Shown: one piece after another, positions 1 through 64,000 of the stretch
How the letters are laid out: every line of letters begins with the position of its first letter
How positions within the stretch are numbered: the stretch's first letter is position 1
Assembly: GCA_003856375.1 (NCBI GenBank)
Contig: CP034120.1
Location: 2,480,001-2,544,000 of the forward strand
DNA length: 64,000 nt
Direction: 5' to 3'
Origin: Glaciecola amylolytica
GTDB lineage: Bacteria; Bacteroidota; Bacteroidia; Flavobacteriales_D; Crocinitomicaceae
Made by a program: the position numbers and the translations under genes
Notes under the pieces: generated by a model
Told to the model about the DNA's origin: nothing
The model's database searches: none
The model's input: only the letters and a program-made list of their open reading frames with translations

Positions 1-633
1 GTTATATGGAAGCCCACCGCCAAGAGGTTCTGCTTTCTCCAAAGCAACATCAAAACAAAGGCACTGACCGAGATAATTTTGTCCAAGATTGTTGTAGTCA
101 ACCGTATTGGTGTACCATGAACCACCGGAAAGGTCTCCGATAGTCAAACAATTCGTACCATCCAAAGGATTCACTGCTGTATAATTCGTAGTTACACCGG
201 TAGGAACCCAGTTTCCGGCCGGAGAACTGCCATCGAACGTCGTACATGGCGGTTCATCCACACACATACATTGCTGATTGGTGTACGCGCTGGAGTTGTT
301 GTTTCCGCACTCTGACCGGACGCTCCACGAAAAACAGGGATAAGTCGACAAAGGAATAGTCATCGAGGTAGCGGTTGTCGTAAGCAAAACGCTGGAGGAA
401 GGACCGGGATAATTCGGGCAGCACCGAGGATCACCCACATACAAATACACGGTATATCCTGTTGCTCCAAGTACAGGACTCCAACTTAATGTGATCGACG
501 CGGAAGCCTTATTGTATTTACAGGAGGCCCCTAAAGGAGGTAAACAATTACTGACCAGTTGAGCATGGCTCCACTGAAAGCCCAATAGAAAAAAAATGCT
601 CAATAAAGCAAGCCGAAGTTTCATTCGTTTCAT
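1..633 (-). CDS. Secreted FN3-like protein, 3' end outside window
   Basis: Reading the minus strand from an ATG at 633 gives an open frame of 211 codons that runs off the left edge. Residues 1-25 form a signal peptide (MKRMKLRLALL, then a hydrophobic stretch, cleavage near SHA-Q). Residues 32-110 have the spacing of a fibronectin type III-like domain, with motifs such as ITLSWSPVLGATGYTVYLY, and are rich in cysteine. After residue 115 the chain enters a Thr/Gly/Asn-rich region typical of large Bacteroidota surface proteins. It is probably exported and perhaps a T9SS cargo, but the C terminus that would carry a sorting domain is not in the window. Function unknown; the frame and signal peptide are well supported. 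Confidence 0.8.
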   Translation of the reverse strand, partial: MKRMKLRLALLSIFFLLGFQWSHAQLVSNCLPPLGASCKYNKASASITLSWSPVLGATGYTVYLYVGDPRCCPNYPGPSSSVLLTTTATSMTIPLSTYPCFSWSVRSECGNNNSSAYTNQQCMCVDEPPCTTFDGSSPAGNWVPTGVTTNYTAVNPLDGTNCLTIGDLSGGSWYTNTVDYNNLGQNYLGQCLCFDVALEKAEPLGGGLPYN

Positions 634-995
634 AATTCAGTTTTTAGTTGTTAGAAAATAGTGTGTTATGTTATCACAACATGCTGTTGTGCTTTGCATA
701 TATAAAACAAAATAATTTGCCAGTCAATTTTTTTTTAAAATATTTCCATTATCACACAACAAACTGGATTACATCTCATTGTGCACAATACAAAGGCAGC
801 CAAATCATTCTGAAGCAACTGAAAAGGTCTTCAATTAGCGGGATTTACATCCTGTTTTGATGTAAATGATTAGTGTCTAAACATCCTTATTCTGAGAATT
901 CATCAACTAAACTTCCGGACAAGTCATAAAAATAATTTTATGGCGTGTCGGTACGTGATGCATCGCGTACCGACAATAAATTCTAACTTTGAAAC
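634..995. other. Divergent intergenic region without a gene
   Basis: This 362-bp AT-rich gap separates two divergently transcribed genes, so it must hold promoters for both. The only strong structure is the dyad at 946-975 with a promoter-like element just after it, listed separately. A 70-codon frame at 648-860 has no coding character and is not accepted. Confidence 0.6.
946..991 (+). promoter_or_regulatory. 30-bp palindrome and promoter-like element before the DUF2520 gene
   Basis: Arms TGTCGGTACG (946-955) and CGTACCGACA (966-975) are exact reverse complements. The 10-bp centre is itself a palindrome (GATGCATC) flanked by one T/G mismatch, so the whole 30 bp is almost perfectly symmetric. 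TAACTTTG at 984-991 fits the Bacteroidota -7 consensus TAnnTTTG. It lies only 4 nt before the ATG at 996, so a transcript from it would be nearly leaderless, or translation could begin at the second ATG (1008). No clear -33 TTG is present; the dyad sits where it would be. This is consistent with an operator, but no regulator gene is adjacent. Confidence 0.45.
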
Positions 996-1757
996 ATGAA
1001 CCAAAAAATGAAAATCGGGATCGTTGGAATGGGAAATGTAGGAATTCATTTTCTGCAGCGATTGATCGAATTAGGGCACAATCAACTGACCGTTTATTCC
1101 AGATCCGGAAATACAATTCCGAACCTGGTTGCACCGAAAGAAGTTCAATTCACGAATGATTTCAAGGAATTCATTGATTTTGATCTGGTATTTTGTGCTG
1201 TGAACGACAACAACATGGTTGAAATGGTTCGCCTGATTTCGAAATACGCTCCGGTTGTTTCAGTTTCCGGAACAGTCAATCTGAATCACCTGGAAACCAA
1301 ACATGCAATCGGTACCTTCTACCCGCTTCAAAGTTTCAAGGCTGATCAGGCGATTCATTGGGAAGGACTTCCTATTTTCATTGAAGCTCATGATCCGAAA
1401 TTCAACCATTTCCTGATGACATTTGCCAATGAATTCAGCGGGAATGCAATTGAGCTTTCGGAAGAAAAGCGCCAATACCTGCACGTTGCTGCCGTGTTCG
1501 CCAATAATTTCACCAATCACATCATTGATCTGGCAGCTCATTACTGCAAAGAACACGATATTGAATTCAACTGGCTGAAACCATTGATCAATCAAACGAT
1601 TGAAAAAATTCAGACCAACGACCCACACGATATTTTAACTGGTCCGGCTGTACGCAACGATCAAAGCACCTTGCAAAAACACCTGCAATTGCTGGATCCC
1701 GATCAAAGAAACATTTACCAGACATTGACAAACAGTATTATCAAACACCACAAATAA
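996..1757 (+). CDS. Rossmann-fold / DUF2520 NAD(P)-binding protein
   Basis: This 253-residue protein has an N-terminal NAD(P)-binding Rossmann motif, GMGNVG at residues 11-16, after a short hydrophobic strand. The segment GTFYPLQSFK near residue 106 is characteristic of the Rossmann/DUF2520 family, whose C-terminal half is all-helical and resembles the dimerisation domain of 6-phosphogluconate and pyrroline-5-carboxylate reductases. The substrate is not known for the family. The gene ends 1 nt before the KdsC-like phosphatase, so the two are probably co-transcribed. The listed start follows the promoter-like element by only a few bases; Met5 at 1008 is an equally good start and still keeps the nucleotide-binding strand. 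Confidence 0.85.
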   Translation: MNQKMKIGIVGMGNVGIHFLQRLIELGHNQLTVYSRSGNTIPNLVAPKEVQFTNDFKEFIDFDLVFCAVNDNNMVEMVRLISKYAPVVSVSGTVNLNHLETKHAIGTFYPLQSFKADQAIHWEGLPIFIEAHDPKFNHFLMTFANEFSGNAIELSEEKRQYLHVAAVFANNFTNHIIDLAAHYCKEHDIEFNWLKPLINQTIEKIQTNDPHDILTGPAVRNDQSTLQKHLQLLDPDQRNIYQTLTNSIIKHHK

Positions 1758-1758
1758 G

Positions 1759-2277
1759 ATGATTAGCTACAAAGAACGTTTGAACGACATTTCCACTTTT
1801 ATCTTTGATATTGATGGTGTTTTGACTGACGGAACTGTGATCCCGTATCACGGAGAATTGTTGCGCGGACTGAATTCAAAAGACGGCTATGCTATCCAAT
1901 ATGCCGTGAAGAAAGGATACAAAGTATTCATCATCACCGGTGGAAACTCGGAAGATGTGAAAAACAGTTTATTGCATTTAGGCGTTTCGGAAGTGCATTT
2001 GCGTTCATCCGACAAAGTGGCTGTTTACAAGCAAGTAAAGGAAAAATATCAACTTAAGGACGAAGAAGTCTTATATATGGGTGACGATCTTCCGGATTAT
2101 CAGGTCATGCGCATGGTTGGAATGGCTGCTTGCCCGCAGGATGCCGCTATTGAGATCAAACACGTTTCACACTATCAATCTCCCTATTTCGGCGGTAAAG
2201 GCTGTGTACGGGATATGATCGAGCAAACTTTACGGGTTCATGACAATTGGTTTCACGAAGAGGCTTTTGTGTGGTAG
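1759..2277 (+). CDS. kdsC: KdsC-like HAD phosphatase (3-deoxy-D-manno-octulosonate 8-phosphate phosphatase family)
   Basis: At 172 residues this is the normal size for the cap-less KdsC branch of the HAD superfamily. Motif I is FDIDGVLTDG with the catalytic aspartates at residues 17 and 19. Motif II is ITGG near residue 60, and motif III/IV is MGDDLPDYQVM near residue 108. The family dephosphorylates KDO-8-phosphate in lipopolysaccharide core synthesis in the cytoplasm; related enzymes act on other sugar acid phosphates, so the exact substrate is inferred. It follows the DUF2520 gene by 1 nt. No kdsA, kdsB or lpx gene is adjacent. Confidence 0.82.
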   Translation: MISYKERLNDISTFIFDIDGVLTDGTVIPYHGELLRGLNSKDGYAIQYAVKKGYKVFIITGGNSEDVKNSLLHLGVSEVHLRSSDKVAVYKQVKEKYQLKDEEVLYMGDDLPDYQVMRMVGMAACPQDAAIEIKHVSHYQSPYFGGKGCVRDMIEQTLRVHDNWFHEEAFVW

Positions 2278-2384
2278 GAGTGATTTTTGATCAATCTAAC
2301 AAGCGGTCTAGAATTGCTATTTAATATATGATTTGTCCGAGAATTTAGTTGACACATTATTGTTTCCCGCAGATCGCGCGGAGT

Positions 2385-2437
2385 ACGCAGACATTAGATG
2401 GGTTCATAACCTGTGCCCACCTTTAGTGAGTCTGCGT
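2385..2437. repeat. Inverted repeat in a convergent gap
   Basis: ACGCAGAC (2385-2392) and GTCTGCGT (2430-2437) are exact reverse complements with a 37-nt loop. They lie between the ends of kdsC and the YwqK-like gene, where a bidirectional terminator is expected, but no T-run follows either arm. The surrounding CGCAGA-rich text resembles dispersed intergenic repeats seen in many bacterial genomes; copy number elsewhere cannot be judged here. Confidence 0.4.
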
Positions 2438-2484
2438 TATCAGTGTGCCATTAAAAACCACCTGTATTTTCGTACAACAATACC

Positions 2485-2949
2485 TTAATATAAAACATAC
2501 AAATAGAATTCGAATCCATCCCCAACCCCATCCTTAAAAAACACTGAGTCAGTTTTCTCTCCTCTGAAGTTGTAGTTTTTCCACCAACCAGTCCTTAAAC
2601 CATTTTCATATCTTCCAGAAAACTTCCGTAATCCATTTTTATCATTGTAAGAGGTTACATAGCCATTTCCATCCTTTAAGTAGCCATAGTTTAATGGATT
2701 TCCTAAAGTATCGTAAACTTCATAGATTTCCATAAGTTTGTTTTCTTCATACCTGACTTTAGACAGCAACTGCCCATTTTTATAATAATGCCAACAATTT
2801 CCGTCAACGATTCCATCAGAAGTTTCCATCTTATATTTCACATCAGATGTAAGCTCAGATTTTGTTTTCCAATAAGTGTATTCAATCTTTTTTTGTCTTT
2901 CAGAACAAGAAATCATTCCGAGCAATACTAAAATCAAATATTTATTCAT
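2485..2949 (-). CDS. YwqK/MORN-repeat lipoprotein, immunity-like
   Basis: The start is placed at the ATG at 2949, which gives 154 residues with a short signal sequence and a lipobox-like LGMISC, so the product is probably a lipoprotein. A longer frame from 2982 would bury the signal sequence. The body has repeated motifs of the MORN/YwqK type, for example YYKNGQLLSKVRYEENKL and FSGRYENGLRTGWWKNY. Proteins of this family are annotated as YwqK-type antitoxins and often sit beside polymorphic toxin genes. It is the last gene of the minus-strand series below the giant RHS gene. An immunity role is inference from context. Confidence 0.65.
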   Translation of the reverse strand: MNKYLILVLLGMISCSERQKKIEYTYWKTKSELTSDVKYKMETSDGIVDGNCWHYYKNGQLLSKVRYEENKLMEIYEVYDTLGNPLNYGYLKDGNGYVTSYNDKNGLRKFSGRYENGLRTGWWKNYNFRGEKTDSVFFKDGVGDGFEFYLYVLY

Positions 2950-3092
2950 CCTTACATTTTGTTTTACTGAAGATCGATTCATAAATGTGTTTTTAATCTA
3001 AACATCCAGAATATTAATCAGGCCTTTTTCGTAGATTAGCTCTCTATAAATTATCTTAAAAAATACTCAAGGCAGAATTTGGAATACTACTG

Positions 3093-3452
3093 CTACCATC
3101 CTTGACCAGAACCAACAACTGTGTCTTCTACTCGAATGTATGAAGGAAAATGAATTGAATACTCAATTTGTACACAATCATACTTTTTTAATTTTTCATA
3201 TTCTTTAATTTTAAAAGCTTGACTACTTACCTTACTAACTTGGCTTTTTCCCTTAAAATTAAATTCGATTTCAAAAGTTTGATGCCCCTTAATTCTAAAA
3301 ACATTAACAACCTTGCCACATGCCTTAGCAGTCGAAAGCATAGCAATTTGACGAAATCCAAAAAGAAATGCTACAGCTAAAAAAGTAGAAAGCATAAAAA
3401 TCAAAGCCCAATTGATTTTTCTTTTGTTTAATTTATTATTTGAGTTTATCAT
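3093..3452 (-). CDS. Small single-pass membrane protein, DUF3592-like
   Basis: This 119-residue protein has a basic N terminus, one membrane segment at about residues 15-37, then a soluble beta-rich domain with motifs such as TFEIEFNFKGKSQVSKV. This layout resembles DUF3592-type small membrane proteins, but the match is by eye and weak. Its N-terminal two thirds are duplicated in decayed form at 4393-4676, which shows that this locus has undergone local duplication. The gene is AT-rich and belongs to the cassette-like string after the RHS gene. Function unknown; an immunity role is possible. Confidence 0.6.
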   Translation of the reverse strand: MINSNNKLNKRKINWALIFMLSTFLAVAFLFGFRQIAMLSTAKACGKVVNVFRIKGHQTFEIEFNFKGKSQVSKVSSQAFKIKEYEKLKKYDCVQIEYSIHFPSYIRVEDTVVGSGQGW

Positions 3453-3491
3453 TTACTTTACCATTCATGAATTGTGTAACTCCTCGATTTC
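3189..3491 (-). repeat. Segmental duplication, intact copy
   Basis: This stretch covers the first 87 codons of the gene at 3093-3452 plus about 40 nt upstream. It matches 4393-4676 closely in the same orientation, from the CATATTCTTTAATTTTAAAA block through to AATTGTGTAACTCCTCGATT. The offset between the copies changes from 1204 to 1185 nt because the second copy has small deletions. Confidence 0.85.
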
Positions 3492-3793
3492 TTATGGATC
3501 AATAAGGCAAGCTTGAGGTGGAAGTATTTTTCCAAAACACCTTTCTTCAAGAACCACATTAAGTTTAGAATCATAGGCCAATTTGAAATTATCAAAAGTG
3601 ATGATTGATAAGCATCGTTCTCCAGCACAACGTAATTACTCAATTTAAGGTTGCTCAAAAAGACGAAAAGTTACCTTGTGAGAGCAACCTTTCATCTGAA
3701 TTGACTTTAGTTATTTCAGGACTTATTTGAAAGTCAAGATGTTAATACTCTGATTTTATAACAGGCAACAAATTGCAACACTACGCCCCACCA
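3453..3793. other. Gap holding only a doubtful small frame
   Basis: The gap is 341 bp. The right end of the duplicated block (to 3491) lies in it. A 66-codon minus-strand frame at 3458-3658 has no signal peptide, no family resemblance and a stop-rich neighbourhood; it may be a remnant of an older cassette gene. No RNA gene, terminator or promoter is evident. Confidence 0.45.
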
Positions 3794-4387
3794 CTACCAA
3801 TAGAAAATATGAAATACTACGTCATCTCTGTATACTGTAAATCCTTGCCTATTCCTATAATTTAATTTCACTTTCTCAGTTAAAGATTGATCATAAAGTT
3901 CATAAGTATACATATTACCTTTCCCATAACCTAATATCAATTGAAAAGGGGAATTATCTTCATTAATGTGTTGACTTGCAATTCCAATACAATTAGTACT
4001 TTTCAAGAGTTTAATTAAATCTCCAAATTGAGATTGATTCCAATTCAACTCTTTACAGACTAAATTGCAACTCGAAGACCCCAATTTAATTTCTTTCCAT
4101 CTTTTATAATCACGCCTTAATTTATTTGAAAAAGTATCAATTATGGTAATGTTGATGTCAAAACTATTAGCATCATCTCCAAATTCAAATTGCAAACGCA
4201 TATTTTTTGGGATATTTTTTTTGCAAAATTCTTTTAATCTAAATATCTCTTTTTCCTTCAACAAAAAATTGTCTTTCAAATATTTATAATCAACTTCTTT
4301 TTCGTTCATAGGATTCTTACACATTATTAATGTGAGTGAGATTAATAGAACATAGGATAATAAAACTATTTTTTTCAGATATGACAT
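3794..4387 (-). CDS. Hypothetical lipoprotein
   Basis: This 197-residue protein has a signal sequence (MSYLKKIVLL start, hydrophobic to residue 22) and a lipobox-like LTLIMC with Cys23, so it is probably a lipoprotein. The rest is rich in Lys, Asn and Phe, with a central Cys pair (SSCNLVC) and no recognised domain. Its start lies 6 nt from the truncated edge of the decayed duplicate at 4393-4676, so the recombination that cut that copy may also have brought this gene in. It shares strand and base composition with the other small genes after the RHS gene. Function unknown. Confidence 0.7.
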   Translation of the reverse strand: MSYLKKIVLLSYVLLISLTLIMCKNPMNEKEVDYKYLKDNFLLKEKEIFRLKEFCKKNIPKNMRLQFEFGDDANSFDINITIIDTFSNKLRRDYKRWKEIKLGSSSCNLVCKELNWNQSQFGDLIKLLKSTNCIGIASQHINEDNSPFQLILGYGKGNMYTYELYDQSLTEKVKLNYRNRQGFTVYRDDVVFHIFYW

Positions 4388-4392
4388 GATTT

Positions 4393-4676
4393 TATTTTTT
4401 CATATTCTTTAATTTTAAAAGCTTGGCTACTTACCTTACTAACCTGATTTTCACCTTTAAAGTTAAATTCAATTTCAAAAGTTTGATGCCTCTTAATTCT
4501 AAAAACATTAACAACTTTGTCACATGCCTTAGCAGTCGAAAGCATAGCAATTTGACGAAATCCAAAAAAAATGCTACTGCTAAAAAGTAGAAAGCATAAA
4601 AATCAAAGCCCAATTGATTTTTCTTTTGTTTAATTCATTTACATTACTTTCATGAATTGTGTAACTCCTCGATTTC
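4393..4676 (-). pseudogene. Decayed, truncated copy of the DUF3592-like gene at 3093-3452
   Basis: The sequence corresponds to residues 1 to about 86 of the intact neighbour plus its upstream flank. The start region carries a deletion that removes the initiator ATG. Two A-runs are shortened (near 4566 and 4582), which shifts the frame and creates an early stop after the membrane segment. The C-terminal third is missing because the homology ends at 4393, next to the start of the lipoprotein gene. A 60-codon frame at 4431-4613 is only the shifted reading of this relic. Confidence 0.8.
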
Positions 4677-4704
4677 CTGATTTCACAATATAGAAGTGAT
4701 TATA

Positions 4705-5028
4705 CTACTTTTTAATTTTCGGTCGACGAATAACTTCCATTATAGGAATAGCCTGAACTAACGTATCGTTTTCTCGTATATAAGTTGAATAAATCAAAAG
4801 TCTTCCGGTCACAGTAACTTTTTGATTTTCCATTTCTTTGCCCCAAGAAGGTAAATTCTCTAAAAAATAATCATGATCCATTGTCTTTACGGCTGCACCG
4901 GCTTTTAGATTTATTGCTATTCCCTCAATTGTAATATTTTTACCTCGAGCGATGGTGGTTACTTGAGAAAATCCAGAAAGGGAAATCAGTAAAAAGACAA
5001 CCTGTAATACGAATCTAAAATTTGTCAT
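4705..5028 (-). CDS. Small exported protein, OB-fold-like, paralogue of 5460-5786
   Basis: This 107-residue protein has a signal peptide ending GFSQ near residue 22, followed by a compact beta-rich domain (GKNITIEGIAINLKAGAAV, then ENQKVTVTGRLLIYS). The pattern of short strands with a central KVTVTG resembles small OB-fold or tRNA_anti-like domains; that is inference. It is closely similar along its whole length to the protein at 5460-5786, sharing the end PIMEVI-P-IKK. The pair are separate copies left by duplication of a cassette gene. Export and position after the RHS gene make a periplasmic immunity role plausible. Confidence 0.7.
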   Translation of the reverse strand: MTNFRFVLQVVFLLISLSGFSQVTTIARGKNITIEGIAINLKAGAAVKTMDHDYFLENLPSWGKEMENQKVTVTGRLLIYSTYIRENDTLVQAIPIMEVIRRPKIKK

Positions 5029-5459
5029 AGCTTCAATTTTTATTTTAATGGCTGAATCTCCTCATATGCAACTTGACGTATTTGAACATCTATTACTTTC
5101 AACATATATTAGATAACCTTAAAATTCAGTATACTCTTTATTTTTAAATGATTGTTCTAATTTCATCTTCTTACCCGATTTAACTTCAACGCTAGTTATA
5201 GAACACCTAAAACTTTTAAATCAATTCAATACGTTTATTTTCAATAACTTAAACCCTAATTAATTGATTCTTCGAAAAAACATAAGATAACCTATCGGAA
5301 TCTTAACAGTTACTTCTTTTTCGAAGAACCTTGAGGGGATAAAACTCCCACTTTTGAGAAAGCTGTTTCAAAACTAAAAAATAAATGTCCGTTACAACGG
5401 AAAGCTTAACAAGCAAATCTAATTTCGTTTCCATTTGATACTTTGACAAACTGCCCAAT
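5029..5459. other. 431-bp gap with a long inverted repeat
   Basis: No gene is supported in either strand. A perfect 12-bp inverted repeat, TTCTTCGAAAAA (5268-5279) and TTTTTCGAAGAA (5317-5328), flanks a 37-nt loop. It could be a terminator-like or processing hairpin separating the cassette genes, since on either strand one arm ends in a run of T. The rest is AT-rich text without a recognisable promoter. Confidence 0.5.
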
Positions 5460-5786
5460 TTAAGGCTTTTTAATTCGTGGTTTATGAATCACTTCCATAA
5501 TAGGGACATATTGAATTGTCGGGTCATTTTCAGTAACATAAACTGAATAAATTACAAGTTTTCCAGTAACAGTAACTTTTTGATTTTCCATTGCCTTATC
5601 CCAAACATGTCTGTTTTCTATAAAATAATGATGTCCCATTGTCCTAATTGCTGCACCGGCCTTTAAATTTACAGCTATTCCTTCTATGGTAATCTTTTTA
5701 CCACGCGCAATTGTTGTCACCTGAGAAAATCCGGAAAAGGATATTGACATCAACGTAATCTGTAAGAAATATTTAAATTTTAACAT
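5460..5786 (-). CDS. Small exported protein, OB-fold-like, paralogue of 4705-5028
   Basis: This 108-residue protein has a signal peptide (MLKFKYFLQITLMSISFSGFSQ) and the same domain as its paralogue: GKKITIEGIAVNLKAGAA, HHYFIEN, ENQKVTVTGKLVIYS and the end PIMEVIHKPRIKK. Divergence is concentrated in the segment around residues 50-65, as expected if that part contacts a variable partner. It begins 10 nt after the end of the gene at 5797-6090, so the two are probably co-transcribed. Function unknown; immunity role inferred from context only. Confidence 0.7.
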   Translation of the reverse strand: MLKFKYFLQITLMSISFSGFSQVTTIARGKKITIEGIAVNLKAGAAIRTMGHHYFIENRHVWDKAMENQKVTVTGKLVIYSVYVTENDPTIQYVPIMEVIHKPRIKKP

Positions 5787-5796
5787 AGTTGTAATT

Positions 5797-6090
5797 CTAT
5801 TTTAGAGGTGGCGTATTTACTGGAGCTGGAAATGGGTTTGAATAATATTCGAGTGTGTTGTAGAATACTCTCATATTTGGAGCGGCGTGATCTGCATACC
5901 ACCATCTACCATTACCATCTAAGAAATCAAAATTTGTATATGTTACACCTGTTACCTCATCACGGGGTCTTCTAGTGTTAAAATTATAACTAGACATGTC
6001 TACCATCCCTAAATCATTAGGTAAGAAACCATCTGCATTTGGAGAATAAAATCTCATTGAGAACATCTCATTTTTTGATTCTAGTAACAT
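5797..6090 (-). CDS. Small hypothetical protein after the RHS cassette
   Basis: This 97-residue frame begins at an ATG 28 nt after the upstream lipoprotein gene and ends 10 nt before the next gene. It has no signal peptide, unlike its neighbours. The composition is rich in Asn, Phe, Tyr and Pro (for example FYSPNADGFLPNDLG and GNGRWWYADHAAPNMRV), which looks more like the C-terminal end of a larger surface or toxin protein than a free-standing enzyme. It may be an orphan C-terminal fragment left by cassette replacement. No family recognised. Confidence 0.5.
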   Translation of the reverse strand: MLLESKNEMFSMRFYSPNADGFLPNDLGMVDMSSYNFNTRRPRDEVTGVTYTNFDFLDGNGRWWYADHAAPNMRVFYNTLEYYSNPFPAPVNTPPLK

Positions 6091-6118
6091 TTTGATACAC
6101 TACTCCCCCCTTAAATCC

Positions 6119-6754
6119 TTAATGATCAAATCTCAGCGTTCCAAAAATATACCGTCGTTTCTTTTTTCCTTTTATATCTTTTTCACTTTCATCAACGAGA
6201 ATAAATCTTTTCTCATTTCTTCCACTTTTGGTATTAAGAACCGGAAAAGTTGCTACATCACTTTCAAAATAGACTGTATCCGGAGATCCATTAATTGAAA
6301 AATCAGGTCGAATATCCCCATACAAAATAAATGGATGTCCATTCTTGTATTGAGACCCTTGAAAATGAATATCGGCAAAAAGATGGCTCGCATCATCTTT
6401 ATACAAAATAGCTTCATAGAAACACGAGTTTTCCATATCTAAATTCCCATCGTAATCCAATGCCACCCAATTATTCATGTATTGTTTTTTTGTAGATTCC
6501 TTTTCTTTCATAGAATATACTAACGTAAGTCGAAAAGTAGAATCTAACCTCACCCCTTGCTCAATCCCAGCACCATCTACAAAGTGAATATTTTTCAATT
6601 TCACACCTGATTTCTTTAGCTTGGAAATATCTATTTTGAGAATTCCTTTTTTATCATATTCTATAAAATCGTCTTTTTCAGATTTATTCTCACAGGAAGA
6701 ACAAACAAAAATGTAAACTGCCAAAAACGGCACAATTAATTTAAATCGTTTCAT
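6119..6754 (-). CDS. Lipoprotein directly after the giant RHS gene, candidate immunity protein
   Basis: This 211-residue protein has a signal peptide and lipobox VCSSC with Cys21 as the likely lipidated residue. The mature part has an acidic, Lys-rich N-terminal linker, then a beta-rich domain without a recognised family. It starts 1 nt after the end of the 4357-residue RHS gene, which implies tight co-transcription and translation. In polymorphic toxin loci the gene directly after the toxin C terminus usually encodes the cognate immunity protein, and a lipoprotein would suit protection in the periplasm. This is inference from position; nothing in the sequence proves it. Confidence 0.65.
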   Translation of the reverse strand: MKRFKLIVPFLAVYIFVCSSCENKSEKDDFIEYDKKGILKIDISKLKKSGVKLKNIHFVDGAGIEQGVRLDSTFRLTLVYSMKEKESTKKQYMNNWVALDYDGNLDMENSCFYEAILYKDDASHLFADIHFQGSQYKNGHPFILYGDIRPDFSINGSPDTVYFESDVATFPVLNTKSGRNEKRFILVDESEKDIKGKKKRRYIFGTLRFDH

Positions 6755-6755
6755 A

Positions 6756-9700
6756 TCAATATGTCTTTATTGTTTTCAATGTATCACCGGTCTTATTCAT
6801 TTTTCCAGCGCGTGATTTAGCATCCTCTCTTGAAATAGGAGAATAAATTGTCGATTTGCTTTTACCTTCCGTATCATTGTATTGAACCTCCTCTAGAATA
6901 ATAGTATCCTTTAATGGCTCTGGTTTTGGTCCGAAAATCGGGTCTCTTTCTAAGTAATCTTCTTCTTCTTCTATTCCTTTTAGCTTATCTAAAAGTTCTG
7001 CCCAACCCATTCCTTCGTAAACCCAATCCGAGCTTGGTTTTTTAAGCCCTTGACATGCAGCACTTGCATAAATTAATAAATCTTCGATACTCCTTGAAGC
7101 TACATTGTATCTAGCTTTCTGTTTTGTTGGATCTGCTCCGCCGTCTTTTGAAGTCAGATTAATTCCGCCTGGTTGTGTATGCCCATAATCCGGTGGAACA
7201 GCTCTTGTAACCGCATCACCATCGATCATATCACCAACCTTCACTTTAATCATACGGAAGTCAAGCATACCTACATCAGCTGATGCACGCTTAAATTTTG
7301 TCAATGTATAATAAGTTATTTCAGTAGTTGTTTTCCCATCTGCACCAGTTGTAATTGTTATAACAGTTCTAAAATCATAAAAATTCCTATACTCAGTTCC
7401 ATCTTTATGTTTTTGTTTATTTCCAGCTCTGACTTTGTCAGAAATAGCTTCGGATGAGACTACTTTAGAAGTAACATTGCCTTTTGAATCTTTATATATA
7501 ACTGTTAAAAATTCATATTCACCATCAGGATCGTTAAAGATAATTGGACTGTTCAAAAATGCTTTATAGGGACTAAAAGAGGGTTGTTTCGAACTTTGCG
7601 GATCAATAGTCAACCATCTACCTAATCTTGGATCCAACATCCTAGCTCCAAAATCATAGCTATTCCCTTCCCCTTTAAGCTCATTGTCTTTTTCCATTCC
7701 ATTAAAACCATATCTCGATTTCTCAGCACCAGTCAAAGTCAAATTTCTACCTTCCAAAGTAACACCGAACGGAGAGTAATCAGTAGATTGGCGGATATCT
7801 GCTTTGAAGAAAACATATGGTTCCGATTCATAAGTCAACTTGATGTTATCCAGGCGCATTGAATCACAACTATAATTGGTAAACCAAACCCCACCAAAAG
7901 TTCCTGTCATCGGCACATTCGCATAATTCATAAAGTATGTATAGCTTCCCGGGGTATAAATTTCAGGATTACTACCTCCATACATTCCATCTACAAATAA
8001 GTTTATATAACCCGAAATGGAAGTTACATCAAAGGTTAAGGTATAATAAATATCCGGATCTTCCAGGAAATTCACAGCTTTGAATAGAGCATCATTCGTA
8101 CTCATGTCCATCTTTAATTTCAGCTCTCCGTTATCAGTTTCCAACGAATAACCTGGTGATGGTAAACCACCAGCAAGATCATATGGAAATCCCCAACCCA
8201 ACACATCTCCAGGTGTATCAAATTGGTCATCAAAGACGGTAACAGTATGTGACGCTTCATTATCAACCGGCATCAACTTATCACTAACCACACTCAACAC
8301 GTTCCCCAAATGATTACTCAGCTCGTAGGTTCTTTCTCCGATTCGGTGATTCACACGTTCCATAGAGTAGCTGTTGTTTTGCGAACCCAGCATCGGAACA
8401 GCCTGGTTATGCATTCCCAGACGGGAACTTCCGTAGATATGCTTCTCCACCTGTTCAAAAGAAATATTTTCTTCTTCTGAATTGATAAAATGTTCATACA
8501 CACTTATGGTATTTCCCTGAGCGTCCAGAATATAATATGTTGATTTTTCAAGTACCAAGTTTGACGCATACTCATGTTTAGCCACCCGATGCCCCATAGC
8601 ATCATAGTCGAAAGCTAACGATTTTTTCGCAGATCCGCTTGGACGTAAAATATTTTTCACTTTTCCATCTACCCGCCAGGTAATTGAACTGATTTCTTCC
8701 TGTTTGTCTTTCACCAATCTTCCTTCGGCATCATACACATAATTATTCCCTATTGCAATCGTATCCTGTGCAGAGTAAAAGAGCCCCATATCATCGATAT
8801 CATCCGGGAAAGCTCCGTTTCCGATCGTTTCATTGACACTGTACAAACGGTTTCGGGTACGTTTTCCGGAAACATCGTGGTAATTGTATGTCAGGTTATC
8901 AATGGTTGTATTTGCATGATTCTTTCTGACCTGAGTTTCAATGTTTCCGTTTGCATCATACGTAAATGCATTGTAGTACATTCCTGTACCACCACTTCCC
9001 CAGGTATTGGTTTCCTGATCCAGATTATTGAAACTGTTTGCTACCCGTAAACGGTTCAACTGATCGTATTTGTAGGCATTCCCAAGCGGCAATACTTCCC
9101 GGGTATTCGGATTGGTGATGGTGGTCACCATGCGTCCGATATTTCCGTTATACAAATCAGAACTATTCGCTGTCAGATCACTGCTGCCCTGAGCTGCTAC
9201 GAAACCATTGTTTCCTCCGACAATTGGCGTATAATCTCCTTCAAAATAATGCAAACTGTAACCGAAGACATCACGGGCTACCATTTTGTTATCACTTACA
9301 CCGTTTCCATCACGCCCCGGATCTTTGTCCTGATTCAGTCCGTTACTGTTCACACCTTTGATCCAGCCCTGAAGCGTATAGACATAGTCAATTCCCTGCA
9401 CTTCCTGATCTCCCAAAACAGTTCGTGCCAACGGCCCATGCTGATAATACGAATAGCTTGCCTCCTGATCCCACAGCGGATTGATCTCCGGTTCGTTCTG
9501 CATACTTGCAATGGAAGAATTTTCATCCACCAACGGTGTTTCTTTCGTGGTATAAACATCCGTAATACGGTTATCAGCATCGTAATTGTAAGCATGATGC
9601 CATTGATCTGCTTTTCCGGTTTGATAATCTACCCGATGTACATTTCCGGAGATTAAATCATAGGTGTAATCCATTCGTTTGAAACGATGCGTCTCCATTC

Positions 9701-12700
9701 CTGAAGTACTCCCTAGTATCCGGTTGTCCTGCAGAATCGTTTTTACATTTCCGTGCACATCATATTCATAATGTGTTGCGTGTTGATAAGTGTTACTAAA
9801 CACATTATATACCGGTGAATAAGTAACATGTACGATTCGTTTGCGCTGTGTGGAAGCCGTTAATGTCATCGGCAATGTCAGCCCGATAAGACTATCTGTT
9901 TTATCATAATAACTACGGGTTATTTCTGCACGCGTCATACCCGGGTTTTTGTTTAACCATGTAACAAATTTCGTATCATCTATTACTGACGGAACAGCTA
10001 ACCCTCCCACGTTTGTTCCGAATACGGATACAAATTGAGGATCCGGATACGTGTTTTCCAACTTTTCTCCCGCTTCGAATACCCGACCTAATTCGTCATA
10101 CAAGGTGTAGGAGAATTTTTTCACCAGTAACTGGCGTGAATTCTGACTTGCGACAATACGTCCCAGACGGTCATAATAGAAACGCGCGGTGAACATCCCG
10201 CCTTCGTGTCTTACTGCACGAACCATGGCTTTTTTAGTGGTTACGAAACCTGGCAAGTTATAACTCCCTCCATAAACACCCGTTGTACGTGAATTGAAAG
10301 AAATTGCAATGATGTCGTAAGAATCATCTGAACCTATTTCCGGGTCAATAATAATTTTCTGCACAGATGTCAAACCTCCGCTTAAGATATCATGTGTTAC
10401 ATTATCATTACTGACAGAAGTTAAATTGTACCATTGAGCAGCATCACCAACAGCATAGCCAACGATGTTGTCGTGGAAATAAATATCTCTTAATTCCGCA
10501 GGAACAGAAATCAGGTTATATGAAGTGTTTGTTCCTTTATTGTAATAATCAATTTTCCCCCACTTATTAGCGTAAGCCACACTTTGATTTTCAAAGACAT
10601 GAATTGCACGGATTGTATCAGTGGAAACACCAACAGCGGAGGGAGTAATGCTCAAAGCATATGAATTTCCACCCGGAGTAAGAGTTAATCCTTTCACAGA
10701 CTTATTATAACTGACATATCCTGTTAAAAACCCTGATCTGAACTGGATATCATTCAGATTTCCTGTGAATGAAGTTCCGGTAAACACTCCTCCGCTCACA
10801 GTTGCCATATAGTCAAGTCCTCCGACCAATGCAAAATGTGTATTAGCTGTCCCTATTTTAGTCCAGACTTTTCTTAGATCATGAATGTTTCCGCTATTCA
10901 AAACCAACGAATCCTTCGGAAGCTGTATTTTCCAGGTCAAACCACCATCTATGGTGGAGCGAACCAGGAAGTGATCTCCGACAAGTGTTCCGAATTGCCC
11001 GTCTTCAAAATGCACATCCCGGTATCTCGGTGAGAAAACACGCGTCTGAGGGCTTCCGGCATGTCCATTATATCGAGCCATAATGGATTGTTCTCCTACA
11101 ACCATCCAACGATCAGCGTTACCCGGAATCAAGCAGACACTTATCAGATTTTTGTTCGTCGTAACAGCAGCAGGAATAAACAGATTAGTCATAATTCCGG
11201 CAACGGAATAAGCTTTACCTCCGTCTCCCGCTAAAAAGACATTTTGGTTATTCACTGCAATATCACGGAAAGTTGTTCCGTTTGCATGGTCTGTAACCGT
11301 TAATCCGCTTGTGGTGTACAAAGCTGTTTCCGCCCAGGTTGATGAATGGAATTGAGAAAAGTATCCGTTGCTTCCTGCTGCCAGGAAGTAAGTAACCGAA
11401 GAATTTACAAATTCATTGGCTGCGTATAAATCACTTAATGTATGAAGTGGTTTCACCCGAGTTATCGATGTTGTGGCAGAAATACCTCTTGAGATCAATA
11501 AGCCGTTTTCACCGGTAATTAACAAACTGGAAGATAATAATCGAATATTGTTCAAAGAAGGTAAACGATGATCCTGACGCGCTGTGAAACTGATCGATTG
11601 TCCATCCGGTGTGTTAGGAACCATAGAAATAGAACCGGAGGTAAAAATCCCGCCATTCGTTCCTGCTACAGTAACCTGATTTCCATGAACTGCTAATTTT
11701 GTGATGACAGAAGTTCCGAGAGTTAAAACAGTTGCGAAACTATTCAATGCTCCGGGAGCAGCAGTTTTTCCATAAATCTTATTATTACTGCTATTGTATC
11801 CTAAAGCACATTCCCCGGCTGAAAGCGTTATTTTATCGAGCCAAACCAATGAAGTAGCACCTGATAATGGCGTAAATGCAGAATAGATTCCTGCAATCGC
11901 TCCACTGCCCGTTTCAACTACTGCTCCATTCGTCAATAAAACATCAACGGAAACTCCTGCTCCGTTTTTCAAAACAAGTATTTGTTTCGGAGTGGATGAA
12001 ACAGAGCCCGCATCAATAATCTCCGTGAAATTGATTGTTGTACCTGAAGTATTGTATGTATTTGAGCGATACAATTTGTTTGCTGCATCAATACCGAAAA
12101 TGGTCGTATAGGAACCATCCTGGTAAGCATACACCAATTTCATATCAAGAGCCTGCGCAGCTACCGGAGTTTGATCCAATTCCGTTATGACTCCGCTGGA
12201 AGCCATAAAAATCGTTTTGGAGTAAGCCTTTCCATTCTCATAACCTTGAATAAGAACATCCATATTTGCTGTTCCTGAACGCTTAATCAATGCCAGATTA
12301 GCTTGTACAAAATCCTTGCTCAAAGACAGCCAGTTTATTCCGCCGTCAAGAGTTTTTCGGATTACCTTTTGTCCGTTCTCTTCTATGCGTGCAATCCCTG
12401 TCTGAGCGTTCAACATGTGAATCTGATCGATGGCACCAACAGTTCCCGAAACTTTCATTGTCTGTAAGAAGTCTGAACTTCCTGTTCCTGAAAGCAAGGA
12501 GATATTTCCGTCTATTCCTGCAGTGATTCCTTTAGATCCATCGTAGAATGAAAGGGCATTCAGGTCTGCTGCAAGTGTCTTTTCAAGGGTGTAATGTGCC
12601 GAACCGTCATTCAGCAATATTGCATCGAAATCAGTAGTTCCATCATTTACAGATGCGATATAGATAATTCCGTTGGATGTCGAATAATTACTTTGAAGAC

Positions 12701-15700
12701 TGAAATCTTTGAATTCATTTACTGTATAGGAAGTATTACCCGGAGCACTTGCATGAGGAGTCAAAACCCCCACAGCATCACAGCTGTAAATAGTTCCTTT
12801 TTTTGTCATTGCAAAAGCCTTCGTCGAACTCACTTCCAACGATACAAAATCTTCCTGAATATTGGAGGAGTAAGTATCAACCAAATCCCAGCTGGCACCA
12901 CCGTCCTTGCTTAACAACAAAACTCCGGATGTTCCGACAGCAAAACCGGCACCACCACCAGTAAAACGTACACGTTTCAAATCACTTGCAATGGTATTCT
13001 CTACACGTGTCCAGTTCTGGCCACCATTGGTTGTTTTGAACAAATAACCACGCGTCCCCATCGGTGCAGTCGAATTTTTTATATAGCCGGTCAAATATCC
13101 CTGATTGGAATTTACCATCTGAATTGCTGTAGTAGCTAACTGCTTTGGTAGTCCATTTGGCAAAGTTGATTCAAAGACCTGCATCTCATCCTGATCCGGC
13201 ATATTCTGGGCCACCAGCTGATTCAGCGAGTTATACAAATAAGTAGTCTGCAGACGATGACTGGTCATAATCTGATGTGTATTGTTGGCGCGATCTTGCA
13301 GAATAGCCTTATAAACTGTTGTATCCGATACGTTTACAAACTCTACTCCCTCGGGAGGTACTGTTTTCACCAAATTCCCGGCCTGATCGTAATAATACAA
13401 TGTAAAATGATGTTCAATTTCATTGTATGTCATGGTCATATGCTCCACTGCACCCAAACAATGCTGAATGTACCGCTGACTGATATCCGTCATCAGATTC
13501 TGATTCTGTTCCTGATAAGTGATATAAGCATTCCCTTCTGTAGTAGATTCATAGAATTCGGTACATGGATCGTTGAACTCGGTAATAAATGGTTCTTCCA
13601 CCTGCATATTCAAAGAATCATTCGGACAAGGAATGGTTTGACCTCCCTGGCAAAAAGTCAGGATATTCGGCATCAGGTCAAAATCTTTCAATCCGGAACT
13701 CACCAGATTCAGTTCTGAGCAGTAATCATCAACGCAGTTACAAAGATCATTGGCGTAAAATGTCTGTTCGGAAATGACATATCCTATCAAATCTTCACTT
13801 TCATTTGCCATTGCAGTTGAATTGTATAGAGCCACACAGTTCAGGTATTGCTGATAGATATCCTTACATTGAATATCAAGATTTGGTAATTCTATTCCAC
13901 AATACTCGGAAAGAGTCATCGGCATAGGTAAATCAGCGGTGTCCGGTGCATTTACGTAATTGGATAAACTATAAGGTTTAATACATCCACAAAGACCTGC
14001 TTCATATACCTCTGTGGTGGAAATAAATTCATACGCCAATGTAACATTATGTGCAATAGCCCAAGGACTAGCGTTGAACTCATCAATTTTAGGAAGATAT
14101 TCTTCATAAAATCTTCTGGAACATTCAACAGTATCTGCAGTATAAGAAGGACAATTATAAGGCATCACCGGAAGAGCAAGATTGCATGAAGGATCTGTCA
14201 GCAAAGCATTCAGATAATGATTTAAAGTATCTTGACCACACTGAGTCTCACACAAATTCAAATTCAGGAATTGGTAGTACCCCACTAACTGATTCGCCCC
14301 AAAAGCCTCCGAAACACAGGAAGGATTCGTATCTAAATAATCCAAATAAGCTGTTACGTAGGTCTGATACTTCAAAAAGCAATCAGTAGGATAGATTTGT
14401 GCTGCCCACGTGTATGGAAACTCCAAAACCGTTTGAGTAACACCCGAATTAGTGATATGCCCAAGCAGATAAGTAATGTAATTGGAACAATCCTGTCCGT
14501 AAACAGTGGTAGTGAATACAGCTAATGAAACAGGTGTCAAATGATCGTAAGTGATTCCGTCACGACTTGTGTTGTAATGGTTTATCGCACTCAAATAACG
14601 AGAGTAAGAAAGTGCTATGGAATTAAATCCTCCATAGTAGGTATAAAAGTGAGCCGGGTTCTGAGCCAGTCCATAATCATCGATTCCATCCACAAAACTT
14701 GTCAAATATTGATAGTAATCAGATACGGAGTGTCCGGATATCTGGGTGAAATAGTCATAATGCGAAAGTGGATGAACAAAATTCGGATCTGAAATTGTTA
14801 ATCCAAAAGTGGTATTAAAGTTATTTACCTGGGTTTGGTAATAAGCATATCCGCTTAAGCTGTTATTAACTGTCAAAACATACGTATTGATATAAACCGA
14901 ATCAATCGAATCCAACTGAGAAGCTGTATAAGGAATGGTTATTTCACCGGTACACGAAATACATTCTTTCAATCGGATACAAGATTCTCCTTTTAATACA
15001 ACTGTGTGTAAAGAACCATTGATCGAAACGGATGTTGTGAGATTGAATCCATAATAAGATCCAAAATTATTGGTTGGTTCGCTTACATGAATTTCTCCTA
15101 CGGCTACAATACTGTCGAATGAGAAATTCAAGCCCGGAATACTGTCATATTTCAGTGTCAGATCACAGTCTGTCGGAAAATTGAAAGTCAACACTTTCTT
15201 TCCTCCTCCCAATGAGCTGACAGTCCCAATTGCTGTTTCCGTCAGTGCGTCGATCTGTGTTTCAAGACTTGATGTCAATGAAGCAGATTCATACAAGTCA
15301 AACGGTGCGTTCTGGTTCACCAGCACATCGCTCAGTACTCCTTTCAAATCGTCCAGATTCTGATATGGTTCTCCGGTACATAACAGTGCTGTTGGTAAGC
15401 CGCAACTTCCCATTTCAACAGCTTGCATTCCTCCTGACGTAACACGTACCGCATCACAACTAATTGTCACCAGATAGTTTCCGTAGGCATCATGACACAC
15501 CAAATCAAAGGTATTATTTGGTCCGACGATCAATTCTTCAACGCTTTCGATCAGGTTCATATTGGAAACGGTGAAAGTAGATGGTGAGAAAGAATTGATT
15601 CCCAATCTCAGATAATCTGAATTGGCTCCGTTTGTGATCTTAAATGCAGGAATAAGCGGATCAAAAATCCAGGATAAATTTCCAGGAGAGTTCAAACTGA

Positions 15701-18700
15701 CCGCATTCTTCACCGGATTGGTTAAAAAAGAACTAAAAGCAGTGATTGAAGTTAAGTTGACACTTGTTGTACTCGTTAATAATTCGGTGGCTGTAACTGC
15801 CTGAAACAACTGCTGCATATCTCTTCCCAGATCATTCTTTTCACAGACATCTTCAAATTGGCAATTTCCGATCGGAAGAGTTGTGCTACCTGTAACGGGA
15901 ACAAAATAAATCTCAGTGCCCAACTGCACTTTCGCAACTACAGTAAACTCATACAGTCCACCACTCGTTTCGGTAAAATATAAATTGGAAAAGCCTGTCA
16001 CCTGCGACCAGGAATATCCTAATGTGTCTAAAGAATCCTTCGACAGCTGAAGTGTTGCGAATGCCCCTACTCCTGTTTTGTTCCAAAGTACTTCCAAAAT
16101 ATTTGGATTGATCGTAGTTTGTGACCAAACAATGTTCTGATTCGGTGTTGATTCATCAAAATTATTCAGTGAAAGGAGTAAACCCGGGAATGAACCCAAA
16201 CTATTCAGAGAAAATGAAATATCATCCAATTGTGCTGATTGTGCGGTCTCATTCAACACCGATTGTAAAGAAGCAGCATTCGGGCATTGTCCCGTAACCA
16301 GGTATAACTGATAAGCCACATTCTGAGGAGATTGATTCATTAAATCGGCCGGGAACCCAAAGCGAACTTGTTTATTCTGGTAATATGGCCGTCTGGATCC
16401 GCTACATGGCTGTTCTGGATTGAAATACTGTCCGTAAACAGTAAATATCGGTCCGGGAGCGAAAGTCGCATTCAAAAAATCATTATCAAAGGAATTGAAA
16501 TCAGGGTTGCCGATACAAGCGTTATATCCAAGATAATCAGGATCATTAATAGTCAGATCTGTAAGAAGATCCTGAAACATTTTTTGCTTTGTGGAGAAAT
16601 ACAAACTTCTGAAAGCCATCCATGCTTCGTCTCGTTTCACTTCATTTTCAGTCGGACTCAGACCAACGTCGTTCCCCCATAACGCACACGCAGCAGAAGG
16701 ATAGGCTCCCAATTGCAGATTGGAACAACGGGTTGTTATTCCCGCAAACTCCATCATTGAATAATCAACTCCATTAATCGTTATGTAGTTTGCTACTTTA
16801 TTTTCCAGATGATTTGTACCATCATAATATGCTGCGGGATCCCAAACGAGCTGTGTCGTATCGGTCATAAATGCTCTGATCCGATTGTTTACTGTTTCGG
16901 ATAGATAAGTAGACTTAATAAACCCTGCGGCAACTGCATCATCCCAGGTATTTACTTCCATCATTGCATTGTCGAATGATTCTGAGGTAAAACGATCTCC
17001 CGGATTCACTTTTTCCGTCTTTTTACGGTAATATTTCAAAATCGGATATTCCGGATGGTAATACACCAATGAGTTTGCCCAGTAGGGATTCGCTCCATAA
17101 TAATTAATGAAATCAGTTAGATTCAATAAATATTGAGGATATGTATAATATTCATTCGTAACAGGGTCTAAAAAGATCTTTGTGTCTAATACTGCTCCTG
17201 CATCTAACTCAGGATCTGAAGCTGTAACGACATCACTTCCATTTAAAGTTACGTTTTGAAGATAAATTCTTGAAATTGTAGCTCCATCAGATTCATAATA
17301 ACGCTCCAGAATAACCGATTCGATATCATACTTAGGGTGCTTCCAGCTAGAGTTTGGTGATTTAGGCAGTAAATTGGAGGTATTCAAAACTGAAAGCGGG
17401 TGCATGGATGCCTGTGTTCCATTCGTATTCATGGTATATTCCCCGTACTGACCTCCCGGCATCATATCGCCTTTTAAGATCTCCCGCATCGATTCGTAAT
17501 AAGAAATCGGGGTACATGGACCATTACAAGCTACCACTGCCATCTGATAATCTGATTCGGTTCCTCCGGAAGACAAATAGTCAACCAGTGTACCTAAATT
17601 TTCCAGACATTCCTGACAACTAAAGTCGTCATCACATTCATTGTCTGTCAAGATCTGTTGTTCTGCCAATAATTCATCATAACCGGGCTTGCACTTGTTG
17701 ATACTGTCATTGACATACATTGCAACATAAGCTTCAATCGCTTCTTCGTTTACAGTTAGAATCTTGGAAATCTGATAAGAACCCACAGGAAGTGAATCAA
17801 TCACAAACAAAGTATCAAATGCCAGATTTGAGCAGTCAGTTTTAAAGTGAATCTGGTTTAAGGTATCTTTTTCAAAATGCCCGGTCAATTTATTAGCCAA
17901 CCGGCTCGGGCTAACCAGTTTTCCGCAATTATCCCGAACTTCAATCTTTAGATCATAAATACAGTTAAAGCAAAAACTGGAGTCTAAACAAGTATCTCTA
18001 AAAGGTTTTACAAAAATATCGTAGTCGATCTGAAGGTTTGTTTTGGATGTAAGTAATATTGTTTGATTGAAAACCTTTGATTTGGAATCTATTCCAAGGA
18101 CATTGGAACTACTGTTCCCTGCCAGATCTGAACCAAACAAATCAACCGTCAGAGGGCCTGCATTTCCGGCTGATTCCAATGATAGTAAATTATCCGGAGC
18201 CTTACCTGCCAATGAGGTTGCAACCACTCTTCCTTCCTGATCCAGATAAGAAACACTAACTTGCCCATTCGGGTCAATTACCATATTCTTCTGGTAATGT
18301 GCCACGTTACCAACTTCAGAACCGAACAAACGATCTAACTGAATCTGAAACGGATGGCCGTAGAAATACTTTGTTTCATGACCGCTTCCCAATTGAAAAT
18401 CAGGTCCCACTCCTCCTTGCCGGCTGATTCTTCCGGTATTATCGGGAGTGTATTCAACCTGACTGAAGGGGAAATTCTGCGCATCAGGTAAATATCCCTG
18501 AGCACCGGCTTTATCAGGATTTGCACCCGAATAATAATTGGATGCACCCGAACTGGTATGCATTGGTCTTAAAATAGTCGAACAGGAATCTCCAACAGAA
18601 GAAGTATCAAAATCCAATTTAGTATATGCATCCGTTCCATTCTTCCGATTGAATTTCTCATAATACTTCAGGCTGTTTTGTGCATCTTCTGCAACACAGC

Positions 18701-19829
18701 TTGTTGGAGCAACAGGTACTGGCAATACCTGGATTGCAGGCCGCCCCTGATGATCATAAATGGTTTCACCAACGATGGTCGTTTTATCTGAATTGATTTT
18801 TGTGACCATCTGACGATTTCTTAATGAACCGTCAAAAAACGAAACAACTTCTTTTTTCTTTCCTTCTTCAGCATAAGTCGAACTGTACTGCCAGTTTTTT
18901 AAAGCATCAAAAGGAATTGTCTGCCGATAATAATCACACGAAGAAACTGAAACCAATCCGTCCGAAGTGGTCCATGGTGTAAAAATAAACCTGCTTACAT
19001 CAGCTGTCGACCTTCCTACAGCCCGCACCCGATAACAGATATATCCTTTATCAAAAATAAGGGAGAGATGATAGTTTGTGAATGAGGTACTGATTCGTGT
19101 AGAATTCAATTTGAAATTGACAAACAAATCACCGATGACCTTATCATAATCATTAATATGAACCCATTCAACCTGATATTCCTCAGCACCTTCAACAGGG
19201 TTCCAGGAAATAACAAATTCATCAGGTACATCATCACAATCAAGATCCAGGGGATCATTTTCTTCTGAACTGTTTATAGTGATATTCGTGGATGACTGAG
19301 CTGTAAAGTCATAAATCCGGTCAACATAGATATCTCCCTGCACATACAAGTTCTCAATCAGATAATCCTGAGAAGTTCCGTTCATTTTTACACTAACGAG
19401 TTTAACATCAAACTTTTCCACGTTATTGAAAGTGTAAGATTGTTTGTCCACAAACGATAAACTGTCTTCAGGATAGTTGGAAATCTCCAGAGTGATCGTA
19501 TCATTTACTCCTGAAGCGGAAAGGGTTGCATACTTTGTAAGGACAATTTTAACTTCTGCCCTATATTGCCCCATATATAATGGAAAATGATGATCCACTC
19601 CCAAGGAAACGATTCCTTTTTTTGAGCGGTCGATACTTGTTCCTGTCCAAACCGGTGCAATAGCAGTTGTAAACTTTCCTGAAATATCATTCACAAGCGG
19701 TGTGCTTGAAAAATCATGCGGCGTTCTCAAGATCCCCCTGTTATAAGGAAGAATACCTGCAACTACTGCTGAAGTAATAAAGGCGAATAGAAAAAGTAAT
19801 AGTGCTGATCTTAATCTTAGTACGGTCAT
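6756..19829 (-). CDS. Giant secreted RHS/YD-repeat protein with inserted beta-propeller and variable C terminus
   Basis: This 4357-residue protein begins with a signal peptide (residues 1-24). About 195-290 is an FN3-like domain (VPDEFVISWNPVEGAEEYQ). About 310-370 resembles the DUF6443-type opening of Bacteroidota RHS proteins. A long Cys-rich region follows to about 2130. YD-type repeats start at about 2145 (YYDQAGNLVKTVPPEG) and are interrupted at about 2235-3195 by a domain with BNR/Ycf48-like blades (TTNGGQNWTRV, SKDGGASWDLV, STIDGGLTWKI). YD repeats resume with RFYYDRLGRIVASQN and continue to the RHS core (NGMEKDNE, LDPRLGRWLTIDP, about 4035-4100). The last 257 residues are unlike the core and carry no motif I recognise; they occupy the position of a toxin domain. 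The lipoprotein gene follows after 1 nt. Confidence 0.9.
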   Translation of the reverse strand: MTVLRLRSALLLFLFAFITSAVVAGILPYNRGILRTPHDFSSTPLVNDISGKFTTAIAPVWTGTSIDRSKKGIVSLGVDHHFPLYMGQYRAEVKIVLTKYATLSASGVNDTITLEISNYPEDSLSFVDKQSYTFNNVEKFDVKLVSVKMNGTSQDYLIENLYVQGDIYVDRIYDFTAQSSTNITINSSEENDPLDLDCDDVPDEFVISWNPVEGAEEYQVEWVHINDYDKVIGDLFVNFKLNSTRISTSFTNYHLSLIFDKGYICYRVRAVGRSTADVSRFIFTPWTTSDGLVSVSSCDYYRQTIPFDALKNWQYSSTYAEEGKKKEVVSFFDGSLRNRQMVTKINSDKTTIVGETIYDHQGRPAIQVLPVPVAPTSCVAEDAQNSLKYYEKFNRKNGTDAYTKLDFDTSSVGDSCSTILRPMHTSSGASNYYSGANPDKAGAQGYLPDAQNFPFSQVEYTPDNTGRISRQGGVGPDFQLGSGHETKYFYGHPFQIQLDRLFGSEVGNVAHYQKNMVIDPNGQVSVSYLDQEGRVVATSLAGKAPDNLLSLESAGNAGPLTVDLFGSDLAGNSSSNVLGIDSKSKVFNQTILLTSKTNLQIDYDIFVKPFRDTCLDSSFCFNCIYDLKIEVRDNCGKLVSPSRLANKLTGHFEKDTLNQIHFKTDCSNLAFDTLFVIDSLPVGSYQISKILTVNEEAIEAYVAMYVNDSINKCKPGYDELLAEQQILTDNECDDDFSCQECLENLGTLVDYLSSGGTESDYQMAVVACNGPCTPISYYESMREILKGDMMPGGQYGEYTMNTNGTQASMHPLSVLNTSNLLPKSPNSSWKHPKYDIESVILERYYESDGATISRIYLQNVTLNGSDVVTASDPELDAGAVLDTKIFLDPVTNEYYTYPQYLLNLTDFINYYGANPYWANSLVYYHPEYPILKYYRKKTEKVNPGDRFTSESFDNAMMEVNTWDDAVAAGFIKSTYLSETVNNRIRAFMTDTTQLVWDPAAYYDGTNHLENKVANYITINGVDYSMMEFAGITTRCSNLQLGAYPSAACALWGNDVGLSPTENEVKRDEAWMAFRSLYFSTKQKMFQDLLTDLTINDPDYLGYNACIGNPDFNSFDNDFLNATFAPGPIFTVYGQYFNPEQPCSGSRRPYYQNKQVRFGFPADLMNQSPQNVAYQLYLVTGQCPNAASLQSVLNETAQSAQLDDISFSLNSLGSFPGLLLSLNNFDESTPNQNIVWSQTTINPNILEVLWNKTGVGAFATLQLSKDSLDTLGYSWSQVTGFSNLYFTETSGGLYEFTVVAKVQLGTEIYFVPVTGSTTLPIGNCQFEDVCEKNDLGRDMQQLFQAVTATELLTSTTSVNLTSITAFSSFLTNPVKNAVSLNSPGNLSWIFDPLIPAFKITNGANSDYLRLGINSFSPSTFTVSNMNLIESVEELIVGPNNTFDLVCHDAYGNYLVTISCDAVRVTSGGMQAVEMGSCGLPTALLCTGEPYQNLDDLKGVLSDVLVNQNAPFDLYESASLTSSLETQIDALTETAIGTVSSLGGGKKVLTFNFPTDCDLTLKYDSIPGLNFSFDSIVAVGEIHVSEPTNNFGSYYGFNLTTSVSINGSLHTVVLKGESCIRLKECISCTGEITIPYTASQLDSIDSVYINTYVLTVNNSLSGYAYYQTQVNNFNTTFGLTISDPNFVHPLSHYDYFTQISGHSVSDYYQYLTSFVDGIDDYGLAQNPAHFYTYYGGFNSIALSYSRYLSAINHYNTSRDGITYDHLTPVSLAVFTTTVYGQDCSNYITYLLGHITNSGVTQTVLEFPYTWAAQIYPTDCFLKYQTYVTAYLDYLDTNPSCVSEAFGANQLVGYYQFLNLNLCETQCGQDTLNHYLNALLTDPSCNLALPVMPYNCPSYTADTVECSRRFYEEYLPKIDEFNASPWAIAHNVTLAYEFISTTEVYEAGLCGCIKPYSLSNYVNAPDTADLPMPMTLSEYCGIELPNLDIQCKDIYQQYLNCVALYNSTAMANESEDLIGYVISEQTFYANDLCNCVDDYCSELNLVSSGLKDFDLMPNILTFCQGGQTIPCPNDSLNMQVEEPFITEFNDPCTEFYESTTEGNAYITYQEQNQNLMTDISQRYIQHCLGAVEHMTMTYNEIEHHFTLYYYDQAGNLVKTVPPEGVEFVNVSDTTVYKAILQDRANNTHQIMTSHRLQTTYLYNSLNQLVAQNMPDQDEMQVFESTLPNGLPKQLATTAIQMVNSNQGYLTGYIKNSTAPMGTRGYLFKTTNGGQNWTRVENTIASDLKRVRFTGGGAGFAVGTSGVLLLSKDGGASWDLVDTYSSNIQEDFVSLEVSSTKAFAMTKKGTIYSCDAVGVLTPHASAPGNTSYTVNEFKDFSLQSNYSTSNGIIYIASVNDGTTDFDAILLNDGSAHYTLEKTLAADLNALSFYDGSKGITAGIDGNISLLSGTGSSDFLQTMKVSGTVGAIDQIHMLNAQTGIARIEENGQKVIRKTLDGGINWLSLSKDFVQANLALIKRSGTANMDVLIQGYENGKAYSKTIFMASSGVITELDQTPVAAQALDMKLVYAYQDGSYTTIFGIDAANKLYRSNTYNTSGTTINFTEIIDAGSVSSTPKQILVLKNGAGVSVDVLLTNGAVVETGSGAIAGIYSAFTPLSGATSLVWLDKITLSAGECALGYNSSNNKIYGKTAAPGALNSFATVLTLGTSVITKLAVHGNQVTVAGTNGGIFTSGSISMVPNTPDGQSISFTARQDHRLPSLNNIRLLSSSLLITGENGLLISRGISATTSITRVKPLHTLSDLYAANEFVNSSVTYFLAAGSNGYFSQFHSSTWAETALYTTSGLTVTDHANGTTFRDIAVNNQNVFLAGDGGKAYSVAGIMTNLFIPAAVTTNKNLISVCLIPGNADRWMVVGEQSIMARYNGHAGSPQTRVFSPRYRDVHFEDGQFGTLVGDHFLVRSTIDGGLTWKIQLPKDSLVLNSGNIHDLRKVWTKIGTANTHFALVGGLDYMATVSGGVFTGTSFTGNLNDIQFRSGFLTGYVSYNKSVKGLTLTPGGNSYALSITPSAVGVSTDTIRAIHVFENQSVAYANKWGKIDYYNKGTNTSYNLISVPAELRDIYFHDNIVGYAVGDAAQWYNLTSVSNDNVTHDILSGGLTSVQKIIIDPEIGSDDSYDIIAISFNSRTTGVYGGSYNLPGFVTTKKAMVRAVRHEGGMFTARFYYDRLGRIVASQNSRQLLVKKFSYTLYDELGRVFEAGEKLENTYPDPQFVSVFGTNVGGLAVPSVIDDTKFVTWLNKNPGMTRAEITRSYYDKTDSLIGLTLPMTLTASTQRKRIVHVTYSPVYNVFSNTYQHATHYEYDVHGNVKTILQDNRILGSTSGMETHRFKRMDYTYDLISGNVHRVDYQTGKADQWHHAYNYDADNRITDVYTTKETPLVDENSSIASMQNEPEINPLWDQEASYSYYQHGPLARTVLGDQEVQGIDYVYTLQGWIKGVNSNGLNQDKDPGRDGNGVSDNKMVARDVFGYSLHYFEGDYTPIVGGNNGFVAAQGSSDLTANSSDLYNGNIGRMVTTITNPNTREVLPLGNAYKYDQLNRLRVANSFNNLDQETNTWGSGGTGMYYNAFTYDANGNIETQVRKNHANTTIDNLTYNYHDVSGKRTRNRLYSVNETIGNGAFPDDIDDMGLFYSAQDTIAIGNNYVYDAEGRLVKDKQEEISSITWRVDGKVKNILRPSGSAKKSLAFDYDAMGHRVAKHEYASNLVLEKSTYYILDAQGNTISVYEHFINSEEENISFEQVEKHIYGSSRLGMHNQAVPMLGSQNNSYSMERVNHRIGERTYELSNHLGNVLSVVSDKLMPVDNEASHTVTVFDDQFDTPGDVLGWGFPYDLAGGLPSPGYSLETDNGELKLKMDMSTNDALFKAVNFLEDPDIYYTLTFDVTSISGYINLFVDGMYGGSNPEIYTPGSYTYFMNYANVPMTGTFGGVWFTNYSCDSMRLDNIKLTYESEPYVFFKADIRQSTDYSPFGVTLEGRNLTLTGAEKSRYGFNGMEKDNELKGEGNSYDFGARMLDPRLGRWLTIDPQSSKQPSFSPYKAFLNSPIIFNDPDGEYEFLTVIYKDSKGNVTSKVVSSEAISDKVRAGNKQKHKDGTEYRNFYDFRTVITITTGADGKTTTEITYYTLTKFKRASADVGMLDFRMIKVKVGDMIDGDAVTRAVPPDYGHTQPGGINLTSKDGGADPTKQKARYNVASRSIEDLLIYASAACQGLKKPSSDWVYEGMGWAELLDKLKGIEEEEDYLERDPIFGPKPEPLKDTIILEEVQYNDTEGKSKSTIYSPISREDAKSRAGKMNKTGDTLKTIKTY

Positions 19830-19833
19830 GATA

Positions 19834-20586
19834 CTATTTTTTTGATTTTAGGCGTGCATCATGCAACTGATATGCTATCATGCCTGGTGCTAGTGTTATG
19901 TTATTCTGTTTGTCTTTTACCAAAATTTTTTCATCAGAAAAAGACACTTCATTTTTTTTTAACGGGGTGATCGGTTCATAAACAACCGTTATATAAGGAG
20001 ATTCGATCGTTTCATCGTCTTCACTCTCCATAAAATAATTTGCGGAGGGCAAAGTGATTACCAGTTTATACAAGACTTTTCGTTTGGTATCAATATAAAA
20101 CTCCATCGTTCCTTCATCTGAGATTTTCGGAATTGCCTTCAGAACAGTGTATCCTCCAAAGGATGTTTTTTCCAGATCATATCGATCAAGCATTTCCTGC
20201 GTCAGTTCGTTTGCCATGCTCATCGCTTTCATGGAAGGATCAATATCCGACACCTGAACAAAGTGTTGAGCAGTATCAATATAGATCGCATAATCTTTTG
20301 TTTGCAAAACAGTAATTCCGCCTGCCAGCATTTTATACACAAATCCGGATTCCTTATAGATAACACCATTAACGGACTCTACAGGCGTCGCTGACTTTAA
20401 ATCCTGAAAGGTCTCTTTCTTAAATTTCAAGACAATATTTTCCTGATTCATCTGATTTATCGCCTGTTGAATTTCCTGTTTAAATTCCGTTGAAGACAAT
20501 GTCTTTTTCGTTTGTCCGAAACAGTTTGAAAAAGCAGAAATTGCTACGACTAATATGAAAAAGTGTTTTTTCATCATTTTATTCAT
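19834..20586 (-). CDS. Exported hypothetical protein of the RHS operon
   Basis: This 250-residue protein has a signal peptide ending NCFGQ near residue 25. The mature part is a single beta-rich domain with paired motifs (GGITVLQTKDYAIYIDTA; MEFYIDTKRKVLYKLVITL) that faintly recall LolA-type lipid or lipoprotein carriers; this is not a firm assignment. The ATG at 20586 overlaps the previous stop codon by 8 nt; ATGs at 20577 and 20574 would give a cleaner MKKHFF start. It lies 4 nt before the giant RHS gene, so it is part of the same operon. It might help export or assembly of the RHS shell; that is inference. Confidence 0.7.
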   Translation of the reverse strand: MNKMMKKHFFILVVAISAFSNCFGQTKKTLSSTEFKQEIQQAINQMNQENIVLKFKKETFQDLKSATPVESVNGVIYKESGFVYKMLAGGITVLQTKDYAIYIDTAQHFVQVSDIDPSMKAMSMANELTQEMLDRYDLEKTSFGGYTVLKAIPKISDEGTMEFYIDTKRKVLYKLVITLPSANYFMESEDDETIESPYITVVYEPITPLKKNEVSFSDEKILVKDKQNNITLAPGMIAYQLHDARLKSKK

Positions 20587-21577
20587 TAATGGATGAGTTC
20601 TCGCGATTTTCCTGAATCGTCATGATTCCTTTTTCGGTTTCTTTCTTCACTCGAACAAGTTTTCCCTCCTCATCGTATTCATAAATTTTCGCATAATTCC
20701 TTTCATCTAATTCAGCCATCAAACGCAATGTAATCGGGTCATAAACATATGTAATCATGGATCCGTCATAGGGAAAAACCCGGATATCATCGAAATAGGA
20801 AGTTCCGGATGAAACAATGAGCTCCATTTTCATATTACCGACTGAATTGGTCTGAACAATTCCCTCAATGCGCTGCCAGCCATCTATAATTTGCCCTGAC
20901 GGACTAAACGTATAGACATTTGATCCGGAAGTAACCTTTAACTGTGAATGTGTATAATTAATGGCTCCGGAAGTACTTCCTGCCTGTTCCTTAACCCATG
21001 CTGAAACAACATACTTGTCATTTACCGGCTGGAATTTCGGTAAACAATTTTCACATTCAATCTCATTGAGACAGTTCTCGAAAACACTTAGAGTATTTAC
21101 GTTTGTAAACATTAGATATCCTTCACAAGCATTCGTTGTTACCTCTAAAACATATCTTTTTCCTCCTTCGAGAGTACTCAATACGCTGCGAACATTTGTG
21201 GAAACAGTTCCTTGTTCAATTGGAGCAATACTATTTCCCTCAATAACAGATGTATAGTTTTGATTGGAATCAAAGGGGCCAAACAAACGAAAACCGGATG
21301 AAACCGGAGTTGTCGCAGAAGAATTGGTAAACACCTGAAAATTGATCTGCACTGTTCCTCCTATTAGAAGAACCGTCTCATCCGGGTAAAACTCGTAATA
21401 CAATCTTGACTTTCCATTCACACACAAAAAACCCTTGTCCGAATCAAAAATTCCGGTTCCGGTATTAGTTCTCCCACATACTTTGTAAACCTGACTCGGA
21501 GAGTAATTCGTTAATGTATCCTGTCCAAATAAAGCACCGGATAATAAGCAGTAAATAATCAATCCAAAGACTTTCAT
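20579..21577 (-). CDS. Secreted linker protein ending in a YD/RHS repeat
   Basis: The start at 21577 gives 332 residues with a clean signal peptide (MKVFGLIIYCLLSGALFGQ); the longer frame from 21607 would overlap the upstream gene by 20 nt. The middle (about 190-280) is a jelly-roll-like segment with KYVVSAWVKEQAG and SGTSYFDDIRVFPYDGSM. The end carries a YD unit (TYVYDPITLRLMAELDE, then YAKIYEYDEEGKLVRVKKE). In many Bacteroidota RHS proteins this same order, ending the SpvB-like half, occurs inside one chain. Here it is a separate gene between the 1884- and 4357-residue shell proteins. Probable structural part of a split RHS shell. Confidence 0.8.
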   Translation of the reverse strand: MKVFGLIIYCLLSGALFGQDTLTNYSPSQVYKVCGRTNTGTGIFDSDKGFLCVNGKSRLYYEFYPDETVLLIGGTVQINFQVFTNSSATTPVSSGFRLFGPFDSNQNYTSVIEGNSIAPIEQGTVSTNVRSVLSTLEGGKRYVLEVTTNACEGYLMFTNVNTLSVFENCLNEIECENCLPKFQPVNDKYVVSAWVKEQAGSTSGAINYTHSQLKVTSGSNVYTFSPSGQIIDGWQRIEGIVQTNSVGNMKMELIVSSGTSYFDDIRVFPYDGSMITYVYDPITLRLMAELDERNYAKIYEYDEEGKLVRVKKETEKGIMTIQENRENSSINE

Positions 21578-21587
21578 ACCAATACTT

Positions 21588-24500
21588 TTAATAATTAATA
21601 ATTTCATGCTGATAAGAATTACCTCCGTTTGAAGTGATTTTTATACCCGTCTTACATCCTTTTGAATCTGTTATGGAGATATTCAGATACTCTCCTGCAT
21701 CATCCACAAAAAATGAAATGATATTTCCGGGTTCCATAATCGCATCTGCGGCTCCGTTCCCAACGAATTCATAAGTGAACTGATATGGCGCTTGTCCACC
21801 TGTGATCTCAACAGAATTTTGTTTTCCGGCAACAACCGTTAAGACAATATCACAAGTAGATTCATTCTGACAATCAGAGATCACATTCTCAAAAACCACC
21901 GGAGAACCGGCTTCTACTTTGATACTTTTTCGTCCTGTATGCACATGTGTAGTTTCAATAGCTGAATTAGGAATCACGGCAACTCCACCTGTACCAATCT
22001 TAGCTCTGCTGAAATATCCTTGTTCCAGACAATTTGTATTTCCTGCATCCTCAAATCCTCCGGATGCGATCTGCTGAGATTTCGCATTTGCAGCTACAGC
22101 AGTTGTCAGCGTATTGTTAAATTCAAACAAACTGGATGAATACCTTCCTAAAGCATCTCTTGTTTCCAATGTCATTCCATTCGGAGAGAACTCGGTAACT
22201 TCAGAGACAAAGGTCCAATTCTGACCATCTTTCTCCCATTTTCCCTGTCCTAACTTATAAAATGGGGAATAACTCGTAAATACTCCATCTTTTCGGATAT
22301 TGGTATTTGCATCGTAATCTGTTTGAGTTCTCCCACTCAAATACGTGTATGAGCGAACAGGTCTCCAGTTTCCTTTAATCCCTAAAACATATGGATTTCT
22401 TGATGAACTGGCGAAACACTCACAATACGTTTTCCAGACATCGTCAAATTCGACAGCTCCTGCGTTCAACACATTTGTAAACTGGTTGGTACCGATCCCC
22501 GTTAGCGGGTTGCTAATGGAAGTCATGCTGGCCATTGACGTATTTTGTTTATTCCGATGACCTGAACGGATCACTTTTATCACAGCATTCGCCCCTGAAA
22601 CAGGAAGCCCTTCCTTATCCAGAATTCTGATTCCGGAAGCATTCTTTTCAACAACCCATCCTTTTTTGGTAAATGAATCAGTGCGGACCATTACCTCATC
22701 TCCTTCTACAAAAAGATTGTACTGTGACGGAACGGAAGCGAAACCGTTAGAAGCAAGATTACTTGCTTTGTAGCTATACAGAATATTGGTGGATGCCTGA
22801 GAAAAAACATCGTATTTCCAATATGCAGGATAATTCAAGGCATAAACCTTATCATTGAAATTAGTAGTGGTTTGAGTAACCAGCACTTCTCCGGTTTTAG
22901 CATCGTAAGCCAGATTATTGGTTTCTACAATGCTTCCGTCCTGATTTGCAATTGTTTTTTCCAGAACGCCGAATTTTTGAACCGTTTTATTAAATGTTGC
23001 ACTTCGGAAGCGGTTTGTTGTACGGTCATATCCGGGATACAAGACTGGAATAAATGCCGTTACGAATCCAAACAACATCGTATTCGTATTGATTTTCAAT
23101 TTTCCTGTTTGCGAAACCGTCTCACTTTCACGGAAATCGGCAACAGCATCATACCTTACACCAATCGTCTTTTCATCGATACTTCCATCCTGATTGATCA
23201 CTTTCACATTATTCTTCAAACGGCTGTTCGCAACTCCATCCAAAAACAAATTCTCAGATTGGTAGACATACTCAACCGTTGAAAGCGGAGCCTGTTTGTT
23301 TTCTGCATAAACACTTTCTTTTTTAGGTTTACCATGCATATCATTGAGTTCTATCATGAACCCTTCGTTTGCGGTCAGGTACTGAAATTTAGGTAAAAGC
23401 GGAAGAAAGCTGTTTTTTGTCTTGGCATCTGCTCCGGTCGATTTTACAATTGTTGGGAAATCGCGGGCAGTATAGAATTCCTTAACGACTTTTCCGGTAG
23501 CTGTTTTGATTACATTTGCGTGTTTCAAATCGCGGATTTCTACTCTGGAATATCCTACGGAAGGTGAAGGAAACTGAGATTCCATAATCGGATCTTCAAT
23601 ATACATTCTATCATCAGTAGCCAGAAGTTTTTTATTGTTCACTTCATAGGCCGAATGCCAGGTATTTTCATCTCCTCCGAGCTGCGGCTCATAAGATGCT
23701 ACTCCCGATGAAGTTCCGTCTTCCAAAGTGTAGGTGAATTCCTGGCCGTATTCACTAGAAGTACTTCCATTCATTGCATCCCAATTATCTTTGATCCTGA
23801 TTTTTTTCACACGAACTCCACCTCCCAGTTTCCGACCAGAAGGATTATAAAGCCGAATCCATGACTTATTGATCACGATCTCTCGTCCTCTCTCCATGTC
23901 ATAGATGTACTTATTGGGTCCGCTGAATATTTCCTTAAAACTTGCAAAAGCGCCGATAGTCGCATTCGCAAAATCAGTCAATCCTTGTTCTGATTCGCCA
24001 ACATCTCCATCATTGTTAATGACATCTGTAATGGTTCTGGACAATTGCGTTCTTCCAAACAAAATGGCTTGTTTGGCTATCGGGCTGTATTCATCATTTC
24101 CTGAATCTTTTAATTTCTCACCTTTCAGCTTGATCATCCCGTAATAAACACCTCCTAAATTAACTTTTGCAAGTTCTGTTATCGTTCCATATCCCGAAAT
24201 GAATTCAGCTTGTTCTTTCAGATTCGAGCCACTCGGATTCATAATCATTAATGCCCTGAAGTACATCTGCATTCCTTTCACAGCATACTTTTCAATTTCA
24301 TCCGTCTGATTCTCCAACTTGAATAAAATTCCCATGTTCGGCCGATTGGGACTAGAGATACTTGTACTTAAAACACTTCCTCCGAAGCCGTCAGATACAT
24401 ATTCATTTTCGTCGCGATATACTCCTACAATCTTGAACATCTGAGAAGCTTTCTTATGCTGAACATAGGCGTAATCATCTGACTCATAGTCCACGTTGAT

Positions 24501-27242
24501 TTCTCCTCCTGATGGTAATTTGATTCTGGTCAGATTCCAGGCTTGTGCGTACTGATCCGCCAATGTTTTATCCTGAGTCGTATAAGGAAAGTCGCTATTC
24601 GTCAGCGGACTATTATTGCTACTTCCTTCATCTGAAGTAGAACCGTCCCCATTCGGCTTGTAAGTTCCCCACCGGTCACACGCTTTCAAATCATATTTCG
24701 GATTCACGCTGCTATAATTAAACTTATAACTGCGGTACTTCATTTTTTTAGAGTTCTGATAGGTAAACTTGATCTCTTTCAACGTTAGCTTCCCATTTCC
24801 ATTGATGTTTCCGTGATAATCATCACATAAAGAGTAATCATAAACAAATTCCACTTTCTGAATAGGAACTGCATTTGTATTATTCACTTCATAATCTCTT
24901 TTCGAGTAAAGCGTAATTGAGTTCAGTTTGCGCATCGCATTGACAGTGTCGCTTACCAAGCCTCCATGTCTTCCTTTCGCACTGTGCGCATCTTCCCTAG
25001 CCGATGTTTGTAAAATGGCTATATAGTTTTTTGTTTCTACTTTGTACAAATAGAATAAATCCTTTTCTCCATAAATGAAACTGGCTTTATCATCGGTCTT
25101 ATCAGTTCTCATTCCGGGATTCGCGTACCCCGCATTTTCCTGGATCGGTGTTCTCCATTTATGATTTTCAATTTCTGTATAATCAAATTTCACATACGAT
25201 CCTAAATCTCCGTTCGAAGGTCCTTGTATACTATCTGCATCAATATAATCATCGCTGAGAACTGCTGACAACATGTAAGAATGTGCATAAGCAGGCAATG
25301 TCGTGGAGCTGTAATAACGATCTATTCCCTTTTCATTGTCTGAACTGGCAAGACCGTCTCCATCATTGTAACTAAGCAATCCTTTATAATCGTCGGTAGG
25401 AAAAAGCCCTCCGGAATTTTTAAGATTATTTCCTACAGCAAACGTCACATCTTCCTGAAAATGATTATAAGCCGGAACAGCGAAAATATAACGTCTTCCA
25501 TCCGCACCCAACTGGGTGATTTCGGAAATGTGATGTGATTTATCGGGATCATACAAAGAAGCGTTATAAGGAAAAACTCCCATTCCATCCCGCACTTCTC
25601 CTCTATTCAGGAAGTACATTTGGTTGTTTGTCAATTCTCTGTTCGATTTTTTATTGTTATAAATATTCTTGACGCCCTGATTACTGTGAATTAATGCTCC
25701 GTTTAATTTCGGAAGTAATGCACTTCCTCCCAGCTCCAGTTCTTCAATTTTGTCTCCATAGAATTGATCAGTCATTAGATTATCCTGGGTAACAGCTCCT
25801 TCACTTGCCTCAATAAAAGAAAAGCTCGGAACCGCTTTTCCAGCTCCTCCCATCTTATAAGTCAGTGCATTCAAAGCATAATTCCGGTCAGTCCAAACAC
25901 CATTTCTGGTAGCTGTATATGGAATTTGAACATCAACCCCAACATCTACAAGATTTCCTGCTCCAAGTTCAAAACCTACGTTTGCTCCTACATCAAAATT
26001 GGCACTGGCAGGATCATACACAAAACCTACATCATTTCTAAATGCCCGAAAACTTCCTCCTGTTCCCTGAGCACTTATCGTAAACAAATCATAGGTTTGA
26101 AATGCTGAAGGCAAATGCTTACTGTATTTACTGAATGGAATATCATTATCCCTGTTAAAATCCAACAATGCTTTTGCGTTGTGCTGCCCGTATTCAGAGT
26201 ACAGATAACCATAGGCATAATTTGTCTGAACCTTCAATTCATCCGGAATCCAGTTTTTTGAAAAATTTACTCCTACATTGGCCTGTCCATCAAAACCAAA
26301 CAAAGTTCCTGAGATGTTAACTCCTAATGAAATACTTGCTCCCCAGGTTGAAGATAACGGGGTTGGTGTGTAGTTGTTTAATCCAAAATTATAACTTCCC
26401 GAAAGGCCGCTTTGTTCATCCACTTTGGAATACTTTGTTTTGTCTTTGTAGAGAGCAGAGTGTGACTTGGAATAGCTTGCAGAATAACTGATACTTTGTA
26501 GACCTGCTCTTGAATTAATTGCAGCTCCGATCGTTGCTGTTTTAGAGATATCGTGCTGATCTGCAGTTGTAATTCTCTTTTCAAAACTCAGACTCGGAGC
26601 AAAAGAAGCTCCGTTTTCACTACTTCCCGAAAGAGAAAATCCAGATGAAATCGAGCCCAAACCAAACTTAGCGAAATTAAAACTTGGTCCAACTGAGATT
26701 GAAGTTCCGTAACCTGTGTAATTATTATAAGTAAGTGAAGTACTCAGGTTAAGACTCAAACTTCCCGCACCTACTGTATCATTTGACTCCTTACCTTTAC
26801 CATCCATTATAGAAAAACCCAAAATCTCAGGCTTCATTCCAAAATCAATTCCCACATTAATTGCCGGTTTATGACTTTTTTCCTTGACAACAGGATCCGA
26901 GCGAAAATCATCAGGTAACCCTCTCAGTGCGCGGGTTATTGCCCCTGTATTCAGGTTCCAGCCCAAACCAACCCATGAAGCTTCCTGATCCATCGAAACT
27001 CCGGAACTGTAAGCAATATTAATGGGATAGCCTTCTACATCCATTAACGGAATGTTGTACGTAAAATCTCCGGTAAACGGATCAACCATATCCGAAACTC
27101 CAATGGGAGTAAACGAATTTGTTTCAGGCTGGGTCGGTCCGCCGGCGAAAACAAAACAAGGCTGGAAAATACTCCAGCAAAAAATAATTAACAGCGACCA
27201 GACTAATGATCTCTGACCTGATAAAGTATTGTTCTTATTCAT
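21588..27242 (-). CDS. SpvB/RHS-type shell protein, 1884 residues
   Basis: A signal peptide covers residues 1-33 (ending VFAGG). Residues 42-115 contain the opening typical of Bacteroidota YD/SpvB-like proteins: FTPIGVSDMVDPFTGDFTYN, then GLGWNLNTGAITRALRGLPDD. The long body has the repetitive beta-rich composition of Tc-toxin TcB or RHS shells, with segments such as LDALGRYSSSLFEFNN-like YD units near the end. The C terminus has a lectin-like HTGRKSIKVEAGS segment and a final SprB-like unit (ISITDSKGCKTG). No T9SS sorting domain is present. It is followed by the linker protein and then the giant RHS protein, so it is likely the N-terminal half of a multi-gene shell. Confidence 0.88.
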   Translation of the reverse strand: MNKNNTLSGQRSLVWSLLIIFCWSIFQPCFVFAGGPTQPETNSFTPIGVSDMVDPFTGDFTYNIPLMDVEGYPINIAYSSGVSMDQEASWVGLGWNLNTGAITRALRGLPDDFRSDPVVKEKSHKPAINVGIDFGMKPEILGFSIMDGKGKESNDTVGAGSLSLNLSTSLTYNNYTGYGTSISVGPSFNFAKFGLGSISSGFSLSGSSENGASFAPSLSFEKRITTADQHDISKTATIGAAINSRAGLQSISYSASYSKSHSALYKDKTKYSKVDEQSGLSGSYNFGLNNYTPTPLSSTWGASISLGVNISGTLFGFDGQANVGVNFSKNWIPDELKVQTNYAYGYLYSEYGQHNAKALLDFNRDNDIPFSKYSKHLPSAFQTYDLFTISAQGTGGSFRAFRNDVGFVYDPASANFDVGANVGFELGAGNLVDVGVDVQIPYTATRNGVWTDRNYALNALTYKMGGAGKAVPSFSFIEASEGAVTQDNLMTDQFYGDKIEELELGGSALLPKLNGALIHSNQGVKNIYNNKKSNRELTNNQMYFLNRGEVRDGMGVFPYNASLYDPDKSHHISEITQLGADGRRYIFAVPAYNHFQEDVTFAVGNNLKNSGGLFPTDDYKGLLSYNDGDGLASSDNEKGIDRYYSSTTLPAYAHSYMLSAVLSDDYIDADSIQGPSNGDLGSYVKFDYTEIENHKWRTPIQENAGYANPGMRTDKTDDKASFIYGEKDLFYLYKVETKNYIAILQTSAREDAHSAKGRHGGLVSDTVNAMRKLNSITLYSKRDYEVNNTNAVPIQKVEFVYDYSLCDDYHGNINGNGKLTLKEIKFTYQNSKKMKYRSYKFNYSSVNPKYDLKACDRWGTYKPNGDGSTSDEGSSNNSPLTNSDFPYTTQDKTLADQYAQAWNLTRIKLPSGGEINVDYESDDYAYVQHKKASQMFKIVGVYRDENEYVSDGFGGSVLSTSISSPNRPNMGILFKLENQTDEIEKYAVKGMQMYFRALMIMNPSGSNLKEQAEFISGYGTITELAKVNLGGVYYGMIKLKGEKLKDSGNDEYSPIAKQAILFGRTQLSRTITDVINNDGDVGESEQGLTDFANATIGAFASFKEIFSGPNKYIYDMERGREIVINKSWIRLYNPSGRKLGGGVRVKKIRIKDNWDAMNGSTSSEYGQEFTYTLEDGTSSGVASYEPQLGGDENTWHSAYEVNNKKLLATDDRMYIEDPIMESQFPSPSVGYSRVEIRDLKHANVIKTATGKVVKEFYTARDFPTIVKSTGADAKTKNSFLPLLPKFQYLTANEGFMIELNDMHGKPKKESVYAENKQAPLSTVEYVYQSENLFLDGVANSRLKNNVKVINQDGSIDEKTIGVRYDAVADFRESETVSQTGKLKINTNTMLFGFVTAFIPVLYPGYDRTTNRFRSATFNKTVQKFGVLEKTIANQDGSIVETNNLAYDAKTGEVLVTQTTTNFNDKVYALNYPAYWKYDVFSQASTNILYSYKASNLASNGFASVPSQYNLFVEGDEVMVRTDSFTKKGWVVEKNASGIRILDKEGLPVSGANAVIKVIRSGHRNKQNTSMASMTSISNPLTGIGTNQFTNVLNAGAVEFDDVWKTYCECFASSSRNPYVLGIKGNWRPVRSYTYLSGRTQTDYDANTNIRKDGVFTSYSPFYKLGQGKWEKDGQNWTFVSEVTEFSPNGMTLETRDALGRYSSSLFEFNNTLTTAVAANAKSQQIASGGFEDAGNTNCLEQGYFSRAKIGTGGVAVIPNSAIETTHVHTGRKSIKVEAGSPVVFENVISDCQNESTCDIVLTVVAGKQNSVEITGGQAPYQFTYEFVGNGAADAIMEPGNIISFFVDDAGEYLNISITDSKGCKTGIKITSNGGNSYQHEIINY

Positions 27243-27301
27243 ATCAATGGAATATTCAAGAATCTATTTGTATTTAGGTTTTACAGGTGTTTTTACCCTG
27301 G

Positions 27302-28054
27302 TTAATTCAGTTTAAAATTAAAGGTGAAGCTTTTCTTGTTTTTAGGTGCCCAGATTACAGTGTAGTATCCGGATTCCAAATCCAACTCTTTCAACTTAAG
27401 AATGAGGAAGCGTTTATTACTTCCGCCTTTACTTACTTCCACAGGTTCTCCATCCTCTTCCTCCTTTCCCTGAACAAATTCTTTTAAGAGTGTTTTCTTT
27501 ACAAGCAGTCCATTTTTGTAGATCTGAGCAGTCAGTTTCAAATCCCCTATTTCATCGGATACCAAACCAATCTGATCATTTACAATCGAATATGTTTGCC
27601 CGTCATTCTTAAAAACTACCGGGTAGAAAGCAGGCATCGGATCCTTGGGCTCTAAAATCGTAAACTGAAAGGGCTCGGATTGATCTACGATCATGTTATT
27701 GAACAAAACAGAAACCTGCCAAACATACGTGTGCCCTTCTTCCAAAGGCGTGGAAGACGAGGAATATGAATGCATCGTATTTTGATAATCATCCAGCACC
27801 AGAATCGGTGTGTTGATTGCAATAGCATCTCCTTTCAGCTGATTTTCTTCCAGCTCGCAGAGCACATAACGCTGTGAATAACGCGGATCTGTCTGAATAG
27901 CTGTAATATTAGTCTGCCATACAAAATGTGGTTCTACCTCGATGATCGTATCATAATCCATCGGGTTTGATAAAGTCACGGGAAAAACACTCTGCTGAGA
28001 ATAAGCGGTGGTTCCAAATAAAATAGTTAGTAGTAATAAACGAATAGCAGTCAT
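27302..28054 (-). CDS. Secreted Ig/FN3-like protein at the head of the RHS operon
   Basis: The ATG at 28054 gives 250 residues with a signal peptide (MTAIRLLLLTILFGTTAYSQ); the frame from 28084 adds ten residues that spoil it. Two beta-sandwich-like segments can be seen: about 20-130 (PHFVWQTN, then LEEGHTYVWQVSVLFNN, a common Bacteroidota FN3/Ig-like signature) and about 145-250. The last stretch ends GYYTVIWAPKNKKSFTFNFK. It precedes the 1884-residue shell gene by 59 nt and is on the same strand, so it may be the first gene of the operon. Function unknown. Confidence 0.75.
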   Translation of the reverse strand: MTAIRLLLLTILFGTTAYSQQSVFPVTLSNPMDYDTIIEVEPHFVWQTNITAIQTDPRYSQRYVLCELEENQLKGDAIAINTPILVLDDYQNTMHSYSSSSTPLEEGHTYVWQVSVLFNNMIVDQSEPFQFTILEPKDPMPAFYPVVFKNDGQTYSIVNDQIGLVSDEIGDLKLTAQIYKNGLLVKKTLLKEFVQGKEEEDGEPVEVSKGGSNKRFLILKLKELDLESGYYTVIWAPKNKKSFTFNFKLN

Positions 28055-28244
28055 ATCATTAAAGCAAGAAATAAATGTTACCACAAATCAAAAAATCGAT
28101 AAAAAATTGTGGATACAATTTGTACCTGCCTGTAATAAAATAAAAAAAGAAGTTTTTCTTGATTTAGCTGATAGGCATCAATTTTTTAGGATGTCTTGAT
28201 TAAAATTTCTAAGGCAAATCTACAAAAAAAATAATTCTTAAAAA

Positions 28245-28317
28245 CAAAAAAGCCCTTTCAGAAATGTTAAATAACTATTGAACTAATTTTACAATTCAAC
28301 AGGCATTCTGCGGCTTT
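28245..28317 (-). terminator. Probable terminator in the 319-bp gap 28055-28373
   Basis: On the minus strand AAAGCCGCAGAATG pairs with CATTTCTGAAAGGGCTTT (one bulge), with an inner TTGAA/TTCAA stem, and is followed by a run of T. It would end transcripts of the T9SS cargo gene at 28374. The rest of the gap is AT-rich; it must hold the promoter of the RHS operon, but no clear TAnnTTTG element is visible. Confidence 0.45.
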
Positions 28318-28373
28318 CTAAATATCCACCGCTTAATTTAAACACTTATTTAATGCTTTTTATCAGATTCAAC

Positions 28374-29840
28374 CTACATCTTCACAACCTTTCGCACATA
28401 CCAATTTCCATTCACTGAAAAACGCAGTAAATAGGTTCCGGAATTCCAGGTAGCGGTTTCGATGGAACTAACCGAGTGATCTGTCGAAAAAATCTGTTTT
28501 CCGGATAAATCACTCACTTCAAGCCGGTCAAATGTGCTTTCAGAATCGATGTACAATAAATTGCTTACCGGATTCGGGTAGAATTCAAAATCAGGATTGT
28601 TTTCCAGGTTTTCCACACTCAGAATGCTATAAATTGTTGGATTTCCATTCGCAGGAAAAGCATTGTCATTTCCTAATTTCACAACAAACAACGAAGTTCC
28701 TCCCGTACTGAATCCGGGATCGCTGTGAAAACCAACCGTTACAGCATATCCGTCATTGGTTTGAATAATCTGATTGATTTGATCTTGTCCCAAAGCACTG
28801 TATGGTAATCCGTATCCATCCCAGTAAAATGCAGGAGCAAAACGGTTAATATAACAATCTTCACCGCCCGCGTAGTCATACAAGGGGTTATTTCCCTGAG
28901 TAACAAGAAAAAATTTATCTCCGGGAGGAGCTGTATAGTTTACAAAACCAACATAACGATTATCGTATTGAGAATAAGCATCATCATCCGAAATATAATC
29001 TCCGCTGAAATTCAGAAAAATCTGGTAGTTGTCTTTATCCGTTTTGTCTGTCTGAGTTTTTTCACCCACACACATCAGTTTATTGGCAACAAACTGAACA
29101 TCATTCAGAATGTATTCGCCATTCCTGCCCGTAAGTGTGTCCCAAACAAGCGAACCATCCATGTGATAGTAAGCAATTGCCGCTTTTGATTTCAGGGAAT
29201 CTGCCAGATAGCCGGTTCCAACCGCCACAAAAGTAGTGTCCGACATTTTCAACCCTTTGTTGAAGTAGTCTACACCTACTCCGCCCGATTGCTGCTCCCA
29301 AAGAACCTCTCCGTCTTTATCAATGCGCACCAGATACTGATCTTCCGTCTGCTCCGGATTGGCGTTGGACTCTCCCAACATAACAATACTGGTGTCGGGC
29401 ATCAAAATGGCATCATGAAATCGCTCCCAACCGCCATTGTCGTACCATTTTTCCCATTGCTGATTTCCGGATAAATCCGTGAAGACAACATATCCGTCAA
29501 AGCCGCCGGTTCCGTTACTGGATGAAGTTCCGATGATGTAATATCCGTAATTCGGTACAAAAAGGACGCGTTTTCCCTCCTCAAATTCGGTACCTCCGTA
29601 TTGTTTCGACCAAACGTGAAAGCCATATTTGTTCAATTTCAACAGGAATGCCTGTGAAGGTGCACTTTCAAAACTGGAAGAAGATCCAGTAAGGATGTAA
29701 GAACTGTCGGGCAATTGGGCAATTCCTTCCCCGCGATCATAGCCTGTTCCTCCGAATACATGATAAAACGAAATCTGTGCCTTGCCATCCAGTGTGCAAA
29801 ACAAAAGCAGAACCGCAAAAAGACTTCTTAAAATAACCAT
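28374..29840 (-). CDS. T9SS cargo protein with propeller-like repeats and type A sorting domain
   Basis: This 488-residue protein has a signal peptide (to about residue 22, GKAQ). About 25-390 is a series of repeats with motifs such as DSSYILTGSSSS, YGYYIIGTSSSNG and DGEVLWEQQSGG, as in beta-propeller proteins of this phylum. The last 75 residues are a T9SS type A sorting domain: FEFYPNPVSNLLYIDSE, LEVSDLSGKQIF, and the end GTYLLRFSVNG with a basic tail. It should be carried across the outer membrane by T9SS and anchored or released. It overlaps the DUF5723 gene by 13 nt, so the two are co-translated. Confidence 0.88.
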   Translation of the reverse strand: MVILRSLFAVLLLFCTLDGKAQISFYHVFGGTGYDRGEGIAQLPDSSYILTGSSSSFESAPSQAFLLKLNKYGFHVWSKQYGGTEFEEGKRVLFVPNYGYYIIGTSSSNGTGGFDGYVVFTDLSGNQQWEKWYDNGGWERFHDAILMPDTSIVMLGESNANPEQTEDQYLVRIDKDGEVLWEQQSGGVGVDYFNKGLKMSDTTFVAVGTGYLADSLKSKAAIAYYHMDGSLVWDTLTGRNGEYILNDVQFVANKLMCVGEKTQTDKTDKDNYQIFLNFSGDYISDDDAYSQYDNRYVGFVNYTAPPGDKFFLVTQGNNPLYDYAGGEDCYINRFAPAFYWDGYGLPYSALGQDQINQIIQTNDGYAVTVGFHSDPGFSTGGTSLFVVKLGNDNAFPANGNPTIYSILSVENLENNPDFEFYPNPVSNLLYIDSESTFDRLEVSDLSGKQIFSTDHSVSSIETATWNSGTYLLRFSVNGNWYVRKVVKM

Positions 29841-31057
29841 GACAAACGAATTAATGCTGACTGACCAAATCCTCTTTTAGATACCAAACCATAAATATCG
29901 TCTGTTCCTAATTGAATTCCCAATTTATCTCCGTGATATGCGAACATCAAACCTCCACGGACAATGGAAGATCCTCCGAATGCCACATTTGCAGAAGCTG
30001 AAACACGAGGTATAAAGCGATAGAATAATCCCGCAAATCCACTGGGAACAATTCCGATCGTCGGATAAAAGCGGATTCCGAAAAAGCTCTGTAATTTTTT
30101 AGCGGATTCCAGATCAACCAATTTGGAGATCTGAATAAATGCGGGAACCATGACCCAGCGTTTCACTTCTTTTTTCTGTACGTTCAGAGAATCCAACAAC
30201 GAAAAATCGTCTCCGAACATATTTCCGCCGTTCTTGATCTGATCAAATGTAAAACCGCTGAAACGATAAGTGGAATCAGCAGAATATTGTGTTTGCGGCT
30301 TGAACATATATGTTGCTCCTAAATTCTGTACCGTAAACTGAAACGTAGCGGAATCCTTTAACCACGGAACTTTCAGGTAAAAGTCAAAGTCTACTGCAAA
30401 ACCGATTCCCTTACTGAAATCTTTCCCGGAAGAATAGGTCATATCTCCGTTCAATCTCAAATTAATCGAATCCGCATTTGCTCCCTGATACCATTTTCCG
30501 TTCCGGATGTAACCTCCGTACTGATTCTGAACATTCACCACATTTAAAGTCAGGGAACTTCCCGTTTTTCTGTGATAAAAACCAAAACCGGCCTTTTGAA
30601 ACTGCATTCCTGAAATTCTCGTTCCGGTTAAGTTCGCGGTATCTTCTCCCAGATAGCTGTTTCCGTAAAAAGTCATTTTGAACGCATCTTTCGTGTAATT
30701 GACATTTCCGGTAACGTAATATCCGGCTTTTACCAACCAGGAATATTTTCCGGATTTAAACAAGCTCGTTGCACCCGAAACATAACTGACTTCTCCGCTT
30801 AGAAAGGCTCCAACACGGTTATTTGCCCGGTGAGCTTTCAGCGTCCGGTCTTTCATTTCAGAGTCGATATACCCTCCAAATGCCAGTGTATTCAGGAATT
30901 CCTTTCGCATTGAGGTTCCGGTAACGTCAAAATTCCCGGAAAAATTGAGTCGGTTTGTTTGCAATAAACTATCCCTGAAAAGAGGAAAAGTAGATTGTCC
31001 GAAAACAGAAGAGATCACCAGGAAAAATGAACTTATTGTGAGAATTAATTGATTCAT
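29828..31057 (-). CDS. DUF5723-family outer-membrane protein
   Basis: This 409-residue protein has a signal peptide (to residue 20, SVFGQ) and alternating amphipathic strands ending in an aromatic residue (ALIRLSWLF), as expected for an outer-membrane beta-barrel. Segments such as NRVGAFLSGEVSYVSG, GMQFQKAGFGFYHRKTG and GLMFAYHGDKLGIQLG fit the DUF5723 family of Bacteroidota. Its stop overlaps the cargo gene by 13 nt, and its ATG shares a base with the stop of the upstream lipoprotein gene (TAATG). The three therefore form one translationally coupled operon. The family has no proven function. Confidence 0.82.
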   Translation of the reverse strand: MNQLILTISSFFLVISSVFGQSTFPLFRDSLLQTNRLNFSGNFDVTGTSMRKEFLNTLAFGGYIDSEMKDRTLKAHRANNRVGAFLSGEVSYVSGATSLFKSGKYSWLVKAGYYVTGNVNYTKDAFKMTFYGNSYLGEDTANLTGTRISGMQFQKAGFGFYHRKTGSSLTLNVVNVQNQYGGYIRNGKWYQGANADSINLRLNGDMTYSSGKDFSKGIGFAVDFDFYLKVPWLKDSATFQFTVQNLGATYMFKPQTQYSADSTYRFSGFTFDQIKNGGNMFGDDFSLLDSLNVQKKEVKRWVMVPAFIQISKLVDLESAKKLQSFFGIRFYPTIGIVPSGFAGLFYRFIPRVSASANVAFGGSSIVRGGLMFAYHGDKLGIQLGTDDIYGLVSKRGFGQSALIRLSWLF

Positions 31058-32631
31058 TACAAGTGATTTTCAAGAATTAGGTTCGCACCCAGTTTAAATT
31101 TAAAGAAAGCGCCTGCCGGAATGGATACCTGCACATTTTGCCCGTTTGCATTATAGGTATTGAGTTTCAATTTGATCATGCAGTGCTTCACTGAACCGAT
31201 GTCGTCACACAAGGCTTCCGAAACAGGAAAATAGACTACGCTTTTCTTCTGCATAATTCCGTCAACCGTTGTACCAAATACACTTGATTCGATCGGGTTT
31301 GTGCCGGAAACAATTCCTACTATCTGGAAATTCGCATCAAGCAGGTAGAGCTCCAGACTTCCTTCAAACGGAAAGGCATTCATGGCATTTACCCAAAGCT
31401 GGCCGGATTTTACGTTGGTTTTATTCTGATCATTGACTAAATTCAGTGCAAAAGTGTCCTGAAAGATCAAATCACTCATTCCGACATTCAACGGGAACAT
31501 TCCATTCAGTTTCACCCGCAAAGGATGCGCATCGTAAATCTCGTCCCATCCTCCGGAAACATTTCCCCAGGGATTTAATTGAAGTTGAAAACTCAATTCA
31601 TTTTTCGCTCCGTGATTTTCAACATATTGTTCAAAATTGCTGTTTCCGGGAGTAAAACTCAAAGTAGTATTGCTTGGAGTTATATTTCCATTCGATCCCG
31701 TAGCCGAACTGATTGTATTCCAGTTTCCGATGCTCGGGTGCGACAATGAAACCGCATTTCCTGCTGCATTGATATTTTTCAGGGAATTGATTTTAAACTT
31801 CCCGTTCACTTTCAATCCGTTTTCGATCTTCAGATCAAAGGTCATTGCGTCCACATCCAGAATTCCGTCCGAAATGTTATTCATCGCATCAATCTGTGCA
31901 TAAACCGTATCTGAAACCAATTCACTTCCGAAATAGCCTCTTGCATAATCGAGCTGAACATCTTTCATCGTAAACTGAAACTTAATGATATCCGTTGTCT
32001 GCACAATCACCGAAGGCCCGTCCGGATCGGACTTCACCAACATGCGCGATTGAATCCGGTTATAGGATGTTCCGTTTTCACCGGTTAAATCCAATTCATA
32101 TCCTTCGAGATTCACAAAACCGGTAGCAATTCCCGGATTATTTTGTGTTCCTGCCGGAGCAATGAATTCCTGAGATAAAATAACGCCATTTTTACTGACT
32201 CCGGGCAATTCGATGGTAAAAAAGGTTTTCGTACCAATCGGATTAAATACCTTCAACTGCACTCCACCTTGTTTCACTCTCACTTTTTTCAGCTGCGCGT
32301 CTCCCATTTCGATCACGTGGTCTTCCACACTGTTCACAAATGAAACTCCCGGGCTTGCAGGAATATTGATCGAAACATGAAAAGTATTTTCAACGCTCGT
32401 ATCAGGCAGGGACACAAAATCGCTCAGTTTAAACTCAAACAAAGAGCTATTGATATCCAGTTCGTAATTTCCTCCAACAACCGTCAATAGGGAATCAGCG
32501 ACCAAATCAGACAACGTCAGACTGTCGTGAACAAGCGGAACCTGCCAATCTGTATCCCAGATGGCTTTTCCCCGCTTCTTACAGGAGGCGAAAACCAAAC
32601 CGATACAAAGTAAAAATAGGAGTTTTTTCAT
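31057..32631 (-). CDS. Large hypothetical lipoprotein, partner of the DUF5723 protein
   Basis: This 524-residue protein has a lipobox with Cys17 (MKKLLFLLCIGLVFASC). The mature part is beta-rich, with repeated segments on the pattern SLSHPSIGNWN and GSLELYLLDANFQIVG, and no recognised enzyme motif. The start at 32631 follows a 38-nt gap after the thiolase gene. The gene leads a coupled three-gene unit with the DUF5723 barrel and a T9SS cargo protein. A surface-exposed lipoprotein working with the barrel is plausible, but this is inference from gene order. Confidence 0.75.
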   Translation of the reverse strand: MKKLLFLLCIGLVFASCKKRGKAIWDTDWQVPLVHDSLTLSDLVADSLLTVVGGNYELDINSSLFEFKLSDFVSLPDTSVENTFHVSINIPASPGVSFVNSVEDHVIEMGDAQLKKVRVKQGGVQLKVFNPIGTKTFFTIELPGVSKNGVILSQEFIAPAGTQNNPGIATGFVNLEGYELDLTGENGTSYNRIQSRMLVKSDPDGPSVIVQTTDIIKFQFTMKDVQLDYARGYFGSELVSDTVYAQIDAMNNISDGILDVDAMTFDLKIENGLKVNGKFKINSLKNINAAGNAVSLSHPSIGNWNTISSATGSNGNITPSNTTLSFTPGNSNFEQYVENHGAKNELSFQLQLNPWGNVSGGWDEIYDAHPLRVKLNGMFPLNVGMSDLIFQDTFALNLVNDQNKTNVKSGQLWVNAMNAFPFEGSLELYLLDANFQIVGIVSGTNPIESSVFGTTVDGIMQKKSVVYFPVSEALCDDIGSVKHCMIKLKLNTYNANGQNVQVSIPAGAFFKFKLGANLILENHL

Positions 32632-32669
32632 GGTATGTTAGAGATACATTTTTTTAAAAGAGGTTGGAA

Positions 32670-33881
32670 TCAAACACGTTCTATCACGGTGGCATATCCT
32701 TGCCCGACTCCGATGCACATTGTAACCAATGCGTACTTTCCTCCGGTGCGTTGCAACTGATTTGCAGCGGCAAGCAAAATACGCGATCCGGACATTCCCA
32801 GTGGATGTCCGAGTGCAATTGCTCCTCCGTTCGGATTGATCCGGGAATCCTGATCGTCCAGCCCCATTGTTCTGCTGCATGCAAGTACTTGCGCAGCAAA
32901 TGCTTCGTTCAATTCAAGTACATCCATCTGATCCAATGTCAGACCTGCTCTTTCCAATGCTTTGCGGGAAGCTTCAACCGGCCCGATTCCCATGATACGC
33001 GGTTCGACACCCGAAACTGCCGCCGAAACAATCCGTGCAATCGGTTTCAGATTGTGATCTTTCAATCCCGTATCCGAAGCAAGCAACAGAGCTGCCGCAC
33101 CGTCATTCAATCCGGATGCATTTCCTGCTGTTACCGAGCCATCTTTTTTGAAAGCCGGTCTCAATGCCGCCAAGGTTTCCAGCGTTGTTCCGGATCTTAT
33201 AAATTCGTCCTGATCAAAGATCAAAGGGTCTTGTTTTTTACGTGGGATAGCAAACGCAGCGATTTCTTCAGCAAGAATTCCTGCTTTTTGAGCTTTCGTT
33301 GCTTTTTCCTGCGACCAGACTGCGAAACGATCCTGATCTTCTCTGGAAATTTGATGCAGTTCGGCCAGGTTTTCCGCAGTCATTCCCATCGCTTCTGCTC
33401 CATAAAGTTCTTCCATTTTGGGATTGATGAATCTCCATCCGAAAGAAGAATCAAACAATTGCTGATCTCTTCCGAAAGGCGCAGATGCTTTTGAAAGCAC
33501 CCACGGTCCACGTGTCATGTGTTCGATTCCTCCGGCCACATAAACATCTCCGGCCCCAACCTGAATTGCTCTGGCAGCATTCACCACAGCCGACATTCCG
33601 GACGCACATAAGCGATTAACCGTTTCTCCGCCAACATTGATCGGATATCCGGCAAGCAGTAAAGCCATTCTAGCCACATTTCGATTGTCTTCTCCGGCCT
33701 GATTGGCACATCCCAAAATCACATCTTCGATTGCACCCGGATCAAAATCCGGAACTTTTTTCAACAATGCTTCCAAAACGTGCGCCGCCAAATCATCTGC
33801 TCTTACCGGAGCGAGCGCTCCACCAAAATTTCCAATCGCGGTTCTTACACCAGCTACTATAAATGCGTCCTTTATCGCCAT
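32670..33881 (-). CDS. Thiolase, 3-oxoadipyl-CoA thiolase (PcaF/PaaJ)-like
   Basis: This 403-residue protein has the normal thiolase length and all catalytic residues: nucleophile Cys92 in NRLCASGM, His359 in [12 protein letters not shown], and Cys389 in TMCIGVGQG. The N-terminal stretches [15 protein letters not shown] and [19 protein letters not shown] match the PcaF/PaaJ branch, which cleaves 3-oxoadipyl-CoA to succinyl-CoA and acetyl-CoA, better than acetoacetyl-CoA thiolases. No other beta-ketoadipate, phenylacetate or fatty-acid degradation gene is near, so a role in fatty-acid beta-oxidation remains open. The gene diverges from the TPR gene. Confidence 0.88.
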
Positions 33882-34044
33882 TAAATCCTTAGTTTAACTT
33901 CCATTCGTTTAATCTTCTACGAAAATAAGGAATATTCCTTCTGATTCGATTTCTGTTAAAAGGTTCTCCACACTGTTGATAAGTATTGACCCGTCGAGGG
34001 CATATATTTTACTAAATTCAACACCCTAAACCAAATTACGATCT

Positions 34045-35142
34045 ATGAAAAAATCCGTCCCATTGATGGCTGGAATGCTATTTTGTAGTGTGTTATCGTT
34101 CTCTCAGGCCGAGAGCATGACCGCAGCAGAAATCAGGTATCGCGATTCGATTACAAAATTGAATCAAAGTAACGCAGCAATTGCAGCCAGCCAGGAGGCC
34201 TACAACAAAGGAATCGAACTTTTCAATCAAAAAAACTTCAAAGAGGCCATTGCTTCTTTTAGTAAATCCATTGCTTCTGATCCGAATTTCACCGCTGCCT
34301 ATTACAATAAAGGAGTTGCGGAAAACGAAGCGGAACTGTATCAGGACGCACTTGCAACCTTCAATACACTGATTGGTAAGCAAAAAGGATATTCAAAAGC
34401 TTATTTTCAACGAGGAAGAGCTTATCAGGGCTTGTCGGATTACCTGAAGTCCGAAAAAGACTACGAAGAATCCATTAAACTCGATGCAAACAATCCAAAA
34501 GCGTACTACAACTACGGAACTTTAAAATTCTTGCAACAAGATTACAATACTGCCATTAAGTACTTTACGAAAAGTATCGAGTTAGATCCTTCCGGACCAA
34601 TGGCTTACAACGACCGTGGAAGCTGTTACCGCATGCTGGAAAATTATCCGAAAGCAATTGAAGATTATGAAGCAGCTTTGCGTAAAAACCCGAATCTGGC
34701 TTTTGTACTGAACAATGTGGGTACAACCAAAAAGAAAATGAAGGACTACGCGGGAGCTTTGGCAGCTTTCAACCGGGCTATTTCTGTTGATGTTAATTTT
34801 TACCTGGCTTACAACAACAGAGGAGTAACACTTCTTGAAAAAGGAAGTCTGGATGATGCGATCAAGGATTTTGAAAAAGCGTTGTCTATCAATCCGAAGT
34901 ATGCTCCTGCTGCTTCCAATCTTTCCGGAATTTACTTCAAACGCAAAAATTTCAAGAAGGCAGAAGAATTGGCTACCAAAGCCATTAATGCCGATCCGAA
35001 TTATGCTTCAGCATACGTAAACCGCGGAATGGCCAGAGAAATGCTCCGAAACATGGACGATGCCTGCAGTGATTGGAAGAAAGCAAGTGATCTGGGATCA
35101 ACGGAAGGAAAAACATGTCACTCAGGAAACTGCAGCAATTAA
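34045..35142 (+). CDS. Exported TPR protein
   Basis: This 365-residue protein has a signal peptide (to about residue 21, SFSQ) followed by about eight tetratricopeptide repeats between residues 52 and 345. Examples are AYYNKGVAENEAELYQDAL, AYYNYGTLKFLQQDYNTAI and AYNNRGVTLLEKGSLDDAI. The last repeat runs into DACSDWKKASDLGS, a common ending for such proteins in this phylum, with a C-terminal Cys pair. TPR proteins of this kind serve as periplasmic protein-protein scaffolds. It is 10 nt upstream of the PorE-like gene, so the two are co-transcribed and probably act together at the envelope. Confidence 0.85.
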   Translation: MKKSVPLMAGMLFCSVLSFSQAESMTAAEIRYRDSITKLNQSNAAIAASQEAYNKGIELFNQKNFKEAIASFSKSIASDPNFTAAYYNKGVAENEAELYQDALATFNTLIGKQKGYSKAYFQRGRAYQGLSDYLKSEKDYEESIKLDANNPKAYYNYGTLKFLQQDYNTAIKYFTKSIELDPSGPMAYNDRGSCYRMLENYPKAIEDYEAALRKNPNLAFVLNNVGTTKKKMKDYAGALAAFNRAISVDVNFYLAYNNRGVTLLEKGSLDDAIKDFEKALSINPKYAPAASNLSGIYFKRKNFKKAEELATKAINADPNYASAYVNRGMAREMLRNMDDACSDWKKASDLGSTEGKTCHSGNCSN

Positions 35143-35152
35143 AATCAAAACG

Positions 35153-37219
35153 ATGAAAAAATTACTAACACTAGTCGTTATTGGTTTAACGACAAACTTA
35201 TTCGCCCAGAACGTTGATTTTAAATCGGCAAATTTCAAAGACGATAAAGAAGGATTTAAAAATGCAACAACAGCCATCGAACAAGGCGACGAGTTTTACA
35301 AAGTCGGAATGACTGCTGTTTTTGCTGTTCAGGATTTTGGAACAAATTTCAAAAGCGCTTTGAAACACTTTGAAAAAGCACAAAAATTCAATCCGAACAA
35401 TGCCCTGCTGAATTACAAGATCGGAGTGTGTTATGCAAATTCCACGGATCCTGTTTTATGTGTCGAATACATTAAAAAGGCGCAAAAATTGGATCCTGCC
35501 TGCGATCCGTTCCTGAATTACTATTTGGGTTACGTAGCACAAATCGAAGGAAAATACGACGAGGCTGCCAAGTATTATACCGTTTTCGAAACGGAATACA
35601 AAAAGGCGGATGATTTCATGAAATTCGTGAATCTGCGCAAAAAGCAGTGTGCTACTTCTAAAAAATTCGAAGCTGCTGCTGTGCGTTGCTGGGTCGATAA
35701 TGTTCCTTCCCTGAATACGAAAGAAGACGACATTGCTCCTTCCATTTCTACCGATGGTTCTGAAATGATTTTAAGCTCAAACAGAGCGAACAGCCACGAA
35801 CCGGATGCTCTCGGAATTTACGATTATGAGATCTATTCATCCACACTTTTGGAAAACGGATGGTCGACTCCTACAAAACTAGCAGGACCGATCAACTCCA
35901 GTAACGATGACATTTCGAATTGCCTTTCTTACGACGGAACAAAAATGCTTCTTCACCGCGAAACCGGAGGACAAACAGATATTTTCGAATCTAAATTGAA
36001 AGGAAACGAATGGTCCGATCCGGTTAGACTGAGCATTTTCATCAGTACAGACAAAAACAACGAACGCTACGCCAGTTACAATGAAGACGGCTGGAAAATT
36101 TACTTCAGCAGAGACAACGGTTTCCGCGAAACAGGTTCCGAAATCATGTTCTCGGGAATGCAGAACAAAATGAAGCAGGATTACATGATCGCGACGATGC
36201 TCACAGGAGTTAACTCGAAATTCAATGATGGTCCGATCTATATTCACATCGACGGGGAAAGTATGTATATTGCTTCTCAGGGACATGAGTCAATGGGAGG
36301 ATACGATATTTTCCTTTCAAAAAAGGTTCAGGGGCAATGGACAACTCCCGTGAATATGGGATATCCGATCAATACTCCTTATGACGATTTCTTCTTCGCC
36401 TCTACCGCAAACAATAAATTTGCATACATTTCTTCCAACAGAGCCGGAGGAAAAGGTGGTTTCGACATTTACAAAGTAACATTCTGGGGGCCGGAGAAAA
36501 AACCTATTGCTGAAACAGAAGATTACCTGCTTGCAAGTATCGTAATGCCGGTGAAGGATCACAACATTGAAAAATCCGTTGAGGTTAAGAAAAAGAGTTT
36601 AACGGTATTCAAAGGTGTGACTATTGATGCAATTTCCAGAAAACCGGTTGAGGCTCAAATTGAGATCACGGATAATGCTACCGGAAAAATCATCGAAACC
36701 TTCACGACGAACTCTGCAACAGGGAAGTTCATCATTACATTGAATTCCGGGAAAAACTACGGAATTGCGGTAAAAGCTTCCGGATACCTTTTCCACTCCG
36801 AGAACTTTGATATTCCTTCCGGAGCAGACGACAATCTGGTAAACAAAGTGATTGAATTGAAAAATATTGCCATCGGATCTAAAATTGCGCTTCGCAACAT
36901 CTTCTTTGATGTCAACAAGGCAACACTCCGACCGGAATCAAATGCTGAAATGGAGCGCCTGGTTCAATTGATGAAAGACGTACCGAGCTTGAAAATTGAA
37001 ATTTCCGGGCATACCGATAACACGGGTTCTGCTTCCTTGAACGAAACATTGTCTCAGCAACGCGCCGAAGCGGTTGTTTCTTATCTTTCTCAGAAAGGAA
37101 TCGCTGCAAGCCGTATGACTGCAAAAGGATACGGTTCATCCAAACCGATTGCATCCAACAACTCCGAAGACGGAAAACAACAAAACCGTCGTACGGAATT
37201 TGAGATCAAAGCAAATTAA
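35153..37219 (+). CDS. PorE-like OmpA-family protein (TPR, propeller, CRD, OmpA)
   Basis: The ATG at 35153 gives 688 residues with a signal peptide (MKKLLTLVVIGLTTNLFAQ); the longer frame from 35060 lies inside the preceding gene. Domain order is TPR (about 45-150), WD40/PD40-like propeller (about 190-440: APSISTDGSEMILSSNRA, GGKGGFDIYKV), a carboxypeptidase regulatory-like domain (about 485-565) and an OmpA peptidoglycan-binding domain (about 580-688: FFDVNKATLRPESNAEM, ISGHTDNTGSASLNE). This is the architecture of PorE, a T9SS component. PorE of Porphyromonas gingivalis is a lipoprotein, whereas no lipobox is present here, and Bacteroidota carry several paralogues, so the gene symbol is withheld. 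Confidence 0.88.
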   Translation: MKKLLTLVVIGLTTNLFAQNVDFKSANFKDDKEGFKNATTAIEQGDEFYKVGMTAVFAVQDFGTNFKSALKHFEKAQKFNPNNALLNYKIGVCYANSTDPVLCVEYIKKAQKLDPACDPFLNYYLGYVAQIEGKYDEAAKYYTVFETEYKKADDFMKFVNLRKKQCATSKKFEAAAVRCWVDNVPSLNTKEDDIAPSISTDGSEMILSSNRANSHEPDALGIYDYEIYSSTLLENGWSTPTKLAGPINSSNDDISNCLSYDGTKMLLHRETGGQTDIFESKLKGNEWSDPVRLSIFISTDKNNERYASYNEDGWKIYFSRDNGFRETGSEIMFSGMQNKMKQDYMIATMLTGVNSKFNDGPIYIHIDGESMYIASQGHESMGGYDIFLSKKVQGQWTTPVNMGYPINTPYDDFFFASTANNKFAYISSNRAGGKGGFDIYKVTFWGPEKKPIAETEDYLLASIVMPVKDHNIEKSVEVKKKSLTVFKGVTIDAISRKPVEAQIEITDNATGKIIETFTTNSATGKFIITLNSGKNYGIAVKASGYLFHSENFDIPSGADDNLVNKVIELKNIAIGSKIALRNIFFDVNKATLRPESNAEMERLVQLMKDVPSLKIEISGHTDNTGSASLNETLSQQRAEAVVSYLSQKGIAASRMTAKGYGSSKPIASNNSEDGKQQNRRTEFEIKAN

Positions 37220-37235
37220 GAATCTTCAGAAAATG

Positions 37236-37278
37236 AAAAAGACAGGGGCGAATAATTATTCGCCCCTGTCTTTTTTTA
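37236..37278. terminator. Strong bidirectional terminator
   Basis: A perfect 30-nt palindrome with arms GACAGGGGCGAATAA (37241-37255) and TTATTCGCCCCTGTC (37256-37270) is flanked by A5 on the left and T7 on the right. It sits between the convergent PorE-like and DUF2079 genes and would terminate both. Confidence 0.9.
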
Positions 37279-38742
37279 TTATTTACGTTTTTTAATCAGT
37301 AAAACCTCTTCCTGATCCACCACTTTGATCCAATCAGGAGATTCCTGATACTTTTTGATTTCGACCTGAAAAAGGGAATCATTCAAAGGATATGGTGTGT
37401 CTTTTTTTGCAAGTATGATGTATTCCGCATTTTTAACAACCGGATACATGTAACAATAATTGCGGTTTGCCAGATGTGGTACCAGATTCGACTGAGCAGA
37501 AACGACCGCATTCTGCGGAACAAGTTTGAATGCGGCATAAACCGGTTTCACGTCATATTCCTTCTTGTAATGATTCTTCGACAGGAAATTGATATTCGTA
37601 TCAGGAGTATAGAAATAAGGCTCTGTCATGCGTTCGTGCGTAATCATCAGTGCCGACAATACGACTACCGTTGCTCCGATCTTTCTGAATGATTCTTTTT
37701 TGAGTTTTCCGACAACCTCGAATACGCCGATAGCCAGAATCGGTGCGAATTCAATACAATACTGGAAACCAACTCCCCAAATAATGGGAGAATCATGGAA
37801 TAATTTCTGAAAAAAGATGGGAATCAACATCACCAAATATGCAGGACGGAATAACAGCAAAATGATTCCTGAATAAATCAAATACCTGAACAAAAATGCT
37901 TTGGTATTAGCGGCCATCGGATCTCCGTTAAAGTTGGAAATCATCAGATTGAATGAATCGATCGGATGAAAGATCAAATGCTTCACTGCACTCGACATCG
38001 TTCCACCCAAAACACTGTAATCAAAATGAGGATAAACGCCGTCTCCGGCCAGACCCGGCATAATCAGCTTCATGATGATCAAAAAATAAACCATGGAGCA
38101 AAAGCCTGACAGGATATAGAAATTGCGCCATTTTTTCTCTTTCCATAATTGAAGTGAAAGTCCGAAACAGATAAATGAAACCCAAAGTGGGCTGTTTTCC
38201 TTCCCAAGCCACAAAATAATGATGAAGAAAATGCACCATTTGAGTTTTCGTTCTTTGGTAAATACGAAAAGCCAGGGAACCAAACTTGCCACAACCACGC
38301 TGTCATGAAAATCATACGACAAGGCAGAAAAAACTCCGAAAAACGAATAAAAGAAGATCATCGCAGCGGAAGCCAGATAACGGTTTGTTTTGAAATAACG
38401 GTAAACTCCAAGTCCTCCGAAAAGCAAAGCCACAATCTGAACAATCAGCAAAGTATAGGAACCGAAAATCCAAACCAGAGGCGAAAACAAGATCAGATAG
38501 AAGTCAAAATGATCTCCCAACAGATTTTCGGGAGCCGCTTTGAAGGTTGTGCTGTCATTCCATTGAAAATGGGAATAATCGTAAAGCGCATTTGAATAAA
38601 GTCCTAAATCCAACGCATAAGTCCGGAATAAATAATGATTTACCAGAGAAATCAACGAGTAAATCACTGCAAATGCCAGAACAACCAGATACTTTTCAGG
38701 AACTTGTTTAAATGCGAGGTATAAATTCTTTATCCTGCTCAT
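37279..38742 (-). CDS. DUF2079 multi-spanning membrane protein
   Basis: This 487-residue protein has about eleven hydrophobic segments and a hallmark DUF2079 N-terminal region: YALDLGLYSNALYDYSHF followed by NLLGDHFDFYLILFSPLVWIF. DUF2079 proteins have the fold of GT-C glycosyltransferases, but no activity is established for this family. The soluble C terminus (about 390-487) carries the motifs NYCYMYPVVKNAEYIILAKKD. It overlaps the following gene's stop by 4 nt and is preceded by a strong terminator, so it forms the 3' end of the minus-strand unit with the GNAT gene. Confidence 0.85.
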   Translation of the reverse strand: MSRIKNLYLAFKQVPEKYLVVLAFAVIYSLISLVNHYLFRTYALDLGLYSNALYDYSHFQWNDSTTFKAAPENLLGDHFDFYLILFSPLVWIFGSYTLLIVQIVALLFGGLGVYRYFKTNRYLASAAMIFFYSFFGVFSALSYDFHDSVVVASLVPWLFVFTKERKLKWCIFFIIILWLGKENSPLWVSFICFGLSLQLWKEKKWRNFYILSGFCSMVYFLIIMKLIMPGLAGDGVYPHFDYSVLGGTMSSAVKHLIFHPIDSFNLMISNFNGDPMAANTKAFLFRYLIYSGIILLLFRPAYLVMLIPIFFQKLFHDSPIIWGVGFQYCIEFAPILAIGVFEVVGKLKKESFRKIGATVVVLSALMITHERMTEPYFYTPDTNINFLSKNHYKKEYDVKPVYAAFKLVPQNAVVSAQSNLVPHLANRNYCYMYPVVKNAEYIILAKKDTPYPLNDSLFQVEIKKYQESPDWIKVVDQEEVLLIKKRK

Positions 38743-39188
38743 TCTCCTTCAGGATAATCCATATCGTACAAATCGTAGCCCGGTGCCCAATAATCTTTTA
38801 CAACCTCATTCAGTACGAAACCGCATTTGGCATAAAATTCATGCGTAAACTGAGATGTTCGTACTCCGATACGATCTACTTTTCGATTTTCTTTCAGGTG
38901 TTTCACCCGGTGCTCAACCAAGGTTCTTCCGATTCCCCTTCCCTGGGAGTCAGGATGAATCATGTCCCAGCTTAAAACTCCCTTGTTCTTATCCTGCTGG
39001 ATATTGATTCCGCCGCAAGCCACTACTTTTCCCTCCGATTCAACCACAAAGTAGTCTTCCAATTCGGAATCGAGGTAGTTTTTCAGATCTTCCTTCTCTT
39101 CAGGGGCAAAATAGGTCGGACAATTCGCATCAAAAAGATTCAATACGCTTTCTTTGTCCGGGTGATTATAATTTCGAATGTGATTCAT
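38739..39188 (-). CDS. GNAT-family N-acetyltransferase
   Basis: This 149-residue protein has the GNAT fold signature: the strand VVACGGINIQQDK, the acetyl-CoA-binding loop QGRGIG at residues 82-87, and the C-terminal region FTHEFYAKCGFVLNEV. Length is typical of single-domain GNATs. The substrate cannot be told from sequence. Its stop codon overlaps the start of the DUF2079 gene by 4 nt, so the two are co-translated, and the VOC gene lies 4 nt upstream. Confidence 0.85.
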   Translation of the reverse strand: MNHIRNYNHPDKESVLNLFDANCPTYFAPEEKEDLKNYLDSELEDYFVVESEGKVVACGGINIQQDKNKGVLSWDMIHPDSQGRGIGRTLVEHRVKHLKENRKVDRIGVRTSQFTHEFYAKCGFVLNEVVKDYWAPGYDLYDMDYPEGE

Positions 39189-39192
39189 ATTA

Positions 39193-39585
39193 TCAGGTCA
39201 TTGGAGTACATAATTCAAGTAAAAAACCATCCAAATCGCGGACATAAGCTACAGTTTGTCCCCAGGGTTTCTCTTTTATTTCTTCTACAAGCACAGCTCC
39301 TTCAGAAAGTGCTTTATTTACAAGCCCCTGTACATCTTCTGTTGTGAAACCCAGTTCTATACCAAATGGTTTTGATCCCGGTTTGCTTTCCTCAAACCCT
39401 TCTTTCAGATTAGAATTCGCCAAAGATATGGAAGCAAAGGAAATGGTTGTATTTCCTGTAATCAGCTCGGCATATTCATTTTCAGGAGCAATGAATTTCA
39501 ATTCGAATCCAAAGACTTTCGTATAAAAATCAACGGATCTTTTAACATCCGGAACGTACAAAATCGTATAGGCAAACTGAATCAT
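39193..39585 (-). CDS. VOC-family (glyoxalase-like) protein
   Basis: This 130-residue protein has the paired beta-alpha-beta-beta-beta modules of the vicinal oxygen chelate family: YTILYVPDVKRSVDFYTKVFGFEL at the start and TVAYVRDLDGFLLELC at the end. Motifs such as AELITGNTTISFAS fit the fold. Members include glyoxalases, dioxygenases and antibiotic-binding proteins; the residues for a particular activity are not clear, so no substrate is proposed. It ends 4 nt before the GNAT gene and begins 11 nt after the DUF3667 gene, so all four genes may be one operon. Confidence 0.82.
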   Translation of the reverse strand: MIQFAYTILYVPDVKRSVDFYTKVFGFELKFIAPENEYAELITGNTTISFASISLANSNLKEGFEESKPGSKPFGIELGFTTEDVQGLVNKALSEGAVLVEEIKEKPWGQTVAYVRDLDGFLLELCTPMT

Positions 39586-39596
39586 AAAATGAATTT

Positions 39597-40358
39597 TTAC
39601 TTATCTGTAAAAGTAAACATTCCCATGACAAGGATGACGATTCCGCTGACAAGGAACAATAAAACCAGATAAAGCAGTAAGGACAAGACAGCTTGAAAAA
39701 ACACCCGAATCTTTCCCAATCTGTCAAAAAACTGAATGTAAGTCCAGACAAACAGCACAAATTCCACCAATTGTAGTCCCATACTGAAAAAATCATACGC
39801 AATGGTCGGTTTCAGGAAATACAGGATCGGGCAAGACACGATCATCAAAATCAGTGTTTGAGCCGTTACAAATGCCGTAAGAACCAGCAATTCAACAAAA
39901 TTGTATTTCTGTCTGTTGAAACAAATCCAGGTTGCCAATGCCAAAAGCGGAATAGACAACAAGCGCGACATGGCGTAATGGTCCGTAATCCATTGACTGA
40001 CATTCAAAGGATTCGCTCCTGTCCCATCAACTCCATCTCTCAGAGAGATACTCGTGCTATGATCCAGATGCAGCACATGAAACAAAAATGCATAAATGGT
40101 TGCCAGCACAATCACCATGGAAAGTGGTTTGAAATGCTTTACCCGTTTTCCGTTCAAAAATTCGCGAATGCTGTGTCCGGGTCTGGTGTACAATTCCTTG
40201 ACGGAATAAAAAATTCCTTTGTCGAAATGCAGCAAACCATGCTGAATATCGTGCCACATGTAGTGGAAATTCAATTTGTGTGTGTCGGCAGTTTGTCCGC
40301 AATTGCTGCAATATTTGCCACTCAGTTCAACAGCGCAGTTTTTACATTGATGGTTCAT
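39597..40358 (-). CDS. DUF3667 membrane protein with N-terminal zinc ribbon
   Basis: This 253-residue protein begins with a four-Cys zinc ribbon (C5, C8, C17, C20 in NHQCKNC and KYCSNCG), then a DUF3667 segment (FDKGIFYSVKELYTRPGHS and FLNGKRVKHFKPLSM), then about five membrane spans. This layout is characteristic of DUF3667 proteins of Bacteroidota; their function is unknown. It is the first gene of the minus-strand run 37279-40358, which has short gaps of 4-11 nt or overlaps, so a single transcript is likely. Confidence 0.85.
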   Translation of the reverse strand: MNHQCKNCAVELSGKYCSNCGQTADTHKLNFHYMWHDIQHGLLHFDKGIFYSVKELYTRPGHSIREFLNGKRVKHFKPLSMVIVLATIYAFLFHVLHLDHSTSISLRDGVDGTGANPLNVSQWITDHYAMSRLLSIPLLALATWICFNRQKYNFVELLVLTAFVTAQTLILMIVSCPILYFLKPTIAYDFFSMGLQLVEFVLFVWTYIQFFDRLGKIRVFFQAVLSLLLYLVLLFLVSGIVILVMGMFTFTDK

Positions 40359-40408
40359 TCGTGTTCAATAAATAGTTTTCGTTTGTAGTGTAAAATTAAA
40401 GTTGTGTT

Positions 40409-41671
40409 TTAATCCTCGTCGTCATTATCAGAATCATCACCTCCGGGAAGTTCCAATGCTTTCACTTCCTGCACGGCATTTCCTGCAATTCCTTTCACAG
40501 AACCGTACATATCGATGGTATTCACAATGACTTTTTCAATTTGTTTTTCGCGCTGTTTCCAAATGCGCTGCATGGAGCGTTTTTCACTTTCCAGATCGGC
40601 CTTCATCTGGGTAAATCCTTCCACGATTGCCTCCACCTGCATACGGAAAGTAGAACTTGTCAGGAAATCATACAACAGGTGCATTTTATCTCCTTTGTTT
40701 TCCTGAGAAACCAATGTGCTGCTGATTTGTATGATTGTTTCTCTCAAAACAGAGCACAGTCCTTTAAATTCCTCGTAGGTACAGATCCAGATTCCGTCTT
40801 TCAAGCCCATACGTTCCATATCTCCCGGCATCACTTCGGTTACAAGGACTCCGATATCTGCTCCTTTATCGCGGATATCTGCTTTGAATTTTTCAATCCA
40901 GGAAGGTTGAAAATCCTTCGTTCGTTTGGATTCGTAATAGATTGTTCCGCAATTTTGCTGCGAACGTGTATGAACCGTTTGAATGCAATCTCCACCGCGC
41001 GCACCTTTTTTGATTTCTTCAATCGTATCCAAAGGAAAACGAGCTGCGAGCCACTCTTCGATTGCCAACTCCTGCACTTCTCCCTGCAATTGCATGGAAC
41101 CTTGCTCTTGTTTGCGTTTCATTTCCTCGGTGAGTTTTTTCTGGTCTTCCAGCTGCTTGAGCAATTCCTTCATCCGAAGTTCGTTCTTCTCCTCCTCTAC
41201 TTTGCGGATTTTTGTCTTTTCTTCTTCCAATTGAAGACTCAACTTTTTCTGAGATTCTGCTTCAACAGCTTCTTTCATCTCTTCCTTTTCACGCTTCAAC
41301 TTCTCAATTTCAGCTTTGGTCCGGTTCAATTCTTTGATCTGTTCCGATTTTTCGTTCAATTCCTTCTGAAGCAAGGCAAATTGTTCGTCCTGCTCCTGAA
41401 TAAGTTTCGCTTTCAGCTTTTCTTCCAGCGATTTGCGTTCTTCCTTCAGTTTTTGCTCAAAACGTTCCTGAAAAAGCTCATTTTCTCTTCGTTTCTTCTC
41501 TTCAAACTCTTCTTTTTCACGCAGTAAAACTTCCTGTTTTTTAGCAAACTCATCGCGGGCTTCGTTCAATTGACCTTGATACTGAAGCTTGATTTGTTCT
41601 TCCAGTTGATGCGCCAAAATATCGTTGACATCGATTGGAGTGCCACAATTCGGGCAATGAATTTGATTCAT
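40409..41671 (-). CDS. DUF2130 coiled-coil protein
   Basis: The ATG at 41671 gives 420 residues beginning MNQIHCPNCGTPIDVND, a zinc-knuckle-like start that the 22-residue longer frame from 41737 would bury. Residues about 20-205 are a highly charged coiled coil. The DUF2130 domain follows at about 215-400, with motifs such as LAARFPLDTIEEIKKGARGG and IYYESKRTKDFQPSWIEKF. The end is strongly acidic (DDSDNDDED). DUF2130 is related to the PD-(D/E)XK nuclease fold (the YESKRT segment), but activity is unproven. The gene is transcribed divergently from the MBL gene. Confidence 0.85.
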   Translation of the reverse strand: MNQIHCPNCGTPIDVNDILAHQLEEQIKLQYQGQLNEARDEFAKKQEVLLREKEEFEEKKRRENELFQERFEQKLKEERKSLEEKLKAKLIQEQDEQFALLQKELNEKSEQIKELNRTKAEIEKLKREKEEMKEAVEAESQKKLSLQLEEEKTKIRKVEEEKNELRMKELLKQLEDQKKLTEEMKRKQEQGSMQLQGEVQELAIEEWLAARFPLDTIEEIKKGARGGDCIQTVHTRSQQNCGTIYYESKRTKDFQPSWIEKFKADIRDKGADIGVLVTEVMPGDMERMGLKDGIWICTYEEFKGLCSVLRETIIQISSTLVSQENKGDKMHLLYDFLTSSTFRMQVEAIVEGFTQMKADLESEKRSMQRIWKQREKQIEKVIVNTIDMYGSVKGIAGNAVQEVKALELPGGDDSDNDDED

Positions 41672-41793
41672 GGGAGCTTTATTTAATCCGAAAGTACAAA
41701 ATAAGCTTAAAACTTCATTTTCACCTATCCAAATCATTTTTTTTACGCCCTATTTCGGTTAACTTTAAGAGATAATCCACAATTCCTCATCGC

Positions 41794-43173
41794 ATGGCTG
41801 TCTTTGACACATCGGTAAAACTCACTTTCCTCGGAGGTGCCGGAACCGTAACGGGTTCAAAAACGTTGGTTGAAATCAATGGAAAACGAATCCTGATTGA
41901 CTGCGGTCTGTTTCAGGGAATCAAAGATTTGCGGCTTTTAAACTGGACTGATTTCCCGATTCCTCCCGGAACAATTGATGCAATTGTATTGACTCACGCT
42001 CATCTGGATCATTGCGGATACATTCCCCTACTTGTCAAAAAAGGATTCAAAGGTCCGATTCATTGTACGCACCCGACTTTGGATCTGACAGAGATCATTT
42101 TGAAAGACAGTGCCAAAATTCAGGAAGAAGATGCCGAGCGCGCCAACAAAAATCACTATTCCAGACACGAACATGCAGAACCTTTGTATACGGTGAAAGA
42201 TGTGTTGAACTGTTTACCGCTCTTTGTTGGTCATAATCTGAACGAATGGGTGATTATCAATGAGTATTTCAAGTTTGAATTTCTGAACAGCGGACATATT
42301 TTAGGAGGAGCGTTTGTCAACGCCAAAGCGGTCGACAAAACCATTGTCTTTTCGGGAGATATCGGACGTTTGAACCCGATGTTGCTCTATCCGCCAAAAC
42401 ACATCAAAGAGGCTGATTACCTGATTTTGGAATCCACTTACGGAGACCGTCTGCATCAATCTGAGAATGTCAAAAAAGAGTTGAAGGAGATTATTCACCG
42501 GACGATTAAACGCGGCGGGATTTTGATGATTCCAAGTTTTGCGGTGGAACGAACCCAGGAGATTTTGTATCTGATCTATCAGCTTCGGGAAGAAGAGCAA
42601 TTACCCAAGTGTAAGGTTTTTCTGGATTCCCCCATGGGAATCAATGCTACAAATACTTACAAACGCTATCCGGATTGGCAAAAGATTTCCAATTACGAAT
42701 TGGATCAGATGTTTAACGAGGTTTATTTTATCAATGATATGGAGCAATCCAAGTTGCTGGTGGCCGACAAACAGCCGAAAATTGTACTTGCAGGAAGCGG
42801 AATGATTGAAGGTGGACGTATTTTACATTACCTCAATTCACACATCGACAACCCGGAAGACACTTTGCTGATGGTTGGCTATCAGGGAGAAGGAACCAGA
42901 GGAAGAGCCATTTTGAACGGCTCAACCGAGATCAAATTTTTCGGAGAATACCGCAAAGTAAATTGCGAGGTTCAGCACATTGATTCGCTTTCTGCCCATG
43001 CAGATTATTCTGAAATGATCGAATGGTTGAAAGGATTCCGGAACAAACCGAAGAAAGTGATTCTGAATCACGGTGAAGCACATCAAACGGATGCTTTTCG
43101 TGTCAAAATTGAGCACGAGTTGAAGCTGGAAGTTTTCATTCCGAAAATGATGGAATCGATTATTTTGAAGTAA
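41794..43173 (+). CDS. MBL-fold / beta-CASP nuclease-like protein with RMMBL domain
   Basis: This 459-residue protein has the metal-binding motif THAHLDHCG (His68, His70, Asp72, His73), the later motif SGHILGGA, and the C-terminal RMMBL signature SLSAHADYSEM near residue 399. The region from about 220 to 340 is the beta-CASP insertion (SFAVERTQEILYLIYQLRE). The family includes RNA-processing exonucleases of the CPSF73/YSH1 type, but the bacterial branch is only partly characterised. It probably acts on RNA in the cytoplasm. It is a single-gene unit, ending at a hairpin shared with the convergent gene. Confidence 0.87.
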   Translation: MAVFDTSVKLTFLGGAGTVTGSKTLVEINGKRILIDCGLFQGIKDLRLLNWTDFPIPPGTIDAIVLTHAHLDHCGYIPLLVKKGFKGPIHCTHPTLDLTEIILKDSAKIQEEDAERANKNHYSRHEHAEPLYTVKDVLNCLPLFVGHNLNEWVIINEYFKFEFLNSGHILGGAFVNAKAVDKTIVFSGDIGRLNPMLLYPPKHIKEADYLILESTYGDRLHQSENVKKELKEIIHRTIKRGGILMIPSFAVERTQEILYLIYQLREEEQLPKCKVFLDSPMGINATNTYKRYPDWQKISNYELDQMFNEVYFINDMEQSKLLVADKQPKIVLAGSGMIEGGRILHYLNSHIDNPEDTLLMVGYQGEGTRGRAILNGSTEIKFFGEYRKVNCEVQHIDSLSAHADYSEMIEWLKGFRNKPKKVILNHGEAHQTDAFRVKIEHELKLEVFIPKMMESIILK

Positions 43174-43188
43174 TTCAGGAAAAACACA

Positions 43189-43224
43189 GTTGTTACGGGG
43201 ACTTCGCTCAGTCTCCATAACAAC
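43189..43224. terminator. Hairpin between convergent genes
   Basis: GTTGTTA and TAACAAC (43189-43195 and 43218-43224) enclose GGGGACT and AGTCTCC, with one mismatch pair and one wobble. The stem lies just after the MBL gene and before the end of the zinc-ribbon gene. No clear T-run follows, so termination is probable rather than certain. Confidence 0.4.
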
Positions 43225-43237
43225 CACATTTCGTTAT

Positions 43238-43468
43238 TTAGATTTTCGAATCAATTAGCTCGCTTGATTCTTTTACTTTCATACGCGCATTGCATGCAGG
43301 ACAAATTTCCACGCGTTCTGTTGCAAGAGGAATCGGAATCACGTACAGAATCGTTAAACGTTTCTTTTCTGTCACAATATCTTTCTGATTTTCATCTTTA
43401 CAAACCTTGCATTTCGTCTTTGAAGACTCCGTGATGACAGAAACAGTTTTGTATTTAATGGACCACAT
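43238..43468 (-). CDS. Small zinc-ribbon-like protein
   Basis: The ATG at 43468 gives 76 residues; the longer frame from 43534 lies inside the upstream gene. Two Cys pairs, C20-x-x-C23 (CKVC) and C56-x-x-C59 (CPAC), separated by a hydrophobic hairpin (LTILYVIPIPLA), fit a small zinc ribbon. The ATG shares a base with the stop of the upstream gene (TAATG), indicating translational coupling. No signal peptide is present, so it is probably cytoplasmic. Function unknown. Confidence 0.68.
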   Translation of the reverse strand: MWSIKYKTVSVITESSKTKCKVCKDENQKDIVTEKKRLTILYVIPIPLATERVEICPACNARMKVKESSELIDSKI

Positions 43469-43911
43469 TATTGTCCGTAATAAGTTCTGAATTGCTTGCT
43501 GTTTCCTTTTCCGTTTACCGTTACGGAACTCCATGCACCAGTACCGCCTTTTCCAAGACGAAGCGTGTGTTTTCCTAAGAATCCTTTAAACTTAAATGAA
43601 GGCCATTCAGGAATAAAGTGTACATACTTTTCGTCTTCCTGAAGCAATGCTTTTAGTGATTCTTCCAGGTCTTCCACGGAAGTAGCGTTCTCAATCAATT
43701 TTTTCACACCTTCCGGAATGCTTATCCCTTGAAAATAAGAGTGATTTTTAATTGTATCCAGAATAAGAAACATTCCGACTGTTTTTGTGGGAATAAAAAA
43801 CACATAATTCTTAGTTCCAACAACCGTTGCGTTTACAATTTTCATGGGTTGTTTTGAATTCATCACCCCTGAATCTTCATAAAACACGTAATCTTTGTCT
43901 TGTAATAGCAT
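43468..43911 (-). CDS. Hypothetical cytoplasmic protein coupled to the zinc-ribbon gene
   Basis: This 147-residue protein has no signal peptide or membrane segment. It opens with DKDYVFYEDSG and carries a helical middle (SIPEGVKKLIENATSVEDLEESLKALL) and a beta-rich, Gly-rich end. No family is recognised. Its stop overlaps the start of the zinc-ribbon gene in a TAATG arrangement, so the two are made together and may form a complex. It diverges from the GlcD-like gene across a 128-bp gap that shows no clear promoter element. Confidence 0.65.
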   Translation of the reverse strand: MLLQDKDYVFYEDSGVMNSKQPMKIVNATVVGTKNYVFFIPTKTVGMFLILDTIKNHSYFQGISIPEGVKKLIENATSVEDLEESLKALLQEDEKYVHFIPEWPSFKFKGFLGKHTLRLGKGGTGAWSSVTVNGKGNSKQFRTYYGQ

Positions 43912-44039
43912 AGCTCTTTTTTATTTCAAAAATAGAAAAATTAACGTGTCAACTAATTTTATTTATAAATCCGCTTACAAAAGATTGGTATTCGGTTACA
44001 CTCGATTCAAATTCGCTATTTTTACTGAAAATCCGCACA

Positions 44040-45449
44040 ATGACAGCCATTATTGAAGAAAGGCATATTCATTTTTTTAAACATCTGTTAAACGATCGCA
44101 TACAGGTCGGATCAGCAATTGACGCACATTATGCTTCAGATCACACGGAAGATTTTGTGTTTTATCCTTCACTGGTCGTAAAACCAGAAACCGTGGAGGA
44201 AGTTTCTTCCATTATGCGTTATTGTTATGAAAACGATTTGATCGTAACACCTTCCGGGGCGAGAACCGGACTGAGCGGTGGTGCATTGGCAAATTATGGT
44301 GGTGTGCTTCTCAGTTTGGAGCGCATGAACAAAATCATTCAGATCGACGAACAAAACCATCAGGTGATTACCGAACCGGGAGTTGTAACGGAAGAACTTC
44401 AAAATGCAGTAAAAGCTGTTGGCTTATTCTATCCTCCCGATCCGGCATCGAAAGGTTCTTGTTTTATCGGCGGAAATATTGCCGAAAATTCCGGAGGCCC
44501 GAAAGCGGTAAAATATGGTGTTACCAAAGATTGGGTACTCAACCTGGAGGTTGTTTTACCCAATGGCGACATTTTATGGACGGGAGCAAATGTGATTAAA
44601 AACGCTACCGGATATAATTTAACCCAGTTGATCATCGGAAGTGAAGGAACACTGGCGGTGGTTACCAAGATTGTTTTGCGCCTGATTCCCCATCCTACCC
44701 ACAATTTATTGCTGCTGATTCCATTCCGCAACGGCGTGGAAGCTTGTGAAGCAGTCGGAAAGATCTTTATGGCGGGAATCATTCCAAGCGGACTGGAATA
44801 CATGGATCGGGATGCAATCATTTTCACAACTCCATATGTGGATGATGCTCCGAATCTTTTAAAAGACGACCATGATGCACATCTTTTAATTGAATTGGAT
44901 GGTTTTAACCCGGACGTTTTGATGCAGGAAAGCGAGAGAATCATGGAACTTGCAGAGCAATTTGACATCGATGAAATTCTTTTTGCCGAAACAGAAGCTC
45001 AGAAAGACAGCTTGTGGCGTTTGAGACGAAAAATCGGAGAATGCGTTAAAACTCATTCCACATACAAAGAAGAAGACACGGTGGTTCCGCGGCACGAATT
45101 ACCGCAATTGCTGAAGAAAGTTAAGGAACTGGAACAAAAATACGGGTTCAAATCTGTTTGTTACGGTCATGCCGGAGACGGAAACCTGCACGTCAATATT
45201 ATCCGGGATCAATTAAGTGAAGATGCCTGGAATAATCAGCTTCCAATTGCAATCCGGGAGTTGTTTACCGAAGTTGTTCGTTTGGGAGGAACCATTTCCG
45301 GAGAACACGGAATCGGTTTGGTGCAGACACCGTATATGGATTTGGCTTTTAGCGAAACCGGACTCGACCTGATGCGTTCCATCAAGCAGGTATTCGACCC
45401 GAAAAACCTCCTGAATCCTGGGAAAGTTCTACCAAAAAAACAACTATGA
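44040..45449 (+). CDS. FAD-linked oxidase, GlcD / D-lactate dehydrogenase-like
   Basis: This 469-residue protein has the FAD-binding PP-loop PSGARTGLSGGA (residues 71-82), a second FAD region IGGNIAENSGGPKAVKYGV, and the C-terminal motifs GHAGDGNLHVN (near 377) and SGEHGIG (near 421). These are diagnostic of the GlcD/D-lactate dehydrogenase branch of the vanillyl-alcohol oxidase family, which oxidises 2-hydroxy acids. No glcE, glcF or Fe-S partner is adjacent, so the substrate is open. The stop overlaps the WYL regulator start by 4 nt (ATGA). Confidence 0.88.
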   Translation: MTAIIEERHIHFFKHLLNDRIQVGSAIDAHYASDHTEDFVFYPSLVVKPETVEEVSSIMRYCYENDLIVTPSGARTGLSGGALANYGGVLLSLERMNKIIQIDEQNHQVITEPGVVTEELQNAVKAVGLFYPPDPASKGSCFIGGNIAENSGGPKAVKYGVTKDWVLNLEVVLPNGDILWTGANVIKNATGYNLTQLIIGSEGTLAVVTKIVLRLIPHPTHNLLLLIPFRNGVEACEAVGKIFMAGIIPSGLEYMDRDAIIFTTPYVDDAPNLLKDDHDAHLLIELDGFNPDVLMQESERIMELAEQFDIDEILFAETEAQKDSLWRLRRKIGECVKTHSTYKEEDTVVPRHELPQLLKKVKELEQKYGFKSVCYGHAGDGNLHVNIIRDQLSEDAWNNQLPIAIRELFTEVVRLGGTISGEHGIGLVQTPYMDLAFSETGLDLMRSIKQVFDPKNLLNPGKVLPKKQL

Positions 45450-46129
45450 ACCGCGTAGATCGTTTATTTGGGATAGTCACCCTTCTTCAATCCAGAAAAT
45501 ATGTGAGTGCCGAACGGATTTCAGAGAAATTTGAAATCAGTGTCCGAACAGTTTACCGTGATATCAAAGCAATCGGAGAAGCCGGAATTCCTGTAAGTTT
45601 CGAACCAAACAAAGGATATTTCATCGTTCCGGGCTATTTTACTCCTCCGGTTTCATTCACATTGGATGAAGCAAATGCTTTGTTGTTATCTCAATCTTTA
45701 ATGGCAGGCTTCGGAGACAGATCCGTTCAAACAAACTTCGACAGTGCTTTGACAAAAATCAAAGCTGTTCTAAAACAGGTCGACAAGGAAAAAATAGATC
45801 TGCTTGATCAGAGCATCAAATTTCAGGTGCCGCATCGTCTGAGTAATGAATTTGATTACTTGGCAGAAATTCAACAAGCCATTACGGAGCAAAAACAAGT
45901 CCGGATAAACTATCTCAGCTTAAAAGAAGAGTTGCTGCAAAGAACCGTAGAACCCATCGGATTGGTATTTTATGCTTTTTCCTGGCATTTGATTGCTTAT
46001 TGTCAGCTTCGGAAAGATTACCGTGATTTCAAAATCGGCCGGATCAAAGAGCTTCGCAAAACGATGAATCCCTTTGAAGTCAGTAAGCACATTTCACTGA
46101 GTGAATACAAACTTCCTGTGAACTACTAG
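45446..46129 (+). CDS. HTH/WYL (YafY-type) transcriptional regulator
   Basis: This 227-residue protein has an N-terminal winged helix-turn-helix of the HTH_11 type (VSAERISEKFEISVRTVYRDI, residues 19-39) and a C-terminal WYL domain with motifs VRINYLSLKEELLQRTVEPIGLVFY and WHLIAYCQLRKDYRDFKI. WYL regulators often sense a small ligand or nucleic acid. It overlaps the oxidase gene by 4 nt and precedes the DinB-family gene, a frequent partner of YafY-type regulators, so it may control that gene. A separate promoter for the latter seems likely in the 179-bp gap. Confidence 0.86.
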   Translation: MNRVDRLFGIVTLLQSRKYVSAERISEKFEISVRTVYRDIKAIGEAGIPVSFEPNKGYFIVPGYFTPPVSFTLDEANALLLSQSLMAGFGDRSVQTNFDSALTKIKAVLKQVDKEKIDLLDQSIKFQVPHRLSNEFDYLAEIQQAITEQKQVRINYLSLKEELLQRTVEPIGLVFYAFSWHLIAYCQLRKDYRDFKIGRIKELRKTMNPFEVSKHISLSEYKLPVNY

Positions 46130-46308
46130 CTAAGTGAAAAGGTAAAAGTGAGAAAGCAAAAGTGAAAAGTAAACCGGGTGTGAAGGAACTTTTTGCTTCT
46201 TGATGTAAACTATTTCGTCCTATTTCATAAAAAATTTTCGTGTTCAAAAACAGACTGCCATAGGGTTGTCAGTGTACCTCCTTTTCTTTGTATTAAAATT
46301 TAGAAATC

Positions 46309-46812
46309 ATGACAAGAAAAGAGCAACTACAGGCACAATTGGCTGCCGAAGCAGAAACAACCAGAAAATTCATTAAGGCTTTCCCTTTTGACAAAAAGGA
46401 TTACAAGGCTCATGAGAAAAGTATGAGATTGGAAGATATTTTCCTTCATGTGATTGATCTTCCTCTTTGGGCAGAAATGGCTGTAACAACAGATGAGCTG
46501 GACTTTGAATCAGCACCTTACGATCCGAAAAAATTCGATTCAGTTGAACAGGCAATGACATATTTTGATGAATCTGTTGCAAAAGGAATGGCTGCATTGA
46601 ACCATGTGCAGGATTCTGTTTTGGATCAAACCTGGAAACTACGCTCAGGGGCAACTGTTTATTCAGAAAGCACCAAAGAAGAAGTTGTAAGAATGGCTCA
46701 CAACCAAACCATACATCACAGAGCTCAGTTGGGTGTGAATTACCGTTTACTTGGAATTCCGGTTCCACAAAGTTATGGACCAACAGCAGACTTTCCTGAT
46801 TTTGAATCATAA
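46309..46812 (+). CDS. DinB-family protein
   Basis: This 167-residue four-helix-bundle protein has the DinB metal-site pattern: His47 in the second helix (IFLHVIDLPLW) and the last-helix motif HNQTIHHRAQLG (from 131). DinB/DfsB-type proteins are metal-dependent enzymes, including thiol transferases and other small-molecule-modifying proteins; the substrate cannot be inferred. The gene sits after the WYL regulator and ends at a strong terminator. The 179-bp gap before it is AT-rich with several AAAAGTGA-like runs and no clear promoter. Confidence 0.83.
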   Translation: MTRKEQLQAQLAAEAETTRKFIKAFPFDKKDYKAHEKSMRLEDIFLHVIDLPLWAEMAVTTDELDFESAPYDPKKFDSVEQAMTYFDESVAKGMAALNHVQDSVLDQTWKLRSGATVYSESTKEEVVRMAHNQTIHHRAQLGVNYRLLGIPVPQSYGPTADFPDFES

Positions 46813-46843
46813 AAAAAGCCCGTCATTTGACGGGCTTTTTTTA
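46811..46843. terminator. Bidirectional terminator
   Basis: GCCCGTCA (46818-46825) and TGACGGGC (46828-46835) form an exact 8-bp stem with a 2-nt loop, flanked by A7 and T7. It lies directly after the DinB gene and between it and the end of the convergent adhesin gene at 46907, so it serves both. Confidence 0.9.
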
Positions 46844-46906
46844 TGATTCTTTTTTTGTTCCATGACTGCACTGACGTTTGTCATGTATCGCAAGCGGTGC
46901 TTGCTC

Positions 46907-49900
46907 TTATCTTAGCATATTCACGTGTCCTTCAAATTTGCGGGCTTTCTTGTCTCCCCCGCCTCTGGCAACAATCGTCCAGGTATAAACACCTTCTTTC
47001 ACGATTTCACCATGATAGGTTCCATCCCATCCAACTGCAACATCATGAGATTCGAACAATACTTCTCCCCATCTGTTGTAGATCGCAAAAGTGTAATCGT
47101 CCATCGCCATTCCATCCGGAACCACAGGCTTGAACACATTATTGAACTCATCTCCATCCGGAGTAAATGTATTCGGAACGAAAACCAGGAACTCTTCAAT
47201 AAACACGATCGACTTACAAATTTCGTTTCGACAGCCTTCCGGAGAAGTAACCATCAAACAAACCTCATAGCTGCCCGCTTCAATGTTTCCATAATTTACC
47301 ATCGGATTTTCAAGAGTCGATGTTCCGAAAGCTCCGAAATCCCAATCGTAAGAAGCAGCATTTACTGAATTATCATTGAATGTAACCGTTGAATTTATTG
47401 TTGACGGTGGTACCGGACTCCAGGTAAAGTTCGCAATCGGATCAGGAACCACACAAACAATATTCAACAGCGTTGTGTCGGTAATACAGCCATCATTCGT
47501 CGTAATTTCAACTGAAACATCGTAACATCCTACCTGAGTGAATACATGTGAAGTAGATACTCCATTTCCTGTTGTTCCATCTCCGAAGTTCCATGTTGCA
47601 CTTGTAATTGATCCTGCAACAACAGCAGGGAAATTAAAGTTTGCTGATAACGGTGAACAACCGGAAGCAGGTGAAACCTGGAATTCAGGACTTGGAAGAT
47701 TATAAATCTGAACTGTTACCGGAATTGTATCGTATCTGTAACATTCGTCATGTGCAACCATCAACACTGTTTCCGAACCATTCGGTACGTATGTATAAGT
47801 TGCTCCGTTTGCCAAAGTATCGTGAGCTACCGGAGTTATCCATTGGTAAAAGTATCCGGGCAATCCATCAACACCGGATCCTGTCATTGTAACCGGATTT
47901 CCGGGACACGCCATAACCGGAGTTGTAACTGATGCCACAAACGGAGGTCTTACTGTAACGTCCGCCGTCTGAACATTTGAAACACATCCGTTTTGATCAT
48001 AAACCGTACAGGTAAATGTTGCAGGCGCTGTCAGATTTACCGTCAGATATTGAGTGGTATCACCTGTATTCCAAACAAAATAGTATGGTGCAGTTCCTCC
48101 TGTTGCGTTTGCTGATAATACTCCTGATCCGTCATAACAAATCAACAAACCATCTTCCGGAATCGCTGACTGAACCAAAGGTTGAGGCTGGCCAACAGAG
48201 ATTGTACCTGATTGTGTACATCCTGCTGCATCCTGAACCTGAATCGTATAAGTATTTACACAAAGCCCCGAAAAAGTATTCGCCGGTTGGAATGTCACAC
48301 CATTATCAATACTGTAACCAGTTGCCAATGCTGAGTTGATTGTAATTGTACCATTGCAGTCACCATTACACAATGCATCTGTAGCAGTTGTACTTGTGAT
48401 TACCAACATTGGTGGCTGAGTAATACTGAAAGCTTCCACTGTCGAACATCCGTTTGCATCAACTACCGTCAGGTTATAAGATGCAGCGCACAGTCCGTTC
48501 GTTGTGTTCGCTCCAGTAGCTCCATTTGACCATGTATAGCTGTATGGTATTGTACCACCGGTAACCGTAGCAGCCGCGTCTCCATCACAGAATGAATAAC
48601 AACTTGCGTTATTAACTACAATATTCTGAACATCCAGCAGAGCAGGTTCCGTAACGTTTATTGTTGTATTTACAAGACACCCGTTTGCATCTTTCACAAC
48701 CGTATTGTAAGATCCTGCACTCAGGAATTGAACTGTAGTCTGATTGGAGAATGAAGCTCCGTTATCTGTACTATATGTATATGGCGCCGTTCCTCCCGAA
48801 GCATTGAAACTAATTTGTCCCGTGTTGTTATTGAAACATGTCAATGCTGTTGGAGTAATTACTGCTGCCAATGGAGCCGGTTCAGTAACCACAATCGGTT
48901 CAGTATCCGTACATCCATTTTGATCTGTGATCGTTAAAGTATAATTTCCGGCACAAATATTCGTGATCAAAGATGCAGGCTGAGGAGTTCCGATTGAATA
49001 GGTAATTGCTCCTGTTCCGCCTGAAACTGTTACCTGTAACTCTCCGTCACAAGCAGCATTACAGCTAACATTCTGAACTGCCGCTCCAATAATCACCGGT
49101 GATGCCTGATTGGAAATTGAAACAACCGTACTTGCTTCACAGTTATTTGCATCATGAATAAATACATTATACAAGCCGGCAGTCAATCCTGTATGATTTG
49201 AAGCTGCAGTATATGTTACTGAGTTGTCGATACTATAAGTATATGCACCTGTTCCTCCTGAACCTGTAATTGCAATTTCACCATTTGAGGCAGCACATGT
49301 TTCGTCAGTAGGAACAACCACCAAAGCAACTGCCGTTGGCTCCCCAATCACTTGAACTGCCGTAATGAAACAATCATTATCATCTTTTATCTGAATATCC
49401 ACATTACCGGCACAAAGTCCGGTTAGTGTATCAGAAACAAAGTAATTCAACCCGTTATCAGGACTATACATATAAGGAGCCGTTCCTCCGGTAGCATTTA
49501 CTAAAATTTCTCCGTCACAAGCATCAAAACACAAGGCATTTGTTGGTGTATATGTTGCAGCTAATTGAGTCGGCTGATTGACCGTTGCTGTTCCGGTAAC
49601 CTGACAACCTGCCGCATCCTGTGTTATCAGATCATATGTTCCGGCAGCTAAACTAAAGAATGATTCAATAGGAGAATAAGTCGTACCGTTATCAATACTA
49701 TATTGATAAGCCCCCGTACCTCCTGTCGTTCCGATTTGAATTCCTCCCGAGTTATCATTGAAACACGTTAAGTCAAAAATAGTTGTTGCCATCACCAAAG
49801 GCGGTGCCTGAGTCAAAGTAGCTGTTCCAAATACCAAACAGCCATTATCATCCATAACTGCCAAATTGTATGTTCCGGCAGCCAACCCCGTAAATGTAGC

Positions 49901-52900
49901 CCCGGGTTGGAAAGAAGTTCCTCCGTCGATACTGAATTGATGAGCACCTGTACCACCCGAAACATTTATAAACTCAATTTCTCCTGTATTTCCTGAGCTA
50001 CAGCTGATATTTGTCAAATCCGTATTAAATTGAATTTCTGTAGGCTCCTCAACAGTAAATGGAATTGTAAACACACAATATCCGTCATCGTAAATAGTTA
50101 CGATATGTGATCCAAAGGGTAGGTTTGGAAAGTAACCACTTGTCTGAGTAATTCCGGAGTTATCTAATTCATAAGTGATATCACCGGCACCGCTCACATT
50201 TTCAACTTCAATTGCACCATCGGCAACACCAAAACAATTTGCATCATACTGATAAAGCGTGATACCTGACATCTCAACGTCATTAACTCCAAAAAATACA
50301 GATTCTGAACATCCCAATTGATCCACAGCTGTAATTTCATAAGCTCCGGCAAACAAGTTCGTATAAGATCCCGATGTTTGGAACGGTCCTCCATTCAATG
50401 AATATTCAAATGGACCGTTTGTTCCGTTAGCTGCAACGGTAATAGCTCCGTTGTTGAATCCACAATTCGCTGAAATAACAACAGTTGTATCAATACCAAA
50501 TCCCGGAGGATCTATTAACGTTTGAACAGATGTGAATTGACATCCGTGAGCATCCTGCACTAAGATCGTATTATTACCTCCGCATCCGCCGGTAATTGTT
50601 GTCCCGGCTTGTAAAGCTCCACCATTCAATGAATATTGATACGCTGGTGTTCCTCCTGAAGCAGTCACGGTAACTGTACCATCACAAGCTCCGTTACAAA
50701 TAGGATTTGTTTTTACAAAGGTTGCAGAAACCGGGGCTGGTTGTGTAATCGTAACATCCGCATTCGTCAAACAGCCGTTGGCATCTTTTACAACAACGTG
50801 GATTAACCCGGCACATAAACCTGTTATTGGATTTGCTAATGCATAGGTGACACCATTGTTTGATGAATATTGATAAGGAGGAGTTCCACCTGCTGCATTG
50901 ACCTGAATTTGTCCGTCACAAACGGCATTACAGGAAGCTGCAGTCGGAGTTGATGTAAATGTCAACTGAGGTGCTGTTGTAATCGTAAATGAAATCGTCG
51001 AAGAACATCCGTTTACATCCGTTACAGTTGCTGTATAAGGACCAGCAGTTAAATTCGTAAATGTATTCGATGCTTGTCCTGGTCCTCCGATTGAGTAAGT
51101 AAATGGTGAAGATCCACCTGCAATACCGATAATCACAGATCCGTTAACACCACCGAAACAACTTACGTTTGTCTGATTTAAAATCGATGCAATCGGAGCA
51201 TTGGTAGCTGTAATTGTTATTGACAAGGTTCTGGTACAACCACGGTTATCAGTCACCACAACGCTGTGAACACCTGCTGTCAAGCCGTTGAAAGTAGCAC
51301 TTGCCTGACTCGCTCCACCATCGATAGTATAAGTATATGGAGCAGTTCCTCCTGCCGGAACAACAGTTACAGAACCATTATTCGCACCACAGGTTGCCGG
51401 AGTTATCGATCCTTGCGTTAAATTCAAAATGGCAGGCTGAGTAATATTTTGATTCAGAATAACCGTACAGTTATTTGCATCCCTGATTGTTACTGCATAC
51501 GTTCCGTTACACAATGCTGTGAAAGAATTTGATGGCTGAAAAGCTCCACCGTTAATACTGTATTGATAAGGCAATGTTCCTCCGGAAGCAGTAACTGTTA
51601 TTGATCCGTTACATGCTCCGTTACAACTCACATTTACAGGAGTAAGAGTTCCGCCTAATACGGTTGGCTGTGTAATTGAAACGTTTGCAGTAGCCACACA
51701 ACCGGAGTTATCTGTCATTGTAACAGTATACGCCCCTGCTCCTAATCCGGAAGCTGTTTGGGATGTCTGTCCTCCTGTCCATGAATAAGTATAAGGTGCC
51801 AACCCTACAGGTGTTGCAGTTGCTGAACCTGTTGCTGCTCCGTTACAGAGAAGATTTGTTCCGGAAGCTGTTACACTACAACAAATCCCTCCTGCACCAA
51901 TGGTAAAGTTTCCGGATGTTGTACAACCGTTTGCTCCGGTGACTGTGTATGTGTAGTTGCCATCCGGTAAATTGGTAAAATTGGCCGTGGCGGCGGCGGT
52001 ATTTGCTTCAACAACCGATCCGGTTGTCGGCCCCGCAATATTAACAGTGTAAGGCCCTGCCCCCACTGGATTATTGATAATCACTGAACCATTATTGTAA
52101 TTCGCACAGGATTCTGCCGTAGGAGTTACTGTTGGTGGTGTTAAATTCGAAAAATTGATGGTTACCTGATCCTGATCCGTTACAGTAGTACCGTCACACC
52201 GGTTATAAGTCACAACAGAGGTGTAGGTTGTTGTTGCCGTGGGGCAAACATTGATGGTATTTCCTAGTCCAATTTGAGTGGCACCCTGAAACCAGGCAAC
52301 AGAGTAATTAGGTGCTCCGGTTGGAGTAAAACGCCAAGCTTCCGGAGTTACAACTGCCCATGTCGGATTGGTATTTCTTCCGGGAGCAGCTATACCAGCG
52401 GTACCTGCATTATTCTGAATACCAATAATTCCAAGACCTTCGTTCCAGTTTGTACACAATGGTTTATTATTGACATATACATCTATCACGTTCGTTGTTT
52501 CATACAAAACCATCATACAAGTGGAGCGAACAGTAGGGCAGCGAGCATCATCATATTGACGCATATTATTGAACGATACCACAAAAATTCTACATGGTGC
52601 TGTACCAAGCAAATACCAGTTTACAGTTCCAGTAGGATTTCCAATAGTTGGATCCATATCATGATATACTCCGAAGACATTACCGGCAGCTGTTAAACTC
52701 GTAGAAGGACAGTTATCTGCCGGAGCAAAATCCCACGGATGAATACCTGCACCAGCCGCCGGGCCAAATTTGATGGCTCCGTTGGAACCAACTTTACAAG
52801 TGTTATAATTTGCTCCGTAGAAACAAAAGTTAAATGGTAAATTGATAATTGCACTCCACACATCATCCGTACCAACTGAGATAGCGGTTCCACCTGACTG

Positions 52901-53143
52901 GTTATAGGCAATTGGCGGTGCATGAGGAATAGAACTCACCGTATAAGTATTCGTAGCACCAGTTGCAAAGGGTGTCGCAGTTAGATTCGTACATGGTGTC
53001 GAGCACGGCAACGTTTGGTCAGGTCCCGCATCGATATTAGGACAGCCGGGAAATTGAGCCAACGACAGCGCAGAAAAACCAAGAACGAACACAAACGGCA
53101 GAACAATATCGCAGATTGATCTGAAAGCAGTAGTTTTTTTCAT
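46907..53143 (-). CDS. Giant SprB-repeat surface adhesin with T9SS type B sorting domain
   Basis: The ATG at 53143 gives 2078 residues with a signal peptide (MKKTTAFRSICD onward, ending SLAQ near 29). An N-terminal Cys-rich segment is followed by a nidogen-like part (about 70-290: VYHDMDPTIGNPTGTVNWYL). Then come about 18 tandem SprB-type units of 75-80 residues (about 340-1745), each opening near a C-N-G motif (for example LCNGAATGSATATPVG) and ending in DxNGC followed by TITQP. Two PKD-like domains follow, the first with WNFGDGTTGNG, and the end is a gliding-motility-associated sorting domain (NTFTPDGDEFNNVFKPV, IYNRWGEVLFES). This places it on the cell surface by T9SS; a role in adhesion or gliding is inferred. 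Confidence 0.92.
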   Translation of the reverse strand: MKKTTAFRSICDIVLPFVFVLGFSALSLAQFPGCPNIDAGPDQTLPCSTPCTNLTATPFATGATNTYTVSSIPHAPPIAYNQSGGTAISVGTDDVWSAIINLPFNFCFYGANYNTCKVGSNGAIKFGPAAGAGIHPWDFAPADNCPSTSLTAAGNVFGVYHDMDPTIGNPTGTVNWYLLGTAPCRIFVVSFNNMRQYDDARCPTVRSTCMMVLYETTNVIDVYVNNKPLCTNWNEGLGIIGIQNNAGTAGIAAPGRNTNPTWAVVTPEAWRFTPTGAPNYSVAWFQGATQIGLGNTINVCPTATTTYTSVVTYNRCDGTTVTDQDQVTINFSNLTPPTVTPTAESCANYNNGSVIINNPVGAGPYTVNIAGPTTGSVVEANTAAATANFTNLPDGNYTYTVTGANGCTTSGNFTIGAGGICCSVTASGTNLLCNGAATGSATATPVGLAPYTYSWTGGQTSQTASGLGAGAYTVTMTDNSGCVATANVSITQPTVLGGTLTPVNVSCNGACNGSITVTASGGTLPYQYSINGGAFQPSNSFTALCNGTYAVTIRDANNCTVILNQNITQPAILNLTQGSITPATCGANNGSVTVVPAGGTAPYTYTIDGGASQASATFNGLTAGVHSVVVTDNRGCTRTLSITITATNAPIASILNQTNVSCFGGVNGSVIIGIAGGSSPFTYSIGGPGQASNTFTNLTAGPYTATVTDVNGCSSTISFTITTAPQLTFTSTPTAASCNAVCDGQIQVNAAGGTPPYQYSSNNGVTYALANPITGLCAGLIHVVVKDANGCLTNADVTITQPAPVSATFVKTNPICNGACDGTVTVTASGGTPAYQYSLNGGALQAGTTITGGCGGNNTILVQDAHGCQFTSVQTLIDPPGFGIDTTVVISANCGFNNGAITVAANGTNGPFEYSLNGGPFQTSGSYTNLFAGAYEITAVDQLGCSESVFFGVNDVEMSGITLYQYDANCFGVADGAIEVENVSGAGDITYELDNSGITQTSGYFPNLPFGSHIVTIYDDGYCVFTIPFTVEEPTEIQFNTDLTNISCSSGNTGEIEFINVSGGTGAHQFSIDGGTSFQPGATFTGLAAGTYNLAVMDDNGCLVFGTATLTQAPPLVMATTIFDLTCFNDNSGGIQIGTTGGTGAYQYSIDNGTTYSPIESFFSLAAGTYDLITQDAAGCQVTGTATVNQPTQLAATYTPTNALCFDACDGEILVNATGGTAPYMYSPDNGLNYFVSDTLTGLCAGNVDIQIKDDNDCFITAVQVIGEPTAVALVVVPTDETCAASNGEIAITGSGGTGAYTYSIDNSVTYTAASNHTGLTAGLYNVFIHDANNCEASTVVSISNQASPVIIGAAVQNVSCNAACDGELQVTVSGGTGAITYSIGTPQPASLITNICAGNYTLTITDQNGCTDTEPIVVTEPAPLAAVITPTALTCFNNNTGQISFNASGGTAPYTYSTDNGASFSNQTTVQFLSAGSYNTVVKDANGCLVNTTINVTEPALLDVQNIVVNNASCYSFCDGDAAATVTGGTIPYSYTWSNGATGANTTNGLCAASYNLTVVDANGCSTVEAFSITQPPMLVITSTTATDALCNGDCNGTITINSALATGYSIDNGVTFQPANTFSGLCVNTYTIQVQDAAGCTQSGTISVGQPQPLVQSAIPEDGLLICYDGSGVLSANATGGTAPYYFVWNTGDTTQYLTVNLTAPATFTCTVYDQNGCVSNVQTADVTVRPPFVASVTTPVMACPGNPVTMTGSGVDGLPGYFYQWITPVAHDTLANGATYTYVPNGSETVLMVAHDECYRYDTIPVTVQIYNLPSPEFQVSPASGCSPLSANFNFPAVVAGSITSATWNFGDGTTGNGVSTSHVFTQVGCYDVSVEITTNDGCITDTTLLNIVCVVPDPIANFTWSPVPPSTINSTVTFNDNSVNAASYDWDFGAFGTSTLENPMVNYGNIEAGSYEVCLMVTSPEGCRNEICKSIVFIEEFLVFVPNTFTPDGDEFNNVFKPVVPDGMAMDDYTFAIYNRWGEVLFESHDVAVGWDGTYHGEIVKEGVYTWTIVARGGGDKKARKFEGHVNMLR

Positions 53144-53161
53144 AGTCATAGAGTTCTAGTT

Positions 53162-53189
53162 CAATTATATTGACTTATTTTTTAACAAA
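53162..53189 (-). promoter_or_regulatory. Possible promoter of the adhesin gene
   Basis: On the minus strand TTTG (53186-53189) is followed after 16 nt by TATAATTG (53162-53169), one base from the Bacteroidota TAnnTTTG element. A start of transcription near 53155 would give a short leader to the ATG at 53143. The spacing is slightly short; weak evidence. Confidence 0.35.
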
Positions 53190-53204
53190 GGGTTGCCTGA
53201 AAAT

Positions 53205-54614
53205 TTAACTTTTTTTATAATTCAAAATCCAAACCTTTTGCTTTTTCTTTGTTTTATACTCTTTAAATGTTGTTGTGGCAAGTTCTTGATCCAGAGAATA
53301 AAGAATTACAACATAGAAATAGTTATTTGCTTCATTAATTACTAAATACGTATTCGGGTATTCACTCAGGCTTTTTGCTAGTACCTGATCGGCATTCTGC
53401 CTGTTGGAGAACACTCCCGTAATCACATAAAAGCCATCCGGAGATTCACTTTTATCGAGATTTACGAAGTGATATCCTTTTGCCACCGGAATTGCTTCCG
53501 GAGGATCATTTCCAGGTTTAACAGTATCAACCGGAGTTACCTTAACCACATTTGCAAGTGAATCTTTCTCTCTTTGCAATCTGTCTTTACGCGCCTGATC
53601 CTCCAGCATTTTCTTCAGCTTATCCTCCAATTCGTCTTTTAACTTCTGAATAGAGTCTCTTTGTTTCAAAGCCAGATCGTCAACAACTTTCACTTCTTTT
53701 TCTACGACTTGAATTTCCTTTTCTCTTTTCCCTTTAAAGGAGAATCCTAAGAAAACTTCGTGATTCGTACCGGTATTGTACGTTTTCATAGAACCGATCA
53801 AAAGCTCATAGCTGTATCCGACACGCAGAAAATCCAATACGCGTACTCCCGCATTAAACTGTACCGCATAATCTGATTTATAGGTTGCAGAAACCCAAAG
53901 CATATTTTTGTAAAGTCCCATTAAGCTGGCATCATACTGAAAAGGAACATTAGGCATGTATCTCAAAATAGCATTTGGACGAAGAATGAATTTTTCACCC
54001 AAGTGAAAATCATATTCCAACGACATCATATAATGTCTTTCCAATTGATAATATCCCCTGCTCTTTTCTCTGGCGTATTTTACTTTTCCTCCAATGATCT
54101 GAGGAACTGAAATTCCGATTCTCAAATCTTTCCAGTTATACATTAATCCGACATTCATGTCAAAAACAGGAGCTGTTGGTCTTAGTCCCGTAAGATAAGG
54201 GTCGTTTGTTTCCTGAGCATTGAGCTGATCGTAATCTATCCGGTTATCCAATACTCCTGCTGAAATACCAAAGCGGATATGATGATCGTCATTGATCTTT
54301 AATTTGTAGCTGTAATTCAAACTGGACATTAGCTGCTGCTGAATTCCCTGATTCTGGTGCGCAACAACTAATCCTAATCCCATATTCCCTTTTGCAATAG
54401 GTCCTTCAACTGTCAGATAATTATTGACTGCTGTTGATCCAAAAGAAGAAAAACGCTGATTTCTGACAAAGCTCGCATTCACATAATCACTTGCTCCTGT
54501 AAATGCCGGATTGTAAACAAACGGATTTATCAGATAATGATTGTAAAAAGGAACTTGTTGTCCAAATAAATTTCCCCAGCACAAACAAACAAAAAGTAGT
54601 AGTGTTTTATTCAT
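53205..54614 (-). CDS. PorP/SprF-family outer-membrane protein with C-terminal SPOR-like domain
   Basis: The ATG at 54614 gives 469 residues with a signal peptide (MNKTLLLFVCLCWGNLFGQ). Residues 20-310 are a PorP/SprF barrel (YNHYLINPFVYNPAFTGAS, FSFKGKREKEI at its end). Then follow a charged coiled coil (about 320-370, RDSIQKLKDELEDKLKKM) and a SPOR-like domain (about 380-469, DGFYVITGVFSNRQNADQVL). Many PorP/SprF proteins stop after the barrel, so the tail is an added periplasmic module that could hold peptidoglycan. The gene overlaps the upstream cargo gene by 8 nt and lies 61 nt before the adhesin. SprF is known to be needed for secretion of SprB. Confidence 0.88.
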   Translation of the reverse strand: MNKTLLLFVCLCWGNLFGQQVPFYNHYLINPFVYNPAFTGASDYVNASFVRNQRFSSFGSTAVNNYLTVEGPIAKGNMGLGLVVAHQNQGIQQQLMSSLNYSYKLKINDDHHIRFGISAGVLDNRIDYDQLNAQETNDPYLTGLRPTAPVFDMNVGLMYNWKDLRIGISVPQIIGGKVKYAREKSRGYYQLERHYMMSLEYDFHLGEKFILRPNAILRYMPNVPFQYDASLMGLYKNMLWVSATYKSDYAVQFNAGVRVLDFLRVGYSYELLIGSMKTYNTGTNHEVFLGFSFKGKREKEIQVVEKEVKVVDDLALKQRDSIQKLKDELEDKLKKMLEDQARKDRLQREKDSLANVVKVTPVDTVKPGNDPPEAIPVAKGYHFVNLDKSESPDGFYVITGVFSNRQNADQVLAKSLSEYPNTYLVINEANNYFYVVILYSLDQELATTTFKEYKTKKKQKVWILNYKKS

Positions 54615-56823
54615 TCCCCAATAGTGTAATAGTTCCTTTATATTCCTCTTCGGTTCCACCTTTCAGTACCACATAATAATATGTCCCGTTAGGTAATTGT
54701 GCTCCTTTGTAATCGCCCTTCCACTCATTTTTATAATCTCCGTTCTCATACAGCAATTTTCCGTATTGATTGAAGACTTTTACGCCGGTCATCGGGAAGA
54801 ACTCTACACCAGTGATATTCCAGGTGTCGTTGATATTATCATTATTAACAGTCACCACATTCCGGATATTGAACTGAATAGGATCCATTACCGTGATAAG
54901 CACTGTATCTCCTCCGACACAGCCCTGTGCATCGATCACATAATAAGCATATGCCATCGAAACAGGTGGTGTTGCAACCGGGTTTGTAATCGTCGAATCA
55001 GAAAGCGTTGATCCGGGCATCCAAATTCCAGTTACTCCTCCGGAACCATTCAATGTAATGGATTCGCCCAGATAAATTGACGTATCATTTCCTGCATTGG
55101 CTATCGGAGCCGGCAGCATAATAATGGTCACGGGGTTTGAAATAGCTGGTGGGCACACTCCGGAAAGTGCAACGGTCTGGAACATTACGTTTCCGTTTAT
55201 TGCGAATGTATTGTAGTCGATTGTATCCGAATCAGGAATTGTTTGCCAGGTAGTTCCGTTATCGGATGAAAACTGCCAGATCAAGGAGTCTGCGTTGGAT
55301 CCAATTAAATGAAGTTCTTCTGACGTACCTTCACAAGCAGTTCCGCTCTGGTTTAAAACTCCTGCAATCGGAACTGAATCCAACTGAATGATAGCCGTAT
55401 TCGAATAATAATCAGGACAGAAAATACCATCCAGAAGAACTCTGTAGTTTGTTGTTTCTGTTTGACTGCTGTAATCGTAAGACGTTGTTGTATTTGTAAG
55501 CGGATTCCAGGTAGCTCCTCCGTCAGTTGAGGATTCCCAATCTAAAACGGAAGTACTTGCACCGGTAAGATTTAAGATTCCCGTAACGGCATTTATACAT
55601 AAGGTATCGGAAGCCCCTAAAGATGGAGGAACCGGAACAGCTTGTATATAAATAATTGCCGTATCTGAAATAACATCCGGGCACTGACCACCTTCGGTAA
55701 CCATTCGATAGAAAGTTGTTTGAGTCAATCCAGAATAATTGTATGTTCCTGTTGTATTGGAAATAGCATTCCAGGTTGAACCATTATCCGAAGAGAATTC
55801 CCAACCTAAAACGGGTCCGAACGTGCCTGTTCCACTCACAGAACCGGATGCATTCGTAATACATAATGAATCACTTCCCGCAAGAACTGTTGGAGGATAA
55901 ACCGGATCGACATAAATCAGAGCCGTATCCGAATAAACGTCTGCACACACACCACCATCGACCAAAACTCTGTAGATTGTTGAAGAAGTGAGCGAAACAT
56001 AATTATTTGTAGTTGTTGTATTCGCAATCGTATTCCAGGTTCCGCCTCCGTTGGTGGAAGATTCCCATTGTAAAACACCCAATGAATTGCCTGTTAAATT
56101 AAGCACTCCGGAAGCCGCATTCTCACACAAAGAATCTGCACCCGAAATCGTTCCGGGAACAGAAGGCGCCTGTGAAGTAATTGTGGCAAATCCCGAAGTA
56201 TCATCAGGACAATAGCCTCCATCAATCAAAACATGGTATTGCGTGTTTTGCATGACATTATTATAGGCGTACGATGGTGTTGTATTCGCAATTGTGCTCC
56301 AGGTTCCTCCCCCGTTGGTGGAAGATTGCCATGAAGTGATGGTTCCGTATGACCAACCCGAAAGGGAAAGTGTTCCGGCGTTTGCCCCCTGACAAACCGT
56401 AATATCGGATGTCACCGTACCGGGAACAATCGGACAATCATTTTGAACGGTCCATTGAGTAGTATCGTTCAGATGATTCAAATCTCCGGCGCGTGTTACC
56501 CAAACTTTGAGAATATGCGCCCCACATGCAGATAAATTTGCTTTTACTGTAAAACTGAAATTCCAGGAGGAGCCTGCCATCAGATTGGATGACAAAAGCT
56601 GATTGGTTAAACTACCACCGTCTACCGTGTAACTGACCTGAATGGTATTAGAGGGCATTACGACTCCGGAATTGTTATTGATCAAAACAGTAACCGTTTC
56701 TGCATTTGACAAACTACAACCTGAATTAGGAGAAAAATGGTTTTGTAACCAAACGTCCTGAGCCCTTGTTATAGATGTAAGTGTGGTAAAGAAGATCAAC
56801 AAAAACAAGTATCGGCTAAACAT
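54607..56823 (-). CDS. T9SS cargo protein with tandem repeats and type B sorting domain
   Basis: The ATG at 56823 gives 738 residues with a signal peptide (MFSRYLFLLIFFTTLTSITRAQ); the longer frame from 56916 lacks a sensible signal. After a beta-sandwich start (about 25-130) come five repeats of about 83 residues with the core WESSTNGGGTWNTIANTT, YRVLVDGG and DTALIY (about 140-560). These are followed by an Ig-like unit and a C-terminal gliding-motility-associated sorting domain (VKVFNQYGKLLYENGDY, LPNGTYYYVVLKGG). The gene starts the unit that continues with the PorP/SprF protein and the adhesin, so all three are probably one surface system. Confidence 0.87.
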   Translation of the reverse strand: MFSRYLFLLIFFTTLTSITRAQDVWLQNHFSPNSGCSLSNAETVTVLINNNSGVVMPSNTIQVSYTVDGGSLTNQLLSSNLMAGSSWNFSFTVKANLSACGAHILKVWVTRAGDLNHLNDTTQWTVQNDCPIVPGTVTSDITVCQGANAGTLSLSGWSYGTITSWQSSTNGGGTWSTIANTTPSYAYNNVMQNTQYHVLIDGGYCPDDTSGFATITSQAPSVPGTISGADSLCENAASGVLNLTGNSLGVLQWESSTNGGGTWNTIANTTTTNNYVSLTSSTIYRVLVDGGVCADVYSDTALIYVDPVYPPTVLAGSDSLCITNASGSVSGTGTFGPVLGWEFSSDNGSTWNAISNTTGTYNYSGLTQTTFYRMVTEGGQCPDVISDTAIIYIQAVPVPPSLGASDTLCINAVTGILNLTGASTSVLDWESSTDGGATWNPLTNTTTSYDYSSQTETTNYRVLLDGIFCPDYYSNTAIIQLDSVPIAGVLNQSGTACEGTSEELHLIGSNADSLIWQFSSDNGTTWQTIPDSDTIDYNTFAINGNVMFQTVALSGVCPPAISNPVTIIMLPAPIANAGNDTSIYLGESITLNGSGGVTGIWMPGSTLSDSTITNPVATPPVSMAYAYYVIDAQGCVGGDTVLITVMDPIQFNIRNVVTVNNDNINDTWNITGVEFFPMTGVKVFNQYGKLLYENGDYKNEWKGDYKGAQLPNGTYYYVVLKGGTEEEYKGTITLLGNE

Positions 56824-57022
56824 AGAGTATAAGTGTTGATAAGCTATCGTATTTGAGATTCCTAACATTAACTGAATCGAAATTAACAGTTTTTTACAAC
56901 TAATCCAAATGAACATTTTCTACATTTACGGTTAACGCAACATTTTGGTTTTCTAAAAGCATAGATAACAGACTAAATCGTTGTTCCTATTCATAAAATG
57001 GGTTTCAAAATCAAATAGATGT

Positions 57023-57709
57023 ATGAGATATTTCACAAAGCAGTTTACAATAATTTTTTTTTCAACATTTTTCAACCTTGCATTTTCTCAAAAGCCGGCT
57101 TTGGGTCCGAAACCGTTTTTTGATTCTATTCAACGGGAAGGAATTCAACTTTTAGATGTCCGAACTGCCGGAGAATACAATCAGGGGCACATTACCGGGG
57201 CTTTTCAGGCTGATTGGAACAACCTCAGCCAGTTCAGTGAAAGAATTGCTTCTCTGGACAAGGAAAAACCGGTTTACATTTATTGCCTTGCCGGATCCAG
57301 AAGCGCAGCAGCTCAAAAATGGCTTTTGAAGGAAGGATTCAGAAAGGTGATTAACCTGGAAGGTGGAATTAACGCCTGGAACCTGGAAGATTTGCCTGTG
57401 GAAGGCACTGCAAAAGTTGCTCAAATAAGCTTTGCGGATTTTCTCAATTCCATTCCGAAAGATCGAACGGTACTTATTGATATCGGTGCAGAATGGTGCC
57501 CTCCTTGTAAAAAAATGACTCCGATTGTGGATGAATTGAGTCGGGACGGATACACGATTATAAAAATAGATGGTGGTGCTCAAACAGAATTGGTCAAAGA
57601 ATTGAAAGCCGGAGTTTTTCCAACTTTTATTGTCTACAAGAATGGTGTTGAAAGTAAGCGATTGACAGGTGTTTGTTCCAAAGAAGATCTGAAAAAATTG
57701 CTTGATTAG
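57023..57709 (+). CDS. Exported rhodanese-thioredoxin fusion protein
   Basis: The ATG at 57023 gives 228 residues with a signal peptide (MRYFTKQFTIIFFSTFFNLAF); the frame from 56981 starts at TTG and spoils it. Residues 25-125 are a rhodanese domain with DVRTAGEYNQGHITGA and the active-site loop CLAGSRS (Cys88). Residues 135-228 are a thioredoxin domain with WCPPC (158-162) and the cis-proline in GVFPTF (Pro200). The pairing suggests a periplasmic protein that moves sulfur or keeps a rhodanese cysteine reduced. It is transcribed alone and convergent with the following gene. Confidence 0.88.
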   Translation: MRYFTKQFTIIFFSTFFNLAFSQKPALGPKPFFDSIQREGIQLLDVRTAGEYNQGHITGAFQADWNNLSQFSERIASLDKEKPVYIYCLAGSRSAAAQKWLLKEGFRKVINLEGGINAWNLEDLPVEGTAKVAQISFADFLNSIPKDRTVLIDIGAEWCPPCKKMTPIVDELSRDGYTIIKIDGGAQTELVKELKAGVFPTFIVYKNGVESKRLTGVCSKEDLKKLLD

Positions 57710-57799
57710 GTATTAAGCAATTATCAGTGAAGAGATTTTCCGGTGGGATTTCAGGATCAAATCAAAGATTAAAACGTCTAAAAGCCCTATAATTATTAA

Positions 57800-57837
57800 G
57801 GATTCGTAATATTGCGAATTGGCAATTTCGCAATCAG
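57800..57837 (+). repeat. Dispersed dyad repeat, copy 1
   Basis: ATTGCGAA (57811-57818) and TTCGCAAT (57827-57834) are exact reverse complements around TTGGCAAT, preceded by GGATTCGTAAT. The minus strand of 61190-61225 carries the same layout (GGAT, then AATATTGCGA, TGGCAA and a second ATTGCGA-type arm). The copy lies in the convergent gap 57710-57913, which holds no gene and no clear T-rich terminator. Confidence 0.6.
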
Positions 57838-57913
57838 ACAAATTGAAACCGGAAAAGTCATCTTGTCAATTCGGTATTTTACGAATCTGTGAAATCTTAT
57901 CAAAATCCGGCTT

Positions 57914-58477
57914 TTATTTGCTCAGAATCGAAATTGCTTCTTCCCTCTCCTTCCACACAGCTTCCAAAGTCATTCCGATAGCAGGATTCCGATTCAACCA
58001 GCGCTGCAAATAATCCTTATGGATTACGATTTTCCAATCACTCACCTGATTCGGATCGATGCGTTGTTCCCGAACCAGTTTCGGTGCAATTCGTTCAAGT
58101 GTATCCGAAGTATCTGTAAAGTCGAAACGTTCTCCTTTAAAGCGAAGGTAACAATGGCATTCGGGTAATGATGTGTAGGGTTTGTTATCGAAGAAAGAGT
58201 TTAGCTTCGCATGTGTTTCATCACTCATCAGAAAGATTCCTGCTATTAGTTCAATTTCCGGATGTCCGTTTTCCAAAGCCAATTCTGCCAGTAAAGCATG
58301 TTTGGAAGAACAAGTACCCTTTTGTTCGGAAAGCACCAGAGCAAAATCTTCCCGGTTCGCATTTCTGCCGTAAGGAAGTTCAGCAACAAAATCGCAGGCT
58401 TTTTGAAAGGAATGAATTCCTAATTCACGAAAACGTGCGGAGTATTGTTCGTTGGAAGTGAGTTCAAAATCCACCAT
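57914..58477 (-). CDS. Transglutaminase-like hypothetical protein
   Basis: This 187-residue cytoplasmic protein has a possible papain-like site: Cys in KGTCSSKHALLAELALENG, His in ECHCYLRFKGERFDF and a following Asp, with spacing like the transglutaminase superfamily. This is a weak, by-eye assignment. The C terminus is helical (LQRWLNRNPAIGMTLEAVWKE). It lies just upstream of ffh, separated by 58 nt with ATTCGTAAT-like repeats, on the same strand but read after ffh. Function unknown. Confidence 0.6.
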   Translation of the reverse strand: MVDFELTSNEQYSARFRELGIHSFQKACDFVAELPYGRNANREDFALVLSEQKGTCSSKHALLAELALENGHPEIELIAGIFLMSDETHAKLNSFFDNKPYTSLPECHCYLRFKGERFDFTDTSDTLERIAPKLVREQRIDPNQVSDWKIVIHKDYLQRWLNRNPAIGMTLEAVWKEREEAISILSK

Positions 58478-58535
58478 TTAATTCTTAATTACGAGTTCGG
58501 AATGATTTTTCAATTCGTAATTCAGCATTCGTAAT

Positions 58536-59885
58536 TTACATTCCCGGCATTCCGCCTTTCATGCCTTTCATCTGCTTCATCATGCTCATCATGTTCTTCG
58601 GATTACTCATCATTTTCATCATTTTCTTCGTATCCTCGAACTGCTTCAGCAATTTGTTCACTTCCTGAATATTGGTTCCTGAACCATTTGCGATTCTTGT
58701 TTTGCGCTGTCCGTTCATCAAAGAAGGATTTGCACGCTCTTTCGGAGTCATGGAATAGATAATTGCCTCAATGTGTTTGAAAGCATCATCCTGAATATCT
58801 ACATCTTTCACAGCTTTCCCCATTCCCGGAATCATTCCCATCAAATCTTTGACGTTACCCATCTTTTTGATTTGCTGAATTTGTCCAAGGAAATCATTGA
58901 AGTCGAACTGATCTTTCTGAATCTTGCGTTGAAGTTTTCTCGCTTCTTCTTCGTTAAATTGTTCCTGAGCGCGTTCCACCAGGGAAACCACGTCACCCAT
59001 TCCCAAAATACGATCGGCCATTCGTTTCGGATAGAATACATCCAATGCATCCATCTTCTCCCCTGTTCCGACAAATTTGATTGGCTTGTCTACAACCGTT
59101 TTGATCGATAATGCAGCTCCACCACGTGTATCACCATCGAGTTTCGTCAATACAACTCCGTCGAAATTGATTCGCTCGTTAAATGCTTTTGCTGTGTTTA
59201 CCGCATCTTGTCCGGTCATGGAATCCACTACAAACAAGGTTTCTGTCGGATTTAACGCTTTTTTCACTCGCTCAATCTCGTCCATCATTGCCTCATCTAC
59301 CGCCAAACGACCGGCAGTATCGACAATCACGACATTGAATCCGTTGCTTTTCGCGTAAACGACTGCTGCAGTAGCAATTTTAACAGGATCTTTTTCTTCT
59401 TTATTGGAAAAAACCTCAATTCCCAATTGCTCTCCAAGAACATGCAACTGGTCAATCGCCGCCGGACGGTAAACGTCACAGGCAACCAACAAAGGTTTTT
59501 TGTTTTTCTTCGTTTTCAGATAATTAGCCAGTTTTCCGGAGAACGTTGTTTTACCGGAACCTTGAAGTCCCGACATCAACACGATTCCCGGGCTTCCCTG
59601 AATCTGAATTTCGCTCTCGTTTCCTCCCATCAATTCCACCAACTCTTCGTGGCAGATCTTCACCATTAACTGGCTTGGAGAAATAGCTGTCAATACATTC
59701 GCACCCATTGCCTTGTCTTTCACACGAACGGTGAAATCTTTGGCAGTTTTAAAGTTCACATCGGCATCTAACAAGGCTCTACGAACCTCTTTCAATGTTT
59801 CAGCTACGTTAATTTCAGTAATTTGTCCTTGTCCTTTTAAGACTTTAAAGGCGCGTTCAAACTTATCGGTAAGATTATCAAACAT
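58536..59885 (-). CDS. ffh: Signal recognition particle protein Ffh
   Basis: This 449-residue protein is the normal length for Ffh. The N domain covers about 1-85. The G domain has the P-loop GLQGSGKTT (106-114), DTAGRL (189-194) and TKLDGDTRGG (247-256). The M domain follows from about 330, with MIPGMGK, and ends in a methionine-rich tail (MMKMMSNPKNMMSMMKQMKG) for 4.5S RNA and signal-sequence binding. It is a GTPase that targets membrane proteins co-translationally to FtsY and SecYEG. It is transcribed alone; no 4.5S RNA gene was found in the window. Confidence 0.97.
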   Translation of the reverse strand: MFDNLTDKFERAFKVLKGQGQITEINVAETLKEVRRALLDADVNFKTAKDFTVRVKDKAMGANVLTAISPSQLMVKICHEELVELMGGNESEIQIQGSPGIVLMSGLQGSGKTTFSGKLANYLKTKKNKKPLLVACDVYRPAAIDQLHVLGEQLGIEVFSNKEEKDPVKIATAAVVYAKSNGFNVVIVDTAGRLAVDEAMMDEIERVKKALNPTETLFVVDSMTGQDAVNTAKAFNERINFDGVVLTKLDGDTRGGAALSIKTVVDKPIKFVGTGEKMDALDVFYPKRMADRILGMGDVVSLVERAQEQFNEEEARKLQRKIQKDQFDFNDFLGQIQQIKKMGNVKDLMGMIPGMGKAVKDVDIQDDAFKHIEAIIYSMTPKERANPSLMNGQRKTRIANGSGTNIQEVNKLLKQFEDTKKMMKMMSNPKNMMSMMKQMKGMKGGMPGM

Positions 59886-60024
59886 GCTATTGAGCGATTT
59901 TTTTGGATTACAAAGATACTACTAATTGAAAATGTAAAATTGAAAATTGAAAAGGAATTACACAATTTATCAAAAGAAGACTCCGATTTAAAATCTTTTC
60001 AATTGTCCATTATCAATTTTCAAT

Positions 60025-61122
60025 TCAAAATTTGACGAGTGCGCTATATCCGACCAAACCCAATGATTGGGTCATTACTCCGCCAATAAAGGTCGAATCG
60101 TTGATAAAAGACAATGTTCCCGCCAAACGATAGCTGTTCACACTTTGCGGATGATTCTTCTGATTCATGTATGTCAGGCGTTTTTTATTACTCCCGTTTG
60201 CATCCATGATCCACCAGTCCGCACCTTGAAGCTGCCCGGGGAAAATCTCACAATCCTTTCCTGTCATATAAACAATTTTCTGTCCGTTGGGCGTATAAGT
60301 CGGCGCTTGAGAAAAACTTTCTTCTGTCAGCTTTGTTGTATTTCCACTAGCCAGATCGATCCGATAAATGGGTGTTGCAATCATGTTATGAGATTCGAAT
60401 GTACTGTAGATCAAAATGTCGGTCTTATCCGGACTAATACTTTCCACTTCTCCTCCGGCAAGTTCTCCGTTTGGCTGGTACGTGCGGATATTGGAAAACA
60501 CAGGTTGCGGATTCCAGGAAACATCTGCCACTTTAAAAACATACGCCCCCGCTCCCAGATTCAAATCCAGAAATACCGGAGCAAGAATGCGCTCTGTCCA
60601 TGTAAACATCGTTCCATCGTTCGAAATAGCGCCATGAATAATTCCGTGATTGTAATCGTTGGGGAAATTTGTCATCTGCCACGCCTGGCTTCCATCCCGT
60701 TTGATGATCCACAAATCGGTATAGGCTCCGTAACCCGGAATTGCATCTTCCGGAATCCGCGTGTGGCCACTTTCCGAAACATAATCGGTTTTCTCCACAT
60801 AACAATACAAATATTGTCCTGTCGGATCCCATTCTTCCGCCCATTGATGTCTGTTGGAAGCCCAGCCCGGATAAGTCAACTGAACTTCTCCCGTTCCGTC
60901 ATAATTAGAAATGTAAATCTTGTATGTTCCGTCTGCATCCGGCTTGTTGTAAGCCACACTGTTCGTTGCAGGATTATAGATCACTCCCATTCCGTTTTCG
61001 CTGTAAACTTCCATTGAAGCATACGAACTTCCGTCATTTTCAGGATCTACTTTCTTTTTCTTACACGAATTCAATGTAAGAGCCAGGAACAACAACGCCG
61101 TTAAGAATGCAGTAGTTTTCAT
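60025..61122 (-). CDS. TolB/PD40-like propeller lipoprotein
   Basis: This 365-residue protein has a lipobox with Cys20 (LALTLNSCKKKK). The body has WD40-like PD40 blades: SISPDKTDILIYSTFESHN, APTYTPNGQKIVYMTG and the early YKIYISNYDGTGEVQLTYPG. Together these suggest a six- or seven-bladed propeller. Such lipoproteins resemble TolB or extracytoplasmic dipeptidyl-peptidase-like propellers, but no catalytic domain is present. It stands alone between ffh and the permease, with repeat-rich gaps on both sides. Function unknown. Confidence 0.8.
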   Translation of the reverse strand: MKTTAFLTALLFLALTLNSCKKKKVDPENDGSSYASMEVYSENGMGVIYNPATNSVAYNKPDADGTYKIYISNYDGTGEVQLTYPGWASNRHQWAEEWDPTGQYLYCYVEKTDYVSESGHTRIPEDAIPGYGAYTDLWIIKRDGSQAWQMTNFPNDYNHGIIHGAISNDGTMFTWTERILAPVFLDLNLGAGAYVFKVADVSWNPQPVFSNIRTYQPNGELAGGEVESISPDKTDILIYSTFESHNMIATPIYRIDLASGNTTKLTEESFSQAPTYTPNGQKIVYMTGKDCEIFPGQLQGADWWIMDANGSNKKRLTYMNQKNHPQSVNSYRLAGTLSFINDSTFIGGVMTQSLGLVGYSALVKF

Positions 61123-61189
61123 ACAATGATTTTAAAATCAGATGAATATATTCAATAATTCCGAATACCCGATGGGCCATTTAAGATTC

Positions 61190-61225
61190 AATCGCAAATT
61201 TGCCATATCGCAATATTGCGATCCG
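61190..61225 (-). repeat. Dispersed dyad repeat, copy 2
   Basis: The 16-bp palindrome ATCGCAATATTGCGAT lies at 61208-61223 and the palindrome GCAAATTTGC at 61195-61204. Read on the minus strand the element follows copy 1 at 57800-57837 closely. It lies in the 188-bp gap 61123-61310 between the permease and the propeller lipoprotein, which holds no gene. Confidence 0.6.
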
Positions 61226-61310
61226 GTTCAAGTTCAATGATACATATCAACACTCAAACAATTGATAATCAATTAAATATCCCAACAATAAAATTAATTC
61301 GTAATTCGTA

Positions 61311-63416
61311 CTATCCCAATCTCGCCTTCAAACCAAGCTTGGAATTTTTCCGACTGTAGACAAAATAAATCACCAAACCGATTACCAGCCAGATCATAAA
61401 CGCAATCCAGTTCCGCAATTCAATCTGACTCATCATGTACAAACAGGAAAGTAGCCCCAGCAACGGAATGAGCGACAGATTTTTTCTGATCGTGACAACT
61501 GTAATAAACAAGGTAAAAAGAATGAAAATCCAGGTAGGGATTTTATGTGCAAAATGAGAGAATCCCGAATTGTACAATCTTTTTCCGGAAATCCCGATTG
61601 GTTTTAAAGCCGCTTCGATTGAAATTTTCGGACCTTGATTATAATAGCTTTCCAAATCCGAATTCATCAGTTTGAATCCTTTTTCATCATAACCTTCTAA
61701 AAAATGAATCAATCGCTTCTTGGTTGCTTCATCCAATTGAGAAACCAAAGTATCTTTCGAATTGCTTTTAATTCCTTTCAGGGAAGTCGGCAAATCAATC
61801 TTCGGAGCCTGTTCAAAATAAGCCAGCAAATCAGATCCAACCAATGAAAGTCCTGCCTCATCAATTTGCAAGACATTTGCTTTCAACTGAGCGGATTCTT
61901 CTTCGCTCAAGTCAACAATCAAATCCTTGGTTTCTTTCAATTCCGAACGATTGGATAAAAACCCAAGTAAATCGCTTTTATATTGTGTGAATCCAAGTAC
62001 GATTGCTCCCACAACCAAAAACGGCAGAACATACTTTCCGTTCACATACGGTGTTCTGAATTTCCCTCTCGGAATATCTGTTTTATTTTGCAAAATGAGC
62101 ACTCCACCGCAAACCAATACAAACGCAAACAAGGTTCCGATACTGCATAAATCCGTAACCATTGTCAGATTCATAAACAAAGCAGGCACTGCCACTACGA
62201 AACCAACCACTACCGTTGCGAAAGAAGGAGTTTTGTATTTCGGGTGAACTTTCGAGAATTTTTTCGGAAGCAAACCATCACGGCTCATCGACATCCAGAT
62301 ACGCGGTTGTCCCATTTGAAAAACCAACAAGACGGAAGCCATCGCAATGACTGCGGAAACAGCAATAATTCCCGACATCCATTTCAAATCAATTTCCCGG
62401 AACACAAAAGCCAGAGGATCACCTACCGCAAGGACTTTATAGTTCACCAATCCGGTAAGGATTAAGGAAATAATGACATATAAAATCGTACAGATAATAA
62501 TCGCCCACATCATTCCTCGGGGCAAATCTCTTTGTGGATTCTCACATTCTTCCGCAGTTGTTGAAATGGCATCAAAACCAATGTATGCAAAGAAAACAGC
62601 CGAAACCCCTTTCAAAATGCCGGAAACTCCATTCGGAGCAAAAGGACTCCAATTTTCGGTATCTACGTAAAAAATCCCAACAGCAATGACCAGTAAAATA
62701 ACTGCCAGTTTAATGATAACCATGACATTGCTGGCATTCCGGCTTTCTTTCATTCCACGGTAAACCAACCAGGTAATCAGAACAATAATAAACAATGCAG
62801 GAAGATCAAAAATCAAATGCAGTCCGAAAACATTCGGAGAAGTATTCCACGCCGTATAAGCTGCCTGCAAGCTCTGATCCAGATTTTCAAAGGTTTTTCC
62901 TCCCTGCATCAAAGCCAAAGCTTCGTTATAACCGTTATGTGCCGTCAGATAATCCGTTTGAATCCACTGTGGAAGATGAAGTCCGATTCCGTCGAGCATT
63001 CCCGTAAAATAATCACTCCAGCTGATGGCCACTGTAATATTCCCGATGGCATATTCCATGATGAGCGCCCACCCGATTACCCAGGCAATAATTTCTCCGA
63101 AAGCAACGTAAGAATAAGTATAAGCAGAACCGGCTACCGGAACCATAGATGCAAATTCAGCGTATGCAAAAGCGGCAAATCCGCAGGCAATTGCAGTGAA
63201 AATAAAGAGAAAAATCACAGCCGGACCGCCATTGGAACTGGCTTCACCGATAGTGGAAAAAATTCCGGCTCCGATAATTGCCGCAATTCCAAACGCAGCT
63301 AAATCTCTCACCTTCAAATGTTTTCCCAATGCAGCATGTCCGTCAGCTTCCCCCTGTTGGGTTGAAGCCAAAATATCCTGAACTGTTTTTTTTCGAAAAA
63401 GGGAATTTTGTTTCAT
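61311..63416 (-). CDS. APC-family amino-acid permease with soluble insert
   Basis: The ATG at 63416 gives 701 residues, much longer than the usual 450-500. The conserved first helix motif GIAAIIGAGIFSTIGEA, and FAYAEFASMVPVAGSAYTYSYV, mark the APC superfamily (YfnA/CAT-like). The membrane domain runs to about residue 480. A soluble insert of about 130 residues (485-615) follows, made of two similar halves, before the last four or so membrane spans (IPTWIFILFTLFITVV onward). The insert is predicted to lie on one face of the membrane and could regulate transport. It is a single-gene unit; substrate unknown. Confidence 0.85.
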   Translation of the reverse strand: MKQNSLFRKKTVQDILASTQQGEADGHAALGKHLKVRDLAAFGIAAIIGAGIFSTIGEASSNGGPAVIFLFIFTAIACGFAAFAYAEFASMVPVAGSAYTYSYVAFGEIIAWVIGWALIMEYAIGNITVAISWSDYFTGMLDGIGLHLPQWIQTDYLTAHNGYNEALALMQGGKTFENLDQSLQAAYTAWNTSPNVFGLHLIFDLPALFIIVLITWLVYRGMKESRNASNVMVIIKLAVILLVIAVGIFYVDTENWSPFAPNGVSGILKGVSAVFFAYIGFDAISTTAEECENPQRDLPRGMMWAIIICTILYVIISLILTGLVNYKVLAVGDPLAFVFREIDLKWMSGIIAVSAVIAMASVLLVFQMGQPRIWMSMSRDGLLPKKFSKVHPKYKTPSFATVVVGFVVAVPALFMNLTMVTDLCSIGTLFAFVLVCGGVLILQNKTDIPRGKFRTPYVNGKYVLPFLVVGAIVLGFTQYKSDLLGFLSNRSELKETKDLIVDLSEEESAQLKANVLQIDEAGLSLVGSDLLAYFEQAPKIDLPTSLKGIKSNSKDTLVSQLDEATKKRLIHFLEGYDEKGFKLMNSDLESYYNQGPKISIEAALKPIGISGKRLYNSGFSHFAHKIPTWIFILFTLFITVVTIRKNLSLIPLLGLLSCLYMMSQIELRNWIAFMIWLVIGLVIYFVYSRKNSKLGLKARLG

Positions 63417-63542
63417 AGTATTTTGCAAGGAAAGCAAAAGTAACAATAATCAAATGAGATTTCAACTTGATAATTCTTACCCAACTTTGGTGATATTTGT
63501 CGGATTGACTACTTTTACCCCCACTTACCTAAAAAACTGGTT

Positions 63543-64000
63543 ATGTTAAAGAAAACATTCATTCTAGCCTACATCCTAATTCTCTCTGGTTTTAATGGCC
63601 TATTTGCTCAAACCAAAACTGACTTTAACAACTACACAACTTTAAGCTCAAGAGGCAGTATTCCTGAAGATTTCAGCTTATCTACCTATCAAAAAGTAGA
63701 ACGTGATATTAAAGTCGACAGACCTGATCTGGCGATGAGTTTAAGACGTAAATTCTATACCGGAATTCACACTTCCATTGATGAAATTATCCATTCCGAA
63801 GTGTGCGTATTCGGAGATCCGATCTCGGAATATGTCAGAGATATTGCAAAAAATCTTTTAAAAGACGATCAGGAAACCTTCAATCAATTGCGTTTTTACA
63901 CCTTGAAATCGAACGAAACAAATGCTTTTTCAACCGATCAGGGCGTTATTTTCGTTACAACCGGATTGGTTTCACAGGTAAGTTCCGAAGCTCAGATTGC
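63543..64000 (+). CDS. M48-family metallopeptidase, 3' end outside window
   Basis: An open frame from the ATG at 63543 runs off the right edge after 152 codons. It has a signal peptide (MLKKTFILAYILILSGFNGL, ending FAQ near residue 23). The segment FGDPISEYVRDIAKNLL followed by NAFSTDQGVIFVTTGLVSQV is typical of the N-terminal side of exported M48 peptidases, just before the HExxH zinc motif, which would lie beyond the edge. It diverges from the permease gene. The assignment is good for family but the catalytic motif cannot be checked. Confidence 0.8.
   Translation, partial: MLKKTFILAYILILSGFNGLFAQTKTDFNNYTTLSSRGSIPEDFSLSTYQKVERDIKVDRPDLAMSLRRKFYTGIHTSIDEIIHSEVCVFGDPISEYVRDIAKNLLKDDQETFNQLRFYTLKSNETNAFSTDQGVIFVTTGLVSQVSSEAQI

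What the first reader, a model, noticed from the sequence alone, without database searches (positions are those of the whole stretch)
10230..13130. A beta-propeller of about 950 residues inserted inside the YD-repeat region
The chain runs TTYLYNSLNQLVAQNMPDQD, then leaves YD sequence for a long BNR/Ycf48-like stretch (TTNGGQNW, DGGASWDLV, DGGLTWKIQ), then returns with RFYYDRLGRIVASQN. In typical RHS proteins these two YD segments are adjacent. The propeller therefore interrupts the shell at one precise place and would protrude from it, perhaps as a receptor-binding head.
Basis: partly seen in the sequence, partly recalled or inferred. Interest (0 to 1): 0.75.

Follow-up and report, generated by a model that had tools for sequence, protein, structure and literature searches.

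The report
Propeller array inserted in giant RHS
A giant secreted, toxin-like RHS protein of a Fluviicola-like bacterium carries about 1,000 extra residues of repeated propeller blades in place of one short turn of its shell, probably an outward-facing recognition or capping head; similar add-ons are known in other RHS-type proteins, so this is a new variant rather than a new kind.

Summary
The gene is one open frame (6756-19829, minus strand, 4357 aa). Residues 2215-3214 (10188-13187) interrupt a YD hairpin between '...NSLNQLVAQNMPDQD' and 'ARFYYDRLGR...'. In 23 distinct insert-less relatives (20 places, plus three paralogues of the same genome) that spot holds a short turn, mostly PDGG, and the YD strands are adjacent; 22 insert-bearing proteins, the window's included, hold 949-1016 aa there. 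No third state was seen in 38 loci. The sequence says propeller: 12 of 12 inserts scanned match Pfam YCF48, and blade repeats of ~47 aa run nearly end to end (about 21 units), so two or three propellers rather than one; two low-confidence AlphaFold models agree with blades but do not settle the rings. The trait is clustered on the flank tree and its distances follow its flanks; it was found in 26 of 399 Flavobacteriales genomes, 23 of the window's family. The host protein looks like a polymorphic Rhs toxin: signal-peptide-like start, Rhs core, unrelated tips in close kin. A Tc-style gate is less likely: no TcA-domain match in the genome. Best reading: an exposed recognition head (inferred). 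Precedents: mosquito SGS1, TcB, lectins embedded in RHS repeats. New variant of a known kind.

The parts
6756..19829 (-). RHS/YD giant, 4357 aa, N-terminal hydrophobic signal-peptide-like stretch
   Evidence: signal peptide read by eye from the sequence
18594..18881 (-). DUF6443 (PF20041), residues 317-412
   Evidence: E=3.7e-10, over the curated cut-off
13188..13439 (-). YD segment before the insert, residues 2131-2214, ends ...YNSLNQLVAQNMPDQD
10188..13187 (-). Insert, residues 2215-3214 (1000 aa), propeller-blade array (about 21 blade units)
   Evidence: boundaries; fold
12774..13061 (-). Best Pfam YCF48 (PSII_BNR) match, residues 2257-2352
   Evidence: E=7.3e-10
9840..10187 (-). YD segment after the insert, residues 3215-3330, starts ARFYYDRLGRIVASQN
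7521..7778 (-). Rhs-associated core, residues 4018-4103, ends ...IIFNDPDG
   Evidence: TIGR03696 43.2 bits (cut-off 32.5)
6759..7520 (-). Variable C-terminal tail, residues 4104-4357 (candidate toxin domain; its last 250 residues match no Pfam family)
6119..6754 (-). Lipoprotein-like ORF next to the tail (candidate immunity gene, inferred from position only)
19834..20586 (-). LolA3-like protein (sub-cut-off match)
   Evidence: 53 bits against cut-off 83; tblastn match in 8 of 35 loci, 5 distinct places
20579..21607 (-). 342-aa partner with a C-terminal YD-like stretch; matches at insert-bearing and insert-less loci
   Evidence: tblastn match in 30 of 35 loci, some loci being copies of each other
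21588..27242 (-). 1884-aa secreted partner; matches at insert-bearing and insert-less loci
   Evidence: tblastn match in 22 of 35 loci, many of them cut short upstream

Best explanation
A secreted, polymorphic-toxin-like RHS protein in which a ~1000-residue YCF48-type propeller array (about 21 blades, most likely three seven-bladed propellers) stands in the turn between two neighbouring YD strands, where relatives have two or three residues. Because the site is the turn of a YD hairpin, the array can hang on the shell without breaking its strand order. Shown: the insertion, its site, the blade repeats, its clustered distribution, distances that follow the flanks, and the variable C-terminus. 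Inferred: that the array faces outward and acts as the recognition or adhesion head that brings the shell to its target (surface protein or glycan) before the C-terminal domain is released. About 0.9 for the architecture, about 0.45 for the targeting role.
For: Empty sites: 8 of 8 proteins, three of them paralogues in the same genome, and 23 of 23 insert-less loci. Same site in 12 of 12 insert-bearing proteins and 15 of 15 insert-bearing loci, the window included. Propeller: (six Ycf48/HCF136 sequences of solved structures, E 2.4e-13 to 2.8e-10). Insert and flank patristic distances correlate, 0.76 for the C-flank (0 of 500 permutations as high) and 0.88 for the N-flank (no permutation run), 22 proteins. 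Polymorphic tip: 16-29% identity in the tail in the 8 of 10 relatives with more than half of it aligned, against 43-76% in residues 301-1000 for the 10. Toxin-system domains in 2 of 13 insert-bearing tails scanned: PT-HINT and Toxin-JAB1. Precedents for recognition domains inside RHS/YD sequence: SGS1 (passages of PMC9935623); lectins embedded among RHS repeats (passages of PMC3482391).
Against: No model of good quality: mean pLDDT 52.5 (pTM 0.35) and 53.1 (pTM 0.57), so ring number, closeness of the two ends and orientation are unproved. The insert is not a hot spot of variation: 56-70% identity with the nearest relative, against 59-69% in residues 1001-2130. No ligand or binding residue was identified. 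The window protein's own tail matches no Pfam family, and Pfam's RHS_repeat reaches it only below its cut-off (18.2 against 22 bits).
Confidence: 0.5

Rival explanations
1. Cap or gate: the propellers close or extend an opening of the cocoon and control release of the C-terminal domain, as TcB's propeller does and as SGS1 propeller 2 may.
For: TcB's propeller is a gate that opens on binding TcA (passages of PMC8765631; of PMC6868009); SGS1 propeller 2, inserted in the YD sequence, extends the bottom of the shell (passages of PMC9935623).
Against: The partner of the Tc gate was not found: no TcA_TcB_BD match in the own genome, nor in 5 of the 7 insert-bearing genomes among the 40 searched; but it is present in 9 of the 40, among them insert-bearing G008 and G012. 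The insert-less paralogues do without the array.
Confidence: 0.27
2. Assembly platform: the propellers dock the other secreted products of the gene group (1884-aa and 342-aa partners, LolA-like protein) or the surface of the producing cell.
For: Matches to the 342-aa and 1884-aa partners in 30 and 22 of 35 loci (loci overlap and many are cut). That propellers often serve as docking surfaces is general knowledge.
Against: Insert-less loci match the same partners, in at least four of them (L038, L040, L042, L043) within one long upstream ORF, and have no insert. The LolA-like gene matched only at four same-genus loci (and their copies) and at L090/G350.
Confidence: 0.15
3. A neutral or structural spacer that happens to sit in a tolerated loop.
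For: Insertion in a turn costs little; no function is shown.
Against: Length is kept at 949-1016 aa in 22 proteins and 30 columns are invariant in 12 sequences from two families of the order, so it looks selected.
Confidence: 0.06
4. The stretch is continuing YD shell that has diverged.
For: Both are all-beta and repetitive.
Against: YCF48 profile matches in 12 of 12, adjacent YD strands in insert-less relatives, propeller-type proteins and no RHS shell among the top 50 structure matches listed for each model.
Confidence: 0.02

Closest known systems
SGS1, mosquito salivary gland surface protein (PDB 8FJP; PMC9935623, passages seen)
   Same: RHS/YD shell with domains formed by segments inserted in the YD sequence, one of them a propeller (residues 705-1216, nine blades, distorted) read as a putative receptor domain that also extends the chamber.
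   Different: Mosquito protein; about 510 aa and one propeller in that insert; whether the insertion site corresponds was not tested; SGS1 carries further inserted domains.
TcB propeller of Tc toxins (PMC8765631, PMC6868009, passages seen)
   Same: Propeller attached to an RHS cocoon.
   Different: Six-bladed, binds TcA and gates the cocoon; here about 21 YCF48-type blade units and no TcA_TcB_BD match in the genome.
Teneurins and bacterial teneurin-like proteins (PMC13018210: abstract, section 7 and passages seen)
   Same: YD shell plus a propeller (NHL), and a variable C-terminal domain in bacteria.
   Different: Their NHL propeller lies on the N-terminal side with the FN-plug, not inside a YD hairpin.
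Polymorphic Rhs toxins with lectin domains embedded among RHS repeats (PMC3482391, passages seen)
   Same: Recognition-type domain within the repeats, variable C-terminal toxin.
   Different: RicinB, discoidin and bulb lectins are named there, not a long YCF48-type array.
YCF48/HCF136 (PDB 2xbg, 5ojp, 5oj3)
   Same: Blade sequence; profile matches E 2.4e-13 to 2.8e-10.
   Different: Stand-alone photosystem II assembly factor; seven-bladed (recalled).

Membership tests
Polymorphic Rhs toxin | Rhs-associated core near the C-terminus | tested here: met
   TIGR03696 over its cut-off, residues 4018-4103; Pfam RHS_repeat only below its cut-off
Polymorphic Rhs toxin | C-terminal tip unrelated between close relatives | tested here: met
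   22% identity in the tail against 80% in the core with the nearest relative L024
Polymorphic Rhs toxin | Recognised toxin domain in the tip | tested here: inconclusive
   None for the window protein; of 20 tails scanned, 2 of 13 insert-bearing (PT-HINT, Toxin-JAB1) and 2 of 7 insert-less (PT-HINT, Tox-REase-5) match toxin-system families over the cut-off
Polymorphic Rhs toxin | Autocleavage at the core and a cognate immunity protein | not testable with these tools
   PIIFNDPDG fits the PxxxxDPxG motif quoted in PMC13018210; a small ORF, 6119-6754, lies next to the tip
YCF48-type beta-propeller | Blade sequence with DGG-x-W boxes matching the family profile | tested here: met
YCF48-type beta-propeller | Closed ring of seven blades | tested here: inconclusive
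   About 21 units traced; models of low confidence; YCF48 matches of the C-terminal third TM 0.41-0.43 by query and 0.46-0.52 by target, an eight-bladed design 0.50/0.59
Tc toxin B/C | Propeller that docks a TcA partner | tested here: not met
   No TcA_TcB_BD match in the own genome; not filed as a Tc toxin
Tc toxin B/C | Sequence relation to solved TcB/TcC | tested here: inconclusive
   Single-sequence phmmer of P0001 (E<=0.1) and P0002 (E<=1) against PDB lists none; a distant relation is not excluded
Teneurin-like protein | FN-plug and NHL propeller before the shell | tested here: inconclusive
   No NHL match among the Pfam families listed for P0001, which is an insensitive test here; the propeller array lies inside the YD sequence

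The most novel reading that the evidence does not exclude
A self-contained class of Rhs toxin whose shell carries, at one fixed YD turn, a three-propeller head doing the work of a separate targeting subunit, acquired once in Flavobacteriales and kept while the C-terminal warhead was exchanged again and again, with insert-less paralogues in the same genome as natural controls.
Probability: 0.3. Interest if true: 0.65.

Novelty: new variant of a known kind. Interest (0 to 1): 0.45.

Why it matters
RHS shells are known to gain functions through added domains, and clean before-and-after pairs make such additions testable. Here the same genome holds shells with and without a 1000-residue head at the same turn, and relatives keep the head while their tips change. 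That makes the question 'what does an inserted propeller array do for an RHS shell' directly testable, and it bears on how secreted RHS proteins without a TcA partner reach their targets.

Tried and rejected
The first genome-contig query failed by my own frame error. Alignment A1 of 12 inserts was too diverse for the pattern scan; as the message advised I used fewer sequences (A2, 4 rows), which gave 4 loci. Accession CP002542, tried from recall, is not held.

Considered and rejected: gene-fusion or assembly artefact (same site in 12 of 12 proteins, and a single open frame); chance YCF48 motifs; mobile cassette (no match in the plasmid or phage collections; insert and flank distances agree); a hot spot for many kinds of domain (only two states in 38 loci: the 28 loci newly fetched, which listed 64 places, and 10); stand-alone donors (each of the 22 full-length rows among the 30 lies in a frame of 1767 aa or more, the shortest two on contigs of 5 and 12 kb; the 5 matches outside the family cover only 137-270 of 994 model positions). 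A single origin is not proved: the flank tree needs 2 changes because one long-branch insert-less row (L042) falls among insert-bearing rows; holding the insert-bearing rows together is not rejected, p-AU 0.131.

Literature: searches 'YCF48'+'rearrangement hotspot', 'YCF48'+'RHS repeat' and 'Crocinitomicaceae'+'Rhs' each gave 0 papers. Only an open-access library was searched, so I do not claim that the insert is unpublished.

Full report
What is there. One open frame of 4357 aa (6756-19829, minus) encodes an RHS protein: a signal-peptide-like start (read by eye), DUF6443, an Rhs-associated core at residues 4018-4103 and a 254-residue tail. Pfam's own RHS_repeat reaches it only below its cut-off (18.2 against 22 bits). 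Between residues 2214 and 3215 it leaves YD sequence for 1000 residues (window 10188-13187).

The junction. I extracted 12 insert-bearing proteins (the window's included) and 8 insert-less ones. The 12 carry 949-1016 aa between a '..YNSL[NG]QL..Q..PD..' end and a '..[FY][FY]YD.LGR..[ST].N' start; the 8 have only 2-3 residues between the aligned flanks, mostly the GGx or similar of a PDGG-type turn. Three of the 8 (L038, L039, L040) are paralogues in the same genome. A search with only the N-side segment found 64 places in 38 of 299 genomes; I read the 28 loci newly fetched there and 10, 38 in all: 15 continue into the insert (one is the window), 23 (20 distinct places, none of them in the own genome) run straight into the next YD-like strand, 20 of the 23 loci with PDGG; there was no third state. 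Together with the three own paralogues that makes 23 distinct insert-less places. The insert therefore stands in the turn of one YD hairpin.

The fold. Pfam YCF48 matches the full protein at E=7.3e-10 and 12 of 12 inserts at E<=0.01 (BNR in 5, Sortilin-Vps10 in 2). The insert profile finds six Ycf48/HCF136 sequences of solved structures at 2.4e-13 to 2.8e-10. The profile of 22 inserts aligned to itself shows strong off-diagonal matches (best E=7.7e-26) with commonest spacings of 44-51 residues; five column shuffles give E>=0.72. Tracing them gives marks about every 47 residues, roughly 21 units; this is my estimate, as some marks are faint. A blade HMM trained on the same family, the window included, finds 13 hits in the insert, several of them weak, one weak hit elsewhere in the protein and none in one shuffled insert. 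AlphaFold was weak: 1071 aa, pLDDT 52.5, pTM 0.35; C-terminal third, 385 aa, pLDDT 53.1, pTM 0.57. Foldseek with the first gives in its top 50 proteins such as megalin, DDB1 and SORCS2, which I know as propeller proteins, but with TM of only 0.10-0.20 by query length; with the second, YCF48 on top (E=1.3e-7, TM 0.43/0.51) and a designed eight-bladed protein (0.50/0.59). So: propeller blades through nearly the whole insert, three seven-bladed rings if evenly divided; two rings of ten are not excluded.

Distribution and descent. A profile search found the insert in 26 of 399 Flavobacteriales genomes (23 in the window's family, the own genome included, and 3 in other families; 22 of 30 rows full-length, 8 partial). 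In 395 genomes across the phylum two of the window's family have it (one the own genome); five others show partial YCF48-type similarity. Named carriers: an uncultured Fluviicola MAG (two genes), Fluviicola chungangensis MAH-3 and a groundwater Flavobacteriia MAG; NCBI places Fluviicola in Crocinitomicaceae. That the window is Fluviicola-like is inferred: contigs of the same lengths belong to genomes that genome-search runs same genus. A tree of the C-side segment (28 insert-bearing rows, partial ones included, and 13 insert-less; duplicates L072 and L077 dropped, L069 has no C-side segment) needs two changes, against 11.3 on average in shuffles; holding the insert-bearing rows together is not rejected (p-AU 0.131). 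Distances in the insert follow those in the flanks (r=0.76 C-side, 0 of 500 permutations as high; r=0.88 N-side, no permutation run; 22 proteins). One gain with mostly vertical descent is the simplest reading; the root is not known.

The host protein. Against the nearest relative (L024) the core is 80% identical but the tail 22%. Over 10 relatives, 8 have more than half of the tail aligned and are 16-29% identical there (one of these, L030, is cut by its contig end); L029 has none and L031 2% aligned. GC is 0.38-0.44 along most of the gene, 0.33-0.38 in the windows over its 3' end and 0.29-0.34 beyond. Of 20 tails scanned (13 insert-bearing, the window's among them, and 7 insert-less), four match toxin-system families over the cut-off: PT-HINT twice, Toxin-JAB1, Tox-REase-5; the window's own matches none. 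The core ends PIIFNDPDG, which fits the PxxxxDPxG motif described for bacterial teneurin-like proteins (PMC13018210, section 7). It has the build of a polymorphic Rhs toxin; toxicity is not shown.

Mechanism. Inserted domains on RHS/YD shells are known: SGS1's propeller 2 and lectin-like domains are formed by segments inserted in the YD sequence and are put forward as receptor domains, propeller 2 also extending the chamber (PMC9935623, passages); lectins embedded among RHS repeats were proposed to improve contact with targets (PMC3482391, passages); TcB's propeller docks on TcA and gates the cocoon (PMC8765631 and PMC6868009, passages). A TcA-type gate is the less likely choice here: there is no TcA_TcB_BD match in the own genome or in 5 of the 7 insert-bearing genomes among the 40 searched; it is present in 9 of the 40, including insert-bearing G008 and G012. 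I therefore favour an outward recognition head (0.45-0.5), with a cap or gate as main rival (0.27). Against over-reading: the insert is steady in length and not unusually variable (56-70% with the nearest relative, against 59-69% in residues 1001-2130), so it does not look like a rapidly diversifying specificity region.

Neighbours. The upstream 342-aa and 1884-aa proteins have matches in 30 and 22 of 35 loci, insert-bearing and insert-less alike (loci overlap and many are cut); in at least four insert-less loci both match within one long ORF just before the RHS gene. They seem to belong to the general RHS gene group, not to the insert.

Noticed in passing
window 2485-6754: AT-rich stretch after the RHS gene (GC 0.29-0.34) with several small secreted or lipoprotein-like ORFs, two of them look-alike neighbours (4705-5028 and 5460-5786); looks like a candidate immunity array.
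   Followed up: partly
L084 (G191) and L085 (G215): Several partial matches to the RHS C-terminal part lie side by side near an RHS frame that begins inside the propeller insert; no match to the N-terminal part in the stretches fetched. Resembles orphan C-terminal cassettes.
   Followed up: partly
L083 (G037), 761-5851: A 1697-aa RHS frame begins in the last third of the propeller insert, on a stretch without N; no match to the N-terminal part in the 19 kb fetched.
   Followed up: partly
window 21588-27242: The N-terminal stretch of the 1884-aa partner (..IAYSSGVSMDQEASWVGLGWNLNTGAITR..) reminds me, from recall, of SpvB/TcB-type starts; no SpvB match was listed by Pfam.
   Followed up: partly
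window 46907-53149: 2080-aa protein of repeated domains whose C-terminal end resembles a type IX secretion sorting domain (recalled motif, not tested).
   Followed up: no
window 19834-20586: LolA3-like protein (below cut-off) between the RHS gene and its 342-aa partner; tblastn matches at four same-genus loci and at L090/G350 only, among the loci searched.
   Followed up: partly
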